Origin: Ectobius pallidus
Lineage: Eukaryota > Arthropoda > Insecta > Blattodea > Ectobiidae
Reading direction: 5' to 3'
DNA: 64,000 nt
NCBI GenBank assembly: GCA_964059195.1
Contig: CAXKWD010000004.1
Location: 118,888,043 to 118,952,042, forward strand
Positions 1 through 64,000 of the stretch are shown piece by piece. Below the pieces are notes generated by a model, which was not told the origin of the DNA, searched no databases, and was given only the letters and a program-made list of their open reading frames with translations. Position 1 is the stretch's first letter; the number at the start of each line of letters is the position of its first letter. The position numbers were made by a program, and so were the translations under genes.

Positions 1-2880
1 AAATCTCTCAATATAAATATATATATATATCTACGCACAGGGACACAACTGCTGAGGAAACTATCAGAAATAACTGAATGGAGAATTCATAAACAAGAAG
101 ACAGAATTAAACTTGAAACTGAAAGGCAAACCCAGATCACCTACGCCCGAGAAGAACTGGACGACAAGAAAGAGGCCAAAGAAACCCCCAAACGAACCCG
201 ACCAAGGAGAGATCAACAAACAAAACACTGACCGGCCAAATTTGACACCAATATAGACAAAGTCAAAGCACATGTAAAAAACTATCTTTGCATGTCGGAC
301 CGCCAAGTATTCAAACCGACCAGTCAGGAATCATCCGAGAAATGACCAAGGTCAAGACGAAAGGAGAAAATCATGGGCCAAGACAATAACTATTTAAAGT
401 AGGTGAAGTTACTAGAAGAAAAAAAACTAAACTGCCTATATGGAAAGCATATATCTATATATGCGGGGCATATATACTTCCCTCGCCTCAGACTGAAGAG
501 CTGCTACCATGCAACGACAGAAGATATTGTGTACATAAGGAAGATTAAGGAACTTTAAGAAAAATATACATATAACTTTGATTCTCAAAATTAGTAGATA
601 CAAAAACCATCAATGCCAAATAATAAATATAAATCTAATATCTCCAATATTTATAACTTTAACTTCGTTGCTGATTAGTTTAGTAATACTGGTACTTTTT
701 AGGAAGACGTGAGGAATTGCCCATCAGAGGGAGATCGAATTCTTCAGTCCAAGGCAAAGTAGAGGGCAAGTAAAGGTGCAGCACAGAAAACAGGTTAAAT
801 TCCATAATGGCAGTAACAATATTTAATAAATAAACTCCACAAAACAATAGTAAAACGGAATAATTCTAAATAGCAGTAATTAACACTGCATAAAATCAAT
901 CTTAAATATGATATACAATAAATAAAGCATGTCACATAAAGACATACACTGGCTACTAATTATACCCAATGACTACTAACTATCCAAATCCTCATCCAGA
1001 ATTTCACTAAGTGCAAAGCAGGGATAATGCGAACTAATCTAACCTAACTCATTAATTATCTAGAATAAGATCAATCATAAGCTTAGGGAAATACGAATGG
1101 AGTGAGGGACAGCAATAAATTTCTAGCAGCATAGTTACTAATACGCAGCAAATAATTGAATAAGAAAAGCTGAAGCACAAATTCAAATAATTTAGAATAA
1201 TTACGGTCAGAGAAAATACAAGAGGGACCAGAGAAAAGATTTACATGAGCATATAATTAAGTGAGCATAATTTAGAAAAATCTTAAATTGAAAGATCAAT
1301 TTGCTGCAAAATACACAGCCCAAAAAAATGTAACAATAAGACTAGAGGCCCTAATCTAACCAGGAAAATAAGTGAACAAGATATGAGTAACCGTTAAGTT
1401 AAATTTAAATCAGAATCAATGACAGGAAAAATCAATAATTAGTTAATAGCCAAAAGGGGGAATAAATTACTATAATATAGAATATAAAAAATCTAAATGA
1501 ACCAGAAAAGAGAATTTACAAAACCAGACAATAAATCTCAGAATGAAAATTTAGTTAATGACAGCAAGTCAGAAATATAACTATGGAAAGGGACCAATGC
1601 AAAAACCGAAAGTTTAGTTAAATAATCATAGTAAAATTGCAGAAACACAGAAAAATATATCTAAGCTAAGAACCAATATGAATATGCAGGACGGTAGAAA
1701 ATTTAGGCCTACCCTGGTTAGAATAAATCTATAACAATTTATAATATACAGAATTACTATACGAACTAGGAGGGAATTTTCACAATATTCACACCATAGA
1801 ATTCCAATCTAAGTCAAGTTAAATAATGATGAGCATGAGAGCAAGGCAGAATTAACTGGAAAAAGTAATTTTAACTTTATACAAATTTCAGTGCCAAATA
1901 TCTGTATATCAATTAAACTTTATATGATATAATTCAAATTGCCGAAATAAGCAAATAATACAAGCTATCAATCTTATTGAAAATTTTACATCACTTGTTA
2001 CGTGAACAATAATTTCCAGAAATTTGAACCTAACAAGGAATACTTGTTTTAATACAATTAATGCACCAAATGCTACAGGGTGTCTAAATATAATCCTGAA
2101 ACACTATCAAATATTTAAGAACATTCCCGAAACTAGTTAGCAAGAATGAATTACTATAAGCAGGGGATAATTTAAGATAACTATCAAAACTCAACTGGGA
2201 AACGCCCACCAAAATGGCGATGTCGGCAAGTCCGAATAATTAGCAAAATCTTGAACGTGGCAGATACATTATTAATGCTTCTAAGAAATTCACTCACAAC
2301 AAAATGTAAGACTACCTATAATAGGTGAAAATATTAACTGAGAGAGTAAGGAGTTGTCATATCCGCGTAGCATAGAATGTGAGGGAAATGTTAACTAACA
2401 TTTACTACAGCATAGAATAAGCTAACCTGCTTCTTATACAAACATTGAAAATCTTTAGCAATTTCTTATATATATTAACTAGCATAATGTCTTGAGGCCT
2501 AAATCATGACTGTATAATGACGTTACAAACTGAATATCATTACATAAAATCCCTACGTGCCTGACACACACAAAATGGATATCCCTGTTAACTTTCTCTT
2601 TATGCATAATTAAATTTTCTGAGCAAAGGAGTGCTTAAGGCACATTAAGTTACTTTGGAATCATAGTAAAGTATTCCACAACTCACATGACAGACCTGGA
2701 AGGTTCTCCACGGCAGGACTCCAGACAACCACACTCACGAGAGACCTCGGCGAATCTAAATTGTCATAGCCTAGCGGTGAACCTCTCCAGCCTGCCACGT
2801 GAGGGCAGCACAGTACTAGATAACGTCATACCAAAGAACATAGAAAGGAGAAACCGTGGAATTATAATTCCACGTTACAG
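1..2880. repeat. Long direct repeat, left copy (LTR-like, cut by window start)
   Basis: This stretch recurs at 5399-8278 with a constant offset of 5,398 bp and is almost identical; I noticed one substitution (near 621/6019). Identity stops sharply at 2880/8278. The left copy begins at or before the window edge, so its true length is unknown. It is A-rich and has no convincing gene; an 80-codon minus-strand ORF at 64-306 and a plus-strand ORF at 2687-2938 have no recognisable domain. The right boundary ends ...GTTACA, which fits an LTR ending in CA (or, read on the minus strand, an LTR starting TGTAAC). I read it as one LTR of a large non-coding retrotransposon; a tandem segmental duplication is the alternative. 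Confidence 0.75.
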
Positions 2881-4194
2881 ATACTCCCCTGTGTCCCATA
2901 AAAAAAAGTTTTTACCAAAAACTTTTTTTTTTTTTTAAATACAGACCTACAAAGATAGCCCAAAAAATGAAATACCAAACAGCTGAGCTAACATCAACAT
3001 ACCCCCAAAAAAAAACTAATACTAACACAACAAGACAGTATATAAAATCAGTGGTCTCACAGATGTCTGATATACAGCAAATCACCATTTACACCATTCA
3101 TTATCTCAAAGTACCTTGGTTCCATCTTGACGTGTAATTCTTCTTGAAAGTTTTTTTTTTTTGCACAATAGACCCTGACAGCACATATCTATATAATTTT
3201 TTTTTTATCCAAAGACTAGTTGAAAAATTATTGTCCAAAAAATTTTTTTTTTTTTTTTTTTTTTTACATTTTAAATGTCTCATTCACTAATAATCTTGCT
3301 TGAAAAATACATGATACAGCACGGAGCATAAATGAACGCCAAATGTCCAAATCCGGCGATCGTGGAAAGATCAGCAAGGTCCATATTTAGCTGAAAGACT
3401 TGAATATTGCTGAGCTGAAGAAGAAGGTGGCGAAGCCAACAGAACACCATGCATGTTCTAAGATCGATGACTGCTGGATGAGCAAGATGAGGATGTCTCC
3501 GGCCACCCACTTGGAGTGACAAAGAAGAAAGCGGGGTAGCATACCCCATGAGGCATCCATACAGAGAGTCCAGAGGCACGGTACCAAATGCCTCCAAACA
3601 AGCCACCAGGAACTCCATGGCTTCCAGGCCCAGACTTTACATGTAGAATCATCTTCATAGAGCAGCTCGTACATGAAACACATTATTCAGAGTCATAAGT
3701 GATGGTTCACACCTTCTCACAGGGAGGGGACTAGTACATCCACAGTGAGAGGAAAGGTTTCTTGAATTGGATGAATGTCTTTGGAAATATCACTCCTTTG
3801 AATAGAAGTTCACAGCTTTGGCAGCTCAATAATCAGTTTTTTTTTTACTTTAAATAACTGTCCACTATAACTGATATCTATATGCACATGAGGTTGGAGA
3901 AAACATTACACTTAGTTTTGTTTTACTTAGGCGAGGATTTCTTCTTTTTTTTTTTTTGTTTACTTAAAGTTCACAAAATTTTTTTGTGTTCAATATCAAT
4001 TTGTTTATGCAGAGGGTTGTTGGAAATAAATAATGTCCATCCAACATAATAATAAGTCGATGCCGAGGTTTTGTTATTTTATTGATTCCAATTGTAAGGG
4101 AGATCATGCCTTTCTAAGCATAATATAAGTTACTGCCAGGTATTATTTGTTTGTTAGTGTGTGTGTGTTTTTTTTTTTTACAAGGGGGAGAGAC
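2880..4194. mobile_element. Non-coding spacer between the two long repeats
   Basis: About 1.3 kb lies between the end of the left repeat and a purine tract (CAAGGGGGAGAGAC, ending 4194) that is followed by TGCCGAGG, a plausible LTR start. If so, each LTR would be about 4.08 kb (4195-8277) around a very short internal region. No gag or pol coding is visible; the small ORFs at 3101-3683 look spurious. It holds poly(T) tracts (3150-3275, 3839, 3945, 4170). Both ends carry similar pyrimidine/purine tracts in inverted orientation (GATACTCCCCTGTG at 2880; CAAGGGGGAGAGAC before 4195), so the orientation of the element cannot be fixed. Confidence 0.4.
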
Positions 4195-7100
4195 TGCCGA
4201 GGAGGAAAATTCGAGGTCACGAGTGAGTTGTGATATACAAATTACTATATAAAAAGTTTACAACAAATTCAAACTTTAAATGGTTATCAAAGAGAAAGTT
4301 AACTAGACAATTACTTAATTACATAATTATACATATATACACTTATACATTATTTGCATAAAATTATACTTCATTAACTAGGCAAAACATCAAATCATAA
4401 ACCAAAAAAAATAGCCTAAAACTGGGCTTAACATTTCTTTAGTTGCGATACATGACAACGCCTTACCGATTTATCACATAGACCAAAAAAAAAATCCTGA
4501 ACTCTGCCTTATTAGAAGTCACTAGGCACTTATCACGAGTCTCAGATTATTTACTGAATGGGCCTTCTAGATACTGGTCAAATAACTCGATTTAGAAAAT
4601 TCAGCAATAGCTCAAAAATATTGCATGAGAAAATCTACTCACATTAAGAAACTTCAAAACTTCATCTTAATAATTACATAATATAGTATGAAAATAGATT
4701 TTAAAATTTAGTACCAACACACCACAATGAAGTATATCCATGATCATACTGATCAACAAACGTGGCGCACGCCTTCCTAGCAAGGACTACTAAATTTTAA
4801 CTGGAAGTAATCACAATAACACTGATTGATTACAACACAGAAAACCTAAGAGAGGGTATACTGACTATAAACGGCTTGAATCAGGAACGGAGGTGTCCCA
4901 TACCACCCATAAGAATAATATTGTTAGAAGAATAAGAAAAATCGGACCTGCAAAGGGCGTCCCATACCACCCATAAGAATAATATAGTTAGAAGAATAAG
5001 AAAAATCGGATCTGCAAAGGGCGTCCCATACCACCCATAAGAATAATATTGTTAGAAGAATAAGAAAAATCGGATCTGCAAAGGGCGTCCCATACCACCC
5101 ATAAGAATAATATTGTTAGAAGAATAAGAAAAATCGGATCTGCAAAGGGCGTCCCATACCACCCGCAGCAAATGGAATGTAGAAAAATGTAACTTAGCAC
5201 TGACAAACATCAATATCTGAGTCAAAGTCTACCATAATTAGACAAATATCAATAATAAAGTAGCGCGGTGCCGGCCTACCGCAGCTACTGCACACAAGCA
5301 AGCTCACTTGGCATAACTTGAAAAAGTGAATACTGCATCAACCTGAAACCTTTGTAGGTCACCCAGGACATCTATGCTCAGTAACTAGAAGGCAAAAGAA
5401 ATCTCTCAATATAAATATATATATATATCTACGCACAGGGACACAACTGCTGAGGAAACTATCAGAAATAACTGAATGGAGAATTCATAAACAAGAAGAC
5501 AGAATTAAACTTGAAACTGAAAGGCAAACCCAGATCACCTACGCCCGAGAAGAACTGGACGACAAGAAAGAGGCCAAAGAAACCCCCAAACGAACCCGAC
5601 CAAGGAGAGATCAACAAACAAAACACTGACCGGCCAAATTTGACACCAATATAGACAAAGTCAAAGCACATGTAAAAAACTATCTTTGCATGTCGGACCG
5701 CCAAGTATTCAAACCGACCAGTCAGGAATCATCCGAGAAATGACCAAGGTCAAGACGAAAGGAGAAAATCATGGGCCAAGACAATAACTATTTAAAGTAG
5801 GTGAAGTTACTAGAAGAAAAAAAACTAAACTGCCTATATGGAAAGCATATATCTATATATGCGGGGCATATATACTTCCCTCGCCTCAGACTGAAGAGCT
5901 GCTACCATGCAACGACAGAAGATATTGTGTACATAAGGAAGATTAAGGAACTTTAAGAAAAATATACATATAACTTTGATTCTCAAAATTAGTAGATACA
6001 AAAACCATCAATGCCAAATAATATATATAAATCTAATATCTCCAATATTTATAACTTTAACTTCGTTGCTGATTAGTTTAGTAATACTGGTACTTTTTAG
6101 GAAGACGTGAGGAATTGCCCATCAGAGGGAGATCGAATTCTTCAGTCCAAGGCAAAGTAGAGGGCAAGTAAAGGTGCAGCACAGAAAACAGGTTAAATTC
6201 CATAATGGCAGTAACAATATTTAATAAATAAACTCCACAAAACAATAGTAAAACGGAATAATTCTAAATAGCAGTAATTAACACTGCATAAAATCAATCT
6301 TAAATATGATATACAATAAATAAAGCATGTCACATAAAGACATACACTGGCTACTAATTATACCCAATGACTACTAACTATCCAAATCCTCATCCAGAAT
6401 TTCACTAAGTGCAAAGCAGGGATAATGCGAACTAATCTAACCTAACTCATTAATTATCTAGAATAAGATCAATCATAAGCTTAGGGAAATACGAATGGAG
6501 TGAGGGACAGCAATAAATTTCTAGCAGCATAGTTACTAATACGCAGCAAATAATTGAATAAGAAAAGCTGAAGCACAAATTCAAATAATTTAGAATAATT
6601 ACGGTCAGAGAAAATACAAGAGGGACCAGAGAAAAGATTTACATGAGCATATAATTAAGTGAGCATAATTTAGAAAAATCTTAAATTGAAAGATCAATTT
6701 GCTGCAAAATACACAGCCCAAAAAAATGTAACAATAAGACTAGAGGCCCTAATCTAACCAGGAAAATAAGTGAACAAGATATGAGTAACCGTTAAGTTAA
6801 ATTTAAATCAGAATCAATGACAGGAAAAATCAATAATTAGTTAATAGCCAAAAGGGGGAATAAATTACTATAATATAGAATATAAAAAATCTAAATGAAC
6901 CAGAAAAGAGAATTTACAAAACCAGACAATAAATCTCAGAATGAAAATTTAGTTAATGACAGCAAGTCAGAAATATAACTATGGAAAGGGACCAATGCAA
7001 AAACCGAAAGTTTAGTTAAATAATCATAGTAAAATTGCAGAAACACAGAAAAATATATCTAAGCTAAGAACCAATATGAATATGCAGGACGGTAGAAAAT

Positions 7101-8277
7101 TTAGGCCTACCCTGGTTAGAATAAATCTATAACAATTTATAATATACAGAATTACTATACGAACTAGGAGGGAATTTTCACAATATTCACACCATAGAAT
7201 TCCAATCTAAGTCAAGTTAAATAATGATGAGCATGAGAGCAAGGCAGAATTAACTGGAAAAAGTAATTTTAACTTTATACAAATTTCAGTGCCAAATATC
7301 TGTATATCAATTAAACTTTATATGATATAATTCAAATTGCCGAAATAAGCAAATAATACAAGCTATCAATCTTATTGAAAATTTTACATCACTTGTTACG
7401 TGAACAATAATTTCCAGAAATTTGAACCTAACAAGGAATACTTGTTTTAATACAATTAATGCACCAAATGCTACAGGGTGTCTAAATATAATCCTGAAAC
7501 ACTATCAAATATTTAAGAACATTCCCGAAACTAGTTAGCAAGAATGAATTACTATAAGCAGGGGATAATTTAAGATAACTATCAAAACTCAACTGGGAAA
7601 CGCCCACCAAAATGGCGATGTCGGCAAGTCCGAATAATTAGCAAAATCTTGAACGTGGCAGATACATTATTAATGCTTCTAAGAAATTCACTCACAACAA
7701 AATGTAAGACTACCTATAATAGGTGAAAATATTAACTGAGAGAGTAAGGAGTTGTCATATCCGCGTAGCATAGAATGTGAGGGAAATGTTAACTAACATT
7801 TACTACAGCATAGAATAAGCTAACCTGCTTCTTATACAAACATTGAAAATCTTTAGCAATTTCTTATATATATTAACTAGCATAATGTCTTGAGGCCTAA
7901 ATCATGACTGTATAATGACGTTACAAACTGAATATCATTACATAAAATCCCTACGTGCCTGACACACACAAAATGGATATCCCTGTTAACTTTCTCTTTA
8001 TGCATAATTAAATTTTCTGAGCAAAGGAGTGCTTAAGGCACATTAAGTTACTTTGGAATCATAGTAAAGTATTCCACAACTCACATGACAGACCTGGAAG
8101 GTTCTCCACGGCAGGACTCCAGACAACCACACTCACGAGAGACCTCGGCGAATCTAAATTGTCATAGCCTAGCGGTGAACCTCTCCAGCCTGCCACGTGA
8201 GGGCAGCACAGTACTAGATAACGTCATACCAAAGAACATAGAAAGGAGAAACCGTGGAATTATAATTCCACGTTACA
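4195..8277. mobile_element. Candidate complete large LTR (right copy)
   Basis: Bounded on the left by a polypurine-like tract and TGCCGAGG, and on the right by GTTACA. The portion 5399-8278 matches the left copy at 1-2880. Downstream, the sequence GCGAT followed by CTCTTGAATGTTG is the interior of a Helitron family also seen near 8970 and 43665, so the element landed in an older Helitron; GCGAT (8278-8282) may be a 5-bp target duplication whose partner lies outside the window. LTRs of this size with little internal sequence recall non-autonomous LARD-type elements. The left boundary is inferred from a single tract. Confidence 0.45.
4892..5165 (+). repeat. 64-bp tandem repeat array, four units plus a partial fifth
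   Basis: Units begin at 4892, 4956, 5020, 5084 and 5148, each opening with GGYGTCCCATACCACC and containing AAGAATAATATTGTTAGAAG. Units differ by only a few substitutions. A 72-codon minus-strand ORF over this stretch is a by-product of the repeat. Confidence 0.95.
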
Positions 8278-8278
8278 G
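5399..8278. repeat. Long direct repeat, right copy
   Basis: Partner of 1-2880, with which it is nearly identical. Near-identity over 2.9 kb implies recent insertion or gene conversion. No gene is supported in it. Confidence 0.9.
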
Positions 8279-8377
8279 CGATCTCTTGAATGTTGTAGCT
8301 CACGCTGGTCGATTCATTTGTTTTTAATGTCAAGGCACGCAAACATAATATGAAATTTTCATCCTACACCGAAGAGG

Positions 8378-8449
<72 letters not shown>

Positions 8450-8687
8450 GGGATAATCAATATTAGCCTAAATATGGTCAAACGTTGTTCGATTTGGACG
8501 AAACTCACTATACAGGGGTTTTCTGGGCCAAGGAACTCTAATCTGAGGTCGCTTTTACCAGGTGACGCTATCTAATCGTGATATGTAGTCCACATGATTT
8601 AGGTGTTAATATAATGATTTAACTATTATGCTCTTAATTTTTAATTTTTGAAATAATTATAGCGGGCGAAGCCGCGGGCACATGCTA
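8279..8687 (+). mobile_element. Helitron A, 3' part (interrupted by the LTR-like element)
   Basis: This is the 3' portion of a non-autonomous Helitron matching 8980-10106 and 43665-44645. It contains the shared block GTTCGATTTGGACGAAACTC and ends in the family terminus: a GC-rich hairpin (GCGGGCGAAGCCGCGGGC) followed by CATGCTA. The usual final CTAG reads CTAT because the next Helitron begins immediately. Its 5' part lies upstream of the LTR-like insertion, outside the window. No Rep/helicase coding is present. Confidence 0.7.
8379..8449. repeat. (ATT)n microsatellite
   Basis: About 70 bp of uninterrupted ATT triplets inside Helitron A. Confidence 0.97.
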
Positions 8688-10106
8688 TCTTTAAATAATA
8701 AAAATACGTGTTTCTCTGTCTGTCCACGATGCCCAGCGAAATCTACTGAACGCAGAGATCTGAAATTTTAAACATAGATGGGCTGAAAGGTGGGTGAATG
8801 CGCATCGAAGCCGGATTTTTAATTTTAGCTTTCGTTCGCGAGTTGTGAGTGAAAAACTGGCAGAAAACGTGATTTTAGCGCTGTCGAAGCATCAGATTTC
8901 AGTAATACATTTCAATGTCAAATCAATTGCAGTTCGCTTTGGCTATTTTTGTCATACCGTGGAAATAAAAGCATCGCGATCGCTTGAATGTTGTAAGCCC
9001 ACGCTGGTCGATTCAATTGTTTAGAATGACAAGGCCCGTAGACATATGAAATTTTCAACCTACACGGAAGAGGGATAATCAACATAGACCTAAATATGGT
9101 TAAACATCGTTCGATTTGGACGAAACTCACTATACAGGGATTTTCTGGGCCAAGGAACTCGAATCTGAGATCGCTTTTACCGGGCGACGCTATCTAATCG
9201 TGGTATGTAATTCACGTGATTTAGGTGTTAATAAATATATTGATTTAACTATTTGCTCTTTCTTTCTTTCTTTCTTTCTTTTTCGTAGTTTTACCTCTCC
9301 CTTTTAGGATTTAAGCGACCCAAGCCGCCCGGGCCTTACAGGGCCGCGACCTGTCGGGAGAGGGATTACCTTTGGATCACATACATACTTTTTTGACCAG
9401 ACAAGGACATGGAGGGCCTCCCCGGATGAGTGATCAGCCCAATGCCGGGGCCACCTCCGAGACAACACGAACACATAGGACGATACACACCATTCACACA
9501 CACACTCACTCAGAACAAGGCGAGGATGGGGATGAAGATGATAATGACGGCCAGATGATATCCGGGGACCACAAGCGCCTAAAGTTACCTGACATTTGTC
9601 TCATAGGTGAGGGAAAACCCCGGAAAAAACCTCACCTAGGTAACTTTTCCCGACCAGGAATCGAACCCGGGCCCGCTGCGTGAGAGGATTGGACGCATCC
9701 CCTGAGCCACAGCGGTGGACAACTATTATGCTCTTCATTTTTAATTCTTGAAATAATTATCGCGGGCGATCGCTTGATTTTGTAAGTCCATCCTGGACGA
9801 TTCATTTGTTTAGAATATCAAGGTCCGAAGACATATGAAATTTTCAACCTACACGGAAGAGGGATAATCAATGTAGGCCTAAATATGGTCAAACATTGTT
9901 CGATTTGGACGAAACTCACTGTACAGGGGTATTCTGGGCTAAGGAACTCGAATCTGAGGTCGCTTTTACCAGGCGACGCTATCTAATCGTGGTATGTAGT
10001 CCACGTGATTTAGGTGTTAATAAATACTATAATGATTTAACTATTATGCTCTTAATTTTTAATTTTTGAAATAATTATCGCGGGCGAAGCCGCGGGCACA
10101 TGCTAG
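8688..10106 (+). mobile_element. Helitron B, non-autonomous, abutting Helitron A
   Basis: It begins TCTTTAAATAATAAAAATACG, the divergent counterpart of the TCTATATTAATAAAAAG start at 43355, and both continue into the shared GATGCCCAGC and CAGAGATCTGAAATTTTAAA. It ends at CTAG (10103-10106) after the GC hairpin and is followed by T, as expected for Helitrons, which have TC...CTRR ends, insert between A and T and make no target duplication. Two internal unit copies (about 8975-9260 and 9736-10106) are separated by a SINE. It has no coding capacity. ORFs at 8794-9307 are incidental. Confidence 0.75.
9247..9735 (-). mobile_element. tRNA-derived SINE inserted in Helitron B (minus strand)
   Basis: On the minus strand the head (about 9720 down to 9640) carries pol III boxes: an A-box-like TGGCTCAGGGG and a B-box GGTTCGATTCC. 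The tail is the AAAG repeat (seen as TTTC at 9260-9283). The body, 9261-9720, is flanked by a target duplication, AACTATTTGCTCTT at 9247-9260 and AACTATTATGCTCTT at 9721-9735, differing by one base. The Helitron sequence is continuous across the insertion. The apparent 103-codon ORF at 9372-9683 is SINE sequence, not a gene. Confidence 0.9.
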
Positions 10107-10110
10107 TAAC

Positions 10111-10209
10111 TGATATTTTTACTGCCGATTTTTGAGGTGGCAAAGAGAGAGGTTTGGAAATTATGGGGTGGCAACTGCCACTCCTTGCCACCCTGTAATT
10201 ACGCCACTG
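10111..10209 (-). mobile_element. hAT-like transposon end, solitary
   Basis: Read on the minus strand from 10209 this starts CAGTGGCGTAATTACAGGG and continues through TGGCAAGGAGTGGC. That is the style of hAT termini, which begin CAGTGGCG. The opposite end is not visible; Helitron B ends just before it at 10106. Confidence 0.45.
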
Positions 10210-10629
10210 ATTTTGAATGAAGTTATACTTCAGAAATGCAAGTTCATTTTTTATAAACATTTGCTTGGATGGTAGCACTGCAGAAAATAAAAATAATTGA
10301 TAAACACACCTCAATAACAGATAGGAAGTGTGCCTTACGCCTTTATGGAACTGTCATGAAGTAGAATGAATGTGCAGTTTCACATGTCTTTTCTTATAAC
10401 TGAGCAGAGGTTTAAGGCACAAGTACAAATAGTTCATTGAGTATTTATTAGATATGAGGAGAAGGCATAAATGTTAAAAACTCAAAATTAAAGATTTGTG
10501 CCTTACGTCCTTAAACACGAAATATATACAGCTTAAACGAGAATTTCAGAACATACATATCAATTAAAATATTAACGACATTTTGTTGTCCATAGTAACA
10601 TAAAAACTATAATCTACTTTTTGCTGTAA
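10210..10629. other. No recognisable feature
   Basis: AT-rich sequence without a supported gene, repeat or RNA. Confidence 0.5.
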
Positions 10630-10865
10630 ATGCAGTCAGTTTAGCTCAGTCGTAATGAACATACCAAAACCAATTACAGCGACGAGGTATAGGCTAATAG
10701 GGAAGAGGTCCTGGGTTCAAATCAAATTTCGTGGCCACCCAAATTTACCGTAGGCTCTTGTAAAAACGCATTCATGAAACATTTTGCTTCTATTGTTAGG
10801 CTACATCTCAACGCATCCTGCATTTTTGCCTTCGAGATTGAGGAAAGCATGCAAACCGCAAGTTA
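10630..10865 (+). mobile_element. Degenerate tRNA-derived SINE-like sequence
   Basis: Contains TTTAGCTCAGTCG (A-box-like) and, about 80 bp on, TGGGTTCAAATC (B-box-like), followed by non-tRNA sequence. The spacing is longer than in a real tRNA, so a SINE relic is more likely than a tRNA gene. Ends are not defined. Confidence 0.45.
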
Positions 10866-10867
10866 TT

Positions 10868-11555
10868 AAGTGCCAGTATGGTACTTTATGAGATTGTGTG
10901 GGGAAGGGGAAATGTCTGTCCGTGTGTCTTTACGCGCGATAACTCAAATACGCTTTATTGGATTTTCATGAAACTTGGTATACGCATCTATAACGTCCAT
11001 GGCAAGAACCCTATTGATATTGGACAAATTCGGTTGACCGGTACCGGAGTAAAGCCCAACTTAGTGCCTATTTTATGGTAATATATTAGAAAGCATTTAT
11101 CAAATGCAAATTAGTTATCATGACAACATATTGTTTTACAGTATTCATATAATACGGCTTTGGAAGTTGCAATGCAGTTAGCTTTGACAAATAACAATAT
11201 TCCTTCACATACGGTTATGAAAGTAGATCGTTAAATTGGGCGAGGTAATTGAGATGGTAACGTCTTGGACTCACATTTTGATTGTTCCTGGTTCAATTCC
11301 CGTAGCCGGCCAATTTGACATATCTTTTCCGTATTGTTATGTGAGTATGCGATTGTCAAGATATCACAAATCTGTATAGTTCTGCTGATGCTGGACGATT
11401 CTAGCTGATTAAAAAACTAGACCTTTGTTCTCCCTGAAGCTCTACTTAATGAGTGATTGAATCTGGAGCTTACCTCGGAAATCAGCAAAAAAAACTTATT
11501 TTCTGCATATCATAATTGCAAATATAACTGATTAAACAAAAGCATACTGGCACTT
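10868..11555 (+). mobile_element. Unclassified repeat family 'AAGTGCCAGTATG', copy 1
   Basis: Begins AAGTGCCAGTATGGTACTTT and ends with the reverse complement of its first 13 bases (CATACTGGCACTT, 11543-11555). Copy 2 at 31356-33339 shares both ends, the downstream GTTACATCAGTTTACCTGAT and the interior. It has one internal unit (about 10935-11095) with GGTACCGGAGTAA and TAGTGCCTATTTTA, which copy 2 has three times. It also has a tRNA-like block near 11235-11310 (GAGATGGTAACG, GGTTCAATTCC). The ORF at 10878-11081 runs through the repeat and matches nothing I know. The family is unknown to me. Confidence 0.7.
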
Positions 11556-12195
11556 TGTTACATCAGTTTACCTGATATTATTATTATTATTGTTATTATT
11601 CACAGTAAAAGGATTGAACATAAGGATCGTCCCTGATGCTTTCTTTTCTAGATACTGTACTTGTTAGTTTATGAAATTGAAATAAATAAAATTTAATTGT
11701 CTCTATAACTTACTTTCTTCTGTGGTAGCCTTTTAACACGTTTAATACGAGAAAGTTTGTGCAACATATTTTGCACCGTTTATTAATTTTGTTGTGATAA
11801 TCGCAGTTAGTAACTTGCCATAGGCACGGAAACTGTTTATAGGATTCGATTACTTCGAGTAGAGTGTCTCGCCCCGACATGGCGCTGAAATTAGAAAACA
11901 CGTATGCATGGAGGACACCTGAAGACAGAATGAGGCTATTTGGATGTGGGTTTGGCCACTGACTAGCAGATTTGCGGGATGGCTTGGAGTCACTCCACGT
12001 CGTTTTCCGCATTCATTGTACGATGGCTTGATGGACGGATGGAGTGAACGGATGGATTTTTGCTCGACTGGATATCCAACCGGTCTATCGCTCCACGCCA
12101 AATGGACGACAGCCTTCCCATTCATTATGAGATTTTGGACTGACATCACTCCATTTGGACGTTTGGAGCGATAGTGAATGGCCGCCTTAAGTCTT
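11556..12195. other. No gene; undetermined repeat-like sequence
   Basis: A short ATT run lies near 11578-11600. Overlapping ORFs on both strands at 11850-12200 carry no recognisable domain. The stretch 11940-12180 has many TGGA/CCAT words (GGATGGAGTGAACGGATGG) like those near 24030-24180 and 33600-33690, and may belong to an unclassified DNA-transposon family. Confidence 0.3.
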
Positions 12196-12451
12196 AACAA
12201 CAGGTTTTGTCAGCCTGGGTGGCGCAGTTAGTATCGCGCTGGCTTTCTGTGCCCAAGGTTGAGGGTTCGATCCCGGCCCAGATCGATGGCATTTATGTGT
12301 GAATAAATGTGTTAGGCCCATGTAAGTAGATTTGCTGGCATGTAAAAGAACTCCTGCGGCACAAAATTCTAGCACACCGGAGACTGTCACAGGCCCAAAT
12401 TGCAGTTAATCTCCGTCGTTAAATAACCATCAACCAACCAACAACAGGTTT
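12196..12451 (+). mobile_element. tRNA-derived SINE, complete, with target duplication
   Basis: The head has an A-box-like GGTGGCGCAGTTAG and a B-box GGTTCGATCCC (near 12267), followed by a tRNA-unrelated body and a tail ending CCATCAACCAACC. A 12-bp direct repeat AACAACAGGTTT flanks the 232-bp body at 12196-12207 and 12440-12451. These features together identify a full-length SINE retrotransposed by a LINE. Confidence 0.9.
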
Positions 12452-12735
12452 AACTTTGTGTTGAACTTTAACTTAGCTAGAGAAATTTATTGAAATAGTG
12501 TTAACCGTAAGAAAGGTAAATGTTCAAATGAAAGAAACTGTGATGCCTTGCAATAGTATTTTCCCTCGCCTGGATAGACAATAAAATAAAATTTGTGAAC
12601 TGCTGGATCAATACCTATAACAATTGAGAACACAAGATAATAAAGGTACAGCACGTGTTTTCATATAAACTGCGGATGATAAAGGTGATTGTGGTGTTGG
12701 CACGACCTGGAAGAGCCAGAGTATCGATCCGAACC

Positions 12736-12770
12736 CCCCTCCTCGCCAGGACCTGATGAGGAGGGGGAGG
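12736..12770. other. GC-rich hairpin
   Basis: CCCCCTCCTC and GAGGAGGGGG form a 10-bp perfect stem around a short loop. No neighbouring gene indicates that it is a terminator; probably a relic of a repeat. The rest of 12452-13080 shows nothing supportable. Confidence 0.5.
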
Positions 12771-13089
12771 CATCCGCAAGCAAGCGACAATGAAGAATAA
12801 TCACACTTCTTCAAAAACTCTTTTCAAAATTCACATTATTCAGAGAGGCTTTCCATGTTCAAGTTTGTATTCCCAGATGTCGGTGATCGGTCCAAATAAC
12901 AGATCTTTAGCAGTTACGAATGACATCACGTCAATGAAAAACAGAGATATTTCCCTCTCAACGGACTCTATAATGGAAAAAGGGTGTTGTAATTAGAAAG
13001 CTAATTTTTTATGCAATTACAGTTTTAGCATTTTCTTAAAACTTACTGTTTAATACTAAGTTCATCATGAGAACATTTTTAGGTGATAA

Positions 13090-13165
13090 ATTCCTTTGAC
13101 ATGGGATTCGAACCCAACACCTTCGGCTTTCCGTGCCGATACTCTACCGATGCTCACAGCACCAT
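13090..13165 (-). other. tRNA-like sequence (pseudogene or SINE head)
   Basis: On the minus strand it reads TGAGCATCGGTAGAGTATCGG (A-box region) and then GGGTTCGAATCCC (B-box/T-arm). I could not confirm a complete cloverleaf with acceptor stem, so it is treated as a tRNA-derived relic rather than a functional tRNA gene. Confidence 0.4.
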
Positions 13166-13439
13166 GTGGAATTTTTATCCTTTGATTGTTTAAACGTAAT
13201 TAGTGACTTCACTGAAGTACATTTACGTCATATATGGTATTGTGAGACAATACATGAAATTTGTGTTTTTGTGACCAGGTTTCAACTGTCAGAAACAATT
13301 TCATCATCAGAGGATTTTCTCAAGAAATTTAGAGCGACCAAATAAAACTTGGCCTATGTAAGTATTCACCAGGCTTACGAGGTGCCATCCAGTCAACCAA
13401 ATGTCATACGGAAATTGCACGAACAGTCATTCCATAACT

Positions 13440-13620
13440 TTTATTCGCCGCATTTATGTTATTTATTGGTGGGCCCAACTAAAGTTTTCTTGGATGTGAA
13501 CACTTCTCTAAATTCAAAAGGAAAACCAGTATATATTAAAACACATTTTTATACGCCACATTTCTGTCATGCGTCAGTGTGTTCAAGTAAGGTCTTCTCG
13601 GACACTACCTATTTCGCGGC
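13440..13620. repeat. Two diverged direct repeat units
   Basis: TTTTATTCGCCGCATTTATGTTA near 13438 and TTTTATACGCCACATTTCTGTCA near 13545 introduce similar blocks about 107 bp apart. An ORF at 13349-13627 spans them but has no recognisable domain. Elsewhere in 13166-14332 I see nothing supportable. Confidence 0.45.
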
Positions 13621-15151
13621 GTTTTAAATCCAAAAAGCATCATTTTTCGCCTGAAACAATTTTCATTGCACACCATTTTTCTTAAGGAGCTGTCGGTTCG
13701 ACTCACGATTTCCTGAAATTGCCGAAAGTAGATCTAGCAATCAACCGTAATATTTGAATTTTACTAGTAGTCTACCGGCGCTGTTGAACTAGTCCAATAT
13801 TCAGGGTTTCTTCTTTGCTATGTAAAACACATAGAGTAAAAGAGTGATTTTGACTAGAACTACAATTTTATTGCAAAGCGACTTCAAACTTAGCTGAAAT
13901 GAACTAAGAATTTTCTGGAAATACTGATTCGAATAGGCCTATGATTCATATGTACGAAAAGTCATGGCATCTGCACTGCATGCCATCAAGTGGAAAATGT
14001 TTGAGAAGGTTCATTGCGAGGCATCAAATTCATCTTTCAGGAAGAAATTATACAATCACAATTGATCGGCGATCTCAGAAAACTGTTGTTATGAAATCTA
14101 ATAGTTCACTTTGAAAAATACATAAATTAATCAAGTATAAAAATGTAATACTAATGAAACCCCGTTATACTTGCAACATCACAAAAATAATTCAACCGTG
14201 GTTGATCTCTTATTTGGAAATACTGAGGCTGTTCCAAAATTAACATGGAACAATTTGAAAATTTTCAAGATATCGTTCAGCCCACTTTTTTCTGGTCACT
14301 GGTATTCTAAATGTTTCCTAAAAAAAATCTGCATGATCACTAGAGACCGGACGTTAGGCACTTAAAACGTTCAAAATAGGCAGGCAAAAAGGCACTTAAA
14401 AATTGCAAAATAGGCACTAAAACTGTCAAAATAAATGCTAAAAAATGTACAGTTGCATGCCGTGAATACGGCTCAATCGAAATAAAAAACATTTCTAAAT
14501 TAGCCAGCTGCAAATTAACACTGAAATAATGTAAAATCAGTAAACGCGCCCAGTTAAAACAGCGGGGTTTAGCGTGTTCATGAATGCGGTCCGCGACCGG
14601 GCTGCCATCTTTATGAACGCAAGGGAAGTGATAGCGGTGTTACGTGACAGCAGTTGGGATCATGTGTTTGTGAGGATAACATGTAAATTAAGTTCGAGTG
14701 ATTCTGGTGGGCGTTTCTGCCGTGAAGACGATGACTGTTCTCCACGGCGTTTTTGGGTGAGACCGTTTCTTTTCTACTTTAAATTCATTTAACAAATTAT
14801 TCTTCATTCTGTGCTCACCCAATTTTTGGGCATCTAAATTTCGTTTTAGTATTTATTGAACTTCAATAGTAAAGTCATTATGCCGGTTTCTACTTTTGGA
14901 TTTTGAAACTACGCCATGCACCATGTAACTATTCATATTCAAATTTTGTCATGTCTTGTCCGTCAGTATATTCATGTCCGTCCGTCCGTTTCTTTCGTTT
15001 TCTCATGTTCTCCTGCGTTCAGGCAATAATTAAAGTCTCAGCATTTACCACGTAATAATACGATAGAGAGTGAAATATGTGTTGTAAAATTTTAATAGAG
15101 GGGCTAAATTCATATAGAAAAAGAACTTAAGATTCAATTGAGGGATTAGCA

Positions 15152-16076
15152 CAGGCCTTTCCAACTGAGGTGCTTCCACGGCGCAGGCCAGCACCGCTGT
15201 AGCACCAGAGGCAGCTCCACAGGTCTAGCCAGCGCCCAGCTTACAAAAACAACATTATTAATAACAATTTTGTGAACACATAAACACATCATTTTATTCT
15301 CTACTTGTGTTTATGGACATTTAGAATTTAAGTAGATTGTTAACATCGTTTTGCCGCAACTAATTTATCAATATTGCGTACAATCGATTTGGCAATGGAA
15401 ATTCAAAGTACAGCCTCTAAGGCAATGCCAGACAGAGAAGTCCTGGTTTTACTTTTATTTAAATTCATAATTGAAAACGTCTGTTCGCATGCATAAGTTG
15501 TCTCGAACACTGGCGTAACTTTTAAAGCAAGTGCGTGAAGTTTGGGAAATTTTTGTGGATGAATACCTTTGTAAAATGAAAGCAAATCGTCGGTGTATCT
15601 GTACTTTTGTCACCTTCGTTTGAAAACATGATGATTATTTTCAGGACAAAATATGGTGTCATAAATGTTTCAAGTTGAGGTGCCATATCATTAATTTCTT
15701 TGAATGGACATTGAATTCATCGTGCAAATTCTGTCACGACGTCTGATACTCTCCAAAGTTTTCGTAAATAGTCAAATTTAATGATTTTAATGAAGGAAAA
15801 TTGTCAAAATTTCCGGCTTATGTTGATCTTGAAATAATAAATTCTGCATTTTGAAAGCCTTAATTCTGTCACACGTGGTGCTAATTAACTAATTTCTCCC
15901 TTGCAACTAAATATTTAAATCATTTAAATAAGACGTTACATCCACCAAAAAAAGCTAAGTCAGCTACCCATTGTGCTGTCTGACGCACACCACTAATGGG
16001 GAAGGAGAGCACCGGGCTGCCGTTGGGTGCTGCGATGGTGCGCACCAGCGCAGAGTGCTCGAGTTGGAAAGGCCTG
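15152..16076 (-). mobile_element. hAT transposon (inner), nested in the outer hAT
   Basis: Ends CAGGCCTTTCCAACT (15152) and AGTTGGAAAGGCCTG (ending 16076) are inverted repeats flanked by a perfect 8-bp duplication GATTAGCA (15144-15151, 16077-16084). GC-rich subterminal blocks (15170-15240, 15995-16060) repeat GGTGC/GCACC words. At 925 bp it is an internally deleted copy. It inserted after the outer element. Confidence 0.95.
15403..15585 (-). pseudogene. hAT transposase C-terminal fragment (inner element)
   Basis: Sixty codons resembling the C-terminus of ZBED/GTF2IRD2-like hAT transposases: FPKLHALALKVTPVFETTYA followed by CEQTFSIMNLNKSKTRTSLS. The cysteine-containing CEQTFS motif is the dimerisation signature of that subgroup. 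Flanking minus-strand sequence (15600-15960) continues the similarity in broken frames. No intact transposase. Confidence 0.8.
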
Positions 16077-16184
16077 GATTAGCATGATTCTATGGGTTCA
16101 TATCTATTGGCATTACCAATATTTTCTGCTTTTTCTAGTCATTTGGAAATCTCCCTATTAGATACAGAGTGATTTAAATAGAAA

Positions 16185-16230
16185 CTATTATTATTATTTA
16201 ATATTATTATTATTATTATTTAATACAGGC
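16185..16230. repeat. (ATT)n-rich microsatellite
   Basis: Two short ATT runs separated by TAATATT inside the outer hAT. Confidence 0.85.
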
Positions 16231-16890
16231 TGATTAACATTAAGGAATAAAGTTTCAGAATACTTATGTGCAGGCTTTATGAACTCAAATGGGTTTTAGA
16301 TGTTCCATTTTAAGAATGTGTTAAGAAGTTTACATTATTAAATTATTGGTATTTATTGCAGTTTGTATATAAGCTGAGAGTTGTCGTTTTTACACATATA
16401 ATATATATTTTCCAATTCTACATTCCAAAAATGTTATATTTATGAATAAAGCTTTTCTAGAAAATTCCAACTCTTTTTATGCATTTTGCTAATTTCCTAG
16501 GTTTTCTTGTAATTGCTATTAATCATTTCTGTGTTTCATAAGGGAATAATGGGCGCCCAGTCATAAAGTTTAAACAGTAGCGTCACAGATTTGGCTAAAA
16601 ATGGTCGAAACCCGATCTACTTCATAAATCATATGTCCTAAGCTTCCGACATATGTAATAGTGACCTATAAGGGGCACAATGTCTCTTGTTACTAATTGA
16701 AATAAAATATTTAAATCATGGAGTATTTAATCAAAATAACATAGACCTACCTCATACACATAATATAGATGGATCTAACCGAAACACTTATATAAACAAT
16801 ATTGTTCATTTCATTAGAGCACTGTACCGGTACCACATTCAACGCACAATATTACCTTTACAAACACCTTTTGCCAATCATTAACCAACA

Positions 16891-17193
16891 TCATTGATTA
16901 CACATAATAACAAGATACAGTACTTTTTTCAAATGTTCTACTCTTAGGTTATGCCTAATATCAGACAGTACATTTTTTAGTACCGAAAACGACCTTTCCA
17001 CTTCTACAGACGTTATCGGAGCGTACTTGTAGAGTGGAAGAAATTGTGGATCAATATCAATTGAAACACTGTTTTCACCACTAAGACTCATTCCTATGTC
17101 TCTTAATAATTTATTATAATTTATAATTATTAAGGCTTCTGACAGTGGGTGTAATGTCATTAACCCATGAGATGCAAATTGCATGAATTTCAC
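16891..17193 (-). pseudogene. hAT transposase C-terminal fragment
   Basis: A 100-codon remnant of the transposase that would move the outer hAT. Residues about 55-95 contain ITSVEVERSFSVLKNVLSD and a following EHLKKVLYL, the conserved hAT C-terminal dimerisation motif (family knowledge: [T/S]..[A/V]ERxFS). The catalytic DDE core and the N-terminal zinc finger are missing. Only about 215 bp separate this fragment from the transposon end, so the 5' part of the gene was deleted. Non-functional alone. Confidence 0.85.
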
Positions 17194-17689
17194 AAATTTT
17201 TATGTAAATTTTCAATAAAATGCTGTTTTTTTCTTCGGAAAAGCGGAAATAGGCATTTGTAGGCATTATAAGTTGAAATAGGCAAAAATAGGCAGAGTTA
17301 ACTTTATGAAAAACAGCTCTAAGAATAGTATCTTGAACTTCTATTAAGTCATTTTTATGATATCTATAACGGTTAAGAATAGCCATTTTGCCTAACATCC
17401 GGTCTCTAATGATCACCTCTGCCATAAAAGTAAAACAAGTAGAAATAGAACTTCAAATTTCAGATTCAACATTCAGTACTTTCGTTTTTTAAATCTAATA
17501 CAATATATTTTTCAGCATTTTCAATATCCCTAGGCTGATTATTATTCATGTAACCTGAAGTTACTCTTTTTAATGATAGTGACAAAACATGTGTAAGCCT
17601 GTATAGGTTGAGGCTTTCACGTTTCTAGACATCAGTAGACGTAGGTGGCATGGTTGTCAGTCTTTGCTCCTGATACCGTACTCATTTGA

Positions 17690-18510
17690 TTTGTTTCTTA
17701 AGGAATAAGAAAAGGGTGTCCACTTTTACATATATTGTTCAATTTATACTTGGACGAAGTCATTAGGGAATTGCACATTAATTCAAAACGAAACTACGTC
17801 TTAGGAAAATTTTATATAAATTACAATTGTATTTGCTGATGATCAAGTAGTATGTACTAGCAAGCTCGGGAGATGATCTACAAAGAGAACTGTATGTATA
17901 TTAAGTAGATATAGCAAAAACGTATAATCTAAATATGTCCATTCCAAAAGCTAAAAGGCCTCGCTTTTCAATAAGCAAAGCCCATAACAGCCAAATAAAT
18001 AATGAGACAATAGAACAGGTTAGCTCATTTAATTATTTAAGATGTCACCTATTCAATAACCAAAATAAGGATATTGACACAAAACTTGCTAGATTTCAAC
18101 AAATCTTGGGTTCAATTAAATCAACACCACTAAGAAGAGTAAGGCAAGACAACCATTTTAAAATTGTATAAAGTAAAGGCACTGTCAGCCCTTTTGTTTG
18201 GTACAGAAGTACCAATAGGCCTATTGGACACTGGCAGAGTAGCATGGACGAATAATAGTGGAAGCAGAAATGAAACTGTTAACACCACAGCAGTATATTC
18301 TCTCCACGAACTTTAAAAAATGAAATTATTATGAAGTTATTATTAAAAATGAAGTAAACATGCCGTGTATTTTACAATCAATAAACGACTATAGAACTAA
18401 ATGGAGAGTTCAATTTTAGACTTGTAGACGGAACAGACCAAAATATCTAAGCCATGATAAAGAAGAAAACCGTAGTCTACTCATTTCTGTAAGATTCTGA
18501 GTCAACCCGA
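17690..18510 (+). pseudogene. Non-LTR retrotransposon reverse transcriptase fragment
   Basis: Broken-frame reading gives, in order: GCPLLHILFNLYLDEV-like residues (17715-17770; family motif QGCPLSPTLFNxYLDEV), an ADDQVV box (about 17835-17850; the YADD motif with its tyrosine lost), a 78-codon open stretch at 17935-18171 with NYLRCHLFNNQNKDIDTKLA, then an A.LFGTE block and AEMKLL near 18270. This matches the RT C-terminal half of RTE/endonuclease-RT type LINEs. Multiple stops and frameshifts; 5'-truncated and dead. Confidence 0.75.
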
Positions 18511-18584
18511 AGTATAGGTTATTTGAATAATCCCAATGATCTCATAAGAATTCGAGCCTTAACCATCTGTAGCGCATTGTATAT

Positions 18585-18608
18585 CAATTATATATATATA
18601 TATATATA
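18585..18608. repeat. (TA)n microsatellite
   Basis: TA run forming the insertion site of the mariner element that follows. Confidence 0.9.
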
Positions 18609-19288
18609 CGAAGGCCATTCGAATAATTAAAGAGACAAATTGTTCTGGGGAAAAGATGGTTGGTAGTAGGCCTACAAGTTTGTTACATTTAGGATTTTAG
18701 GTTGGCATCACTGGGATGAATTATAATCAGCTGATGGATCAACATTGCTCTGTTTATAACCTCAAAATTAAGTTTAACGATGTTGGGTCTTCTTGAAAAT
18801 TCCACATTGGTTGAACATCGTTCTGTGATTCGTTTTTTTATTGCTGAAGGTGAAAACCCATCTAATATATACTCTAGAACGACTAAAGTATATGGTGAAA
18901 GTTGTATGAACCGTGGAAATTTTTACAAGTGGGTAGAAGAGTTCAAAAGTGGTCGAGACTCAGTGACTGACGAACATCGTTCTGGCCGGCCTGTTGAAGT
19001 TGCGATTTAGCCCCCTCTGATTTTCATTTGTTCGGTCCACTAAAGGAGGCTTTACGCGGAAAGAAGTTCCAGGATAGCGAGGATGTCAAGAAATTTGTGG
19101 GAAATTGGCTCCGACACCAAGACAAAGAATTCTTTGCAGCCGGTATAAAAAAGCTGGTAACCCTTTGGGACAGGTGCATAAATGTTGTTGGGGGTTATGT
19201 TGAAAAATAGGAAAAGTTGTTTTGTAAAACTAAATGTTTTTTCTCCAGGTCAATTTGTCTCTTTAATTATTATTGAATGACCCTCGTG
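18607..19288 (+). mobile_element. Internally deleted mariner transposon
   Basis: Left end TACGAAGGCCATTCGAATAA and right end ATTGAATGACCCTCGTG are inverted repeats that run on into AATTAAAGAGACAAATTG on both sides, with TA flanks (18605-18606, 19289-19290). Length is 682 bp, against about 1.3 kb for full mariners, so roughly the middle half is missing. Confidence 0.9.
18780..19210 (+). pseudogene. Mariner transposase, N- and C-terminal pieces fused by deletion
   Basis: The N-terminal piece (18780-19010) is the helix-turn-helix paired-like DNA-binding region: residues VIRFFIAEGENPSNIYSRTT, then WVEEFKSGRDSVTDEHRSGR, the hallmark end of the N-terminal domain. After a stop and frame change near 19005 the C-terminal piece continues with APSDFHLFGPLKEALRGKKF, which includes the third catalytic Asp (APSDFHLF), and runs to VGGYVEK at 19207. 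The first two catalytic aspartates are deleted. Cannot encode a working transposase. Confidence 0.92.
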
Positions 19289-19289
19289 T

Positions 19290-19360
19290 ATGTATATATA
19301 TATATACAGCATATATATATGTATATATATACATACACATACATACACACACAAGCTCTT
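19290..19360. repeat. (TA)n/(CATA)n microsatellite
   Basis: Alternating TATATA, TACATA and CACACA tracts immediately right of the mariner. Confidence 0.9.
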
Positions 19361-19657
19361 TATTATACTAGTTTGGTTAAAATAAGTACAAACGATTTCA
19401 CCCCTTCTCCTTAGCTGCTGCAGATTGTGGTAAAATAATCCGCAGCATTTCCGGAACCGCGACGAGGACGCGAAGGATGGAATTTTCTGTCTTTCCTTTC
19501 ATGTTAAGAAAAGTATAATTACTCCTTGCACATATCAGAAATATCGCAAAAATGAAACACAGATTTTGGCTCCGTTATCGCCTCTATAGTGTCACCATAG
19601 GCCTACTATACAGGCGATTCACCAGGTACCAACCACTCCTTTCATTCAATGGCCTGT

Positions 19658-19687
19658 TTGATTCGTTATTAACGAATAACGAATCAA
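19658..19687. repeat. Short perfect palindrome
   Basis: GATTCGTTAT, then TAACG, then AATAACGAATC form a hairpin-capable palindrome. No function is implied. Confidence 0.6.
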
Positions 19688-19795
19688 AAGGCCAATGTTG
19701 TGGCCAAAAGTAGGAGATTCTGTAAAGGTCAATGTTATGGTCGAAAATGGGTTATTCTGTCGTTGTTACCTGGTCCTATTAAGAGTGGACTTCTT

Positions 19796-19955
19796 CAATA
19801 ATAATAATAATAATAATTATTGTTATTATTAGTATTACTATTATTTTATTGATAATAACATTTTTAATAAAAATAATTTTAACAATAATAATTTTTATAG
19901 TAATGATGATGATAATAATAAAAGAAGAATAATAAAAATAATAATAGTGGGTGGG
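19796..19955. repeat. AAT/ATT-rich microsatellite cluster
   Basis: Interrupted AAT, ATT and GAT triplet runs over about 160 bp. Confidence 0.9.
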
Positions 19956-20004
19956 TATAGCCTACTAACATCACGTACGAAGTACAGGGCTTTAGGAGGT
20001 TTCC

Positions 20005-20346
20005 TTGCCAAATACTAATTTGGTTAGACCCTTATTTTCCTGTAGTGGTCAGAGGAAAACCCAGTGCCTCGACGACCAGCTTGAGGAAATTAAGGTATTT
20101 TTTGGACCTGAATGGGCCGGGGAATTTAGTCCAGAGGCTGAAATTTATGAGTTTTTTTCCGACATAGACCATCTTGAAGAACTTCTTGCACAGGAACAAT
20201 TTATCGACGTCATTCTTAGATGTTATTTGTTCAAATCAAAAGAAAGGTTAATAAGCGCAGCGCATACTCAAAGAGCTACTATGCCAAGTTGCACTGCTAA
20301 GAGTCAAACGTTCGTAAAACAAAGGGATTTTAAAGTTTTATCTTAA
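20005..20346 (+). other. Unrecognised 113-codon ORF (possible exon or relic)
   Basis: The predicted protein has an acidic, coding-like central part (residues about 25-70, e.g. WAGEFSPEAEIYEFFSDIDH) and a basic tail. I recognise no domain. No clear splice signals, TIRs or neighbouring genes place it in context. It may be a decayed transposon ORF; a real gene is not established. Confidence 0.25.
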
Positions 20347-20639
20347 ACGAGTGACTAACCAGCAGTAATGTAATGTAACATTTCATGCCAATGATCAAAC
20401 CAGACATCTCTGCTATTTTCACACAGGCTCTCTCAGTATTGAGTTGCGAGATGCATACTTGTCCATCCGTAAAAACCAGATAATGCAACCTCACTGAACA
20501 GTGCTCATGAAATGGCTGAGTCTCTTTTTCTCTTCTGTCGTCCTCGAACTGTAAAATGCAACCTTGCACTTTCGTATTTTTCATTCCTTAACAATGGTCT
20601 TTACATTCAGTTGCGATTTTCTAAAATGGCATAGGACTA

Positions 20640-20830
20640 TATCGCCTGTCAGGTGAATGGTAAAGTGGTTAGCATTATTGACTATTCGCAGACCAGAGTT
20701 CGACCGCCGCAGCCTTGGATTTCTCTTAGGTAGGGAGGTCTGGAAACGGTGCTATCAGCCTAGTGAGGAGAACTGATATACTTTGTTAAAAGAAGTAGTA
20801 GCTCTCATTGGGATTCCACAGAGTTCGGGC
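20640..20830 (+). mobile_element. Degenerate tRNA-derived SINE-like sequence
   Basis: TGAATGGTAAAGTGGTTAGC (A-box-like) and, 35 bp later, AGAGTTCGACCGC (B-box-like) precede non-tRNA sequence containing GGGAGGTCTGGAAACGGTGC. SINE head, ends undefined. Confidence 0.5.
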
Positions 20831-21004
20831 TGTTCTATCCACTGTTAATATTACCAAGTATTTGCCAATAGTCGATAAGCTATCCACAGTTTTGGCTAAT
20901 ACTATTGCTAATGTTAAAAATACTACCCCTTGTATAGAAACCCATATTCACTGGATACAACTTCAATTTCATTAAATTATATCCTCACATTATGTAACTT
21001 ATGT

Positions 21005-23819
21005 TAGTCCTGTCGATATCCACTTTTTACCTGGAAAATATTCCGAAGTTAATGAAATTTTTACAGGTTATTTGGGGATACTCTATTATCCTAAGTTTTC
21101 GACCTCGAGGACTCTGTGCTAACTTGGGGGAGGTCAAAAACCTCAATTTTTGGAATTTTTTCAGTTTTTCACTTTTATCTCGTAAATAAGCATATTGTGT
21201 GCACCATAGTACTAATACAAAGTTGTAGAGCATTAAATTTGCTAAAATTTGGTTGATAAAAACGAATTTGTAGACCCAATATTAACCGAGATACGGCCGA
21301 TGAAACTTAGACAAAGTTTCTCGAAATGTAAAAAAATATCCGAAAAACGAAGGTTTTGGCGCTATAACTATTTATTACCATCATTTCCATGTTAATTATG
21401 TTAGTCACTCATTAATATCAACATCTTGGAATACCTATGACCCTCTTCCTCCACCCCCTCTTCCCACCCCTCCCCCTCCCCCAAACGTGAAGATCCCTGA
21501 TTTTAATGTAAGAAATGCATTTTAAGAAACCTTCTCACACTTAAAACCCTTTCGTTGTACACACAATGTGATGTCACCGGAGGGTGGGGGGATCCTCTGA
21601 CCTAGAGCCTATTGTGATTTGCAGTTATTTACATATTTTCGTGCCTGGTTATCACCCTACTGTGAATTCCTGTTAACCCATAATCTTGAACCTCAATAAA
21701 CTTAGGTCAGGTAGTTTAAAATAAATAATTAGTAACCAAGAATTAAAGTTTATAGAAGTATAGAATTTATTTACAAAAAATCATAAATTAGTGCATAATT
21801 ATAAATAATTAAGATAATTGCAGGTGTTATGACCAACGTAGAATTATTTTCAAATAATTAGTACATAGTGTATCAGGCTACGAAAATCTTGGAGCGCTTG
21901 GGGGCTGCCGGACCTTCCTCGTCGTCGTCGTCGTCATCATCATTGTCGGGGTCCATGGATACGTCAGTGGGATCCTCACTCTCGTCTGAGGCCTCAGCCT
22001 CTCACTGAGGCTGAGGGGAGTTTTAGCATGCTGTTCCCACGCAGTGCTTGCATACTGCACTCAATTAAGGCACGTGCATTATATGTTGTTACAAGAATGA
22101 AAAGCAATAAGATATCGTGTGGCAAGTTTTAAGAATGAAAATGTACTATTACAGCATCACTTAGTATTGACAAAGTGCATAAAAATACCCACCTCATTTG
22201 GTAAGCTTCCATCCCCATACAGAAGGCAACTTCTGATTTCTCCCTTGGTTTCCCATCCACGCCTGGACTTGCAAGTACATCCTGGCGGCATCTCTGGTTG
22301 GTGGCAGTCTGGCAAGTTGACATTTCGGCTTTGCCATGACTGTGGAAAAAATGCTGTACCTCAGGTCTTCGAGGTTGTCAAGTTCAATAGTCCCTCCATA
22401 CAGTAAAACAAGAAATTTCTTTCTAACATCAGCGATTTGAGTTGGAGTTGCGTCGGGGTCTTTAAAAATCGCCAACATCTCTGAAAGGCTAGAGTTCTTG
22501 CTATACATCTGCATCACCTTCTTCTTTCCAATACCAAAAGGTGCTGAGGTGGTGTCACATGCAGGAAAAGAATATCCTGTGGTTCGTACTTGAAGGAATG
22601 GGATGAATACAGCACAGTTTGGATGTTACCCTTTCCACTCTTCTGGAAATAGACGTCTTTTTTGGAAGAACCCAAAGCAGTGAGTAGCACCAGAAGATAT
22701 ATGTCGTAACCTGTTATGATGCACTATCATATTTGTCAGCAGCTAAGCTAAGACAGCAGCATCCACAATCATTACATCGGCGTCTTCTACTGCCTGCTTC
22801 ACTTGGATCCCCTTGGCTTCCATTTCACTCTTCAATATGGTTATGAAGTTCATCTTGTTGGTATCATTGGAAAAAAATTTCGCCTGCGAAATCCTGCTAA
22901 TCAAAGTTGTCTTGGAAAAGACAAACTTTGTTGAGGAGTGCAGCAAAAGAACGCCGATAACGTTCAGCTGCTTTGGTGCTTTGGTAGTTTATCCCAACAG
23001 GATAACCATCAAAAACCACTATGACATTGCTACCGAAGTGCCTATGGACGTAATCCATGTAGTTTTGGCAGACTACCTGAAATGTGGCTTCACTTGACTT
23101 GGTCCAAACAACCCTATGCAATAGAAACCCACCATCAATGACAATGCCTTTTCTGGCGCCAAAATCTACGTCTTCACCCACGATAGGAAGGAATGATCAT
23201 ACAGCATCGACAATAGACCCCCCTCCGGTGACATCACATTGTGTATACAACGAAAGGGTTTTTGGTGTGAGAAGGTTTCTTAAAATACATTTCTTACATT
23301 AAAATGAGGCATCTTCACGTTTGGGTTAGGGGAAGGGGTGGGAAGAGGGGAAGGAGGGAGGGGGTGATAGATATTCCAATATGTTGATATTAATTAGTGA
23401 TTAACATAATTAACATGGAAATGATGGTAATAAATAGTTATAGCGCCAAAACCTTCGTTTTTCGAATATTTTTGTACAATTCGAGAAACTTGGTCTAAGT
23501 TTCATCGGCCGTATCTCGGTTAATGTTGGGTCTACAAATTCGTTTAATCAACCAGAGTTTAGCAAATTTAATGTTCTACAACTTTGTATTGTACTATGGT
23601 GCGCAAAATATGCTTAGTTTACGAGATATAAGCGAAAAACTGAAAAAAGTCCAACATCTTTGAGGTTTTTGACCTCCCCCCAAGTTAGCACAGGGTCCTC
23701 GAGGTCGAAAACTTAAGATAGACATCCTAGAGTACCTCCAAATAACCTGTAAAAATTTCATTAACTTCGAAATGTTTTCCAGCTACCCCCCTTTTTTTTT
23801 CATTATATCGACTGGACTA
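21005..23819 (-). mobile_element. Transposon-like unit with ~600-bp inverted arms and a FEN1-like gene
   Basis: The left arm (about 21005-21590) and right arm (about 23217-23819) are diverged inverted copies of each other. Shared landmarks, read inward, are TAGTCC..GTCGATAT, GAAGTTAATGAAATTTTTAC, AGTTTTCGACCTCGAGGAC, GAGATACGGCCGATGAAAC and CCCTTTCGTTGTA. TGT follows the right end and precedes the left end, a possible 3-bp duplication. The enclosed region carries one minus-strand gene relic with nuclease-like motifs. No DDE transposase, integrase or RT is recognisable, so the mobilising enzyme is unknown. Confidence 0.75.
21873..23181 (-). pseudogene. Broken FEN1/XPG (PIN-like) nuclease-like gene
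   Basis: Read on the minus strand, the first piece (23181-22897) has VIDGGFLLHRVVW (Asp16) and VIVVFDGYP (Asp58), which recall the first Asp and the VFDG box of FEN1/XPG nucleases. The next piece (about 22890-22743) has AVEDADVMIVDAAV, matching the acidic E.[ED]A..I box; the frame then shifts to a YDIYLLVLLTAL stretch (about 22710), where the family's second Asp of the D.D box appears to be Tyr. A further piece (22517-22194) has LPPTRDAARMYLQVQAWMGN and ...VWGWKL. The C-terminus (to a stop near 21873) is acidic with a run of seven Asp and ends PKRSKIFVA. At least three frameshifts or stops break it. I recall similar multicopy unnamed proteins in arthropods; the nuclease assignment is motif-based inference. 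Confidence 0.6.
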
Positions 23820-24396
23820 TGTTGTCTTGTATGTGTAAAATTTACTAATCGATTATTGAGATATCACATAAGTATTAAAAATGTTAATTTATCCTAAGGT
23901 CCTAGGTAGCTATGAGATAACGACAATTGCTAATTGATCCTTAAGAAACTTGATAGGCCTAAGAAAATTAACATTTACCAGCCTACCGAAGAATATTTTA
24001 AGGATAAATAAGGAGAGTTTCTAAATTCATCAGTGGGTCCATCCGATGGCATCGAGCATTCATCAGAGCGTTTTTAATTTGATTTAAGGAATCCATTGGC
24101 AATCCATCAAAGCGTTCTCTGGGTTCTGATAAGTTAGCGCTGGTTCGACTGACATCGGTTCCATCGTACTTTAACGTCCGATGGTTCAGACATTGGGCTG
24201 GAACAGAACTGGAGTTAGCACTCCAGCACAGAAAGTGAGGCCGACTGTTTCGACTAGCTCCGCCTGTAAAATCTGGCAAGAAGCTATTTGTCTGCTCAGC
24301 AAGAAATGTCAAGTAGGCCTATATGCCTGAAAATGTATTACGATAGAGTGAACATTACCTTGCCTTTAACTCCAAATAATTTATTTTTATCAATAC
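23820..24396. other. No gene; transposon-like words near 24010-24250
   Basis: GAGTTTCTAAATTCATC at 24014 recurs inverted near 33672, and the following CCATCCGATGG/GATGG-rich sequence resembles that region. Possibly one end of an unclassified DNA transposon. A 104-codon minus-strand ORF (23998-24312) has no recognisable domain. Confidence 0.3.
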
Positions 24397-25957
24397 CAGT
24401 GGCGGCTATTCAGGAGAAGTAGGTGAAGTAGCACTTCACCAGTATTTTTCCTTTACAATACGTTTTTTTAAAGTTTATTTTCAATATCACGAATGTTGGT
24501 TTTTACTATAAATGTATCTGTAGTTTTGAATTGCCCGCCTTGTCACCACCTGGTGTCAAAGCTAGGAGACACTGAGATCCTGCAAGCGACAACGTGTTTC
24601 AAGTCGGCCGTGGTGAAGGTGAACTGGAAACCACTCCCTCCGTTGCATGGGTAGTCTGTTGCACTAAAAATGAGGATTGGAAAGCAGCAGTTTTCTCGCT
24701 TAAACCACAGCCTCGTGGTGACGGGAACAGACTACCCCTGAAGCAGTCCCTCTTGTTCAGGCATTTTCTTCGCCAGTACAAGAATCTCCAGACAGTTGTG
24801 CTCTTCCTTTGAGCACTTCTACTGCGCAACTGTTTGAGATTTGATCATACGAATGTTTCCGATCAAGGGACTCCTTGTTTCCGATGGCCTCCCGAATCTT
24901 TCAGGGGACTCCTTGTTTCCGATGGCCTCCCGAATCTTTCCTTCCTCTCTTTGAGCTAATTTGATGCAGTTTTGGCGCTAAAGTGCAGGTGCAGTTGTCA
25001 TGTTTGTCTTATTTCTTGATTTGTGTGATTTTAATTTCGCTTATTGTTAGTAGTTCGGGAGCTAAATGTTGTTACAAGTGTTTGTCTTCATTATTGATAT
25101 TTCTGACTTCCATCTGTGAGTAATTTTCCGTAATATTAAGTAAGCTATGTATAAATTTAAAATCATACTTATTTAGGTTATACGCCCTCATTCATTAGTA
25201 ATTTCTAAGTATAGATTTTATGCCACAATATTACCTTCGTTTATTTGACTTGTGTGATTTATAAGACATTTAAAAGAAGATTCAACTTAAATATTCATAT
25301 TTCTAGTATTCATCCAGGAAGAAACATTAGTGTGTCATCTAGAAAAAAATTGCGTCTTTCCGACCTTCGCAAGCATAATAACTTATAAGATAAACAACAG
25401 TAATTGGTCGATTGCTAAAGATTATTAGTCAATACCAAGTCCGCATCGCATGAATGGAATATTCTGAATAATCTGATTAGGAGAATAATAATTACGATAA
25501 ACATAGAAAGATTCGCGGCGGAGAAGCAGGATAGAATTTATCTCATGAAACTCTTAATCCCGAGTGGGATTTATTAAGAGTATTCCATGAATAAAATGTA
25601 GGCTATCAGATTTTATAAATAATAACTAAATTCTTACCCGCCTTGTTTAAAATCAAATCATAATTGTGCCAGCTGTCAGATCACGACGTATGCCTGCTAA
25701 ATGAAGAATAAAAAATGCTGCCAGATACTAATCTGACAAGTATCTTGATTAGCGAATAGTTCAATTCAGAAAGAACTTCTACTGCAGCTAGAAGAAAAAC
25801 AGCCATTCTATGATGATTCCACCGACAAGTTTGCAGCCTTAAAGGGCTACAGAAGGATTGTTTTGGTATACAAGACATGGGTGAATTCCGTTATTAACAT
25901 AAGCATGTGGCATTTTTTTTTCTCTTCACCTAATTTTCCGGCCACGAGCCGCCACTG
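24397..25957. mobile_element. Non-autonomous hAT-like element (CAGTGGCGGCT ends)
   Basis: The left end CAGTGGCGGCTATTCAGGAG and the right end (reverse complement CAGTGGCGGCTCGTGGCC) share an 11-bp perfect terminal repeat and subterminal TAGGTGAAG. CAATAC lies on both sides (24391-24396 and 25958-25963), a shortened or degraded target duplication. CAGTGGCG starts are typical of hAT elements with ZMYM-like transposases. No transposase coding remains in the 1.56 kb. Small ORFs at 24594-24829 and 25681-25878 have no known domain. Confidence 0.7.
24867..24940 (+). repeat. 38-bp tandem duplication
   Basis: GGGACTCCTTGTTTCCGATG and the following GCCTCCCGAATCTTTC occur at 24867 and again at 24905. 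Confidence 0.93.
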
Positions 25958-26111
25958 CAATACGAATGGTTTTACCCGTGACTTCTCTTTTCATTATGTA
26001 AGTCTAACCGACAAATTCGCGCGTATTCAATACAACATTTATTACTAGGGCCCAGATTCTTATGTTTTAAACTATTTTATTCTTTACTAGTTAAGTGTGA
26101 TATTTGAATAC

Positions 26112-26906
26112 TACCCGCGCGCGATTTCTTGGGCGCTCGGCTCCCTAGTCCTCATTCGGTAGGTTTCGTTCAACTTCGTAGGTAAAGCTGACAACATTGA
26201 AACACGAAGTACGCTATACACCCTGACATCTAGTGGCTTCAATACTAAGCTTTCATTCTGTGTCAGGATTCTTATTTATTTATTTATTTATTGACATTAT
26301 CTTATCTGACGCATAGCGTTATGGGGAAAAATACAACCTTTCGAGCTGCTGATTTCACAAATACTTCATTGTACATCCAACACTTTCACACCTCTTTAAG
26401 AATTCCGTATGTGCTAATTTCTGACGATCCCGTGAACTCTGATGTCAATTTCATGGACTGAAAGTTGAGGGAACTTTTCACAAAACGTATTAAATATGTT
26501 TAAAAATAGGCCTATAGTTTTCTCCACTTTTAGATACCTTATCTCTCTTACGTTTTACAACACTAAATGGTGAAGCATGTTCTGCTAAGACTCTTCTTTA
26601 TGCTTAAAATTAGTCATCCAGTGTAAAAATATTGAGCCTATATTATGTATAATATTCTTACTTGATGACTTATTTGATAACGTGTAATGAATTGTTACGC
26701 AATACCGTTACCACGTTATATTATTGAACTGCATTAAAATCGTTGTATATTAAAGTCACTACATAAAATACCATACGCGCGATTCTGCTGAAACGTTATT
26801 TCTTTGGTTGACAACACTGCAGAAAGATTGGCGGACTAGCTATGTTTTGTTCTCCCAGACTCTCACTTCCCCGTAAATCCAGCGCCCAAGAAGTGGCGCG
26901 CGGGTA
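26112..26906. mobile_element. MITE-like element with CCCGCGCGC ends
   Basis: Left end CCCGCGCGCGATTTCTTGGG (26114) is the inverted counterpart of CCCAAGAAGTGGCGCGCGGG (ending 26904). The match continues through GCGCT, and TA flanks both ends. Length 791 bp, no coding. The TA flanks suggest Tc1/mariner-type mobilisation, but the ends are not those of a family I can name. The GC-rich tips stand out against AT-rich surroundings. Confidence 0.75.
26268..26294. repeat. (TTTA)n microsatellite
   Basis: Six or seven TTTA units inside the MITE. Confidence 0.9.
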
Positions 26907-27357
26907 TAATTATTCGTTTCATTGTCAAGAGTTAAGTTAAATTAATATTACGTTGAAATGTTTAGAAATTAAAATATATTTGATATTTGATAACACTTTT
27001 AGGCAGTACCAACTGCAATCGGTCACATTAGCTATTTACATTAATACACATCTTTAAGAACCTAAGCTATGAATATTTACAATCTTACAAGCTTAATTAC
27101 ATTAGTCAAAATTATGCCATAACCCAAGTGACACTAAATGAACAACATATACTTACAGATTACACATGCAATTACTTACGCTAAGTTGCTGTATTCTATA
27201 TGTAAATATGATTCTAAGTATTCTTTAACATTATAAAAAAGGATTTTTTAAAGCTAGGAATATAGTTTTTTGTGAAACCAAATTTGGGGACATTTCTTGA
27301 AGTTTATATGGTAATTTGTTATATAAGGTTGTCCCAAATTTATTTTGATTTCTGGTG

Positions 27358-27723
27358 CGTATACACTGCAGAAATCATAGCAATCCGTCAGGCGATCATG
27401 AGCCTTAGAAACATACAAGGTGCTAATATAATTATTTTCTCCGATTCACAAAGCGCTCTGGAATCAATAACTACTAATAATATACACACTAAGTTCTCAT
27501 GGCTTGAAGTCAGTATTAAACAATTGATCAAAGGAATCCTTGCTAATAACTCTCTCCGATTTGTTTGGATACCAGGTCATCATAATATTAGAGGCAATGA
27601 AATTGCTGACCAATTAGCAAAACAGGCTACTGAACTCCATGCTCAGGAAAAATATCCAATGAATATACAAGATTACATCTCACATCGTCTACCCCTCCGA
27701 AGCAAGATAAACCCTGGTTCCTA
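27358..27723 (+). pseudogene. LINE RNase H domain, 5'-truncated
   Basis: The open frame runs from upstream host sequence, but retroelement coding begins at about 27358 with YTAEIIAIRQAIMSLR. The RNase HI fold follows: catalytic Glu in TAEIIAI, Asp in IIIFSDSQSALESI, the VWIPGHHNIRGNEIADQLAK box with catalytic His and Asp. The first catalytic Asp strand is lost to 5' truncation. This RNase H type is found in I, R1 and Jockey-like LINEs. It ends in a stop at about 27722, followed by a frameshifted C-terminal piece. Confidence 0.88.
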
Positions 27724-28035
27724 AAAGTTCCTGCTTCTCGTTCCGAAATATCCATCTTATATAAAGTGAAATTCAAAACGGCTATCACACCATACTATCT
27801 ACATAGGATCAAAAGGAAGGATTCTCCACAATGCCACTGTGGTCAGCTTGGCACCATTGAACACATACTTTTTTCCTGTCCAGAAGCTAATACTAGAACT
27901 CATGACTTTTATAACGAAATACGTACAGCATATGGGTACAGCCCTTGGAACTTAACAGCATTTACTGAGGATCAACCACACAAAGCAGCAAGCGCATTAT
28001 CAAGATTCCTACATAAGTGCAAAATGAAACTGTAA
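27724..28035 (+). pseudogene. LINE C-terminal zinc-binding segment
   Basis: The open part begins at 27766. It contains SPQCHCGQLGTIEHILFSCP, the CxC...H...C cluster typical of the C-terminus of I/R1/Jockey-type pol proteins, and ends KCKMKL before a short 3' UTR and the GTGAA tail. It belongs with the RNase H segment just upstream. Confidence 0.85.
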
Positions 28036-28446
28036 AAGATAGATAATACATACAAAGTACATAATTTTTATTTAATAACATCAACCACATGTACGGACGT
28101 CAAAATCCTCGGGTATGACGTCGATAAATAAAATAAAAGTGAAGTGAAGTGAAGTGATTTCTGGTGTGATAAATAAGCACTTCGTGTTTGATAGCTTTTT
28201 ATGTTATATATTTTACTAATGACAAGACATCAAAAATATACAAATTTATTATTGTTAGTAAGCCTGTCTCAATAAATAGTGGTTTGCAATGATCTAATTT
28301 TTTAGCATTGGTTATTATTCTAATTGCTTTTTTCTGGATAACTAATACTTGATTAATTTCTACACCATTTCCCCATAGGCTACTACTAGATCACACCTTA
28401 TTATGCTCTGAAAAAATGCATAATAGGCAGTCTTTACATAATCTGA

Positions 28447-29115
28447 AGATACTTACTTACTCACTCAATGGCAATAGACAATTCCTAAGCAAGCTAAATG
28501 AATATTATCTGTTTTATGGAACCCGAAGGTTCATTGCCGCGCTTACTTGAGTCCGCCATCCAACCCTATTCTGCGCTATCTCCATCCAACCATCACTCTC
28601 AAATCCTACCTCCCTTGAATCTATCCTAATATTGTCCTCCCACCTGCGTCTAGGTCTTCCAAGTGGTCTATTCCTTTCGAGTCTCCCCGTAAATATTTTT
28701 TAAATATGTCTTTCTTCCCCCATGCGTGCAACATGTCCAGCCCATTTCATCCTCCATGATTTAATTAGCTTTACTATATCCGGTGACGAGTACAGGTTAT
28801 GAAGCTCGTCATCAAGCCGTTTTCTCCAGTCCCCATTTTCATCTCTCTTAGGCCCAAATATTTTCCTAAGCACCCTGTTTTCGAACACTTTCAGATATTG
28901 TTCTTCGCGAAGAGAAAGCGACCATGTCTCACATAATGTCTCATATAATACAACCGGCAGGATAATTGTATTATAAATTTTTATTTTTGGATTTGTGGAC
29001 ATTAGACGAGAAGATAAGAGTTTCTTACCTGCATAAAAACTAGCATTTCCTGATTTGTGTCTACACGTAAATTCGGCCTTAATATTATTTGTATCTGTAA
29101 TTATTGCATTGCCAT
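28447..29115 (-). pseudogene. RTE-like endonuclease-RT LINE, 3' fragment
   Basis: Minus-strand reading from about 29110 gives KLLSSRLMSTNPKIKIYNTI, a W-S-L block, VFENRVLRKIFGPKRDENGD, LHNLYSSPDIVKLIKSWRMK and WAGHVARMGEE (open 29002-28700). Beyond a stop the frame-corrected continuation contains RRRWEDNIRID and ends AAMNLRVP-like near 28540. This is the highly characteristic C-terminus of an arthropod LINE group. The left end carries an AAGT-type repeat (seen as ACTTACTTACTCACTC). It is 5'-truncated and non-functional. Confidence 0.88.
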
Positions 29116-29744
29116 CCTACCTGAATTATGATATAGGCCTATCCTAAAAATTGCTAACATCTGGATTAAGGATTAATGACTAAATATGATATTAAACGTT
29201 ATTATCACAATAAAATACACTTAAAATGAATGATGACGATTTTGAAGTAGAACAATATATTTCAATTTCTAAAGATTTCAACGTAATATTAATTTAATGT
29301 AATAAGTGTAGTATTGAATACATGCTATTTTTTTGGCCTACGTGTATGGAAACGACAGAAGTCTCGGGTAAAAAAAACATACGTATTAATTTTATCTTAA
29401 TTATAATCAAATTAATTAATTATAATTAAATATATTAATATTAATTATTCTTATAATGCACGCAAGAAGAACTGTCTTACAATCATTCGTCAACAACATC
29501 TTCAATTTCCAAACCAAACATGTGATAATTCCATACAAGAAAGGCGATTTGACGTTTCGTATTGAGCAGACAAATAGTTTCTTGCCAAAGTTTCCGTGCG
29601 AGACTAGTCGAAAAAGTGGCCTCACTTCTTAGTACAGGGGATTGTATTTAGTGCTAAGTCCAGGCATATATGGAGGTCAATGGGTTCAGATGAATCACCG
29701 CCATTATGAGAATTGACCATTCAAAATTTTGTAATGGAGACAGT
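29116..29744. other. No recognisable feature
   Basis: AT-rich sequence (TTAATTA-rich at 29390-29455). No gene or repeat family recognised. Confidence 0.5.
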
Positions 29745-30932
29745 CACTGCCTTCTTTATTTCTTACAAGCCATGCTGTTAAATCTGGCAACATCGCTTCG
29801 GTAGTCCTATCGGCTATGAACATGTCGTAAATAAAGCAATGAACTACATCAGAATCATCGAAAAATTAAGCATATTTCAGCTTAAAGTAGGCTAATCCCA
29901 GTCATCGCCTATTGTTTAGAGAACATCTGGATACACCCGAAGAGCAACTGGAGAGCATAGGGAAGGTAAAAACCGTGTACATAATGAGAGATTTATATAC
30001 ACCGTCACCTCTAATTGAGTACACCAGAGAACAGTTTTTCACAGAAGAATTTCGTGTCCATCAGCTACAAACGAATACCCGAGTGAGATACGGTATATTA
30101 GTGACCTTAAGGAAGAATTGGCTGGTATTAAAGAAGAATTGAAGAGAAATAGAGTCACTTTTACTGGTAGGCTATGAACTTTTATCAAGCTGCTCAGAGT
30201 AGGCCTAATTGATCTCAATGTGGCAGACGCCAAATCGTAGTATATGCAATCTCCTATCCTCCCAATATTACTACCAGCGTTTTCCTACAGTTTTGTGAAG
30301 GTAATGAACGGGATTCAAACCTTAACCTCAAATGTGCTGGCGAATCAACACAGTTCCCCACCGGAGGATGAACGAATGAATGACTTGACAGCAAATAACG
30401 GAAAGCTGAGTGTTCCCAAGGAATTAGGCAAAGTTATTCTTTTCAGTGACAGTCATGGGCGTAGTCATCCACAAAGTGCATGTGACAAGAAAAGAGATAT
30501 CAGTGTTCTAGGTTATATTAAACCTGGGACAACTAGCTCAGTGGTGGTACAAAATGACCCAGAGAAGTGTAGCAGCTTAATAAAATATGACTCTGTTGTG
30601 GGTCAAATAACAGAGCTCGTAGGCCTAACAGGATAAGTGAGGTTATTACCAATAAAATAAGAAAAAACGCGACATCATAACGTATAATGAGGAGACACTG
30701 AAAACTACGAATTCCTTCAGATATGTGGAGTCACCGCGCGTTACGTTATTATGCACATCACAAGTATAGGCTATGTAATATAGGCCTACTGATTTGGCCT
30801 AAATAAAGTCAGTATTTGTGATGAAGAAAATTATCTGCAATAAAAACGTATTCAAATGCTTCCCACAGATAGGACTACCTCCTGTGTTGCCAGATTTCAA
30901 GCAGCATGGCTTGTAAGATATAGAAGGCAGTG
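29745..30932. repeat. 70-bp inverted repeat flanking a decayed ORF
   Basis: The left arm (29745-29813) has CACTGCCTTC, TTACAAGCCATGCTG and ATCTGGCAACA, then GGTAGTCCTATC. The right arm (30867-30932) has the same words in the same order when reverse-complemented. Arms differ by small indels. Between them lie two plus-strand ORF pieces. The arrangement suggests a transposable unit, but no terminal duplication was identified. Confidence 0.65.
29912..30636 (+). pseudogene. Decayed ORF with coiled-coil and SGNH-like segment
   Basis: The first piece (29912-30142) has IEYTREQFFTEEFRVHQLQT. After a frame change a coiled-coil-like ISDLKEELAGIKEELKRNRV follows (about 30085-30150). The second open piece (30244-30636) contains GKVILFSDSHGR, resembling the block I serine region of SGNH hydrolase-like domains found in some retroelement ORF1 proteins, then GYIKPGTTSSVVVQ. 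The downstream blocks of an SGNH fold are absent. Stops and frameshifts make it a pseudogene; its parent family is uncertain. Confidence 0.45.
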
Positions 30933-31355
30933 AGACAGTGCATATAAGATTCACATTCATAACCGCATAACGTAGACAAAATTACAGAAACATAAATAGC
31001 AATTAAACTTATTTTTGAGGATTCGCTATTCCTCATAAAGGGCTAAAACTGGAAGAAGCAAAGACAGTATAGACCTATTAGTTTGCATCCTTAGTAAATT
31101 CTTACAATGGCATGCATTTTAATTCACACTTAAATTATTTCAGTTTTCTTTTAAATAGTTAAAATTATAAAACAAAAACCATATAAAATAATATTACTAA
31201 TTTCGGGTCAATTTGAAAACATAAATACAGTACTGTAATGTGTATAGTATAAAACACACAGACTGTGTGATAAATCAATTTTATATAATAAAATATCAGT
31301 GAGTCTGTCTTTGTGACAAGATGTTAATTTAAAGTAGATCTCACTTTTCTTTATT
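30933..31355. other. No recognisable feature
   Basis: AT-rich sequence without supported features. Confidence 0.5.
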
Positions 31356-32120
31356 AAGTGCCAGTATGGTACTTTATGAGATTGTGTGGGGGACGAAAAA
31401 ATGTCTGTCCGTCTGTCTGTCCGTCTGTCCGTGCGTCTGTATAACGTGCGTTGACAGTGGACTGTAAAAACAATTAATTAAGGGTGACAAAGATTGAACA
31501 CACGCTATACATTTCGATAGGCTTTATGAGCAAACAATAATCACAAAATACAATATTTATCTTGAGGCTTCTTCGCTAACAAAGGTAAATCCTTTCTAAA
31601 TGGTAGCGATGCGAAGACATCAGTAGTTTTCAAGACGTTTAATTAACTCTGGTGAATGATGAGGACCACTGACACTTCTGTCAGAACTTGAGGCGTATAA
31701 ATAATCTTCATAGAATTCAACAATAGACATAAATGATTCCTTAGATAGTAGCTGCTGCTAGCTAAAATATATATCATTTGCATTTAACGTTAGCCACTGA
31801 TTAATAAAATCACTGCAAATGTCGTCGCAATGGCTAAATAACAAGCTATATTAAGCAATTCGTTATTATTGAGATAATTAACTCACAGTTTTAATAAGTA
31901 ATAATCTTCAAGCTTTTAATTATTCATATCACTATTCTTGAAGTTCAATTAAACCAGGAAAAGATAATCCCTCTGGAACAAATAGCGTTGACACAAGTAT
32001 GCTTGAAAATCTTGTTAGAAATATTCCTTCAATGAGGAAAAATGCATGATAGCTTTAAAATCAAGTTAAGAAGCATTGACTTCTGAATATATTAATAATT
32101 GGGTGAAATAACCCAATAAA

Positions 32121-32384
32121 TTGCCACTAGAAATTGTAAAGGCAATTGCTAGACGTATTGAAGATGGCGACGAACCAAGAAGAATGTTATTCGAACAAGA
32201 AGAAAAAAAGAAAGCTAACAATATAAAAACATATTGTAGAGAAATTCAACTGTCCTTAAAAATAATGAGGAGAACGCAAGGCCCCCTGAAAACGGGCGAA
32301 AAGCAGAAAGAAATCAAACCAACCATCCATCATAATAAAATTAAACATTTTGCAATAAGCTCTTATAAAAATATTAACAGCTAA
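32121..32384 (+). other. Unrecognised 87-codon ORF inside repeat copy 2
   Basis: Predicted product is Lys/Glu-rich (RRIEDGDEPRRMLFEQEEKK) and likely helical. It lies in the block absent from copy 1. No domain recognised; it may be a remnant of a protein encoded by a longer family member. Confidence 0.25.
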
Positions 32385-32415
32385 AAAGATCACAACATAA
32401 CTGAACAGCGTCTAC

Positions 32416-32890
32416 GCACCATAACTCAAGTACGCTTTTTCGCATTTTCATGAAACTTGGTATAAACATTCATAATGTCAATGGGAAGAACCCTATTGTT
32501 ATGGAACCAAATCGGTTCACCGGTACCGGAGTAATGCCCAATTTAGTGCCTATTTTAATAGTATTATATTAGAAAGGCACCATAACTGAAATACGCTGTA
32601 TCGGATTTCCATGAAACTTGGTGTACTCATTTATGACGTTCATGAGAAGTGCCCTATTGAATTTGAACCTAATCTGTTGACCGGTACCGGAGTAAACCCC
32701 AATTTAGTGTCTATTTTAAAGGCGCAATAACTCAAATACGCTTTATCGTATATTTATGAAACATCGTATACGCATTTATAATGTCCATGGGAAGACGACT
32801 ATTTATAATGGATAAAATCGGTTGACCTGTTTCGGAGTAATGCTCAATTTAGTGCCTATTTTATGGTAATATACGTATTCGAAAGAATTT
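32416..32890 (+). repeat. Three tandem units of about 145-160 bp
   Basis: Units start near 32416, 32576 and 32721. Each runs CATAACTCAAGTACGC, TTCATGAAACTTGGTAT, GGTACCGGAGTAA and TTTAGTGCCTATTTTA, with substitutions. Copy 1 holds a single unit at 10935-11095. Confidence 0.85.
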
Positions 32891-33339
32891 ATTAAAAAAA
32901 TGAAAATCAGTTATCTTGACAACACTGCCTATTGTTTTACTGTGATCTTATAAGGCCTTGGAAATTAAAATACAGGTAGCTATGACAAAAAACACTGTTG
33001 ATTTACATGCGCTTATCCAACTAGACCGTTAAAATGACCCCGGTGGCCGAGATGGTAACGCTTTGGCCTCACATTCTGGTTCAAAACCCGAAACCGGCCA
33101 ATTTGAATTTTTTTGGTATTTTTATGTGAGTGTGCGATTGTCATGATATTACAAATCTGTACAGTTCAGTTGATGCTGGAAGATTTTAATCTAATTAAAA
33201 AAAACTAGACCTTCGTTCTTCCGTAATCCCTGCTTAATGAATAAATCTGGAGCTTAACTTGGAAATCAATTTACAAAAATCATATTCTGCATATCATAAT
33301 TGCAGTCATAACTGATTAAACAAAAACATACTGGCACTT

Positions 33340-34399
33340 TGTTACATCAGTTTACCTGATTTTATTTATTTTATTTATTTTATTTAATATATCATTATTA
33401 TAATCAGTTTCCATTGGATTTAATGTAGGCCTAAATTCAAATCGATCATTAGGTCTATACTCTTTTTAGTGGGAAAATAATAAACCGGATTTACTAACAA
33501 TGCCATCGCTAGTATTTTACAATTTTATGTGTAGTTAATATGTTGACGGTCCCGAAAAACATCGCTTTGGCCAACGAATATTTTTAATTCATCAGCCATC
33601 ATGAATCCATCGAGGAAAATTTGTGAAAACCAGCCTTCAGTCGGTGGAGTCCATCGCTCATCAGTCCGATGAATTTAGAAACTCGTCTATAGTATCTGCT
33701 GGACCTTAAAGAGTATGGGCTTCTGATTGATGCCCGTGGAACTACGTAGAAGTTTTCTAAGACTTCAGAAAGGAAAATGAACTACCAGCTTCCTTTAGGG
33801 ACACCATTGTTCGAACGGTCCTTAACAAATTATGTTAAATCCATCACAACCATGCTTTTCTTTGATGGACTACGTACTTTTTTAACTTTTGTTCTTTTTC
33901 TCTTATTTTTTTCAATTTTTAATTTTGTGAGTATGTTGAATCCACTGGGTTGCCTCCATTGGGAGGCTGTTTGTCTGTTTGTTTGTTTGTTTGTTTTTTA
34001 CTATGAAAGTATAAAGTACGCCATTTCACCCTTAGGATATTTAAGAAGTTAAAATGTGCTAATCGATCTTTCAAATACTGTATAGGCCTACCTAATAACT
34101 TATACATGTATAAAGCTAAAATCTTGAGTTCTCACTTCTCATATATCTGACTTTCTATAATTTCCATTTACATAATATTTTCCTTACGTAACGGAATGTT
34201 TAAAACAACCCTAGAATTACAAAACGCCAGGTTTCCAAAGCTGACGCCTTATTAATCGTGGTGTTATGCAGTAATGAAATGGATTTTTTTGGGGGGGGGG
34301 ACCCATTAATGCAGGTATTGACTTATTTATGAGTTATTTTGTGACATCCTGCATTATAGAAATATTTGGAAATATTTTTAGTCAACAATAAGAATATAA
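33340..34399. other. No gene; short repeats only
   Basis: Contains a TTTA-rich run (33360-33390), a possible transposon end (GATGAATTTAGAAACTC, 33668-33686, with GATGG/CCATC-rich sequence before it), a (GTTT)n run near 33968-33995 and a G tract at 34291-34300. ORFs at 33777-34107 show no recognisable domain. Confidence 0.4.
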
Positions 34400-34588
34400 A
34401 TAATCAAGTGATTACTAGGGATATTAATGTATACATTATAGAAAACCACTTGAAATTTTTAAATGCTGTTACTAGGCCGGCTTCAGACTCATGTCTTGAT
34501 CACATATTCTTACCATGTATTCTATTAAAAAGCTCTTATTGTACAGATGTTATTGTTTCGCTTAAATCTGTGATTAATTCCTCTAACA
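34400..34588 (+). pseudogene. LINE endonuclease fragment (separate copy)
   Basis: The reading contains RDINVYIIENHLKFLNAVTR and PASDSCLDHIFL, matching the end of the endonuclease domain of the LINE immediately downstream (GDINIQIL..., RPASNSCLDHIF at 35113-35260). So this is a second, diverged copy or a partial duplication in the same orientation. Confidence 0.7.
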
Positions 34589-37500
34589 ATGGGTGACAAC
34601 TTCATAAACCAATTAAGTAATAGTTATAATTTTAAAAATGTAAAAACTGCTGTCTTTGAGGACCTCGACTACTGTAATAATTTCATCCGATCCAAGCAGC
34701 ATGATTTTAAATTAATTCATTTAAATATACGCAGCTTAAATAAACACTACCTGGAACTCTGTACATTACTGCAAAGTTTCTCATTGGATTTTGATATCAT
34801 TGTTAAAGAGTCCTGGTTGAATCATGACACTGGATACAAATTACCTGGATATAAAAAAAACTACAAAAATTAATAAATATAGTAAATGCGATGGCTTCGT
34901 TGTTTATGTAAAAAATTATTTAAATGTGACAGTAGAAGAAAAAATGGTCATCGACGAATGCAATTCAATTCATCTCAAAATTAATTATGAAAATAATCTA
35001 CTTATGTTAACAGCAATTTACAGATCTCCAAATTGTTGCAAAAATACCTTTCTCGATAGCTTAGAATAATTATTACGCAATATTAAAGAATGTAAGAAAC
35101 ATGTCATTGTTGGAGACATTAATATACAGATTCTAGAAGAAAATATCGACTTGTTTGGAAGTAGGTATACAAATATTTTACATGAATATGGTTTCGAAAA
35201 GTATTTAAATTCCATTACTAGACCTGCATCTAATTCTTGTCTAGATCACATATTTTACAAAGATGAATGTAATGGTAGTTTTCAACCCGGAATTTATAAA
35301 AGCTCAATTACTTATCATTATGCAATTTTCGCCTTGTTCCAAATTAATTATTCACCTACCGGCATAAATGTAAGTTCTTCCAAACAAAATTGTGAATCTG
35401 ATATATATACGCAAAAGCTTGTAAATTATAACAAATTAATCTATGAATTAGAAAAAGAAACATGGGTAAATGTATTGGACTGTAATATTGCTAACAATAG
35501 TTTTCGAATATTCCATGATTTGCTGCAAAATTATCTAAACAAATGCTCATATACTGACAATAAAAAAGTTCCTTGCAAACTAAAGAAAATCAAGCCATGG
35601 ATCACGAGAGGAATAATTTTGTCTATTCGGACAAGGGACAATTTGGCAAATAAAGTTAGGAGAAACCCTACAAACGAAAATCTAATATTATACTACAAGA
35701 GATACAGAAATATATTAACAAAAGCTGTACGAGCCATGAAAGTTACTTATTACAAAAATAAATTTGAAATACATAAAAATAACGCTAGAAAATTCTGGTC
35801 CACTGTCAATGAAGCTACCGATACTAATTCAAATAATAAAATCCCAATCTTAGAAATCATAAATGAAAAAGGACAAAAAATTAAGCAAAGTGACCAAATT
35901 GCAAATGAATTTAACTCCTTTTTTTCGAAAATAGGAAAAAGAATCACTTCAAATATTAAGTTAGCACCAAACAGTATCCCTAAATATAAAAAATGTATAC
36001 CACAACCTGCTCAGCTTTCGTCAATGTTTCTTCTCCCTGTAACCCAAGATGAAATAAATAAAATGATAATCTCACTAAAAAATAACGTTGCCCCTGGTAC
36101 GGACGGAATAACAAACAACACCTTGAAAACAATTTCTAAATGCATATCGAAGCCCCTCGAACATATTTTTAATCTTTGCTTATCACAAGGAACTTTCCCA
36201 GATGATCTTAAAAAAGCTGTCGTAGTACCTATATACAAATCCGGAGAAAAGCATAGTTTAAATAACTGTAGACCTATATCCTTACTCCCTAGCCTATCGA
36301 AACTGTTAGAAAAATGTATAAAAAATAGACTGGTGGACTTCTTAAATAAAAATAATATATTAAATTCAAATCAATTCTGTTTTCGAAATAACTTGAGCAC
36401 AGATGATGCCATAATTAATGTTACAGGAAATGTTATCGAAGAATTAGATGCGGGAAATAAAAGTCTAGGTATTTTTTTGGATTTGCAAAAGGCTTTTGAC
36501 ACTGTAAACCACAAGATACTTATAGAAAAATTAGAGCAAAGTGGAGTAAGAGGTACTGCACTAAATTTATTTCGGTCTTATTTACATAATAGAACGCAAA
36601 TAACCAAAATTAAGGATCAGTTTAGTGATATCAGAGATGTGGATACCGGTGTGCCACAAGGAACAATTTTGGGTCCAATTCTTTTCATTATTTACATAAA
36701 TGAGTTGCTGCATTTGGACTTAAATAATTTCCATGGCCGTCTTTACTCTTATGCCGATGATACCGTATTGCTATTTTCCGCTCCAACTTGGCAGGATACT
36801 TACAAATGGGCTAATAAGGGATTAAGAGTAGTTAAAAGTTGGCTTGACTGTAATAGGTTAGTATTAAATATAGATAAAACAAACAGTGTTCCATTCTCAT
36901 TAACAACTGCTGGTACTCCACAATTAAAAATGGATCAAAACTTGTGCGTAAGACTACATGATATCAACTGTGAATCTGATTCATGTACCTGCCAGGCTGT
37001 GAAGGAGACAAATCAGGTCAAATACCTTGGTATTATTATAGATCGTCATCTGAAATTCGACAAACACATCACATATTTATGTACCAGATTAAGAAAAACA
37101 TTATACAAATTTGTCTGTCTAAAACAATATTTACCGACTGAAGTCTTAAAAACAGTCTACTTAGCTCTAATACAATCTGTCCTCCAATATGGTATCATTG
37201 GCTGGGGGGGGGGGGAAGTGGCACTTCTGTAGTGACTTCTTTGATTCTAATACAGAAGAGAATTATAAAAATTTGTTTAAAAAAGCCTATAGAATATCCA
37301 ACAGAATTGATATTTTCTGAATTTAATGTGATGACTGTAGAAAAAATTTATAAGGTCACACTTTTAAAATACTTTCAAAAATACCGCAACGTACATGTAT
37401 CGGATCCTCATAACTACAATACTAGAAGAAATAAAACATTTCCTTTAATAGAACCAAAATACTTCACCTCTTCTGGCTCTAAACATTGCATTTATTATGG

Positions 37501-37597
37501 TCCAAGACTCTATAACTCTATAATTAGGTCACATCCAGAAATAGTACCTATGAACAACAACAAATTCAATAAGTTTATCAAAAATCTTATTTCATAG
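34589..37597 (+). pseudogene. LINE ORF2: endonuclease plus reverse transcriptase, three lesions
   Basis: The first piece (34589-34873) has LIHLNIRSLNKHYLEL and the ESWL box of APE-type endonucleases. The second (34824-35069) has YRSPN near its end, and the same frame resumes after one stop with VGDINIQI and SCLDHIF. The long open piece (35151-37232, 693 codons) carries the RT: PGTDGI (about 36098), NCRPISLLPSLSKLLEK, FLDLQKAFDTVNH (catalytic Asp about residue 444), GVPQGTILGPILF and YADDT (residues 534-538), then KYLGIIID and LIQSVLQYGI. After the G-run frameshift a 121-codon piece (37232-37597) supplies the end (IQKRIIKICLKKP ... NLIS). The motifs are intact, so the decay is recent. Confidence 0.92.
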
Positions 37598-37813
37598 TTC
37601 AAAAGTTACTTCACTCTGTACTTAGTAGACAATTAAGGAACGATTTTATTTGTAATAACTCAGGGTTTCAATTTTTGTTCTTACTACTTTTCCTTTTTTC
37701 TTTTTACTTTTCTGTTCTTTCTTTATTATTATTATTTTTTAGGTTTTGATTTAATTATATTTTCTTTATGTATTTTGTAATTTGTATTTTGTAATGTAAA
37801 TGGCTGAACTGTG

Positions 37814-37842
37814 CCCGAGCACGAGCGCATGCTCATTCGGGT
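37814..37842 (+). other. LINE 3' UTR hairpin
   Basis: CCCGAGCA at the left pairs with TGCTCATTCGGG at the right around ACGAGCGCA. Its place just before the repeat tail suggests an RT recognition structure, as known for 3' ends of some LINEs. Function is inference. Confidence 0.5.
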
Positions 37843-37955
37843 GGTCTTGTTTTGTTTTGTATAAATATTTTGTATAAATATAAATATAAATATAGTCAAA
37901 TTATTATTTTTTAATGAATCTGATAGAAATTACATTACAATAACAACCAATATAA

Positions 37956-38052
37956 CTTGCACCACGTTAGGAATGTAACTTCTTTAAGGCATAATATTGG
38001 ATGAGAATGATATCTGTTATAACCTGAGGGAAAGACACCTCAATGAACATAT
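37956..38052 (+). repeat. 97-bp direct repeat, left copy
   Basis: CTTGCACCACGTTAGGAATG through CTCAATGAACATAT recurs at 38692-38788 with one difference noticed. Sequence diverges at both borders. Confidence 0.93.
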
Positions 38053-38691
38053 GGTCACGTACGCATTTAACCTACTGCAACCGCGCAGACAAGGCAACTG
38101 TCCCGACAAGAACAGGAGATCATGACACTAATAATGGTACTTTATTTTTAAAAAGTGTTGCCAAAACATACGCCGATAGTATTTGTACTTTTTTCCTCCC
38201 TGCGTTTATGACTGAACGATTAAGAGTAGATTTTTATTTTGCCGGAGCGCCTTTCCTGTCTAGAGGTTATTTCTCAACCGCTTTAATGAAACATGTAAAG
38301 TGAGGTCTCTCCCTAGCTGACAATATGCCCTAAGCGTTGAAGCAGAAATAATTGAAGCTCTGTCTCACAGCATCTCAGTTGGCGGCGGCACTCAGAAATA
38401 ATAAATTAGCGAATTCCTTGAGCTATATAGCAGTTGGGATATCCGTCTCTTAATCCTTCCCCTCCTCTACTTCAGGATAATAATAATTGTTCTTCTGGCC
38501 TAGTTTCATGAAGCCCACAGCCCGAAACCACAGAATTCTGTCTGCTGACTTGAGATTGTTCACTACTATATCGGTAACTTCTTATGATACTTCCGGTGTT
38601 AATAATTATTTATTAAATAGGCATTTTGGATAGATAAAACATTATTTCGTCTTAGTAGGAAGAGGTGTCAAAATGATAATCTTTTCATCCC

Positions 38692-38788
38692 CTTGCACCA
38701 CGTTAGGAATTTAACTTCTTTAAGGCATAATATTGGATGAGAATGATATCTGTTATAACCTGAGGGAAAGACACCTCAATGAACATAT
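38692..38788 (+). repeat. 97-bp direct repeat, right copy
   Basis: Partner of 37956-38052, 736 bp downstream. A 68-codon ORF (38733-38939) starts in the repeat and runs past it (YLYFRQDKRRRQIEREERRT); it is unrecognised. The 640 bp between the copies has no identified gene. Confidence 0.93.
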
Positions 38789-38939
38789 TAAAACTTTGCC
38801 TCGAGGCTCGAGAATTGGAAGCTGTATATCTAATTGTGTTGGGCCACCAGAAGTAGAAGATCGTAGGTATTTATATTTTAGGCAGGACAAGAGGAGACGG
38901 CAAATCGAGCGTGAAGAAAGAAGAACAATAAGATATTAA

Positions 38940-40970
38940 CAGACGAGACATCTTTAACATTGAAGCTATATTTTGGAATATATATAGAAATAAATAAATT
39001 TAAATATGACTCAAAATGCACTGTAGTTAAATTTCAACACCATATATACAATTATAATTTCAAGCGGTAAAATATATTTATAAACATATGTATAGCCAAT
39101 AAATCAGAAATATGATTATCAACTCACAATTTAGCATAATATAGAGAAACTTCATACAGTCCATTCAATTTCCATATAAAAATATATATGTCAAGTTTTC
39201 AAGTCAAGAACAAGTGCAGCTGAATAATTATAATGAAATACAAAAGAGGTAATATTCTTAAAGGAGCATCTGGCTAGTTAAAGGTCAATTTCACTTAGGT
39301 AATTAAGCAATGAATCGAATTATACTGAAACTGTGAAATCAGCAAGATCAAGTATGTGCATAAACTTTAGAAAATACTGGAAAGATCAAACAGTAACTGA
39401 GTGCTAAGAACGTTCTGTACATTATATTTAAAACCAAATCAAAAGACTAAGTGAATTAATTATCTCTGCACACAACTTATAATGTGAAGCTATCGGCAGG
39501 AAATCTCATTACTAAATTTATTTACCACCTATTTATTTAAAGACAATTTCATATTAACCTCAGCTAAAAATATAAATAAGCGGTCTACAGTAAGCTAACC
39601 ACGAAACACGTCAGCAAATTTTATATAGAAAATACATTCATTTATAGGATACAAACTATATAATATCCACGGCAATGATGACTAAAAGAGAAAAATATAC
39701 CACCAGAAAAAGGAGCTGAAAGAAATACTACGAAAAAGAAGCTCACATTACATTTTAATAGAAAGCGCGACAGGAGTAAACAACAATACGGGAAATTCAT
39801 CATATAAAAACAAACCCAAGCAGCAATAGTAACTACGCGCAGTGAGGAATGTAAACATAACCACACGCAGACTAAATTAACTCGCGCAGACAACACAGAG
39901 AGACAAATCGTTGAACCATAATACAAGATGCTCAAAACTAGATAATGTAATATTCAATAGGTTAATTATGATTTAGAATAAACTGCCAAAAATGTGCTCA
40001 GAACTAGAAATACCAAATATGCTAGCACTATAATAATCACGAAAATCACAGACAAATAACCCTTAAGAACAATAATGAACCACAAATGACTGAAATTGCA
40101 AAAAAGGTATCTTAAATGAATAATATTAAAGCATTGAGATATCCACTAGACTATATGCCAAAGTAGGCAGCGCTCATTTTAATATTATTTTACCCTTACC
40201 ATAAAATGACAATTATTATTAATTTAACTTCAATACATCACGGAGAAAATAAATAGCCTATGTGAAGAAGCAAATAAATAGGTGTAATATCTAAGGAATT
40301 TAAAATAATCAGGGAATGCTAGAATAACATTTGCGGACAGATCAAAGCTTATCACGCTACAACTGGTCATCTTTCCAATGGTATTTTATTTATCATTAAT
40401 AAGGCACGAGATAGGGAGATTGAATGGACATTTTCAATAACATAACATCAAATACAGTTAACCATAGCTGTCAGCTTGCCAATAGAAGAGTAACCTGACA
40501 GAAAAACCTGCATATGATATTACGCGAGTGGCACGAATCCACGCATATTAACATGACTGGATCTGAAGATATATTAAATCACGAACTGAAATACAATCTA
40601 TGTTCCATGTGAGAAGCACTAAGAATTTAAATTTAACCAGGATTTACATAATTCAGCTAAATCCAATTTAAAGTATTAATATGACGAAGCAGAAATTATA
40701 CTTAATCTCACATGGTGAAGAAGAACTGCAATACTTAATTTTAATAGATGAAGTGCATTACTCACCAAAGTCGTCCCCCAGGGAAGACTTCCAAGAAAGC
40801 TTTAGTAACTACATTTTTGATATCCAATAACACACTGTCGAGCAGCGGAAGAACGACTCTTTAGGAAAACAACGGACTCTATACCGGCGCAAGCGCAGAA
40901 ACTGTTTTATCAGACTAGAATTTTCTAGACACGAGAAAAGCTGTAACATGCGCAGAGCGCACCCGTTACA
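38940..40970. repeat. A-rich block, possible solitary LTR
   Basis: Long A-rich sequence without coding whose right end ...CACCCGTTACA resembles the right end of the large LTR-like repeat (...CCACGTTACA at 8277). On the minus strand both read TGTAAC at the start and, about 190-210 bp in, a GTGAGT-like donor sequence. The left end is undetermined and no target duplication was found. A 97-codon minus-strand ORF (39642-39935) is probably incidental. Confidence 0.25.
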
Positions 40971-41214
40971 CCCTGTCTAAGTTTTATTTAACTTACTAAT
41001 TCGGTTTCGCACTATTAGGTGCCCACAAAATTGAGTTAGGCGATTTTTAGGCGATTTTTAACTTCCAGCTGGGTTTATTTGAGCCTAATACTCTAGTATT
41101 AACAATGTTATAAAATATAGAATAATAATTTTAAATTTTGAAGCTTTAGTAAAATGCTCGGAATGCGTAATACAAATCTTATTTTTTAAAAATAATAATA
41201 AATTTCTTTTTGGA
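40971..41214. other. No recognisable feature
   Basis: Includes a small GGCGATTTTTA duplication near 41038-41060. Confidence 0.4.
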
Positions 41215-42130
41215 AGACACGTTGAAGTGGGTCTCTTTATGTATAAATGGTGTCTCATAAGTAATATCGATTTTCAACCAAAATTTTACTTGAAATGCGT
41301 TTTTGGAGGAAATTATTCTAATCTTAAAAGTAAAGACAATTTGATTCTATAGTCTTGAGCCACCATTCAGCGATGTTTGCTATCACGCAATCTACTAGTT
41401 TCTGGTTCTTTTATGCAAAGAATTCGTTGATACCCATTTCAACTGCTTCAATGTTTCCAAAATTTCTTCCACATAGGAAATGGACCATGGATCAAAACAG
41501 TTGGTAATCTGATAGTGCAAGATCAGGGCTATATGCTGGATGTGGGAGCAGTTCGATTTCTCCCAATTCCTGGATTTGGTCCATTGTTCCTTGAGCAGTA
41601 TGTAGTCTCGTATTATCCTGCTGCAAGAAAAGTCTGTTTCTATTAACTAATGCCGGCCGGGAACCTAGGTCTCAAAACTTCATGAACTTGTTCCAGTTAT
41701 TCGGAATAAAGATACGAATCGTCTGCACGTCCGTTTGGAACAAATTCCTAGTGAATCACACCTTCAAAATTCCGCCAGGCACATATTATTTTGGGGCCGA
41801 TACGATTTCCTTTAACGTAAACGTTTGCAGGCTATCGGGAATGAAGCTACCATTTCGAGGTGTTAGTATTGGAGTAATATACGAATATTTCATCACATGT
41901 GAGAATTCTTCTAAAAACTACTATCCCTGGGATTAGTGATAAGATAGCGACAGATATCCACTCTACGTTGAGCCTGAGCAGGTGTCAATTCATGTGGTAC
42001 AAATTTACAGCAATTTAGGTGTATCAACCTGGCAATTTATGGTATCTTTTGAAGCATCAAGTTCTTCTGACAACCTCAGAGTGCTTGTTTGTGGATTTTC
42101 TTCAAAAACTCGGCGTGTATTCTCAATATT
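41215..42130 (-). pseudogene. Mariner transposase pseudogene (minus strand)
   Basis: From about 42125 leftward the minus strand reads ENPQTSTLRLSEELDASKDT, the second helix-turn-helix of mariner transposases. Decayed catalytic sequence (near 41900: FSHVMKYSY, family motif TGDEKW) and LFLQQDNTRLHTAQG with the second catalytic Asp (near 41615) come next. HPAYSPDLALSDYQLF, containing the third catalytic Asp, follows (about 41560-41510), then degenerate C-terminal residues to about 41215. Many stops. Plus-strand ORFs here (41682-41936 and the start of 41982-42647) are antisense shadows. Confidence 0.85.
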
Positions 42131-42868
42131 GACATGGGAACACCACATCTCTGCTGTATGTACTAGACTGTCTAGAGTAATTTTTCTGTTAAAACAGCTC
42201 AGAAGTGTAGTTCCTAAGGAATTATTGAAAAACGCATATTACTATTTCTTCAATAGTATTATGTCATATGGTATCCTCATATGGGGGAACAGCTCCAGCG
42301 TCTCCAAAATCTTGATAGTACAAAAAAAGGCCATCCGTACCTTAGCGGGAAAGGGACAGGATGCACACTGCAGACCCCTGTTCATAAGTGAAAAGATATT
42401 GACGGTTATAAATCTGTACATATACCAGTCTTTGATTTACGTAAAACGCAACATAAATTCAATGCAGTTCAGATCCGATATCCATCAGTACCCAACCAGG
42501 AACAATTTTCGTATCAACACGCCAAACGTTAGACTGGCCAAGAGCAAAAAATGGTTTCAGATTGCGGCAATGGACATGTTCAATTGTTTGCCTCGTGAAG
42601 CTCACAATAGTAGTTATAGTAGATTGAATTGTGTGTTACGCCGCTGACTGACTGATAACCCTTTTTATAGAATTGAAGAATACTATATGTCAGTAATAAA
42701 TAGGCCTGTAACTTTCTGATGCTCAGACAAGTGTAGGTTTACATGTGTAGATATAGGCCTAGTATATTATTGTAGCATTCTGTATTGACAATGTCTATAG
42801 CACCACTGGATGTTTATGACTGTAAATATATTTAATTGAATTGAATTGAATTGAATATTCTACAATAT
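42119..42868 (+). mobile_element. 5'-truncated Jockey-like LINE with ATTGA tail
   Basis: The insert from about 42131 to 42855 is flanked by TATTCTCAATAT (42119-42130) and TATTCTACAATAT (42856-42868), a target duplication with one indel. It ends in the tandem tail AATTGAATTGAATTGAATTG (42833-42855). It inserted in or at the edge of the mariner pseudogene. Confidence 0.8.
42131..42646 (+). pseudogene. LINE reverse transcriptase C-terminal region
   Basis: Open to the stop at 42645. Residues read WEHHISAVCTRLSRVIFLLK, then SIMSYGILIWGNSS, ILIVQKKAIRTLAGKG, and near the end ARSKKWF..AMDMFNCLP-like sequence. These are the blocks following the RT domain in Jockey/CR1-type ORF2. The upstream part of the same open frame (41982-42130) is mariner antisense sequence, so the apparent 221-codon ORF is a chimera created by insertion. 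Confidence 0.85.
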
Positions 42869-42894
42869 AAACTTAACTAAAAACCCGTCATTAC

Positions 42895-44752
42895 TAGGGC
42901 ACGGAAGTTAATGAAACGTCATCTTTTTCTGAGACATCACTGACAAGGCAGGATGTACTGTAAATTCGTCTCGCCTCAAAATAAACAAAACAAAAACCTA
43001 CTTTTATTTAACATTTCTTTGAATTTGTCGGCATTTTATTCTCTACTGGTCATTTTTTTAGGAAATGTTCATTCTTCCATTGCATTTTTTCCATATTTCG
43101 TCTTCAGAATGGACTTTTCCAACATTTCAGACAAAGCGTTCTCGTAATTCCTTACCGCCAAACAGTTAAATGCGTATTGATTTGGCATCTTTATCGTCAG
43201 ACAAAGAAGTACAACATTCATTAATAAATATAGTAAACATATCAATAATAAAAGAAAACACATTAACAAAAGTGGTAATACAAAGTACTTAAATATTAAC
43301 TTTTGTTTATTATTATTTATTATTATCGTGCATAATTAAATACATAATCTATAATCTATATTAATAAAAAGAAGTGTCTGTCTTCCTTCTGTCTGTCTGT
43401 CATGTCTTTCCGCGATGCCCAGCAAAATCTACTCAACGCAGAGATCTGAAATTTTAAACATAGGTGGACTGAAGGGTCGGAAAATGCACCTCGAAGCCGG
43501 AATTTTAATTTTCGCTTTCGTTCGTGAGTTATGAGTGAAAAACGGGCAGAAAACGTGCATTTTTTGCGTTTTCGAAGCATCGGTTTTGAGTAATACATTT
43601 CAATGTCAAATCAAATACAGTAGGCTTTGGCTATTTTCTCATACCTTGGACATAAAACCATCGCGATCATTTGAATGTTGTAAGCTCACGCTGGTCGATT
43701 CATTTGTTTATAATGTCAAGGCACGCAGACATATGAAATTTTCAACCTACACCGAAGAGGGATAATCAATATAGACCTAAATATGGTCAAACGTTGTTCA
43801 ATTTGGATGAAACTCACTATACAGGGGTTTTCTGGGCCAAGGAACTCGAATCTGAGGTCGCTTTTACCAGGCGACGCTATTTAATCGTGGTATGTAATTC
43901 ACGTGATTTAGGTGTTAATACATATAATGATTTAACTAATACGCTCTTAATTTTTAATTTGTGAAATAATTATCGCGGGCGATCGCTTGATTTTGTAAGT
44001 CCATCCTGGACGATTCATTTGTTTAGAATGTCTAGGCCCGTAGACATATGACATTTTCAAGCTACAGTCCTACACGGAAGAGGGATAATCAATATAGGCC
44101 TAAATATGGTCAAACATTGTTCGATTTGGACGAAACTCACTATACAGGGGTTTTCTGGGCCAAGGAACTCGAATCTGAGGTCGCTTTTACCAGGCGACGC
44201 TATTTAATCATGGTATGTAGTCCACGTGATTTAGGTGTTAATAAATATAATGATTTAACTATTATGCTCGTAATTTTTAATTTCTGAAATAATTATCGCG
44301 GGCGATCGCTTGATTTTGTAAGTCCATCCTGGACGATTCATTTGTTTAGAATATCAAGGCCCGCAGACATATGAAATTTTCAACCTACACGAAAGAGGAA
44401 TAATCAATATAGGCCTAAATATGGTTAAACATTGTTCGATTTGGACGAAACCCACGATACGTGGGTTTTCTGGACCAAGGAACTCGAATCTGAGGTCGCC
44501 TTTACCAGGTGACGCTATCTAATCGTGATATGTAGTCCACGTGATTTAGGTGTTAATAAATATAATGATTTAACTATTAGACCTATGCTCTTAATTTTTA
44601 ATTTTTAAAATAATTATCGCGGGCGAAGCCGCGGGCACATGCTAGTTAGAAATATTATGTCATTTTTAAATTTTTCATGTATTTCCATAAATTTAAGGTC
44701 ATTTTATAGGTAATTTTTCAGGCCTTTTTAGGTCATCAACTTCCGAGCCCTA
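42895..44752. mobile_element. hAT-like element interrupted by a Helitron
   Basis: Ends TAGGGCACGGAAGTTAATGA (42895) and TCATCAACTTCCGAGCCCTA (ending 44752) are inverted repeats. The 8-bp flanks GTCATTAC (42887-42894) and GTCAATAC (44753-44760) differ by one base. Excluding the Helitron it is about 570 bp and non-coding. The TAGGG/TAGAG..CGG termini resemble those at 14341 and 63349, suggesting one family. Confidence 0.85.
43355..44645 (+). mobile_element. Non-autonomous Helitron C, complete
   Basis: Begins TCTATATTAATAAAAAG after an A and ends with the GC hairpin (GCGGGCGAAGCCGCGGGC) plus CATGCTAG (44638-44645) before a T. This matches Helitron rules: TC start, hairpin, CTAG end, A|T target, no duplication. 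The interior contains three tandem units starting near 43665, 43981 and 44304 (periods 316 and 323), each with GATCRYTTGA, GTTCGATTTGGACGAAACYC and the CGAATCTGAGGTCG block. No Rep/Hel gene. The ORFs at 43356-44287 follow the repeats. Confidence 0.92.
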
Positions 44753-44760
44753 GTCAATAC

Positions 44761-46020
44761 TTATGAGATAACCTATAAAATATGGTATAGGATTCTTACG
44801 TGTTCCTCATTCTTAGGATATAATATGAGTTAACTGCTAGAGGGAAGATTTTGTTAAATTTAGCTTCGATTCTTAGAGTGAACGGACTTTAGTCAAACTC
44901 ATACTGAGTTGTAGCATTAGCTCAAGTCTAGTCATAAAGTAAAAAATTGGATTGATTTATGGCTCTTAATGATAGCAGAAACTTCGACTATAATAGTATG
45001 AAATTCGGGAAGATGTCTTGCAATTCCCGTAATTTCTAGAACACCTATACAATTCATAAGATGTTCCGAAATTTTAGAAGATATGACAACACTGTGACGT
45101 ACTGACGTAGCTTGAGTATAATTTTACTATTAGATATTAAGATGCGAGTTATGTTTAATGTTCAAGCGAGCTAATTTTCACAAGGGCCGTAGGTTTAAGC
45201 CCCAAGATTATACGTTTTGTATAGTCCTGGAATAACAAATTGCAAATAAATTTTCATTTTGTATATAAGTTTTAATTTTAATGATTATGTTTCTAAGTCC
45301 GTTTTTAAAAAGTTACTATTATGTACTAAGTAAGGTGCATGCGGATGCTGGGAAAATGACAGTGAGGGACTAAGCGGGCAGTTGGCACATTGCATTGGAA
45401 TAGTTTTGAATTGCCTGTTTAACTTATGTATGTATTGACCTACATAATAACAAGAAATTGTTCATGATGATTTTCTGGTAAGTTTTCGCCATTTTAAATT
45501 CCATATCTAATTTTTCTTGTATTGTATTGGAACAAAGCAGAGGAAAATTTCCCTCTAATAGCATTAAAGTTTTCTATTCATTAGATGTGTGACATGAATG
45601 CGACATTGAATCTGCCGATTGTCTGCTGATTGTCTGTTGATTTCACCCAAAATAATAATAAACGGACATATTTTTCCCCATCATTTAAACCCCTAAACGG
45701 CTGGGGCTCAAAATAGAAAATTCGCCTACTTAGATACTACTTAGATATAGAACTACTAGTACTTAGATATAGAACCTTGGCACCAAAACTGAGATTTAAA
45801 TATTATAATTGTTATATTAATAATTTGCATGGGATTGGCTATAAATGTAAACTTAAGGGGCAGTAAACCCCGCTTATCGGAAAGCCAAGTTAACCGAACA
45901 TCAAAAACCTCAAGAAAGTCTAATTAATACAATTACATTTTACTATATAGTCCCAAATATTGTACACAATTATTAACAGGCGTTCAGTATTATCTCACTT
46001 ATTGTAATCTATAGGTAAAT
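44761..46020. other. No recognisable feature
   Basis: Unremarkable AT-rich sequence; no gene or repeat family recognised. Confidence 0.5.
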
Positions 46021-46023
46021 TTG

Positions 46024-46085
46024 TCCTAGGCTGGAATCGAACCCTGGGTTTCATCTGACGCCTAGACAACTAGGTTTGCACAGAA
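46024..46085 (-). other. tRNA-like relic
   Basis: On the minus strand: CTAGTTGTCTAGGCG (A-box-like) and GGGTTCGATTCC (B-box). A complete cloverleaf was not confirmed; probably a SINE head. Confidence 0.4.
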
Positions 46086-47679
46086 CATAGGCCCATCCAG
46101 ACCCATTCCATTTGGTTAACTTAAAACCTAAAAATAAAATAAGCTTCAAAATCGGATGCATCCTCGCTTCGTTCTATATGAGTAAACTTTTTTTTTTAAC
46201 TGACGCCATATCAGAAATAGAGTACGTGTATTTAGACTGTTGTAGCCTATATTACCATTTAGCTATAAGTTACATAAAAAGTACTGAACGACTTTGATTT
46301 TTCGGAGGTAAAAATATGAACTTTACATTTTCTTGTCGGTTACAGGCTAAAAGCTATGTAATATTGCAAAATATCACTGATCTACCTCATGTAGAAGTGG
46401 TTAAACATTAATTTCAGTAAGAGGGTGCTTTATACGTCGTAGATGTGATTGACGTCACGGTAATCCAGTAACTTTATAAAAGAGATAGAATTATTGAGTT
46501 TGGCATGCTTATGGCAATAGAATGTGTTAATATTCCTACCAAATTTTGTAATTTTAGCTGTCCTACAAATTCGTTAGAAATACATAATGCGTGGAAAATG
46601 TACGAAATTTACTTAAAATAAAAAAATCTATCTCTATCTAAGACATAACCGCTACTGCAAGTGCAATCGGTTTTATAATACCACTTACCGTTTAGCTATT
46701 ATAAGCCTCCAGAAAAGTCTGCAGCGACTTCATAGCTGCGTTCGCCATTTTGAAGGTGTTTTGGGGTTAGAAAATTTAAATTTTGAACTTTTCCCATCGG
46801 TTACAGGCTAAAATCAATAGTGTGTCTAATTTCAAGTTTTTAGCTCATTTGAAATTGGGTAAATATGAATGACTGAGAGTGAGTGCGTTAGCCTTGTGAC
46901 TATATTATGATTTGGAATGAACTGGATACGTTTAGTTACCAGGTTTCTCTAATGCTAATGATACCGCTACTTTATTTCTCACTTTACAGCAAGATTGCAT
47001 TACTGTGTGGAAGCCCCTTTAGGAATGCCAAGCTCTCAGTCCTGTGTTAGTACAATATTGACGTTGGTAATAAAATTACTGTACAGGGCCACCACATGGG
47101 GAGGGCTGTTACTGTATATAATATAGGTCTAATGTAGAATATATTTATTATAACAAAATTTAATCAACATATCAATGTTTGTACCAAAAAAGGTCTATGG
47201 ATTATCCCAATGGCTTTGCACCCTTTGTTTCGGATAAATGGCATTTTTCTAGCATAAACTCAACGTTGCCCCCCTCTTTAAAGTGGATTTGCTAAATACT
47301 TACAAAACTTGAATAAGTAATTTTTCTGTGATAGTATTACTGTACTGCGCAGATCTGTACCAGTGCTCTCTGATGCTGGCGTCTACCTGAAGAGCTCCAT
47401 GGTATTGATTGCGAATTGGGTTATTTGATTTTCGTTACGCCACTTGAACCTATTACCTTCTGTAAAGTGCTTTAGCGTTCAGATTGCGTCACAGAGGAAG
47501 CACAAACAACCAGGGGTACTCAACTTGTCTTTATGTGATGAGTTGTCGGTTTGTTTCCCTAAACACCAAACTGTTTAGCTTGGAAAGTGGTGTACTTTTA
47601 CGACTTAATATCGAATTTGAAGTAGTCATAATTTTATTAATTATCATCTATTTAATTTAAAGTATCAATAGTTTGGGGG
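46086..47679. other. No recognisable feature
   Basis: No gene or repeat family recognised. TTTTACAGGCTAAAA-like words recur near 46340 and 46805 but are too short to classify. Confidence 0.45.
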
Positions 47680-47794
47680 TACTCTGTGGCGCACCTGGTT
47701 GAGGCACTGCGCTATAAGCCGGAAGATCGTGGGTTCGTTCCTCGATGAAGTCGCTGGGATTTTTCAGTTGGCCTATCCTTCTGGTAGTAGTGTC

Positions 47795-49094
47795 TGGTGT
47801 AAATGGAGTCATCTCCATTAATATCAAGTGATAGAAAATGATGAGAAATAGATTGATATTAATTAAATACGGCAGATAATAACTTTTGAACTAACAAAGC
47901 AATATTATTATAAATTACATGATAAAAATCAGGAAAAATTAACAAATAATATTACATAAATATGAAATTAATATCATCAATACTTTAGCTGATATTAATT
48001 ATTTTATAGTAAAGAATAAAATACACTAGGACTCAATAGAAGTTAGCAGACGGAATACTCAGAAATATACAATGCAGCCGGAGTGAAATGTATAGCAACT
48101 CTGTGGGAGATAGGTGCCAGGTATTGTCAGAAATGTACTAGGCTATTCAGTCAAAATGTAGTAGAAAGGAAAGATTATGAGATGAATAGGCACTTCACGA
48201 GAATGTACAGTGAAAGTTGCAAGGTCCAAGAACTAGACAGAAATTCGGAGAATCGCATGATGGGAGAAACAGAAAAGCATCACTCCCAAGCTAAAAACCA
48301 CGCTAATCGAAACAACCAATAGAATTTAAGTTTAGGATAGAAAAAAACTGAATTTAGCTATAACAGTGCAGATGATTGGTTTTGTGTGACTATGGTAAGG
48401 AAGGGAAATTGAGAGGAGGCTAAGATCATGGCTTTTACGAAACTACACTTGTGTACGAAGGACTCGAGGAGGCAGGTCATATCCCTGCATTTCTCCTCGA
48501 ATTACACATAAGTCGTATTGACATTGTGGTCAATCCGACTGTATCTATATAAATAACTTCACTAAATTACCGAAGTGTAAATTCTATTATACATTTATTC
48601 TTGCAGTAAGAGCTTATTATAGCTACTTACTAAAATAAATTCAGTGAGTGTGCCAAGTAAGTACTGTTGTGACTTTGACGTCACCATCATTACAAGATTA
48701 CGTGGATATTGAGTGTCACTACTAGGAAGTATTTACGTACGAGTTGCAAAGGCCAATATTAGACTCCCTTCAATATCCCATCATAAAATGAATAAATTCA
48801 CGAAGTAACATTTATACATTTGAACTTTGATTGGAATACTAAATAAACTTACAGTGTTTGATAAATATTTAATTATTGATAAACAGTAAATATAGAACCT
48901 CCACACCCAATTTTATGCCCTGAGGTAAGATAGAGAAAATCGTAGCAACTCCGACTGAGCAACCCGAGGTTCCACCAGGCTGAAGAAGACAACATTCGCA
49001 GTGAGTACAATATTGTGGGGGTGGACCACAAACCGATTGCAGCATACTGGGAGAACTCATACAACGAGGGCTTGTAGTGTGAAGTACTGCACCA
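47795..49094 (+). repeat. 5' LTR
   Basis: Begins TGGTGTAAATGGAG and ends GTACTGCACCA. A TATA-like TCTATATAAATAA near 48543-48556 is a plausible promoter element, and AATAAA-type words follow (near 48649 and 48841). A 79-codon ORF (48083-48322) occurs in both LTRs with no recognisable domain; it is probably incidental. Confidence 0.95.
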
Positions 49095-49100
49095 TATTTA

Positions 49101-49121
49101 TGGCGCCCAATCTCGTGAGGC
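49101..49121 (+). promoter_or_regulatory. Primer binding site, tRNA-Lys-like
   Basis: TGGCGCCCAATCTCGTGAGG lies 6 nt after the 5' LTR. The first ten bases match the complement of a tRNA-Lys 3' end (known form TGGCGCCCAACGTGGGGC); the remainder aligns only with a small insertion. TGG is the complement of the tRNA CCA tail. Confidence 0.7.
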
Positions 49122-49573
49122 TCGAAAAATCGTTGGACGTAAAAAATCCCATAAATAACTACATATTTATGACTTTACCAACGTGGGTCACGAAATACAG
49201 ATCTTAAAAATCCAGAAATAACTACATACTACAAAGAAGCAACAACGTGGGTCTTCGAAAAAAGGAGTTAAGCCAAGGGACGACGACCATCGCTATTAGG
49301 AGCTGGGCACCGAGCGTGAGAAGGAGGACGACGGGAACCAAGATTAGGAGCCGGGCAACGCAAGAAAAGAAGAGAAGAGAGAAAAAGAAGGCAACACGAT
49401 CGAACCAGAAGGAAGGATGACTAACCGGAACCAAAACTGATAAGTCAAAAGATTTTATATGAAAGTGTTACAAGGGTATTTTGTATTGTGCATGCAATTA
49501 ATGACTTGTGTGTTAATCATGAAAAATTTTGGGGGTAACCTGAAATGCTGTAAGAAAATACAAAGTGTAAGGA

Positions 49574-51751
49574 ATGTATAAATTACGGAGTGGGAAAATT
49601 GTAAACAGTGAAATGGAATCAAGTGAAAGTCAGTTAGGACAAGATTTATTAAGTCAAGGGGAATTGGAAAATTTTCAAAATAACGCAAATATGGAAGCAA
49701 ACAATGATAATGAAGTAGGGGTTATTGAAGAAAATAACAGTCAGGAAATTGAAAATCAATCAGAGGAACCTTCTGTTCAAATTGCAGTAGAAAGTTCAGA
49801 GGATCAGAACGAGATAGGTCCAATAGAAAAAGAAAATAAAAATGTAGGGGGAGATCAGTTATCAATAATGCAACAGATAATGGCAATGATGGTAGAAAAT
49901 CAGAAATCACAAAAGCAGTTAGGGGAAGAGGTTAAGCAGATTAATGAGGGAAATAAGAAGTTAGGGGAAGAGGTTAAGCAGATTAATGAGGGAAATAAGA
50001 AGTTAGGGGAAGAGGTTAAGCAGATAAATGAGGGAAATAAGCAGATTGTTAAGGATAACAAGAAAGTTGTAGAGAGATTAGAGAAAATTAGCGAGGAAGT
50101 CAAAGAAATAAATGATAGGTTAGAAGGAAAAATCAAAAATGTAGTAGTTGATTTAGAAAATTCTAAGAAAGAGATTCACAACAAAATTGCTGAAAATCAG
50201 AAGAAAGTTGAAGTAAAATTAGTTGAAAAAAATAAAGAATTGGAAAGTAAGTTAGCGCAGGCAGTTTCTGCAGACTTAGAGGAGATCAATAATAAATTTC
50301 ATGGCAGGGTTAAAGAACTAGAACATAAACTGGAGATAAATAAAACAGCAACAGAAAACGTAAAAATTGAGGTATTGGACAAAGTAAAACAGGTAGAAGG
50401 GTCTTTATCTGAGAAGGTTATAAACATAGAAAAACAGGTAAACACATTGAATGCCAAAATTAATAGCAGTGAGAATGAACCTCAAAGTGTACGTAGCAGT
50501 AGTGACGTCAGGAGGAACAGCCTTGCAACATTTAATGTAAATAATACTGCAGTATTAGCAGCAAATGAATTGCCATGTGAACCACAAGGTCCTCCTAGCG
50601 TCAACACTGAGCCAGATGATACGGGAAGCAATATCGAATTAGGGTCCCACAATGTAATGCAACTAGGTATCAGGAATCCTATCCACTTGTCACAAATTTT
50701 GGGGCATGATTGGACAGCACCTCGGTATAACGATGACAACTCATCGAACCCACATCATTTTATAAACGAATTGGATACCTACTTTAAAATAAAAGCGGTA
50801 CCGGACGATTATAAAATGCTGATTGTTCAGAAAAGTTTGGTCGGAAAGTGCAGAGATTGGTGTAACTTCGTGTCACAAAGGGGGATAGGATATCCTGAAT
50901 TTAAGAGGTTATTTATGGAAAGATACTGGAGCGCGAGTCGCCAGAGTAAGGCCCGAGCTGAGTTGTATTCAGGTAAATATAATGAAAGTTCGAATATGAC
51001 AATGTCTGAATATTTCGTCAGAATAATGAAAGTTGCCAGGTCATTAGACTTACAATTAGCTGAAAAAGATGTGCTTCAATTAGCCTTAAAACATTATAAG
51101 CCCGAGATATATAATAATTTAGTTGTCGCTAGGCCTAAAACTTGCGCCGAGGCACTAACATTATTAACTGAGTTTGAAGAGGTACATAGCCACGAGAGAA
51201 CTCGTGATGTAAATAACAGGTTTGACAGTAGAAATGGGAGTGGCAACACAGGTGAAAATAGAGGTAGCCAGGCGAGCAATAGTGGGGCCCAGAATAATTA
51301 TACTGGTAGGCCTAACCCTGGGAATCAGAATAATCAAACGCAGAGAGGATATAATGGTAGGAATTGCGGTAATCAGAATTATCAATTTCAAGGTAATAGA
51401 CAAGATAGGCCTAATCAAGAAAGTGGTTACAGAAACCAAAACAATAATATGGGTCAAACTCAGCGAAATGATTATAACAGGGGAAGAAACCCACCACAGA
51501 ATACGAGGGTAAATCACATAGCATTCTCAGAACCAGATCGGAGGAATTCAGATAACAATCAGCAACGAGGGGAGGTGAGAGAAGGCCGCTATATCGGTTA
51601 CAATTCTAAAGGGAATACGGTACAAGGCGATACGCGTGACAGAAATACTTCGCTTAACCCGGAAGCAAGTGAATATCACAATAACAATACAAGACAGTCA
51701 AATCAAACTGAAATAAATCAAGGAGATTTAAACTCCAGCGAGACGTACTAG
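49574..51751 (+). CDS. gag: Gag polyprotein (725 aa), intact
   Basis: Structural protein that would form the particle. It starts MYKLRSGKIV, a basic N-terminus like that of several gypsy-type Gags, after a leader of about 480 nt. Residues about 30-105 are acidic. Residues about 110-290 form a long coiled coil including three 14-residue repeats (LGEEVKQINEGNKK, from 42-bp DNA units at 49919, 49961 and 50003). Residues about 375-535 are the retrotransposon Gag (capsid-like) domain, with HHFINELDTYFKIKAVPDDY, WCNFVSQRGIGYPEFKRLF and LALKHYKPEI. Residues about 540-725 are N/Q/G/R-rich; no CCHC zinc knuckle is visible, so this basic tail may bind RNA instead. The stop lies within the frameshift hairpin. 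Full-length and apparently functional. Confidence 0.92.
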   Translation: MYKLRSGKIVNSEMESSESQLGQDLLSQGELENFQNNANMEANNDNEVGVIEENNSQEIENQSEEPSVQIAVESSEDQNEIGPIEKENKNVGGDQLSIMQQIMAMMVENQKSQKQLGEEVKQINEGNKKLGEEVKQINEGNKKLGEEVKQINEGNKQIVKDNKKVVERLEKISEEVKEINDRLEGKIKNVVVDLENSKKEIHNKIAENQKKVEVKLVEKNKELESKLAQAVSADLEEINNKFHGRVKELEHKLEINKTATENVKIEVLDKVKQVEGSLSEKVINIEKQVNTLNAKINSSENEPQSVRSSSDVRRNSLATFNVNNTAVLAANELPCEPQGPPSVNTEPDDTGSNIELGSHNVMQLGIRNPIHLSQILGHDWTAPRYNDDNSSNPHHFINELDTYFKIKAVPDDYKMLIVQKSLVGKCRDWCNFVSQRGIGYPEFKRLFMERYWSASRQSKARAELYSGKYNESSNMTMSEYFVRIMKVARSLDLQLAEKDVLQLALKHYKPEIYNNLVVARPKTCAEALTLLTEFEEVHSHERTRDVNNRFDSRNGSGNTGENRGSQASNSGAQNNYTGRPNPGNQNNQTQRGYNGRNCGNQNYQFQGNRQDRPNQESGYRNQNNNMGQTQRNDYNRGRNPPQNTRVNHIAFSEPDRRNSDNNQQRGEVREGRYIGYNSKGNTVQGDTRDRNTSLNPEASEYHNNNTRQSNQTEINQGDLNSSETY
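49919..50044 (+). repeat. 42-bp in-frame tandem repeats in gag
   Basis: Three units start TTAGGGGAAGAGGTTAAGCA at 49919, 49961 and 50003, nearly identical. They add 14-residue coiled-coil turns (two heptads each). Confidence 0.95.
51727..51733 (+). promoter_or_regulatory. TTTAAAC slippery heptamer for -1 frameshift
   Basis: In the gag frame the sequence reads GAT TTA AAC, so the heptamer has the required X_XXY_YYZ phasing (T_TTA_AAC). The downstream ORF is in the -1 frame and is open from 51712 on, giving a 40-nt overlap with gag. TTTAAAC is one of the most efficient known slippery heptamers. Confidence 0.85.
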
Positions 51752-51768
51752 AGAGTCGTAGTATGTCT
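51741..51768 (+). promoter_or_regulatory. Frameshift-stimulating stem-loop
   Basis: AGACGTACTA (51741-51750) pairs with TAGTATGTCT (51759-51768): ten base pairs including one G-U, around an 8-nt loop GAGAGTCG. It begins 7 nt after the heptamer, the usual spacing. The gag stop TAG (51749-51751) sits at the top of the stem. Confidence 0.8.
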
Positions 51769-52905
51769 GTTCTAGGGAACCAGTTCACCGACGGGAGGCT
51801 CAATGAAAAAAGTAATTCACAAGAAATCAAAACAGAAAAAAGTAATATTCTGAATCCGCCACAAATTGAAGCTAAAATAGGGAAATTAAAAGTTCAAGTA
51901 ATGGTTGACAGTGGGGCGATGATTAGTACATGCAGTCATAAATGTTATGAGGAATTAAAAATAAACAATGTAAAATTCCAAGAACTAAATGTCCCGCTAT
52001 TATATTGCACGACAGCTGTAAGCCGAACTCGATATAAGATTGACAAACAAATTATGGTCAAACTGGAGATTGGAGATTGGTCCGCTGACATTTACACATT
52101 AGTGATCAGAAATTTAACTCACCCATTTATTCTTGGTTGTGATAGTTTAATTGAATATGAAGGAATATTAGATTTTGGGGAAAACTCCTTAAAAATAAAT
52201 AATCAAGGAAACATAATTGAAGTTCCATTGTTAACGAATGATCATAACGATTACGCAGAATGCTCTGAAAGTGAAAAGGCAATTCAGAATGAGGTTTTTA
52301 TTATTGAAAATCTGAGTACAGATACAGGTTTTTATGATGATACTATCGTATCAAATCATGCTACTATTGACGTCGTAGGCGAGAAAAGCCCGGCGGATAA
52401 TTTTATAGACTCAGCGGAAAATACGCGTTTCTATAGCGAGGAGATTAATGAGTTTAATGACACTTTTATTGAAGAAGTGTATGGTATTGGAGGGGATTGC
52501 AAAATAAACATGATTAGAGCTGACTTAAATAATCGAAGTAATTATGAGGAACTAGTGAAAGGCCTACTTCCAGCCATCTCACAAACAGGCGTAAACAGAA
52601 AATTAGAGGACTATTGTAAAACCGCCATTGCAAATATCAGAAAGAAGGCTTTACAAAGAATGGAAAGAGCGAAGAGGTACAAAAACATATGGAAGCCAGT
52701 AGTAGGCGAAAAAGTCCTGATAAGGAGGAAAAACTTATCGAATGCACCAAAAAAGAGAATGCATAAACTCGAGCTTTTGTACCGCGGGCCTTTCCGGATA
52801 ACTCAGATTTTTAATGATATATGTTTTGAGGTTGCAAATCTAAATGAGGATAAAGTAATAGGGCGGTATAACTTGTCTTTTATCCGACCTTATAATGAGA
52901 AATAG
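51763..52905 (+). CDS. pol: Protease fused to integrase C-terminal tail (deleted pol)
   Basis: The ATG at 51763 is the first in frame, but the ORF is open from 51712, so expression by -1 frameshift from gag is more likely. Residues about 35-150 form a retropepsin-like protease: VQVMVDSGAMISTCSH has the catalytic Asp in DSG rather than the commoner DTG, and FILGCDSLIEY is the ILG strand near the end of the fold. Residues about 155-255 are acidic linker. Residues about 285-380 match the end of a gypsy integrase: IRKKALQRMERAKRYKNIWK, then VVGEKVLIRRKNLS and LLYRGPFRI...SFIRPY, the GPY/F-like module. RT, RNase H and the zinc and catalytic domains of integrase are missing, yet the fusion is in frame with no stop. 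Confidence 0.88.
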   Translation: MSVLGNQFTDGRLNEKSNSQEIKTEKSNILNPPQIEAKIGKLKVQVMVDSGAMISTCSHKCYEELKINNVKFQELNVPLLYCTTAVSRTRYKIDKQIMVKLEIGDWSADIYTLVIRNLTHPFILGCDSLIEYEGILDFGENSLKINNQGNIIEVPLLTNDHNDYAECSESEKAIQNEVFIIENLSTDTGFYDDTIVSNHATIDVVGEKSPADNFIDSAENTRFYSEEINEFNDTFIEEVYGIGGDCKINMIRADLNNRSNYEELVKGLLPAISQTGVNRKLEDYCKTAIANIRKKALQRMERAKRYKNIWKPVVGEKVLIRRKNLSNAPKKRMHKLELLYRGPFRITQIFNDICFEVANLNEDKVIGRYNLSFIRPYNEK

Positions 52906-53511
52906 GTAAACAGGCAAAAACATTGTGGGTAGAAATGACATATTGCTTTCCGTGCTAAATTCAAGAAAAAGTGGTATAAAAATTTGAATATAGTATGAAT
53001 GTGACAAGAGTGGCATTGATAGTATAATTCCGTGTGAGAAAATCTGTTGTGTTATCTAATTTTAAGAAGGACACTAGCAAAAACCCAGAACCGCTGTGAT
53101 TTATTATTTTTATCAAGGGTATCAAGTTAAAATGTGTGTTATCTAGTTTTAAAAAAAGGACTCAATGCAAACAAATCCGCAGAGCTATATCTAGTTAGTA
53201 AGAGGGTAAATTTTATTGTGTTTATATTATGATAGTTAGGTAATACTCTCCGATATGCAAAGTATGCTGCATGGAATGTTGTTATTGAATCATAACATAA
53301 CCGTAACATGGCGAGGTTCATTCACACAAGGCATTCAGGTAGCGAGTGAAAGAGAGAGGGTAAGTCACTCAAGGCCACTGCTCTAGTACTCGTAAAAATT
53401 TAAAGGGTCATCCCGTCAGCCATATTAGTGTAAGGAGCATTAATCTGTTTCTCTAAAAAAAGTGACAATTTTTCAAATCCTCACTTATTCAAGAGAAAAA
53501 GATTGGGCATA
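52906..53511 (+). other. 3' untranslated region and polypurine tract of the retrotransposon
   Basis: No env-like ORF. Two imperfect copies of a TTATCTARTTTTAARAAGGA block lie near 53055 and 53138. A purine-rich stretch AAGAGAAAAAGATTGGGCAT (53491-53510) precedes the 3' LTR and is the likely plus-strand primer. Confidence 0.65.
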
Positions 53512-54811
53512 TGGTGTAAATGGAGTCATCTCCATTAATATCAAGTGATAGAAAATGATGAGAAATAGATTGATATTAATTAAATACGGCAGATAATAAC
53601 TTTTGAACTAACCAAGCAATATTATTATAAATTACATGATAAAAATCAGGAAAAATTAACAAATAATATTACATAAATATGAAATTAATATCATCAATAC
53701 TTTAGCTGATATTAATTATTTTATAGTAAAGAATAAAATACACTAGGACTCAATAGAAGTTAGCAGACGGAATACTCAGAAATATACAATGCAGCCGGAG
53801 TGAAATGTATAGCAACTCTGTGGGAGATAGGTGCCAGGTATTGTCAGAAATGTACTAGGCTATTCAGTCAAAATGTAGTAGAAAGGAAAGATTATGAGAT
53901 GAATAGGCACTTCACGAGAATGTACAGTGAAAGTTGCAAGGTCCAAGAACTAGACAGAAATTCGGAGAATCGCATGATGGGAGAAACAGAAAAGCATCAC
54001 TCCCAAGCTAAAAACCACGCTAATCGAAACAACCAATAGAATTTAAGTTTAGGATAGAAAAAAACTGAATTTAGCTATAACAGTGCAGATGATTGGTTTT
54101 GTGTGACTATGGTAAGGAAGGGAAATTGAGAGGAGGCTAAGATCATGGCTTTTACGAAACTACACTTGTGTACGAAGGACTCGAGGAGGCAGGTCATATC
54201 CCTGCATTTCTCCTCGAATTACACATAAGTCGTATTGACATTGTGGTCAATCCGACTGTATCTATATAAATAACTTCACTAAATTACCGAAGTGTAAATT
54301 CTATTATACATTTATTCTTGCAGTAAGAGCTTATTATAGCTACTTACTAAAATAAATTCAGTGAGTGTGCCAAGTAAGTACTGTTGTGACTTTGACGTCA
54401 CCATCATTACAAGATTACGTGGATATTGAGTGTCACTACTAGGAAGTATTTACGTACGAGTTGCAAAGGCCAATATTAGACTCCCTTCAATATCCCATCA
54501 TAAAATGAATAAATTCACGAAGTAACATTTATACATTTGAACTTTGATTGGAATACTAAATAAACTTACAGTGTTTGATAAATATTTAATTATTGATAAA
54601 CAGTAAATATAGAACCTCCACACCCAATTTTATGCCCTGAGGTAAGATAGAGAAAATCGTAGCAACTCCGACTGAGCAACCCGAGGTTCCACCAGGCTGA
54701 AGAAGACAACATTCGCAGTGAGTACAATATTGTGGGGGTGGACCACAAACCGATTGCAGCATACTGGGAGAACTCATACAACGAGGGCTTGTAGTGTGAA
54801 GTACTGCACCA
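53512..54811 (+). repeat. 3' LTR
   Basis: Same length and ends as the 5' LTR and nearly identical to it. Followed directly by TGTC and the interrupted SINE. Confidence 0.95.
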
Positions 54812-54985
54812 TGTCCTAGGGTCGATTCAACCTCTTACAGAAATTAGTATACCAGGTGCAATGCTGGGGGTTAAAGGTGTCCAGTGCGTAAGGCTGGCAA
54901 CCTTTATGTCCGAATATTTAAAAATCTGGGAACCTCACTCAACCTTCTGGAACCTAGGGTCACCAAGGCTTCTACAGGTATCATT

Positions 54986-55372
54986 TTACTTTACTAATGT
55001 GTGAAAAGATATTCTGCTTGCTTCTTCATTATTGATGACATTTTATTTCATATCACATTTGATATTGTTGTAGACTGGGCATTCCATTTGTCAAGGACAC
55101 ACAATTGCATGACACCTAATTTAAATACGTGTAATATAACACAAACAAAGATGTAGTTTATATGTAGATATATTATAGTATACTCTTTACTAATGACCTA
55201 AAAGTGAACATTAATTATATAAACAGAGAAAAAATACTACTTTTTTGTGCCCACCCTTTCCCCCGGAGTGCCAAGCAATGAAGCCTAAACCTCCGATCAA
55301 ACCAAATTTTGAAATACTACTGTCAAAGACACACATCAGAAAATGTTGTAAGGCTAACCGTGCAAAATATGT
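54986..55372. other. No recognisable feature
   Basis: AT-rich sequence; overlapping ORFs at 55211-55519 run into the MITE-like element and are not supported. Confidence 0.4.
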
Positions 55373-55380
55373 ACTAAGGT

Positions 55381-56257
55381 CACGGAGGAAAGAAAACACG
55401 GAGACGCCGTGCTTGCGGTGTTGTATGGGAAACAGATGAAGCCAATGACCACGCCCCCTTACCGCACCAAAAGGGAGGCTTGCTATATACAATAGCACAC
55501 AAATACTCCGAAGTTCCACTGGTTATAACAACGTAACGGTAGGGAAAATATGTAATATCCCAATTTCATATATTAACCACATACTCTGACATCATAATAA
55601 TCCCGGGTAATAAGCATTAACCTATCTCAGAAGAGCCAAAAATGTAACTTTCAAATGAGCAACTTTACATGTGCGAGTATAAATAATGAGTCAGAAAATA
55701 AATAAGGGACCGTGCGACTATGATAATTCAGAACGAGAAAAATATTCTGGACAGTTATCTAGCTACACCATGTGGTTATTGACTCTATTAAACGCAATAA
55801 ATGACAACTAATATAAATATTGGAAATCTAAAGCAATAAATTACTTAGTATTACTAATAATTCAGATAAATACACTTTATTTGATTAATTACAAGTAGCC
55901 TAAGGCAGTTATAAAGAAAATACATCAATAAATAATTAGCAGCCTAGTGTAAAATACAAGTAAATTATGCTTAGCAATTATACCCATATTCATTCATCCC
56001 AAAAATTGACTATTTTGAGTACCTAAATTTTACAAAATTATTAATTTTTAAGGTAAGTTCATAGAATAGTGCACAACATGCACTCATTTTCACTTCTGAA
56101 TTGTTCAAAACAAAGAAACAAAGACGAGTAACCACGCTATCCGTGCACGCTATAAACATATAAACACAGTGACACGCCCCCTTAGAGTACCAAACGCTCG
56201 GACAGTTGGCTTCACGCTTGCGGTCTCAGGGCATCTCCGTGTTTTCTTTCCTCCGTG
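55381..56257. mobile_element. hAT-like MITE with CACGGAGG ends
   Basis: Ends CACGGAGGAAAGAAAACACG (55381) and CGTGTTTTCTTTCCTCCGTG (ending 56257) are perfect inverted repeats at the tips. Weaker inverted similarity continues for about 100 bp (CTTGCGGT, GAAGCCAA, CACGCCCCCTTA). A perfect 8-bp duplication ACTAAGGT flanks it (55373-55380, 56258-56265). 877 bp, AT-rich core, no transposase. Confidence 0.92.
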
Positions 56258-56265
56258 ACTAAGGT

Positions 56266-59200
56266 CCTGTACTACCAACTCCCGATAAATGATGTGTCTA
56301 CTAGGTAGGGAACTTAAACTGAAAGTTGGCCAGGAATTGCGTGCCAAGACCTCCTGAAAAAGACTATCTGGAAGGTCAATTGCTAGTTAAGCTATCAGGA
56401 GGATGAAGTGGCCGATAAACAACCAACTGCCAGATAGGCAAACTTGGAGTTTCCTAGCCACCTGAATTTCAGAATTGATTTTAAAAGGTTCTACTTACAC
56501 GATAATGCAATTTTAGACTCACTATTTAACTATATAGAATTGCACAAATTGATTACTGTACTTAAAACGATATCTTCTAACGTAATTTCATTGTACAAAT
56601 ATAAAAAGAAACACACTACGATCGAGTTGTCACACCTAGCAGAGACCGCTCGAACTAAAAGAACACACATAGGCTCTCTCAGGTCTACTATCCAAGTTAC
56701 GAAATTTTACTGCACTCTTCCCTATGGCAGATAGCGGTGGTTGAACAAGAGATCTTCCTATTAGGAAATGGTACCTATCGAGAGGATATATCGGGAGGTG
56801 GTAGTATAAACCCTAAGAGTTTAAATTGGCATAATCTATCTCGACAGAATATGATAGGGATATTGGTACAGGAATATCAATTTAAAAATTTCTGTTCTTT
56901 CACATTTATTTTATATTTCTTCAGAAGCTATTCTACAGGCTTTTCGTTATATTGCACAACCATGTCTATGTCAATAGAAATACGAACTACATAGATTGAC
57001 TTAAACAGCTAATAATAATGAATGCTGTTTATATAAGTGTATATAATATATGATAAATATAATGGATCATAATCCACAGTATTTATGAACATACTATACA
57101 AAAGTGAGAGTAAAAGACATTTAATTCAAGTTGTAACATATTATAAATTCTACCATCTAGAAGAGCCGGCAAGTCAATATTACCGTTAAATCGTCTTGTA
57201 AGACTTTTGTAAGAATCGAGTAGTTAGAAAACAATATTACTGCGGAAAGTTTGAAAGAGCAGTAAGATAATTTGGACCCGATTTTGCTCTCGACGGCTCT
57301 TCAAGTTATAAATTCTATAAATTTTATGATAACAGGATAGAAAGAGTGAATTCGATTATAAATTCAGGTATTGTAATAAATTAATTAATAAGTATTCATA
57401 TTATTTAGTTATTAAAATCTTTAGTTAAAGAACTAGGTTCCTATAATTAATAATTACTCTCCTTTCGTACTTAAGATAAGGCCTCGGTCATGAATTCAAG
57501 TTATGTGATCGTATGTTGTTGCTCAGGAAGGACATAAAATAGCAGTATTGCTATGGAATTGAGTTTTGGCTGGAATCTGGCAGGGGATAAAAATTATCTC
57601 TCATTTTATTTAAATTACAAACAAATCTGTCTTCTTTTATACTGAAATTCTTAGGCTCATGTTCACAAACAAATATGATATCTAAATATGCCAAATATGC
57701 CATGTTCGTTTTCGAAATTCTAATGAGGCGGCAGTGGGTATAGGTCTACATTCTAGAAAAGAACCTGCCCGGAACGATGTTGTGTTTCCTGCGCATGGTG
57801 CCAGTAGTGGGGGTCAGTAGTGCTTCGAAACTCTCACTGTGCGGGTCGCCTCCTAACAAGCGATGTTTCACTTGGAGTTGTCGAGTTTTAATATAACCCG
57901 TTCTAAAAGAAGAAACAATACTGTACTAAAGAAATAAAATATTTCGGAAAAGTAATGTTAAGCCTTATTTCGTTCCCACATTTTAAATTAAAATTAATTA
58001 AAAGAAAAATCAGCCACAGGCAAGAGAGATACATAAGAAAATGTGTCATAAACCTTCAACCGAAAATAAATCTTTGCTTTATTCTCGACGTTGTAGCACT
58101 AAACCGTAACCAAGAATCACAACACTCTGTTCAAAAAAATTCTTCTGGGAAATTTGGACGAAATGGGATTCTCGTAACAATACATTCTTTACATACGTTA
58201 TTAAGCTACTTAAGTCTATAATTTCGCGAACTTTTACTACAAATTTCTCTGTTGAAGTTCCAAACATATAGTATCAAATTGAAACTCGCGCGCATCGCAA
58301 TATAAATATAACCCAGTCCTATAATAGTAAATCAGGTACATATTTATAATTATCAAAGTTCACCTCATTGTTGAGTTAGTTCCAGTTTGGACATCTTCAA
58401 TCTTGGGAAGAGTAGAAGGTTTACTCAATTTCAGAAGAGAATTAATCACCTTGAATATAGTTTAAGGGAACATTATTTGTTTTATGAAGTCAAATATTAT
58501 ATGTGAAGGTAAATTTTTATAATAAAGTAATAGAGCTGAAGAAAACATTCCTGAGCTTGGAGCAAATGAAGACAAAGGTTATGTGCATGTTAGAAAACCC
58601 ATAACTTGGTAGTACCACATCCAGGTAGATTTGTATTTTCAAAAAACCCTGAGTTGAGAATATAGTAAAAACTTTTCACATTCGGTTCAAATTCTGTTGG
58701 ATAATTTCGCGTTGAAAAATCCAACTCACTCTTTCTTTTCCTACGATAAGAATTACTCAAGTGCTGAATTTCCAGCATTACAAAACATTAGTGTACAAGT
58801 TTACAGTCTTTTATAAATTCCATAAATAACATTCTGTTTATATTATTATACTACGCTGTTCTAAATATTCTTAAATCTACACACTGTAACTCTCTTAGGT
58901 GTCTTTGGTATGTAGTTTGTAAAGCTAAACAGTTCAAATGAAGTGATGTATAATTAAATCACGTCACGTGATTATATAGAGAGAAAGATGTTCGTTAAAT
59001 ATGCTCATGTATTGTTATACAATAGACTAACATTCATTTTTCGTCCATAGCCTTAATGAATTTATTTTAATACTTCGTTTTGTTTTTTGAGAGAAATGTG
59101 GTTCTTGGACTGATTTTTTTCACATTCTCAAACCAAGGCCAAATACGAGAATGTAATAAATTTTCTTTTACGGACAAAACGTACTTTCAGCATCTTGGTG

Positions 59201-60627
59201 AACCCACTTAGTAAAAAAAGGAAAAGTTAAAAATACGTTTTCTTTCTAGTTTATGTATTATCTAAAAATGTCAACTTTTTTTGTCTGTGTACTGTCCTCA
59301 ATTTCTGTTCAAGTATAAATTATCCAATGTTAGAGTAGTGGGTCTTTTTATGGCAGCGATGGGGACAATAACAAAATTTTGATTAAATTGTTCCAAACAA
59401 CTGGAATACCAAAAATGAATACCTTTTGGCTATCGAAGGATCCGTTCAAATTAATAGAAATCTTGTATAATGTAAATCAGCAGTTCATAACTTACATTTT
59501 AATTATTACCATGTTAAATGTTTAATAGTTATGCAAATTGGTGGTTACTGAATATTAAACTGTAAGTAATTTTTATGAATAGGTACACTAAAATGTTTTC
59601 TACTTGAACCTGCTCAGAGAAATGCGCAGTAGCCCGGACGGGTATATTATCGAAATATTGTCATATGAAGGGGTGATGTTTCATTTGTACGCCAGTCTTC
59701 AAGGGAGTCACATCGCGTTAACTAAGGTACGCTTAGGGCTGTCGTGACAGGCGGGAGGTGAAGAAGGCTTGTCTACCTGAATTCAACTCCCACCTCTGAA
59801 CGCCCTTCCCCTCAAACACGTTTCACCAGTGCGAGGAAGGAAAAAATTACTGTATACCTTGTTAATTTAGGCAACTTATAATTTAGGAAGTTTGTGAATA
59901 AGAATATTGTAAAAATAAGCTGTATTATTAATATTATATACCTATTAAAGATACATATGTACTTCTTTCATTCCAAATCATTCTCAATAAATTAGGATCT
60001 GGACCTGTAAGGTGAAATGTGGAATATAAAATATTCACATAAGAATAAAGAACTTTAGGTGGATATATTTTTTAATAATGCAGTGTAAAAACTGTTACTC
60101 TATAAAAGTGCACATGTGAATTAATTTGTGTGTATGTTGTTGAAATTGACTTAACCGCAGTCGTTTACTAAGAGATTTTCTTATAAATTACCGGAAATTA
60201 AAAATTGTACCCTGTTACAGAGCATGTTGCAATACAATAATCACATTTTTTAAAAGTAACTGTTTGATGCACATAGAATGAATCATAACTATAATCATTA
60301 TGAGATGTATGAAAAATTGTATTTCAGAACTTCCAGTTGCAATCTAAATTAATATAATGTAAAATTTGTTTTTATTCTTATCTGGCAGTGATTGATTTTG
60401 CCCTGATTTTAGAGTTAATGAAAGCTCATTTTATGAACTCCTATAGTACAATGTTTTAAATTTTGCTAAGGATTAATCCAGTTGGCCACATAATTTCTGA
60501 AGATAGATGAATCTTCAATAGGCTATGTCAATAAGAGGTCGCAGATAGGTGCTTGGGGTAGTCATCAAATCGTAGACAATTTCATAATGTTTGCGGACAG
60601 TTAAAAAAATAAAACATAAATCACCCT
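56266..60627. other. No supported gene over 4.3 kb
   Basis: Several ORFs of 60-100 codons (e.g. 56444-56734, 56737-56994, 57955-58221) have no recognisable domain, and their composition matches non-coding AT-rich DNA. A short weak inverted pair (AGAAGAGCCGGCAAG at 57160; CGACGGCTCTTCAAG at 57290) is visible. A GC-richer spot at 59735-59830 is unexplained. Confidence 0.5.
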
Positions 60628-60712
60628 CTTGTCTGAGTGGTTCGACCGTTTGACTTCCACTTATTAGGACCCAGGGCCAAGGCCCGTTCGATCGATATGA
60701 GATTTGTGGTGA
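60628..60712 (+). mobile_element. tRNA-derived SINE-like head
   Basis: CTTGTCTGAGTGGTTCGACC (A-box-like) and GGCCCGTTCGATCGAT (B-box-like) about 45 bp later. The sequence after it passes into TA-rich palindromes, so the element's end is unclear. Confidence 0.5.
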
Positions 60713-60753
60713 ACAAAATGAGGTCGGGACAGGTTTTCGTCATTAAAAAAAAT

Positions 60754-60782
60754 GCATTTTATAAGATTCTATTAAATGTATG

Positions 60783-60818
<36 letters not shown>

Positions 60819-60867
60819 CATACATTTAATAGAATCTTATAAAATGCAAGATTCTATTAAATGTATG

Positions 60868-60937
<70 letters not shown>

Positions 60938-60963
60938 CATACATTTAATAGAATCTTATAAAA

Positions 60964-60998
<35 letters not shown>
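60754..60998. repeat. Two tandem TA-rich palindromes plus trailing (TA)n
   Basis: GCATTTTATAAGATTCTATT then AAATGTATGTATG, a TA run, and the exact reverse complement form palindrome 1 (60754-60847). Palindrome 2 (60848-60966) repeats the arms, starting AAGATTCTATTAAATG, with a longer TA run and ending ATAAAATGCA. A further TA run follows to 60998. The whole can form long hairpins. Apparent ORFs here encode only YI repeats. Confidence 0.95.
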
Positions 60999-61000
<2 letters not shown>

Positions 61001-61717
61001 CCTTCCTAAGGCATTAACTTCACGCACTTCACTAATCTGCAAAAAATAAAAATAAAGTCATAACAAGCTAACTTGTTCTTGTTTTTAAATGTAATGTTAA
61101 GGTGGCTCTTGTGGTGGGTAAGAAGATAGTTTTCTCAGGTCACGGTTGCTTCCTCACCGGAGGGACTTTAGTTTGTTTCCCAAATTTCACGGCATTACTT
61201 GGCCTAAATTGTCGGTTACGCCAAGCCCTGTTTTTCTAGGCTAGCCCACGACAGTCTGAATACAGCAAGTTGCTCCGACCTTGAGAACCGGTTTTCAGAG
61301 CAAGCTTATATGTGACGACAAGATTTCACCAAACCAGAAAGTTCAAATACTAATGAATGGTCTATAGTTTAGTACCCTCAATCCTTACCTCATATAAAAA
61401 GATTCGTGTCCCTGACCTTGAAGTTAATTTGTATAACGAAATAAATGTAAAGTTTTAAGGTAGCATTTTGTGCAGAAAGACCGCGCATTAAGATATTGAC
61501 GTAAGCTCACGAATTAGGCCTACTTTACGGCTGGATTCGTACTACAGTATATATACAGTAAGCAATTTAATGTACGGTACCTCACTCAATTCGCATTCCA
61601 ACCATTAGAGTGTGACTCCTTCCATCCCATCTATAGCAGTGCAGGCGTGGATTCAATAACAGGTGTAGCTGCCAAATAAAATATCGATCTGTTTTTAAAA
61701 ATCAATATAACATTTAT
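60999..61717. other. No recognisable feature
   Basis: Sequence of more mixed composition; no gene, tRNA or repeat family recognised. Confidence 0.45.
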
Positions 61718-62457
61718 TTAAGGGGGGACATACAGGTTTGAGTACTAAGAAACAGGTTGTAATTCATTATTTCTTTTATCAGCAATAAATTGCTCTACAA
61801 CCTCATAATCTGACATGCTCTTTATTGATTAGTTCTACAATTGCATACTATTTTCAGAATTAATCAAACTAACTTATTACATTTGCGGATAGTTATCGTT
61901 AGAAAATGCCAGAGACTTCTCGTGCACTGAAATGCAGTTTCCGGATAATTTGCCTAAATATAAAGATTTATGAGTGATTATTTTTTCTATCTATTTCTTA
62001 GTACCATATGAACAACACTATTTATAGTTATTGATTTAATATCAATAGTTTTTTTTACATTTTAATGTAAAAGAAAATGTGAAAAATTTCTCTTCGTGGA
62101 TTTTTTAAAAATACTTACACTATAGGCCTACTGTAGATATTCCAAAGATTGAGATGACATTGTTTATATGACATTTTTAAATAAGTAAAAAATAAAATAA
62201 GAATCACTCAGAAATATTGACACTTGTGAAAATTATCACGGAAACAACTTCACAATCCCCGAAACATGGCTGCCATTTTGTAATGATAACTACCGTAACT
62301 GTCACAGTTTAATTAATTCTGAAAATAATATGCAATTATAGAAGTAGTTAATAAAGAGCATGTCAGATTAATGGGCCACAGAACAATTCATTCCCGAGAA
62401 AATAAATATTGAATTTAATCTATTTCTCAGTACTCAAACCTGTATGTCCCCTCTTAA
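61718..62457. mobile_element. TTAA-flanked MITE with ~155-bp inverted arms
   Basis: GGGGGGACATACAGGTTTGA (61722) and TCAAACCTGTATGTCCCCTC (ending 62453) are inverted. Similarity continues inward through GAGTACTRAGAAA, TAATCTGACATGCTCTTTATT and TATTTTCAGAATTAATYAAACT to about 61875 and 62300. TTAA lies on both sides (61718-61721, 62454-62457), the target duplication of piggyBac and some Kolobok elements. No coding. Confidence 0.92.
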
Positions 62458-62660
62458 AGTAAAATATAAATCAAATTTTAAATAACCCGGACAAAATGTA
62501 AAGTATCTACGAAGACGAGCATTAACATTAGATGAAAATACATTTTCGTAGCGGGAATGATTCTTTTCGGTAATTTATGTTAGGCCCAGATGAAGTCAAC
62601 GTAATGCAATGGTATTAATTCGATTTCAGTTGAATCGATTGCTGTGGAATCGATTATTAT

Positions 62661-62795
62661 TTATACATTAACAATGCTGTCTCGCTTATTGTCTTCTGAC
62701 TTGGGGCTGCTTAGCTGGGTCTTGAACATCGGTCCATGCCCTTTAGCTTTCAGCTTCTCTTGCATCTGGGTCAGCATGTCCTGCATACGACGAAT
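62661..62795 (-). CDS. Septin, last coding exon
   Basis: The minus-strand exon begins after a splice acceptor (TTTGTATTCCAG|ATT) and encodes 44 residues, starting IRRMQDMLTQMQEKLKAKGH and ending ...DSIVNV before TAA at 62661. It continues the heptad pattern of the septin C-terminal coiled coil; vertebrate SEPT4/5-type septins carry the similar KDEELRRMQEMLQ just before their end. The phase (0) matches the upstream exon exactly. The GTPase domain exons must lie to the right, outside the window. The open frame continues upstream into intron to 62996, which is not coding. This is the only convincing host gene here. Confidence 0.85.
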   Translation of the reverse strand: MRRMQDMLTQMQEKLKAKGHGPMFKTQLSSPKSEDNKRDSIVNV

Positions 62796-63188
62796 CTGGA
62801 ATACAAATAACGTGATTACAAAAAAGCTGTTTCCTCCAGCAATAGTATAAGGTGTTCCATATTGTACGTAGCAGAAATTCAAAATAGTATAGTAGCAGAG
62901 TATCAAATCTTGCGGAGCATAAATATAGGTGCTATTGTAGTGAGGACGGTAGTGTACTGTACTCAGGAAATCAGGAGGGGGTTGCAATCCCAGCAACTTT
63001 GCTCACTCAGTTGCCCCCTGCGAGTGCTGGAAGTTTAGCATGCAAGGAAGACCAGTACCGAAAATGAGCATGAGAAAAAATATAAAAAATTCGCAACAGA
63101 AGGAAAGTTCGGGATGAGAAAAACACGTGAGAACCTTTCTTGCATAACCCTGACAGCCCACCACAACAGGTATGATAATAGATCTTAC
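62796..63188 (-). other. Septin intron
   Basis: Donor GAG|gtaagatc at 63188 and acceptor ttccag at 62796; 393 bp, AT-rich. Both follow the GT-AG rule and keep frame. Confidence 0.85.
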
Positions 63189-63270
63189 CTCCTCGTCCTT
63201 CTGCAGAAGTAACCTATCTGTATCAGAAATACTGGCATCAAATTGTGGTCCGGAGTCTCTCTTCAGCTTG
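63189..63270 (-). CDS. Septin, penultimate exon in view
   Basis: An 82-bp minus-strand exon between acceptor ctgttacag|C (63271) and donor GAG|gtaag. It supplies one base completing a Ser codon from the previous exon, then 27 residues: KLKRDSGPQF, DASISDTDRL, LLQKDEE. With the next exon it reads ...LLLQKDEEIRRMQDMLTQMQ. The S-KL start aligns with the MTSKL segment that ends the septin core in SEPT4/5-type proteins (from family knowledge), followed by the variable linker and the coiled coil. Septins are GTP-binding filament proteins of the cell cortex and cytokinesis ring. The exact paralogue is not resolved. Confidence 0.85.
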
Positions 63271-63348
63271 CTGTAACAGAAAATTATCTCACTTGAATAA
63301 ATTCAAATTATGATAGGCTATTCCGAAGAACCAGATATTCATTACTAG

Positions 63349-64000
63349 GGACCGGAATTTAAGGTTAAAAACACTTTTCAGGTTTTTCATGAAGTGAAAT
63401 TGTATTTTTTTATATAGTTATTTTGCTCAAAACATCGTTTTAGGTTATAGTAAGGGTTTAATGAATTTTCAATGTACCACTTAGAATTCAATGCATTCAA
63501 ATTTAACTGAAAAATTGAGTTAAATTTGCTGAAACGTTTTTTAAGACATTAATATACAGCAGAATTTCAGTAATAAAGCCTAAACTATCAAAGGAAGCAG
63601 TGATATGCTGCCACAAATGAGATTTCTGCTCGCATTTCACCTGTACAATAAAATAAACCACAAAACCCTGGAGAAGTTAAGCGCAAGACGCCAAAATAGT
63701 TAACACTGTATCTATTAAACGTTAGCCTTTTCGGGATACAAACCCAATGCTTCTAATAGGCTGGATGAAAAATACCTTATGGTTGGCTGTGGATAATGTT
63801 AAACTGATTGTTACAGATTAAAATATTTAAAAGGAATACGCCGGTAATGTTACTCTCATCCCTCCTCTCTTGACCTTGTCCTTCCCAGATACCAATGTCA
63901 ATTTCAAATGTGGTTTTATTTTCAACACAAAAGGTTTTTTTGTCTCTCTCCGCAAAGTAGCGATTTTTCAAGCAAAAAAGGCTAATAAATTTGGCAAAAA
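63349..64000. mobile_element. Possible hAT end within septin intron
   Basis: TTCATTAC|TAGGGACCGGAATTTAAGG resembles the tips at 14341 (TAGAGACCGG) and 42895 (TAGGGCACGG). No matching right end occurs before the window stops, so the extent is unknown. The rest of 63271-64000 is intronic sequence with no gene recognised. Confidence 0.4.

What the first reader, a model, noticed from the sequence alone, without database searches (positions are those of the whole stretch)
21005..23819. Mobile-looking unit with ~600-bp inverted arms and a FEN1/XPG-like nuclease gene, no known transposase
Arms of about 600 bp in inverted orientation enclose a single minus-strand gene relic whose motif order (VIDGG, VFDG, an EDAD box, DxxLLVLL, tryptophan block, acidic tail) resembles the FEN1/XPG/PIN fold. 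Nothing resembling a DDE, tyrosine or HUH recombinase is visible. If the nuclease-like protein belongs to the element, this could be an undescribed transposon type; alternatively the gene is cargo, or the arms arose by inverted duplication.
Basis: partly seen in the sequence, partly recalled or inferred. Interest (0 to 1): 0.8.

Follow-up and report, generated by a model that had tools for sequence, protein, structure and literature searches.

The report
Non-autonomous XPG-nuclease transposon copy
The long inverted arms and broken nuclease gene are one copy of a repeated DNA transposon family whose longer relatives in the same genome carry a transposase-like region in front of the nuclease, so it looks like a cut-down member of a known kind rather than a new transposon type.

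Summary
Window 21005-23819 is a 2,815-bp unit with ~0.6-kb inverted arms (90% identical), a TGT target duplication and a broken minus-strand FEN1/XPG-like nuclease gene. It belongs to a dispersed family: 40 arm matches (one the window itself) scored from 663 candidates in the host genome. Of 20 copies fetched, 19 have both arms and the nuclease interior. All 24 elements whose two ends I read, four from related families, have a perfect 3-bp duplication at TAG(T/C)CC...GG(A/G)CTA.

"No transposase, perhaps a new type" does not hold. Two related elements (6.4 and 7.3 kb, near-identical end motif, long arms, 3-bp duplication) encode an upstream transposase-like region (weak DUF6589 match) ahead of this nuclease and a cysteine-rich tail. 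In the window family the gene is broken in 20 of 20 sequences, its N-terminal block undetected in any and its cysteine tail at best a remnant. Most likely a non-autonomous transposon moved in trans. Nuclease and 3-bp duplication fit AcademX; Academ transposase membership could not be tested. No full-length partner of this exact family was found, catalytic residues are inferred, and no structure was predicted.

The parts
21005..23819 (.). whole element, 2815 bp, TIR TAGTCC(T/A)GTCGATAT
   Evidence: ends fixed by alignment of arms and by 24 elements
21005..21588 (+). left terminal inverted repeat
   Evidence: 90.35% identical to the right arm over 570 columns; 40 genomic matches scored, the window included
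23218..23819 (-). right terminal inverted repeat
21002..21004 (.). target site duplication TGT, left
23820..23822 (.). target site duplication TGT, right
21873..23181 (-). broken FEN1/XPG-like nuclease gene relic; conserved N-terminal block before VIDGG not detectable
   Evidence: frames; tblastn; N-terminal profile at chance level
22948..23142 (-). piece with VIDGG and VFDGY motifs
22752..22892 (-). piece with EDAD motif, different frame
22598..22717 (-). piece with LLVLL motif, third frame
22194..22574 (-). piece with CDTTS, LPPT and WGW motifs
22008..22064 (-). remnant of the last part of the cysteine-rich tail
   Evidence: profile match to its last 18 positions; coordinates read by eye
21788..21797 (.). 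site that is empty here but filled by a nested insertion in 12 of 20 fetched copies

Best explanation
The unit is one copy of a non-autonomous DNA transposon family. It arose by internal deletion from a longer element built as: long inverted arm, transposase-like region followed by an XPG/FEN1-like nuclease with a cysteine-rich tail, long inverted arm. The deletion removed the transposase part and the start of the nuclease part. Both arms stayed, so an enzyme supplied in trans by a full-length relative can still recognise the ends TAGTCCAGTC, mobilise the unit and insert it with 3-bp staggered cuts. Shown: repetition, ends, 3-bp duplications, broken gene in the 20 sequences read, longer relatives with near-identical ends and the same duplication length. 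Inferred: the deletion history, that the upstream part is a DDE-type transposase, that it acts in trans on this family, that the nuclease helps processing, and that the group is AcademX.
For: Arms repeated genome-wide (40 scored of 663 candidates, window included). 19 of 20 fetched copies have both arms and the nuclease interior (the twentieth, L033, showed no second arm). 24 of 24 perfect 3-bp TSDs. Longer relatives L041 (6,377 bp, TSD CTG) and L042 (7,286 bp, TSD TAT) with ORFs of 1,286 + 139 aa and 309 + 1,218 aa; weak DUF6589 match upstream of the nuclease, E 5.3e-4 in L041 and 0.08 in L042, both under Pfam's cut-off. L042's first ten bases TAGTCCAGTC equal those of the window family (18 of 20 left ends; the window's left end and L035's differ by one base each); L041 has TAGCCCAGTC. 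Arm cores are distantly related: L041 right arm to window right arm 59.5% over 262 columns, E 1e-8; other window comparisons only partial. L044 shows the same kind of deletion in another family: 3,591 bp, arms 93.8-94.6% identical to L042's, only the nuclease end left. The N-terminal profile is found in L041-L044 (E below 1e-13) and in 0 of 20 window-family sequences below E 3. Each of the 20 has a frame change or stop in the nuclease. AcademX makes 3 or 4 bp TSDs and the Academ lineages AcademH and AcademX are linked to helicase and nuclease (PMC10045372, passage).
Against: No full-length element with this family's own arm sequence was found: the search meant to find it did not complete. The DUF6589 match is below the curated cut-off and no catalytic triad was tested. 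The upstream region of L042 has no match among solved structures by single-sequence search. One copy, L022, keeps one frame through the seven anchors (with stops), and the matched pieces of L025 and L039 have no stops (in three frames), so the damage is not identical in all copies.
Confidence: 0.87

Rival explanations
1. The nuclease itself is the mover: a transposon type that transposes with an XPG/FEN1-like nuclease and no DDE recombinase.
For: The window family and L044 hold essentially only the nuclease end between the arms. In the own-genome search 38 of 93 listed nuclease matches have no stop inside (some are pieces of one gene). Acidic motifs are conserved across relatives.
Against: L041 and L042 carry a large upstream region conserved between them. 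The window family multiplied although its gene is broken in 20 of 20 sequences read and lacks its N-terminal block. L042/L044 nuclease dN/dS is 0.92 on 38 differences, as for an unconstrained copy (low power).
Confidence: 0.05
2. A long-TIR element of another superfamily with 3-bp duplications (PIF/Harbinger, CACTA, Zator) that picked up the nuclease as cargo.
For: 3-bp duplications occur there too (recalled).
Against: No fixed target triplet: the 20 window-family duplications include TGT, TAA, AAA, CAG, TAC. The same nuclease sits in the same place in L041-L044, so it is no chance cargo. No Pfam match to such transposases in the three L041 and L042 ORFs scanned.
Confidence: 0.06
3. Arms produced by an inverted duplication at this locus, not by transposition.
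For: Arms are only 90% identical here; in the 19 copies left and right arms are 87.7-98.4% identical.
Against: Dispersed copies with the same boundaries and different 3-bp duplications.
Confidence: 0.01

Closest known systems
AcademX lineage of the Academ DNA transposons
   Same: Terminal inverted repeats, 3-bp duplications (published 3 or 4; PMC10045372, passage), nuclease encoded by the element; longer relatives of 6.4-7.3 kb against a published mean of 5,565 bp for bivalve Academ (PMC10294476, passages). The XPG plus Cys8 make-up of Academ is recalled, from no call.
   Different: The window family lacks the transposase part and has a broken nuclease. Its arms of about 600 bp are long; arm lengths of published AcademX were not available.
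AcademH lineage of Academ
   Same: Same superfamily if the name is right.
   Different: AcademH is linked to a helicase and makes 9 or 10 bp duplications (PMC10045372, passage); here 3 bp, and no helicase match in the L041 and L042 ORFs scanned.
FEN1/XPG nucleases (Exonuclease 1, FEN1)
   Same: Profile match over 59-257 of 435 positions to Exonuclease 1, with FDG, AD, ED.D and GCD motifs in register; scattered matches of single members to flap endonuclease and 5'-3' exonuclease models, best E 4.9e-4.
   Different: Tryptophan block and cysteine-rich tail at the C-terminus. Pfam XPG_N matches 2 of 94 members, best E 0.12 (first 25 of 49 families shown), and the window piece at 13.3 bits against a cut-off of 22.
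Kolobok lineages with accessory nucleases (KolobokP, KolobokE, KolobokD)
   Same: Eukaryotic transposons that pair a DDE transposase with a nuclease (PMC9587614, passages).
   Different: Other nuclease folds (His-Me finger, PD-(D/E)xK, DEDDh); Kolobok targets TTAA (recalled), not free 3-bp sites.

Membership tests
Academ, AcademX lineage | terminal inverted repeats | tested here: met
Academ, AcademX lineage | 3 or 4 bp target site duplication | tested here: met
   24 of 24 perfect at 3 bp, 0 of 24 at 4 bp
Academ, AcademX lineage | encodes a nuclease (XPG type, recalled) | tested here: met
   broken relic in the window family; open frames in L042, L043, L044 and, over two ORFs, L041; Exonuclease 1 match of the family
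Academ, AcademX lineage | no helicase (distinguishes from AcademH) | tested here: met
   no helicase match at E 1 or better in the three L041 and L042 ORFs scanned
Academ, AcademX lineage | DDD/E transposase | tested here: inconclusive
   upstream part seen only in relatives; weak DUF6589 match; conserved D and E positions in two or three sequences, catalysis not tested
Academ, AcademX lineage | transposase groups with Academ in a phylogeny | not testable with these tools
   no Academ reference sequences held; Kojima 2020 not held
FEN1/XPG nuclease family | conserved acidic motifs in the family order | tested here: met
   for natural relatives; the window copy keeps most of them in broken frames
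FEN1/XPG nuclease family | PIN-like fold | not tested
   structure prediction closed
AcademH | 9 or 10 bp duplication | tested here: not met
   3 bp in 24 of 24

The most novel reading that the evidence does not exclude
Nuclease-keeping deletion derivatives form repeatedly in this lineage (window family, L044, and L043 which keeps the rear of the transposase), because the nuclease-side end is needed in cis or because nuclease made by such derivatives serves the transposition of full-length relatives. The XPG-like nuclease would then be a working second cutting activity of the transposition reaction, which sets the 3-bp stagger, and some derivative families would be helper elements rather than mere passengers.
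Probability: 0.12. Interest if true: 0.7.

Novelty: new member of a known kind. Interest (0 to 1): 0.36.

Why it matters
It shows that the arms-plus-nuclease unit is a transposon with defined ends and a 3-bp duplication, and supplies longer relatives in the same genome in which the role of a FEN1/XPG-like nuclease in DNA transposition can be tested. It also shows how a nuclease-only derivative can look like a transposon type without a transposase.

Tried and rejected
Viral collection: three scans with P0003, A3 and A4, no relative; prokaryote genome contigs, one scan with A1, none. Pfam and NCBIfam give scattered weak PIN-like matches to members of A7: NYN in 2 of 94 at E 0.01, best 8e-5; flap endonuclease Xni in 5 of 94, best 0.0033, and 5'-3' exonuclease in 3, best 4.9e-4. 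Considered and rejected: that the arms code for the missing N-terminus (tblastn of P0079 runs 66 bases into the right arm, but the N-terminal profile scores at chance level there); that the 4-kb interior of L034 is the missing transposase (it lies within a nested insertion at the site where other copies carry 0.5 kb, and its 166-aa ORF has no Pfam match); a 5-bp or 2-bp duplication. Papers: ten searches. I saw listings, and passages of PMC10045372, PMC9587614, PMC10294476 and PMC8290104; none of these passages describes the Academ nuclease in sequence detail. One search opened the outline of an unrelated paper because I recalled a wrong DOI.

In one search my LPPT anchor was set off frame (it reads HQPEM), so only the sum over its two intervals means anything.

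Full report
What was checked. Between them lies a minus-strand gene relic in three frames with stops.

It is a repeated family. The host genome (G000, 2.12 Gb in 410 contigs, no name given) holds 40 scored matches to the left arm, one of them the window itself, out of 663 first-look candidates, at 90-100% identity, on many contigs. I fetched the twenty next best with 8-9 kb each. 19 of the 20 have both arms and the nuclease interior; L033 showed no second arm and was dropped from the later counts of ends and frames. The copies are the best matches, not a random sample.

Ends and target duplication. For the window, those 19 copies and four elements of related families, the three bases just outside TAG(T/C)CC...GG(A/G)CTA are identical on both sides in 24 of 24 cases, and four bases in none; with one flank shifted by 1 to 3 bases, 0 to 4 of 24 agree. 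For L035 I moved the left end two bases outward, where the first TIR letters read TG instead of TA; L037 lacks one G in its right end. The triplets differ (TGT, TAA, AAA, CAG, TAC, GTT and others), so there is no fixed target.

The protein. The most conserved relic piece (107 aa) finds three close relatives; a profile of these finds 76 proteins and a wider one 281 (only the best 7,996 candidates scored, 120 listed). Many relatives have 400-521 aa, with the order VIDGG, VFDGY, DAD, GEDxDLL, GCDTTS, LPPT, WGW and a cysteine-rich tail. The profile of 94 of them matches Exonuclease 1 at E 1.2e-4 with FDG, AD, ED.D and GCD in register. A narrower first profile (18 sequences) found no solved structure at E 10. 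So the FEN1/XPG reading is supported by sequence; the fold itself was not predicted.

The gene is dead in this family. In all 20 window-family sequences (window and 19 copies) the nuclease has a frame change or a stop; the damage is not identical in all, for L022 keeps one frame with stops and L025 and L039 show no stops within the matched pieces of their three frames. The conserved 48-position block before VIDGG is found in L041-L044 at E below 1e-13 and in 0 of 20 window-family sequences below E 3. Of the cysteine tail there are weak matches (7-17 bits, against 47-67 in L041-L044) at E 0.04 or better in 17 of 20, and in the three alignments I printed only the last 18-20 positions match. Interiors are 93-99% identical pairwise; one group of 14 copies is 96-99% alike and 0.8-2.1% from the column majority, the window copy 4.0%. 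So the family very probably multiplied after the gene was cut down, and fairly recently in one branch.

The longer relatives. A protein search of the same genome with the 501-aa relative P0079 gave 11,745 first-look candidates, 86 scored, 93 matches listed, among them open frames of 1,303 and 1,218 aa. Two loci were fetched. L041 is a 6,377-bp element, TSD CTG, arms of about 640 bp, with an ORF of 1,286 aa and a further 139-aa ORF holding the LPPT block and cysteine tail. L042 is a 7,286-bp element, TSD TAT, first ten bases TAGTCCAGTC as in the window family, with ORFs of 309 and 1,218 aa. In both the nuclease is the downstream part, and the upstream part is conserved between the two, with a weak match to Pfam DUF6589 (E 5.3e-4 and 0.08, under the cut-off). 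Conserved stretches such as VTxDQPLYxKAREI and WSDMxIExxLMR could supply a DDE triad; this is my inference from two sequences. Two more loci look like deletion derivatives: L044 (3,591 bp, TSD CTG), whose arms are 93.8-94.6% identical to L042's, keeps the nuclease end only, and L043 (3,670 bp, TSD AAT) keeps the rear of the upstream part and the nuclease. So 4 of the 86 scored places were read. Between L042 and L044 the nuclease has 9 synonymous and 29 nonsynonymous differences over 593 codons, dN/dS 0.92: no sign of constraint, with little power. Arm cores are distantly related across families (best with the window 59.5% over 262 columns, E 1e-8).

How it most likely works. A transposase supplied in trans by a full-length relative recognises the long arms and moves the internally deleted unit, leaving 3-bp duplications. 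The nuclease in full-length elements may process ends or flaps; in the window family it is a passenger relic. Shown: family, ends, duplications, broken gene, longer relatives of the same build. Inferred: catalysis by the upstream part, action in trans, role of the nuclease.

Name. [quoted passage not shown] Academ is counted among DDE/D superfamilies and averages 5,565 bp in bivalves (PMC10294476, passages). That Academ encodes an XPG nuclease and a Cys8 zinc finger I recall from Repbase; no call showed it. I therefore say that it works like and very probably is AcademX, with transposase phylogeny untested.

What remains open: the full-length partner with this family's own arms (search did not complete), the fold, the catalytic residues, and why nuclease-keeping derivatives recur.

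Noticed in passing
L025-L034, L037, L040 (12 of 20 fetched copies), at the site matching window 21788-21797: A nested insertion at one and the same interior site, with flanking 10-mers like TTAGAGCATA (10 of the 12 measured: nine of 472-541 bp, L034 4,018 bp). Its right end read inward is CAGGTATGGGCAAC, hAT-like by recall. It was probably carried along by later transposition.
   Followed up: partly
L034:5842-6342 (-): 166-aa ORF inside the 4-kb nested insertion, reminiscent of a large family of transposon proteins (recalled); no Pfam match at E 1.
   Followed up: partly
window 47795-54812: LTR retrotransposon with 1,301-bp repeats 99.9% identical, a 725-aa gag-like ORF (Ty3 capsid, weak) and a 380-aa ORF with an aspartyl protease match; no reverse transcriptase ORF of 110 aa or more was listed between the repeats.
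   Followed up: partly
window 1-2880 and 5399-8278: Direct repeat of 2,880 bp, 99.97% identical, cut by the window edge; perhaps the long repeats of another young element.
   Followed up: no
window 35151-37597: LINE-like reverse transcriptase ORF of 693 aa (RVT_1 E 1.7e-33) with a following 121-aa ORF.
   Followed up: no
window 8278-10107 and 43403-44657: Two blocks with related tandem repeats of about 323 bp, mostly around 90% alike.
   Followed up: no
G000:C2:57618983, C12:7264489, C12:7581105: Three places with 1,303-aa open frames and equal scores in the P0079 search, which suggests recent activity of the L041-type element; only the last was fetched.
   Followed up: partly
G000:C3:189925796, C1:83080261, C10:96630925, C7:19383216, C4:171091528, C1:21501322, C8:17576195, C8:32721553: Eight matches with open frames of 527 aa, similar extent and 0-2 stops inside, possibly another nuclease-only derivative family with nearly intact frames.
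   Followed up: no
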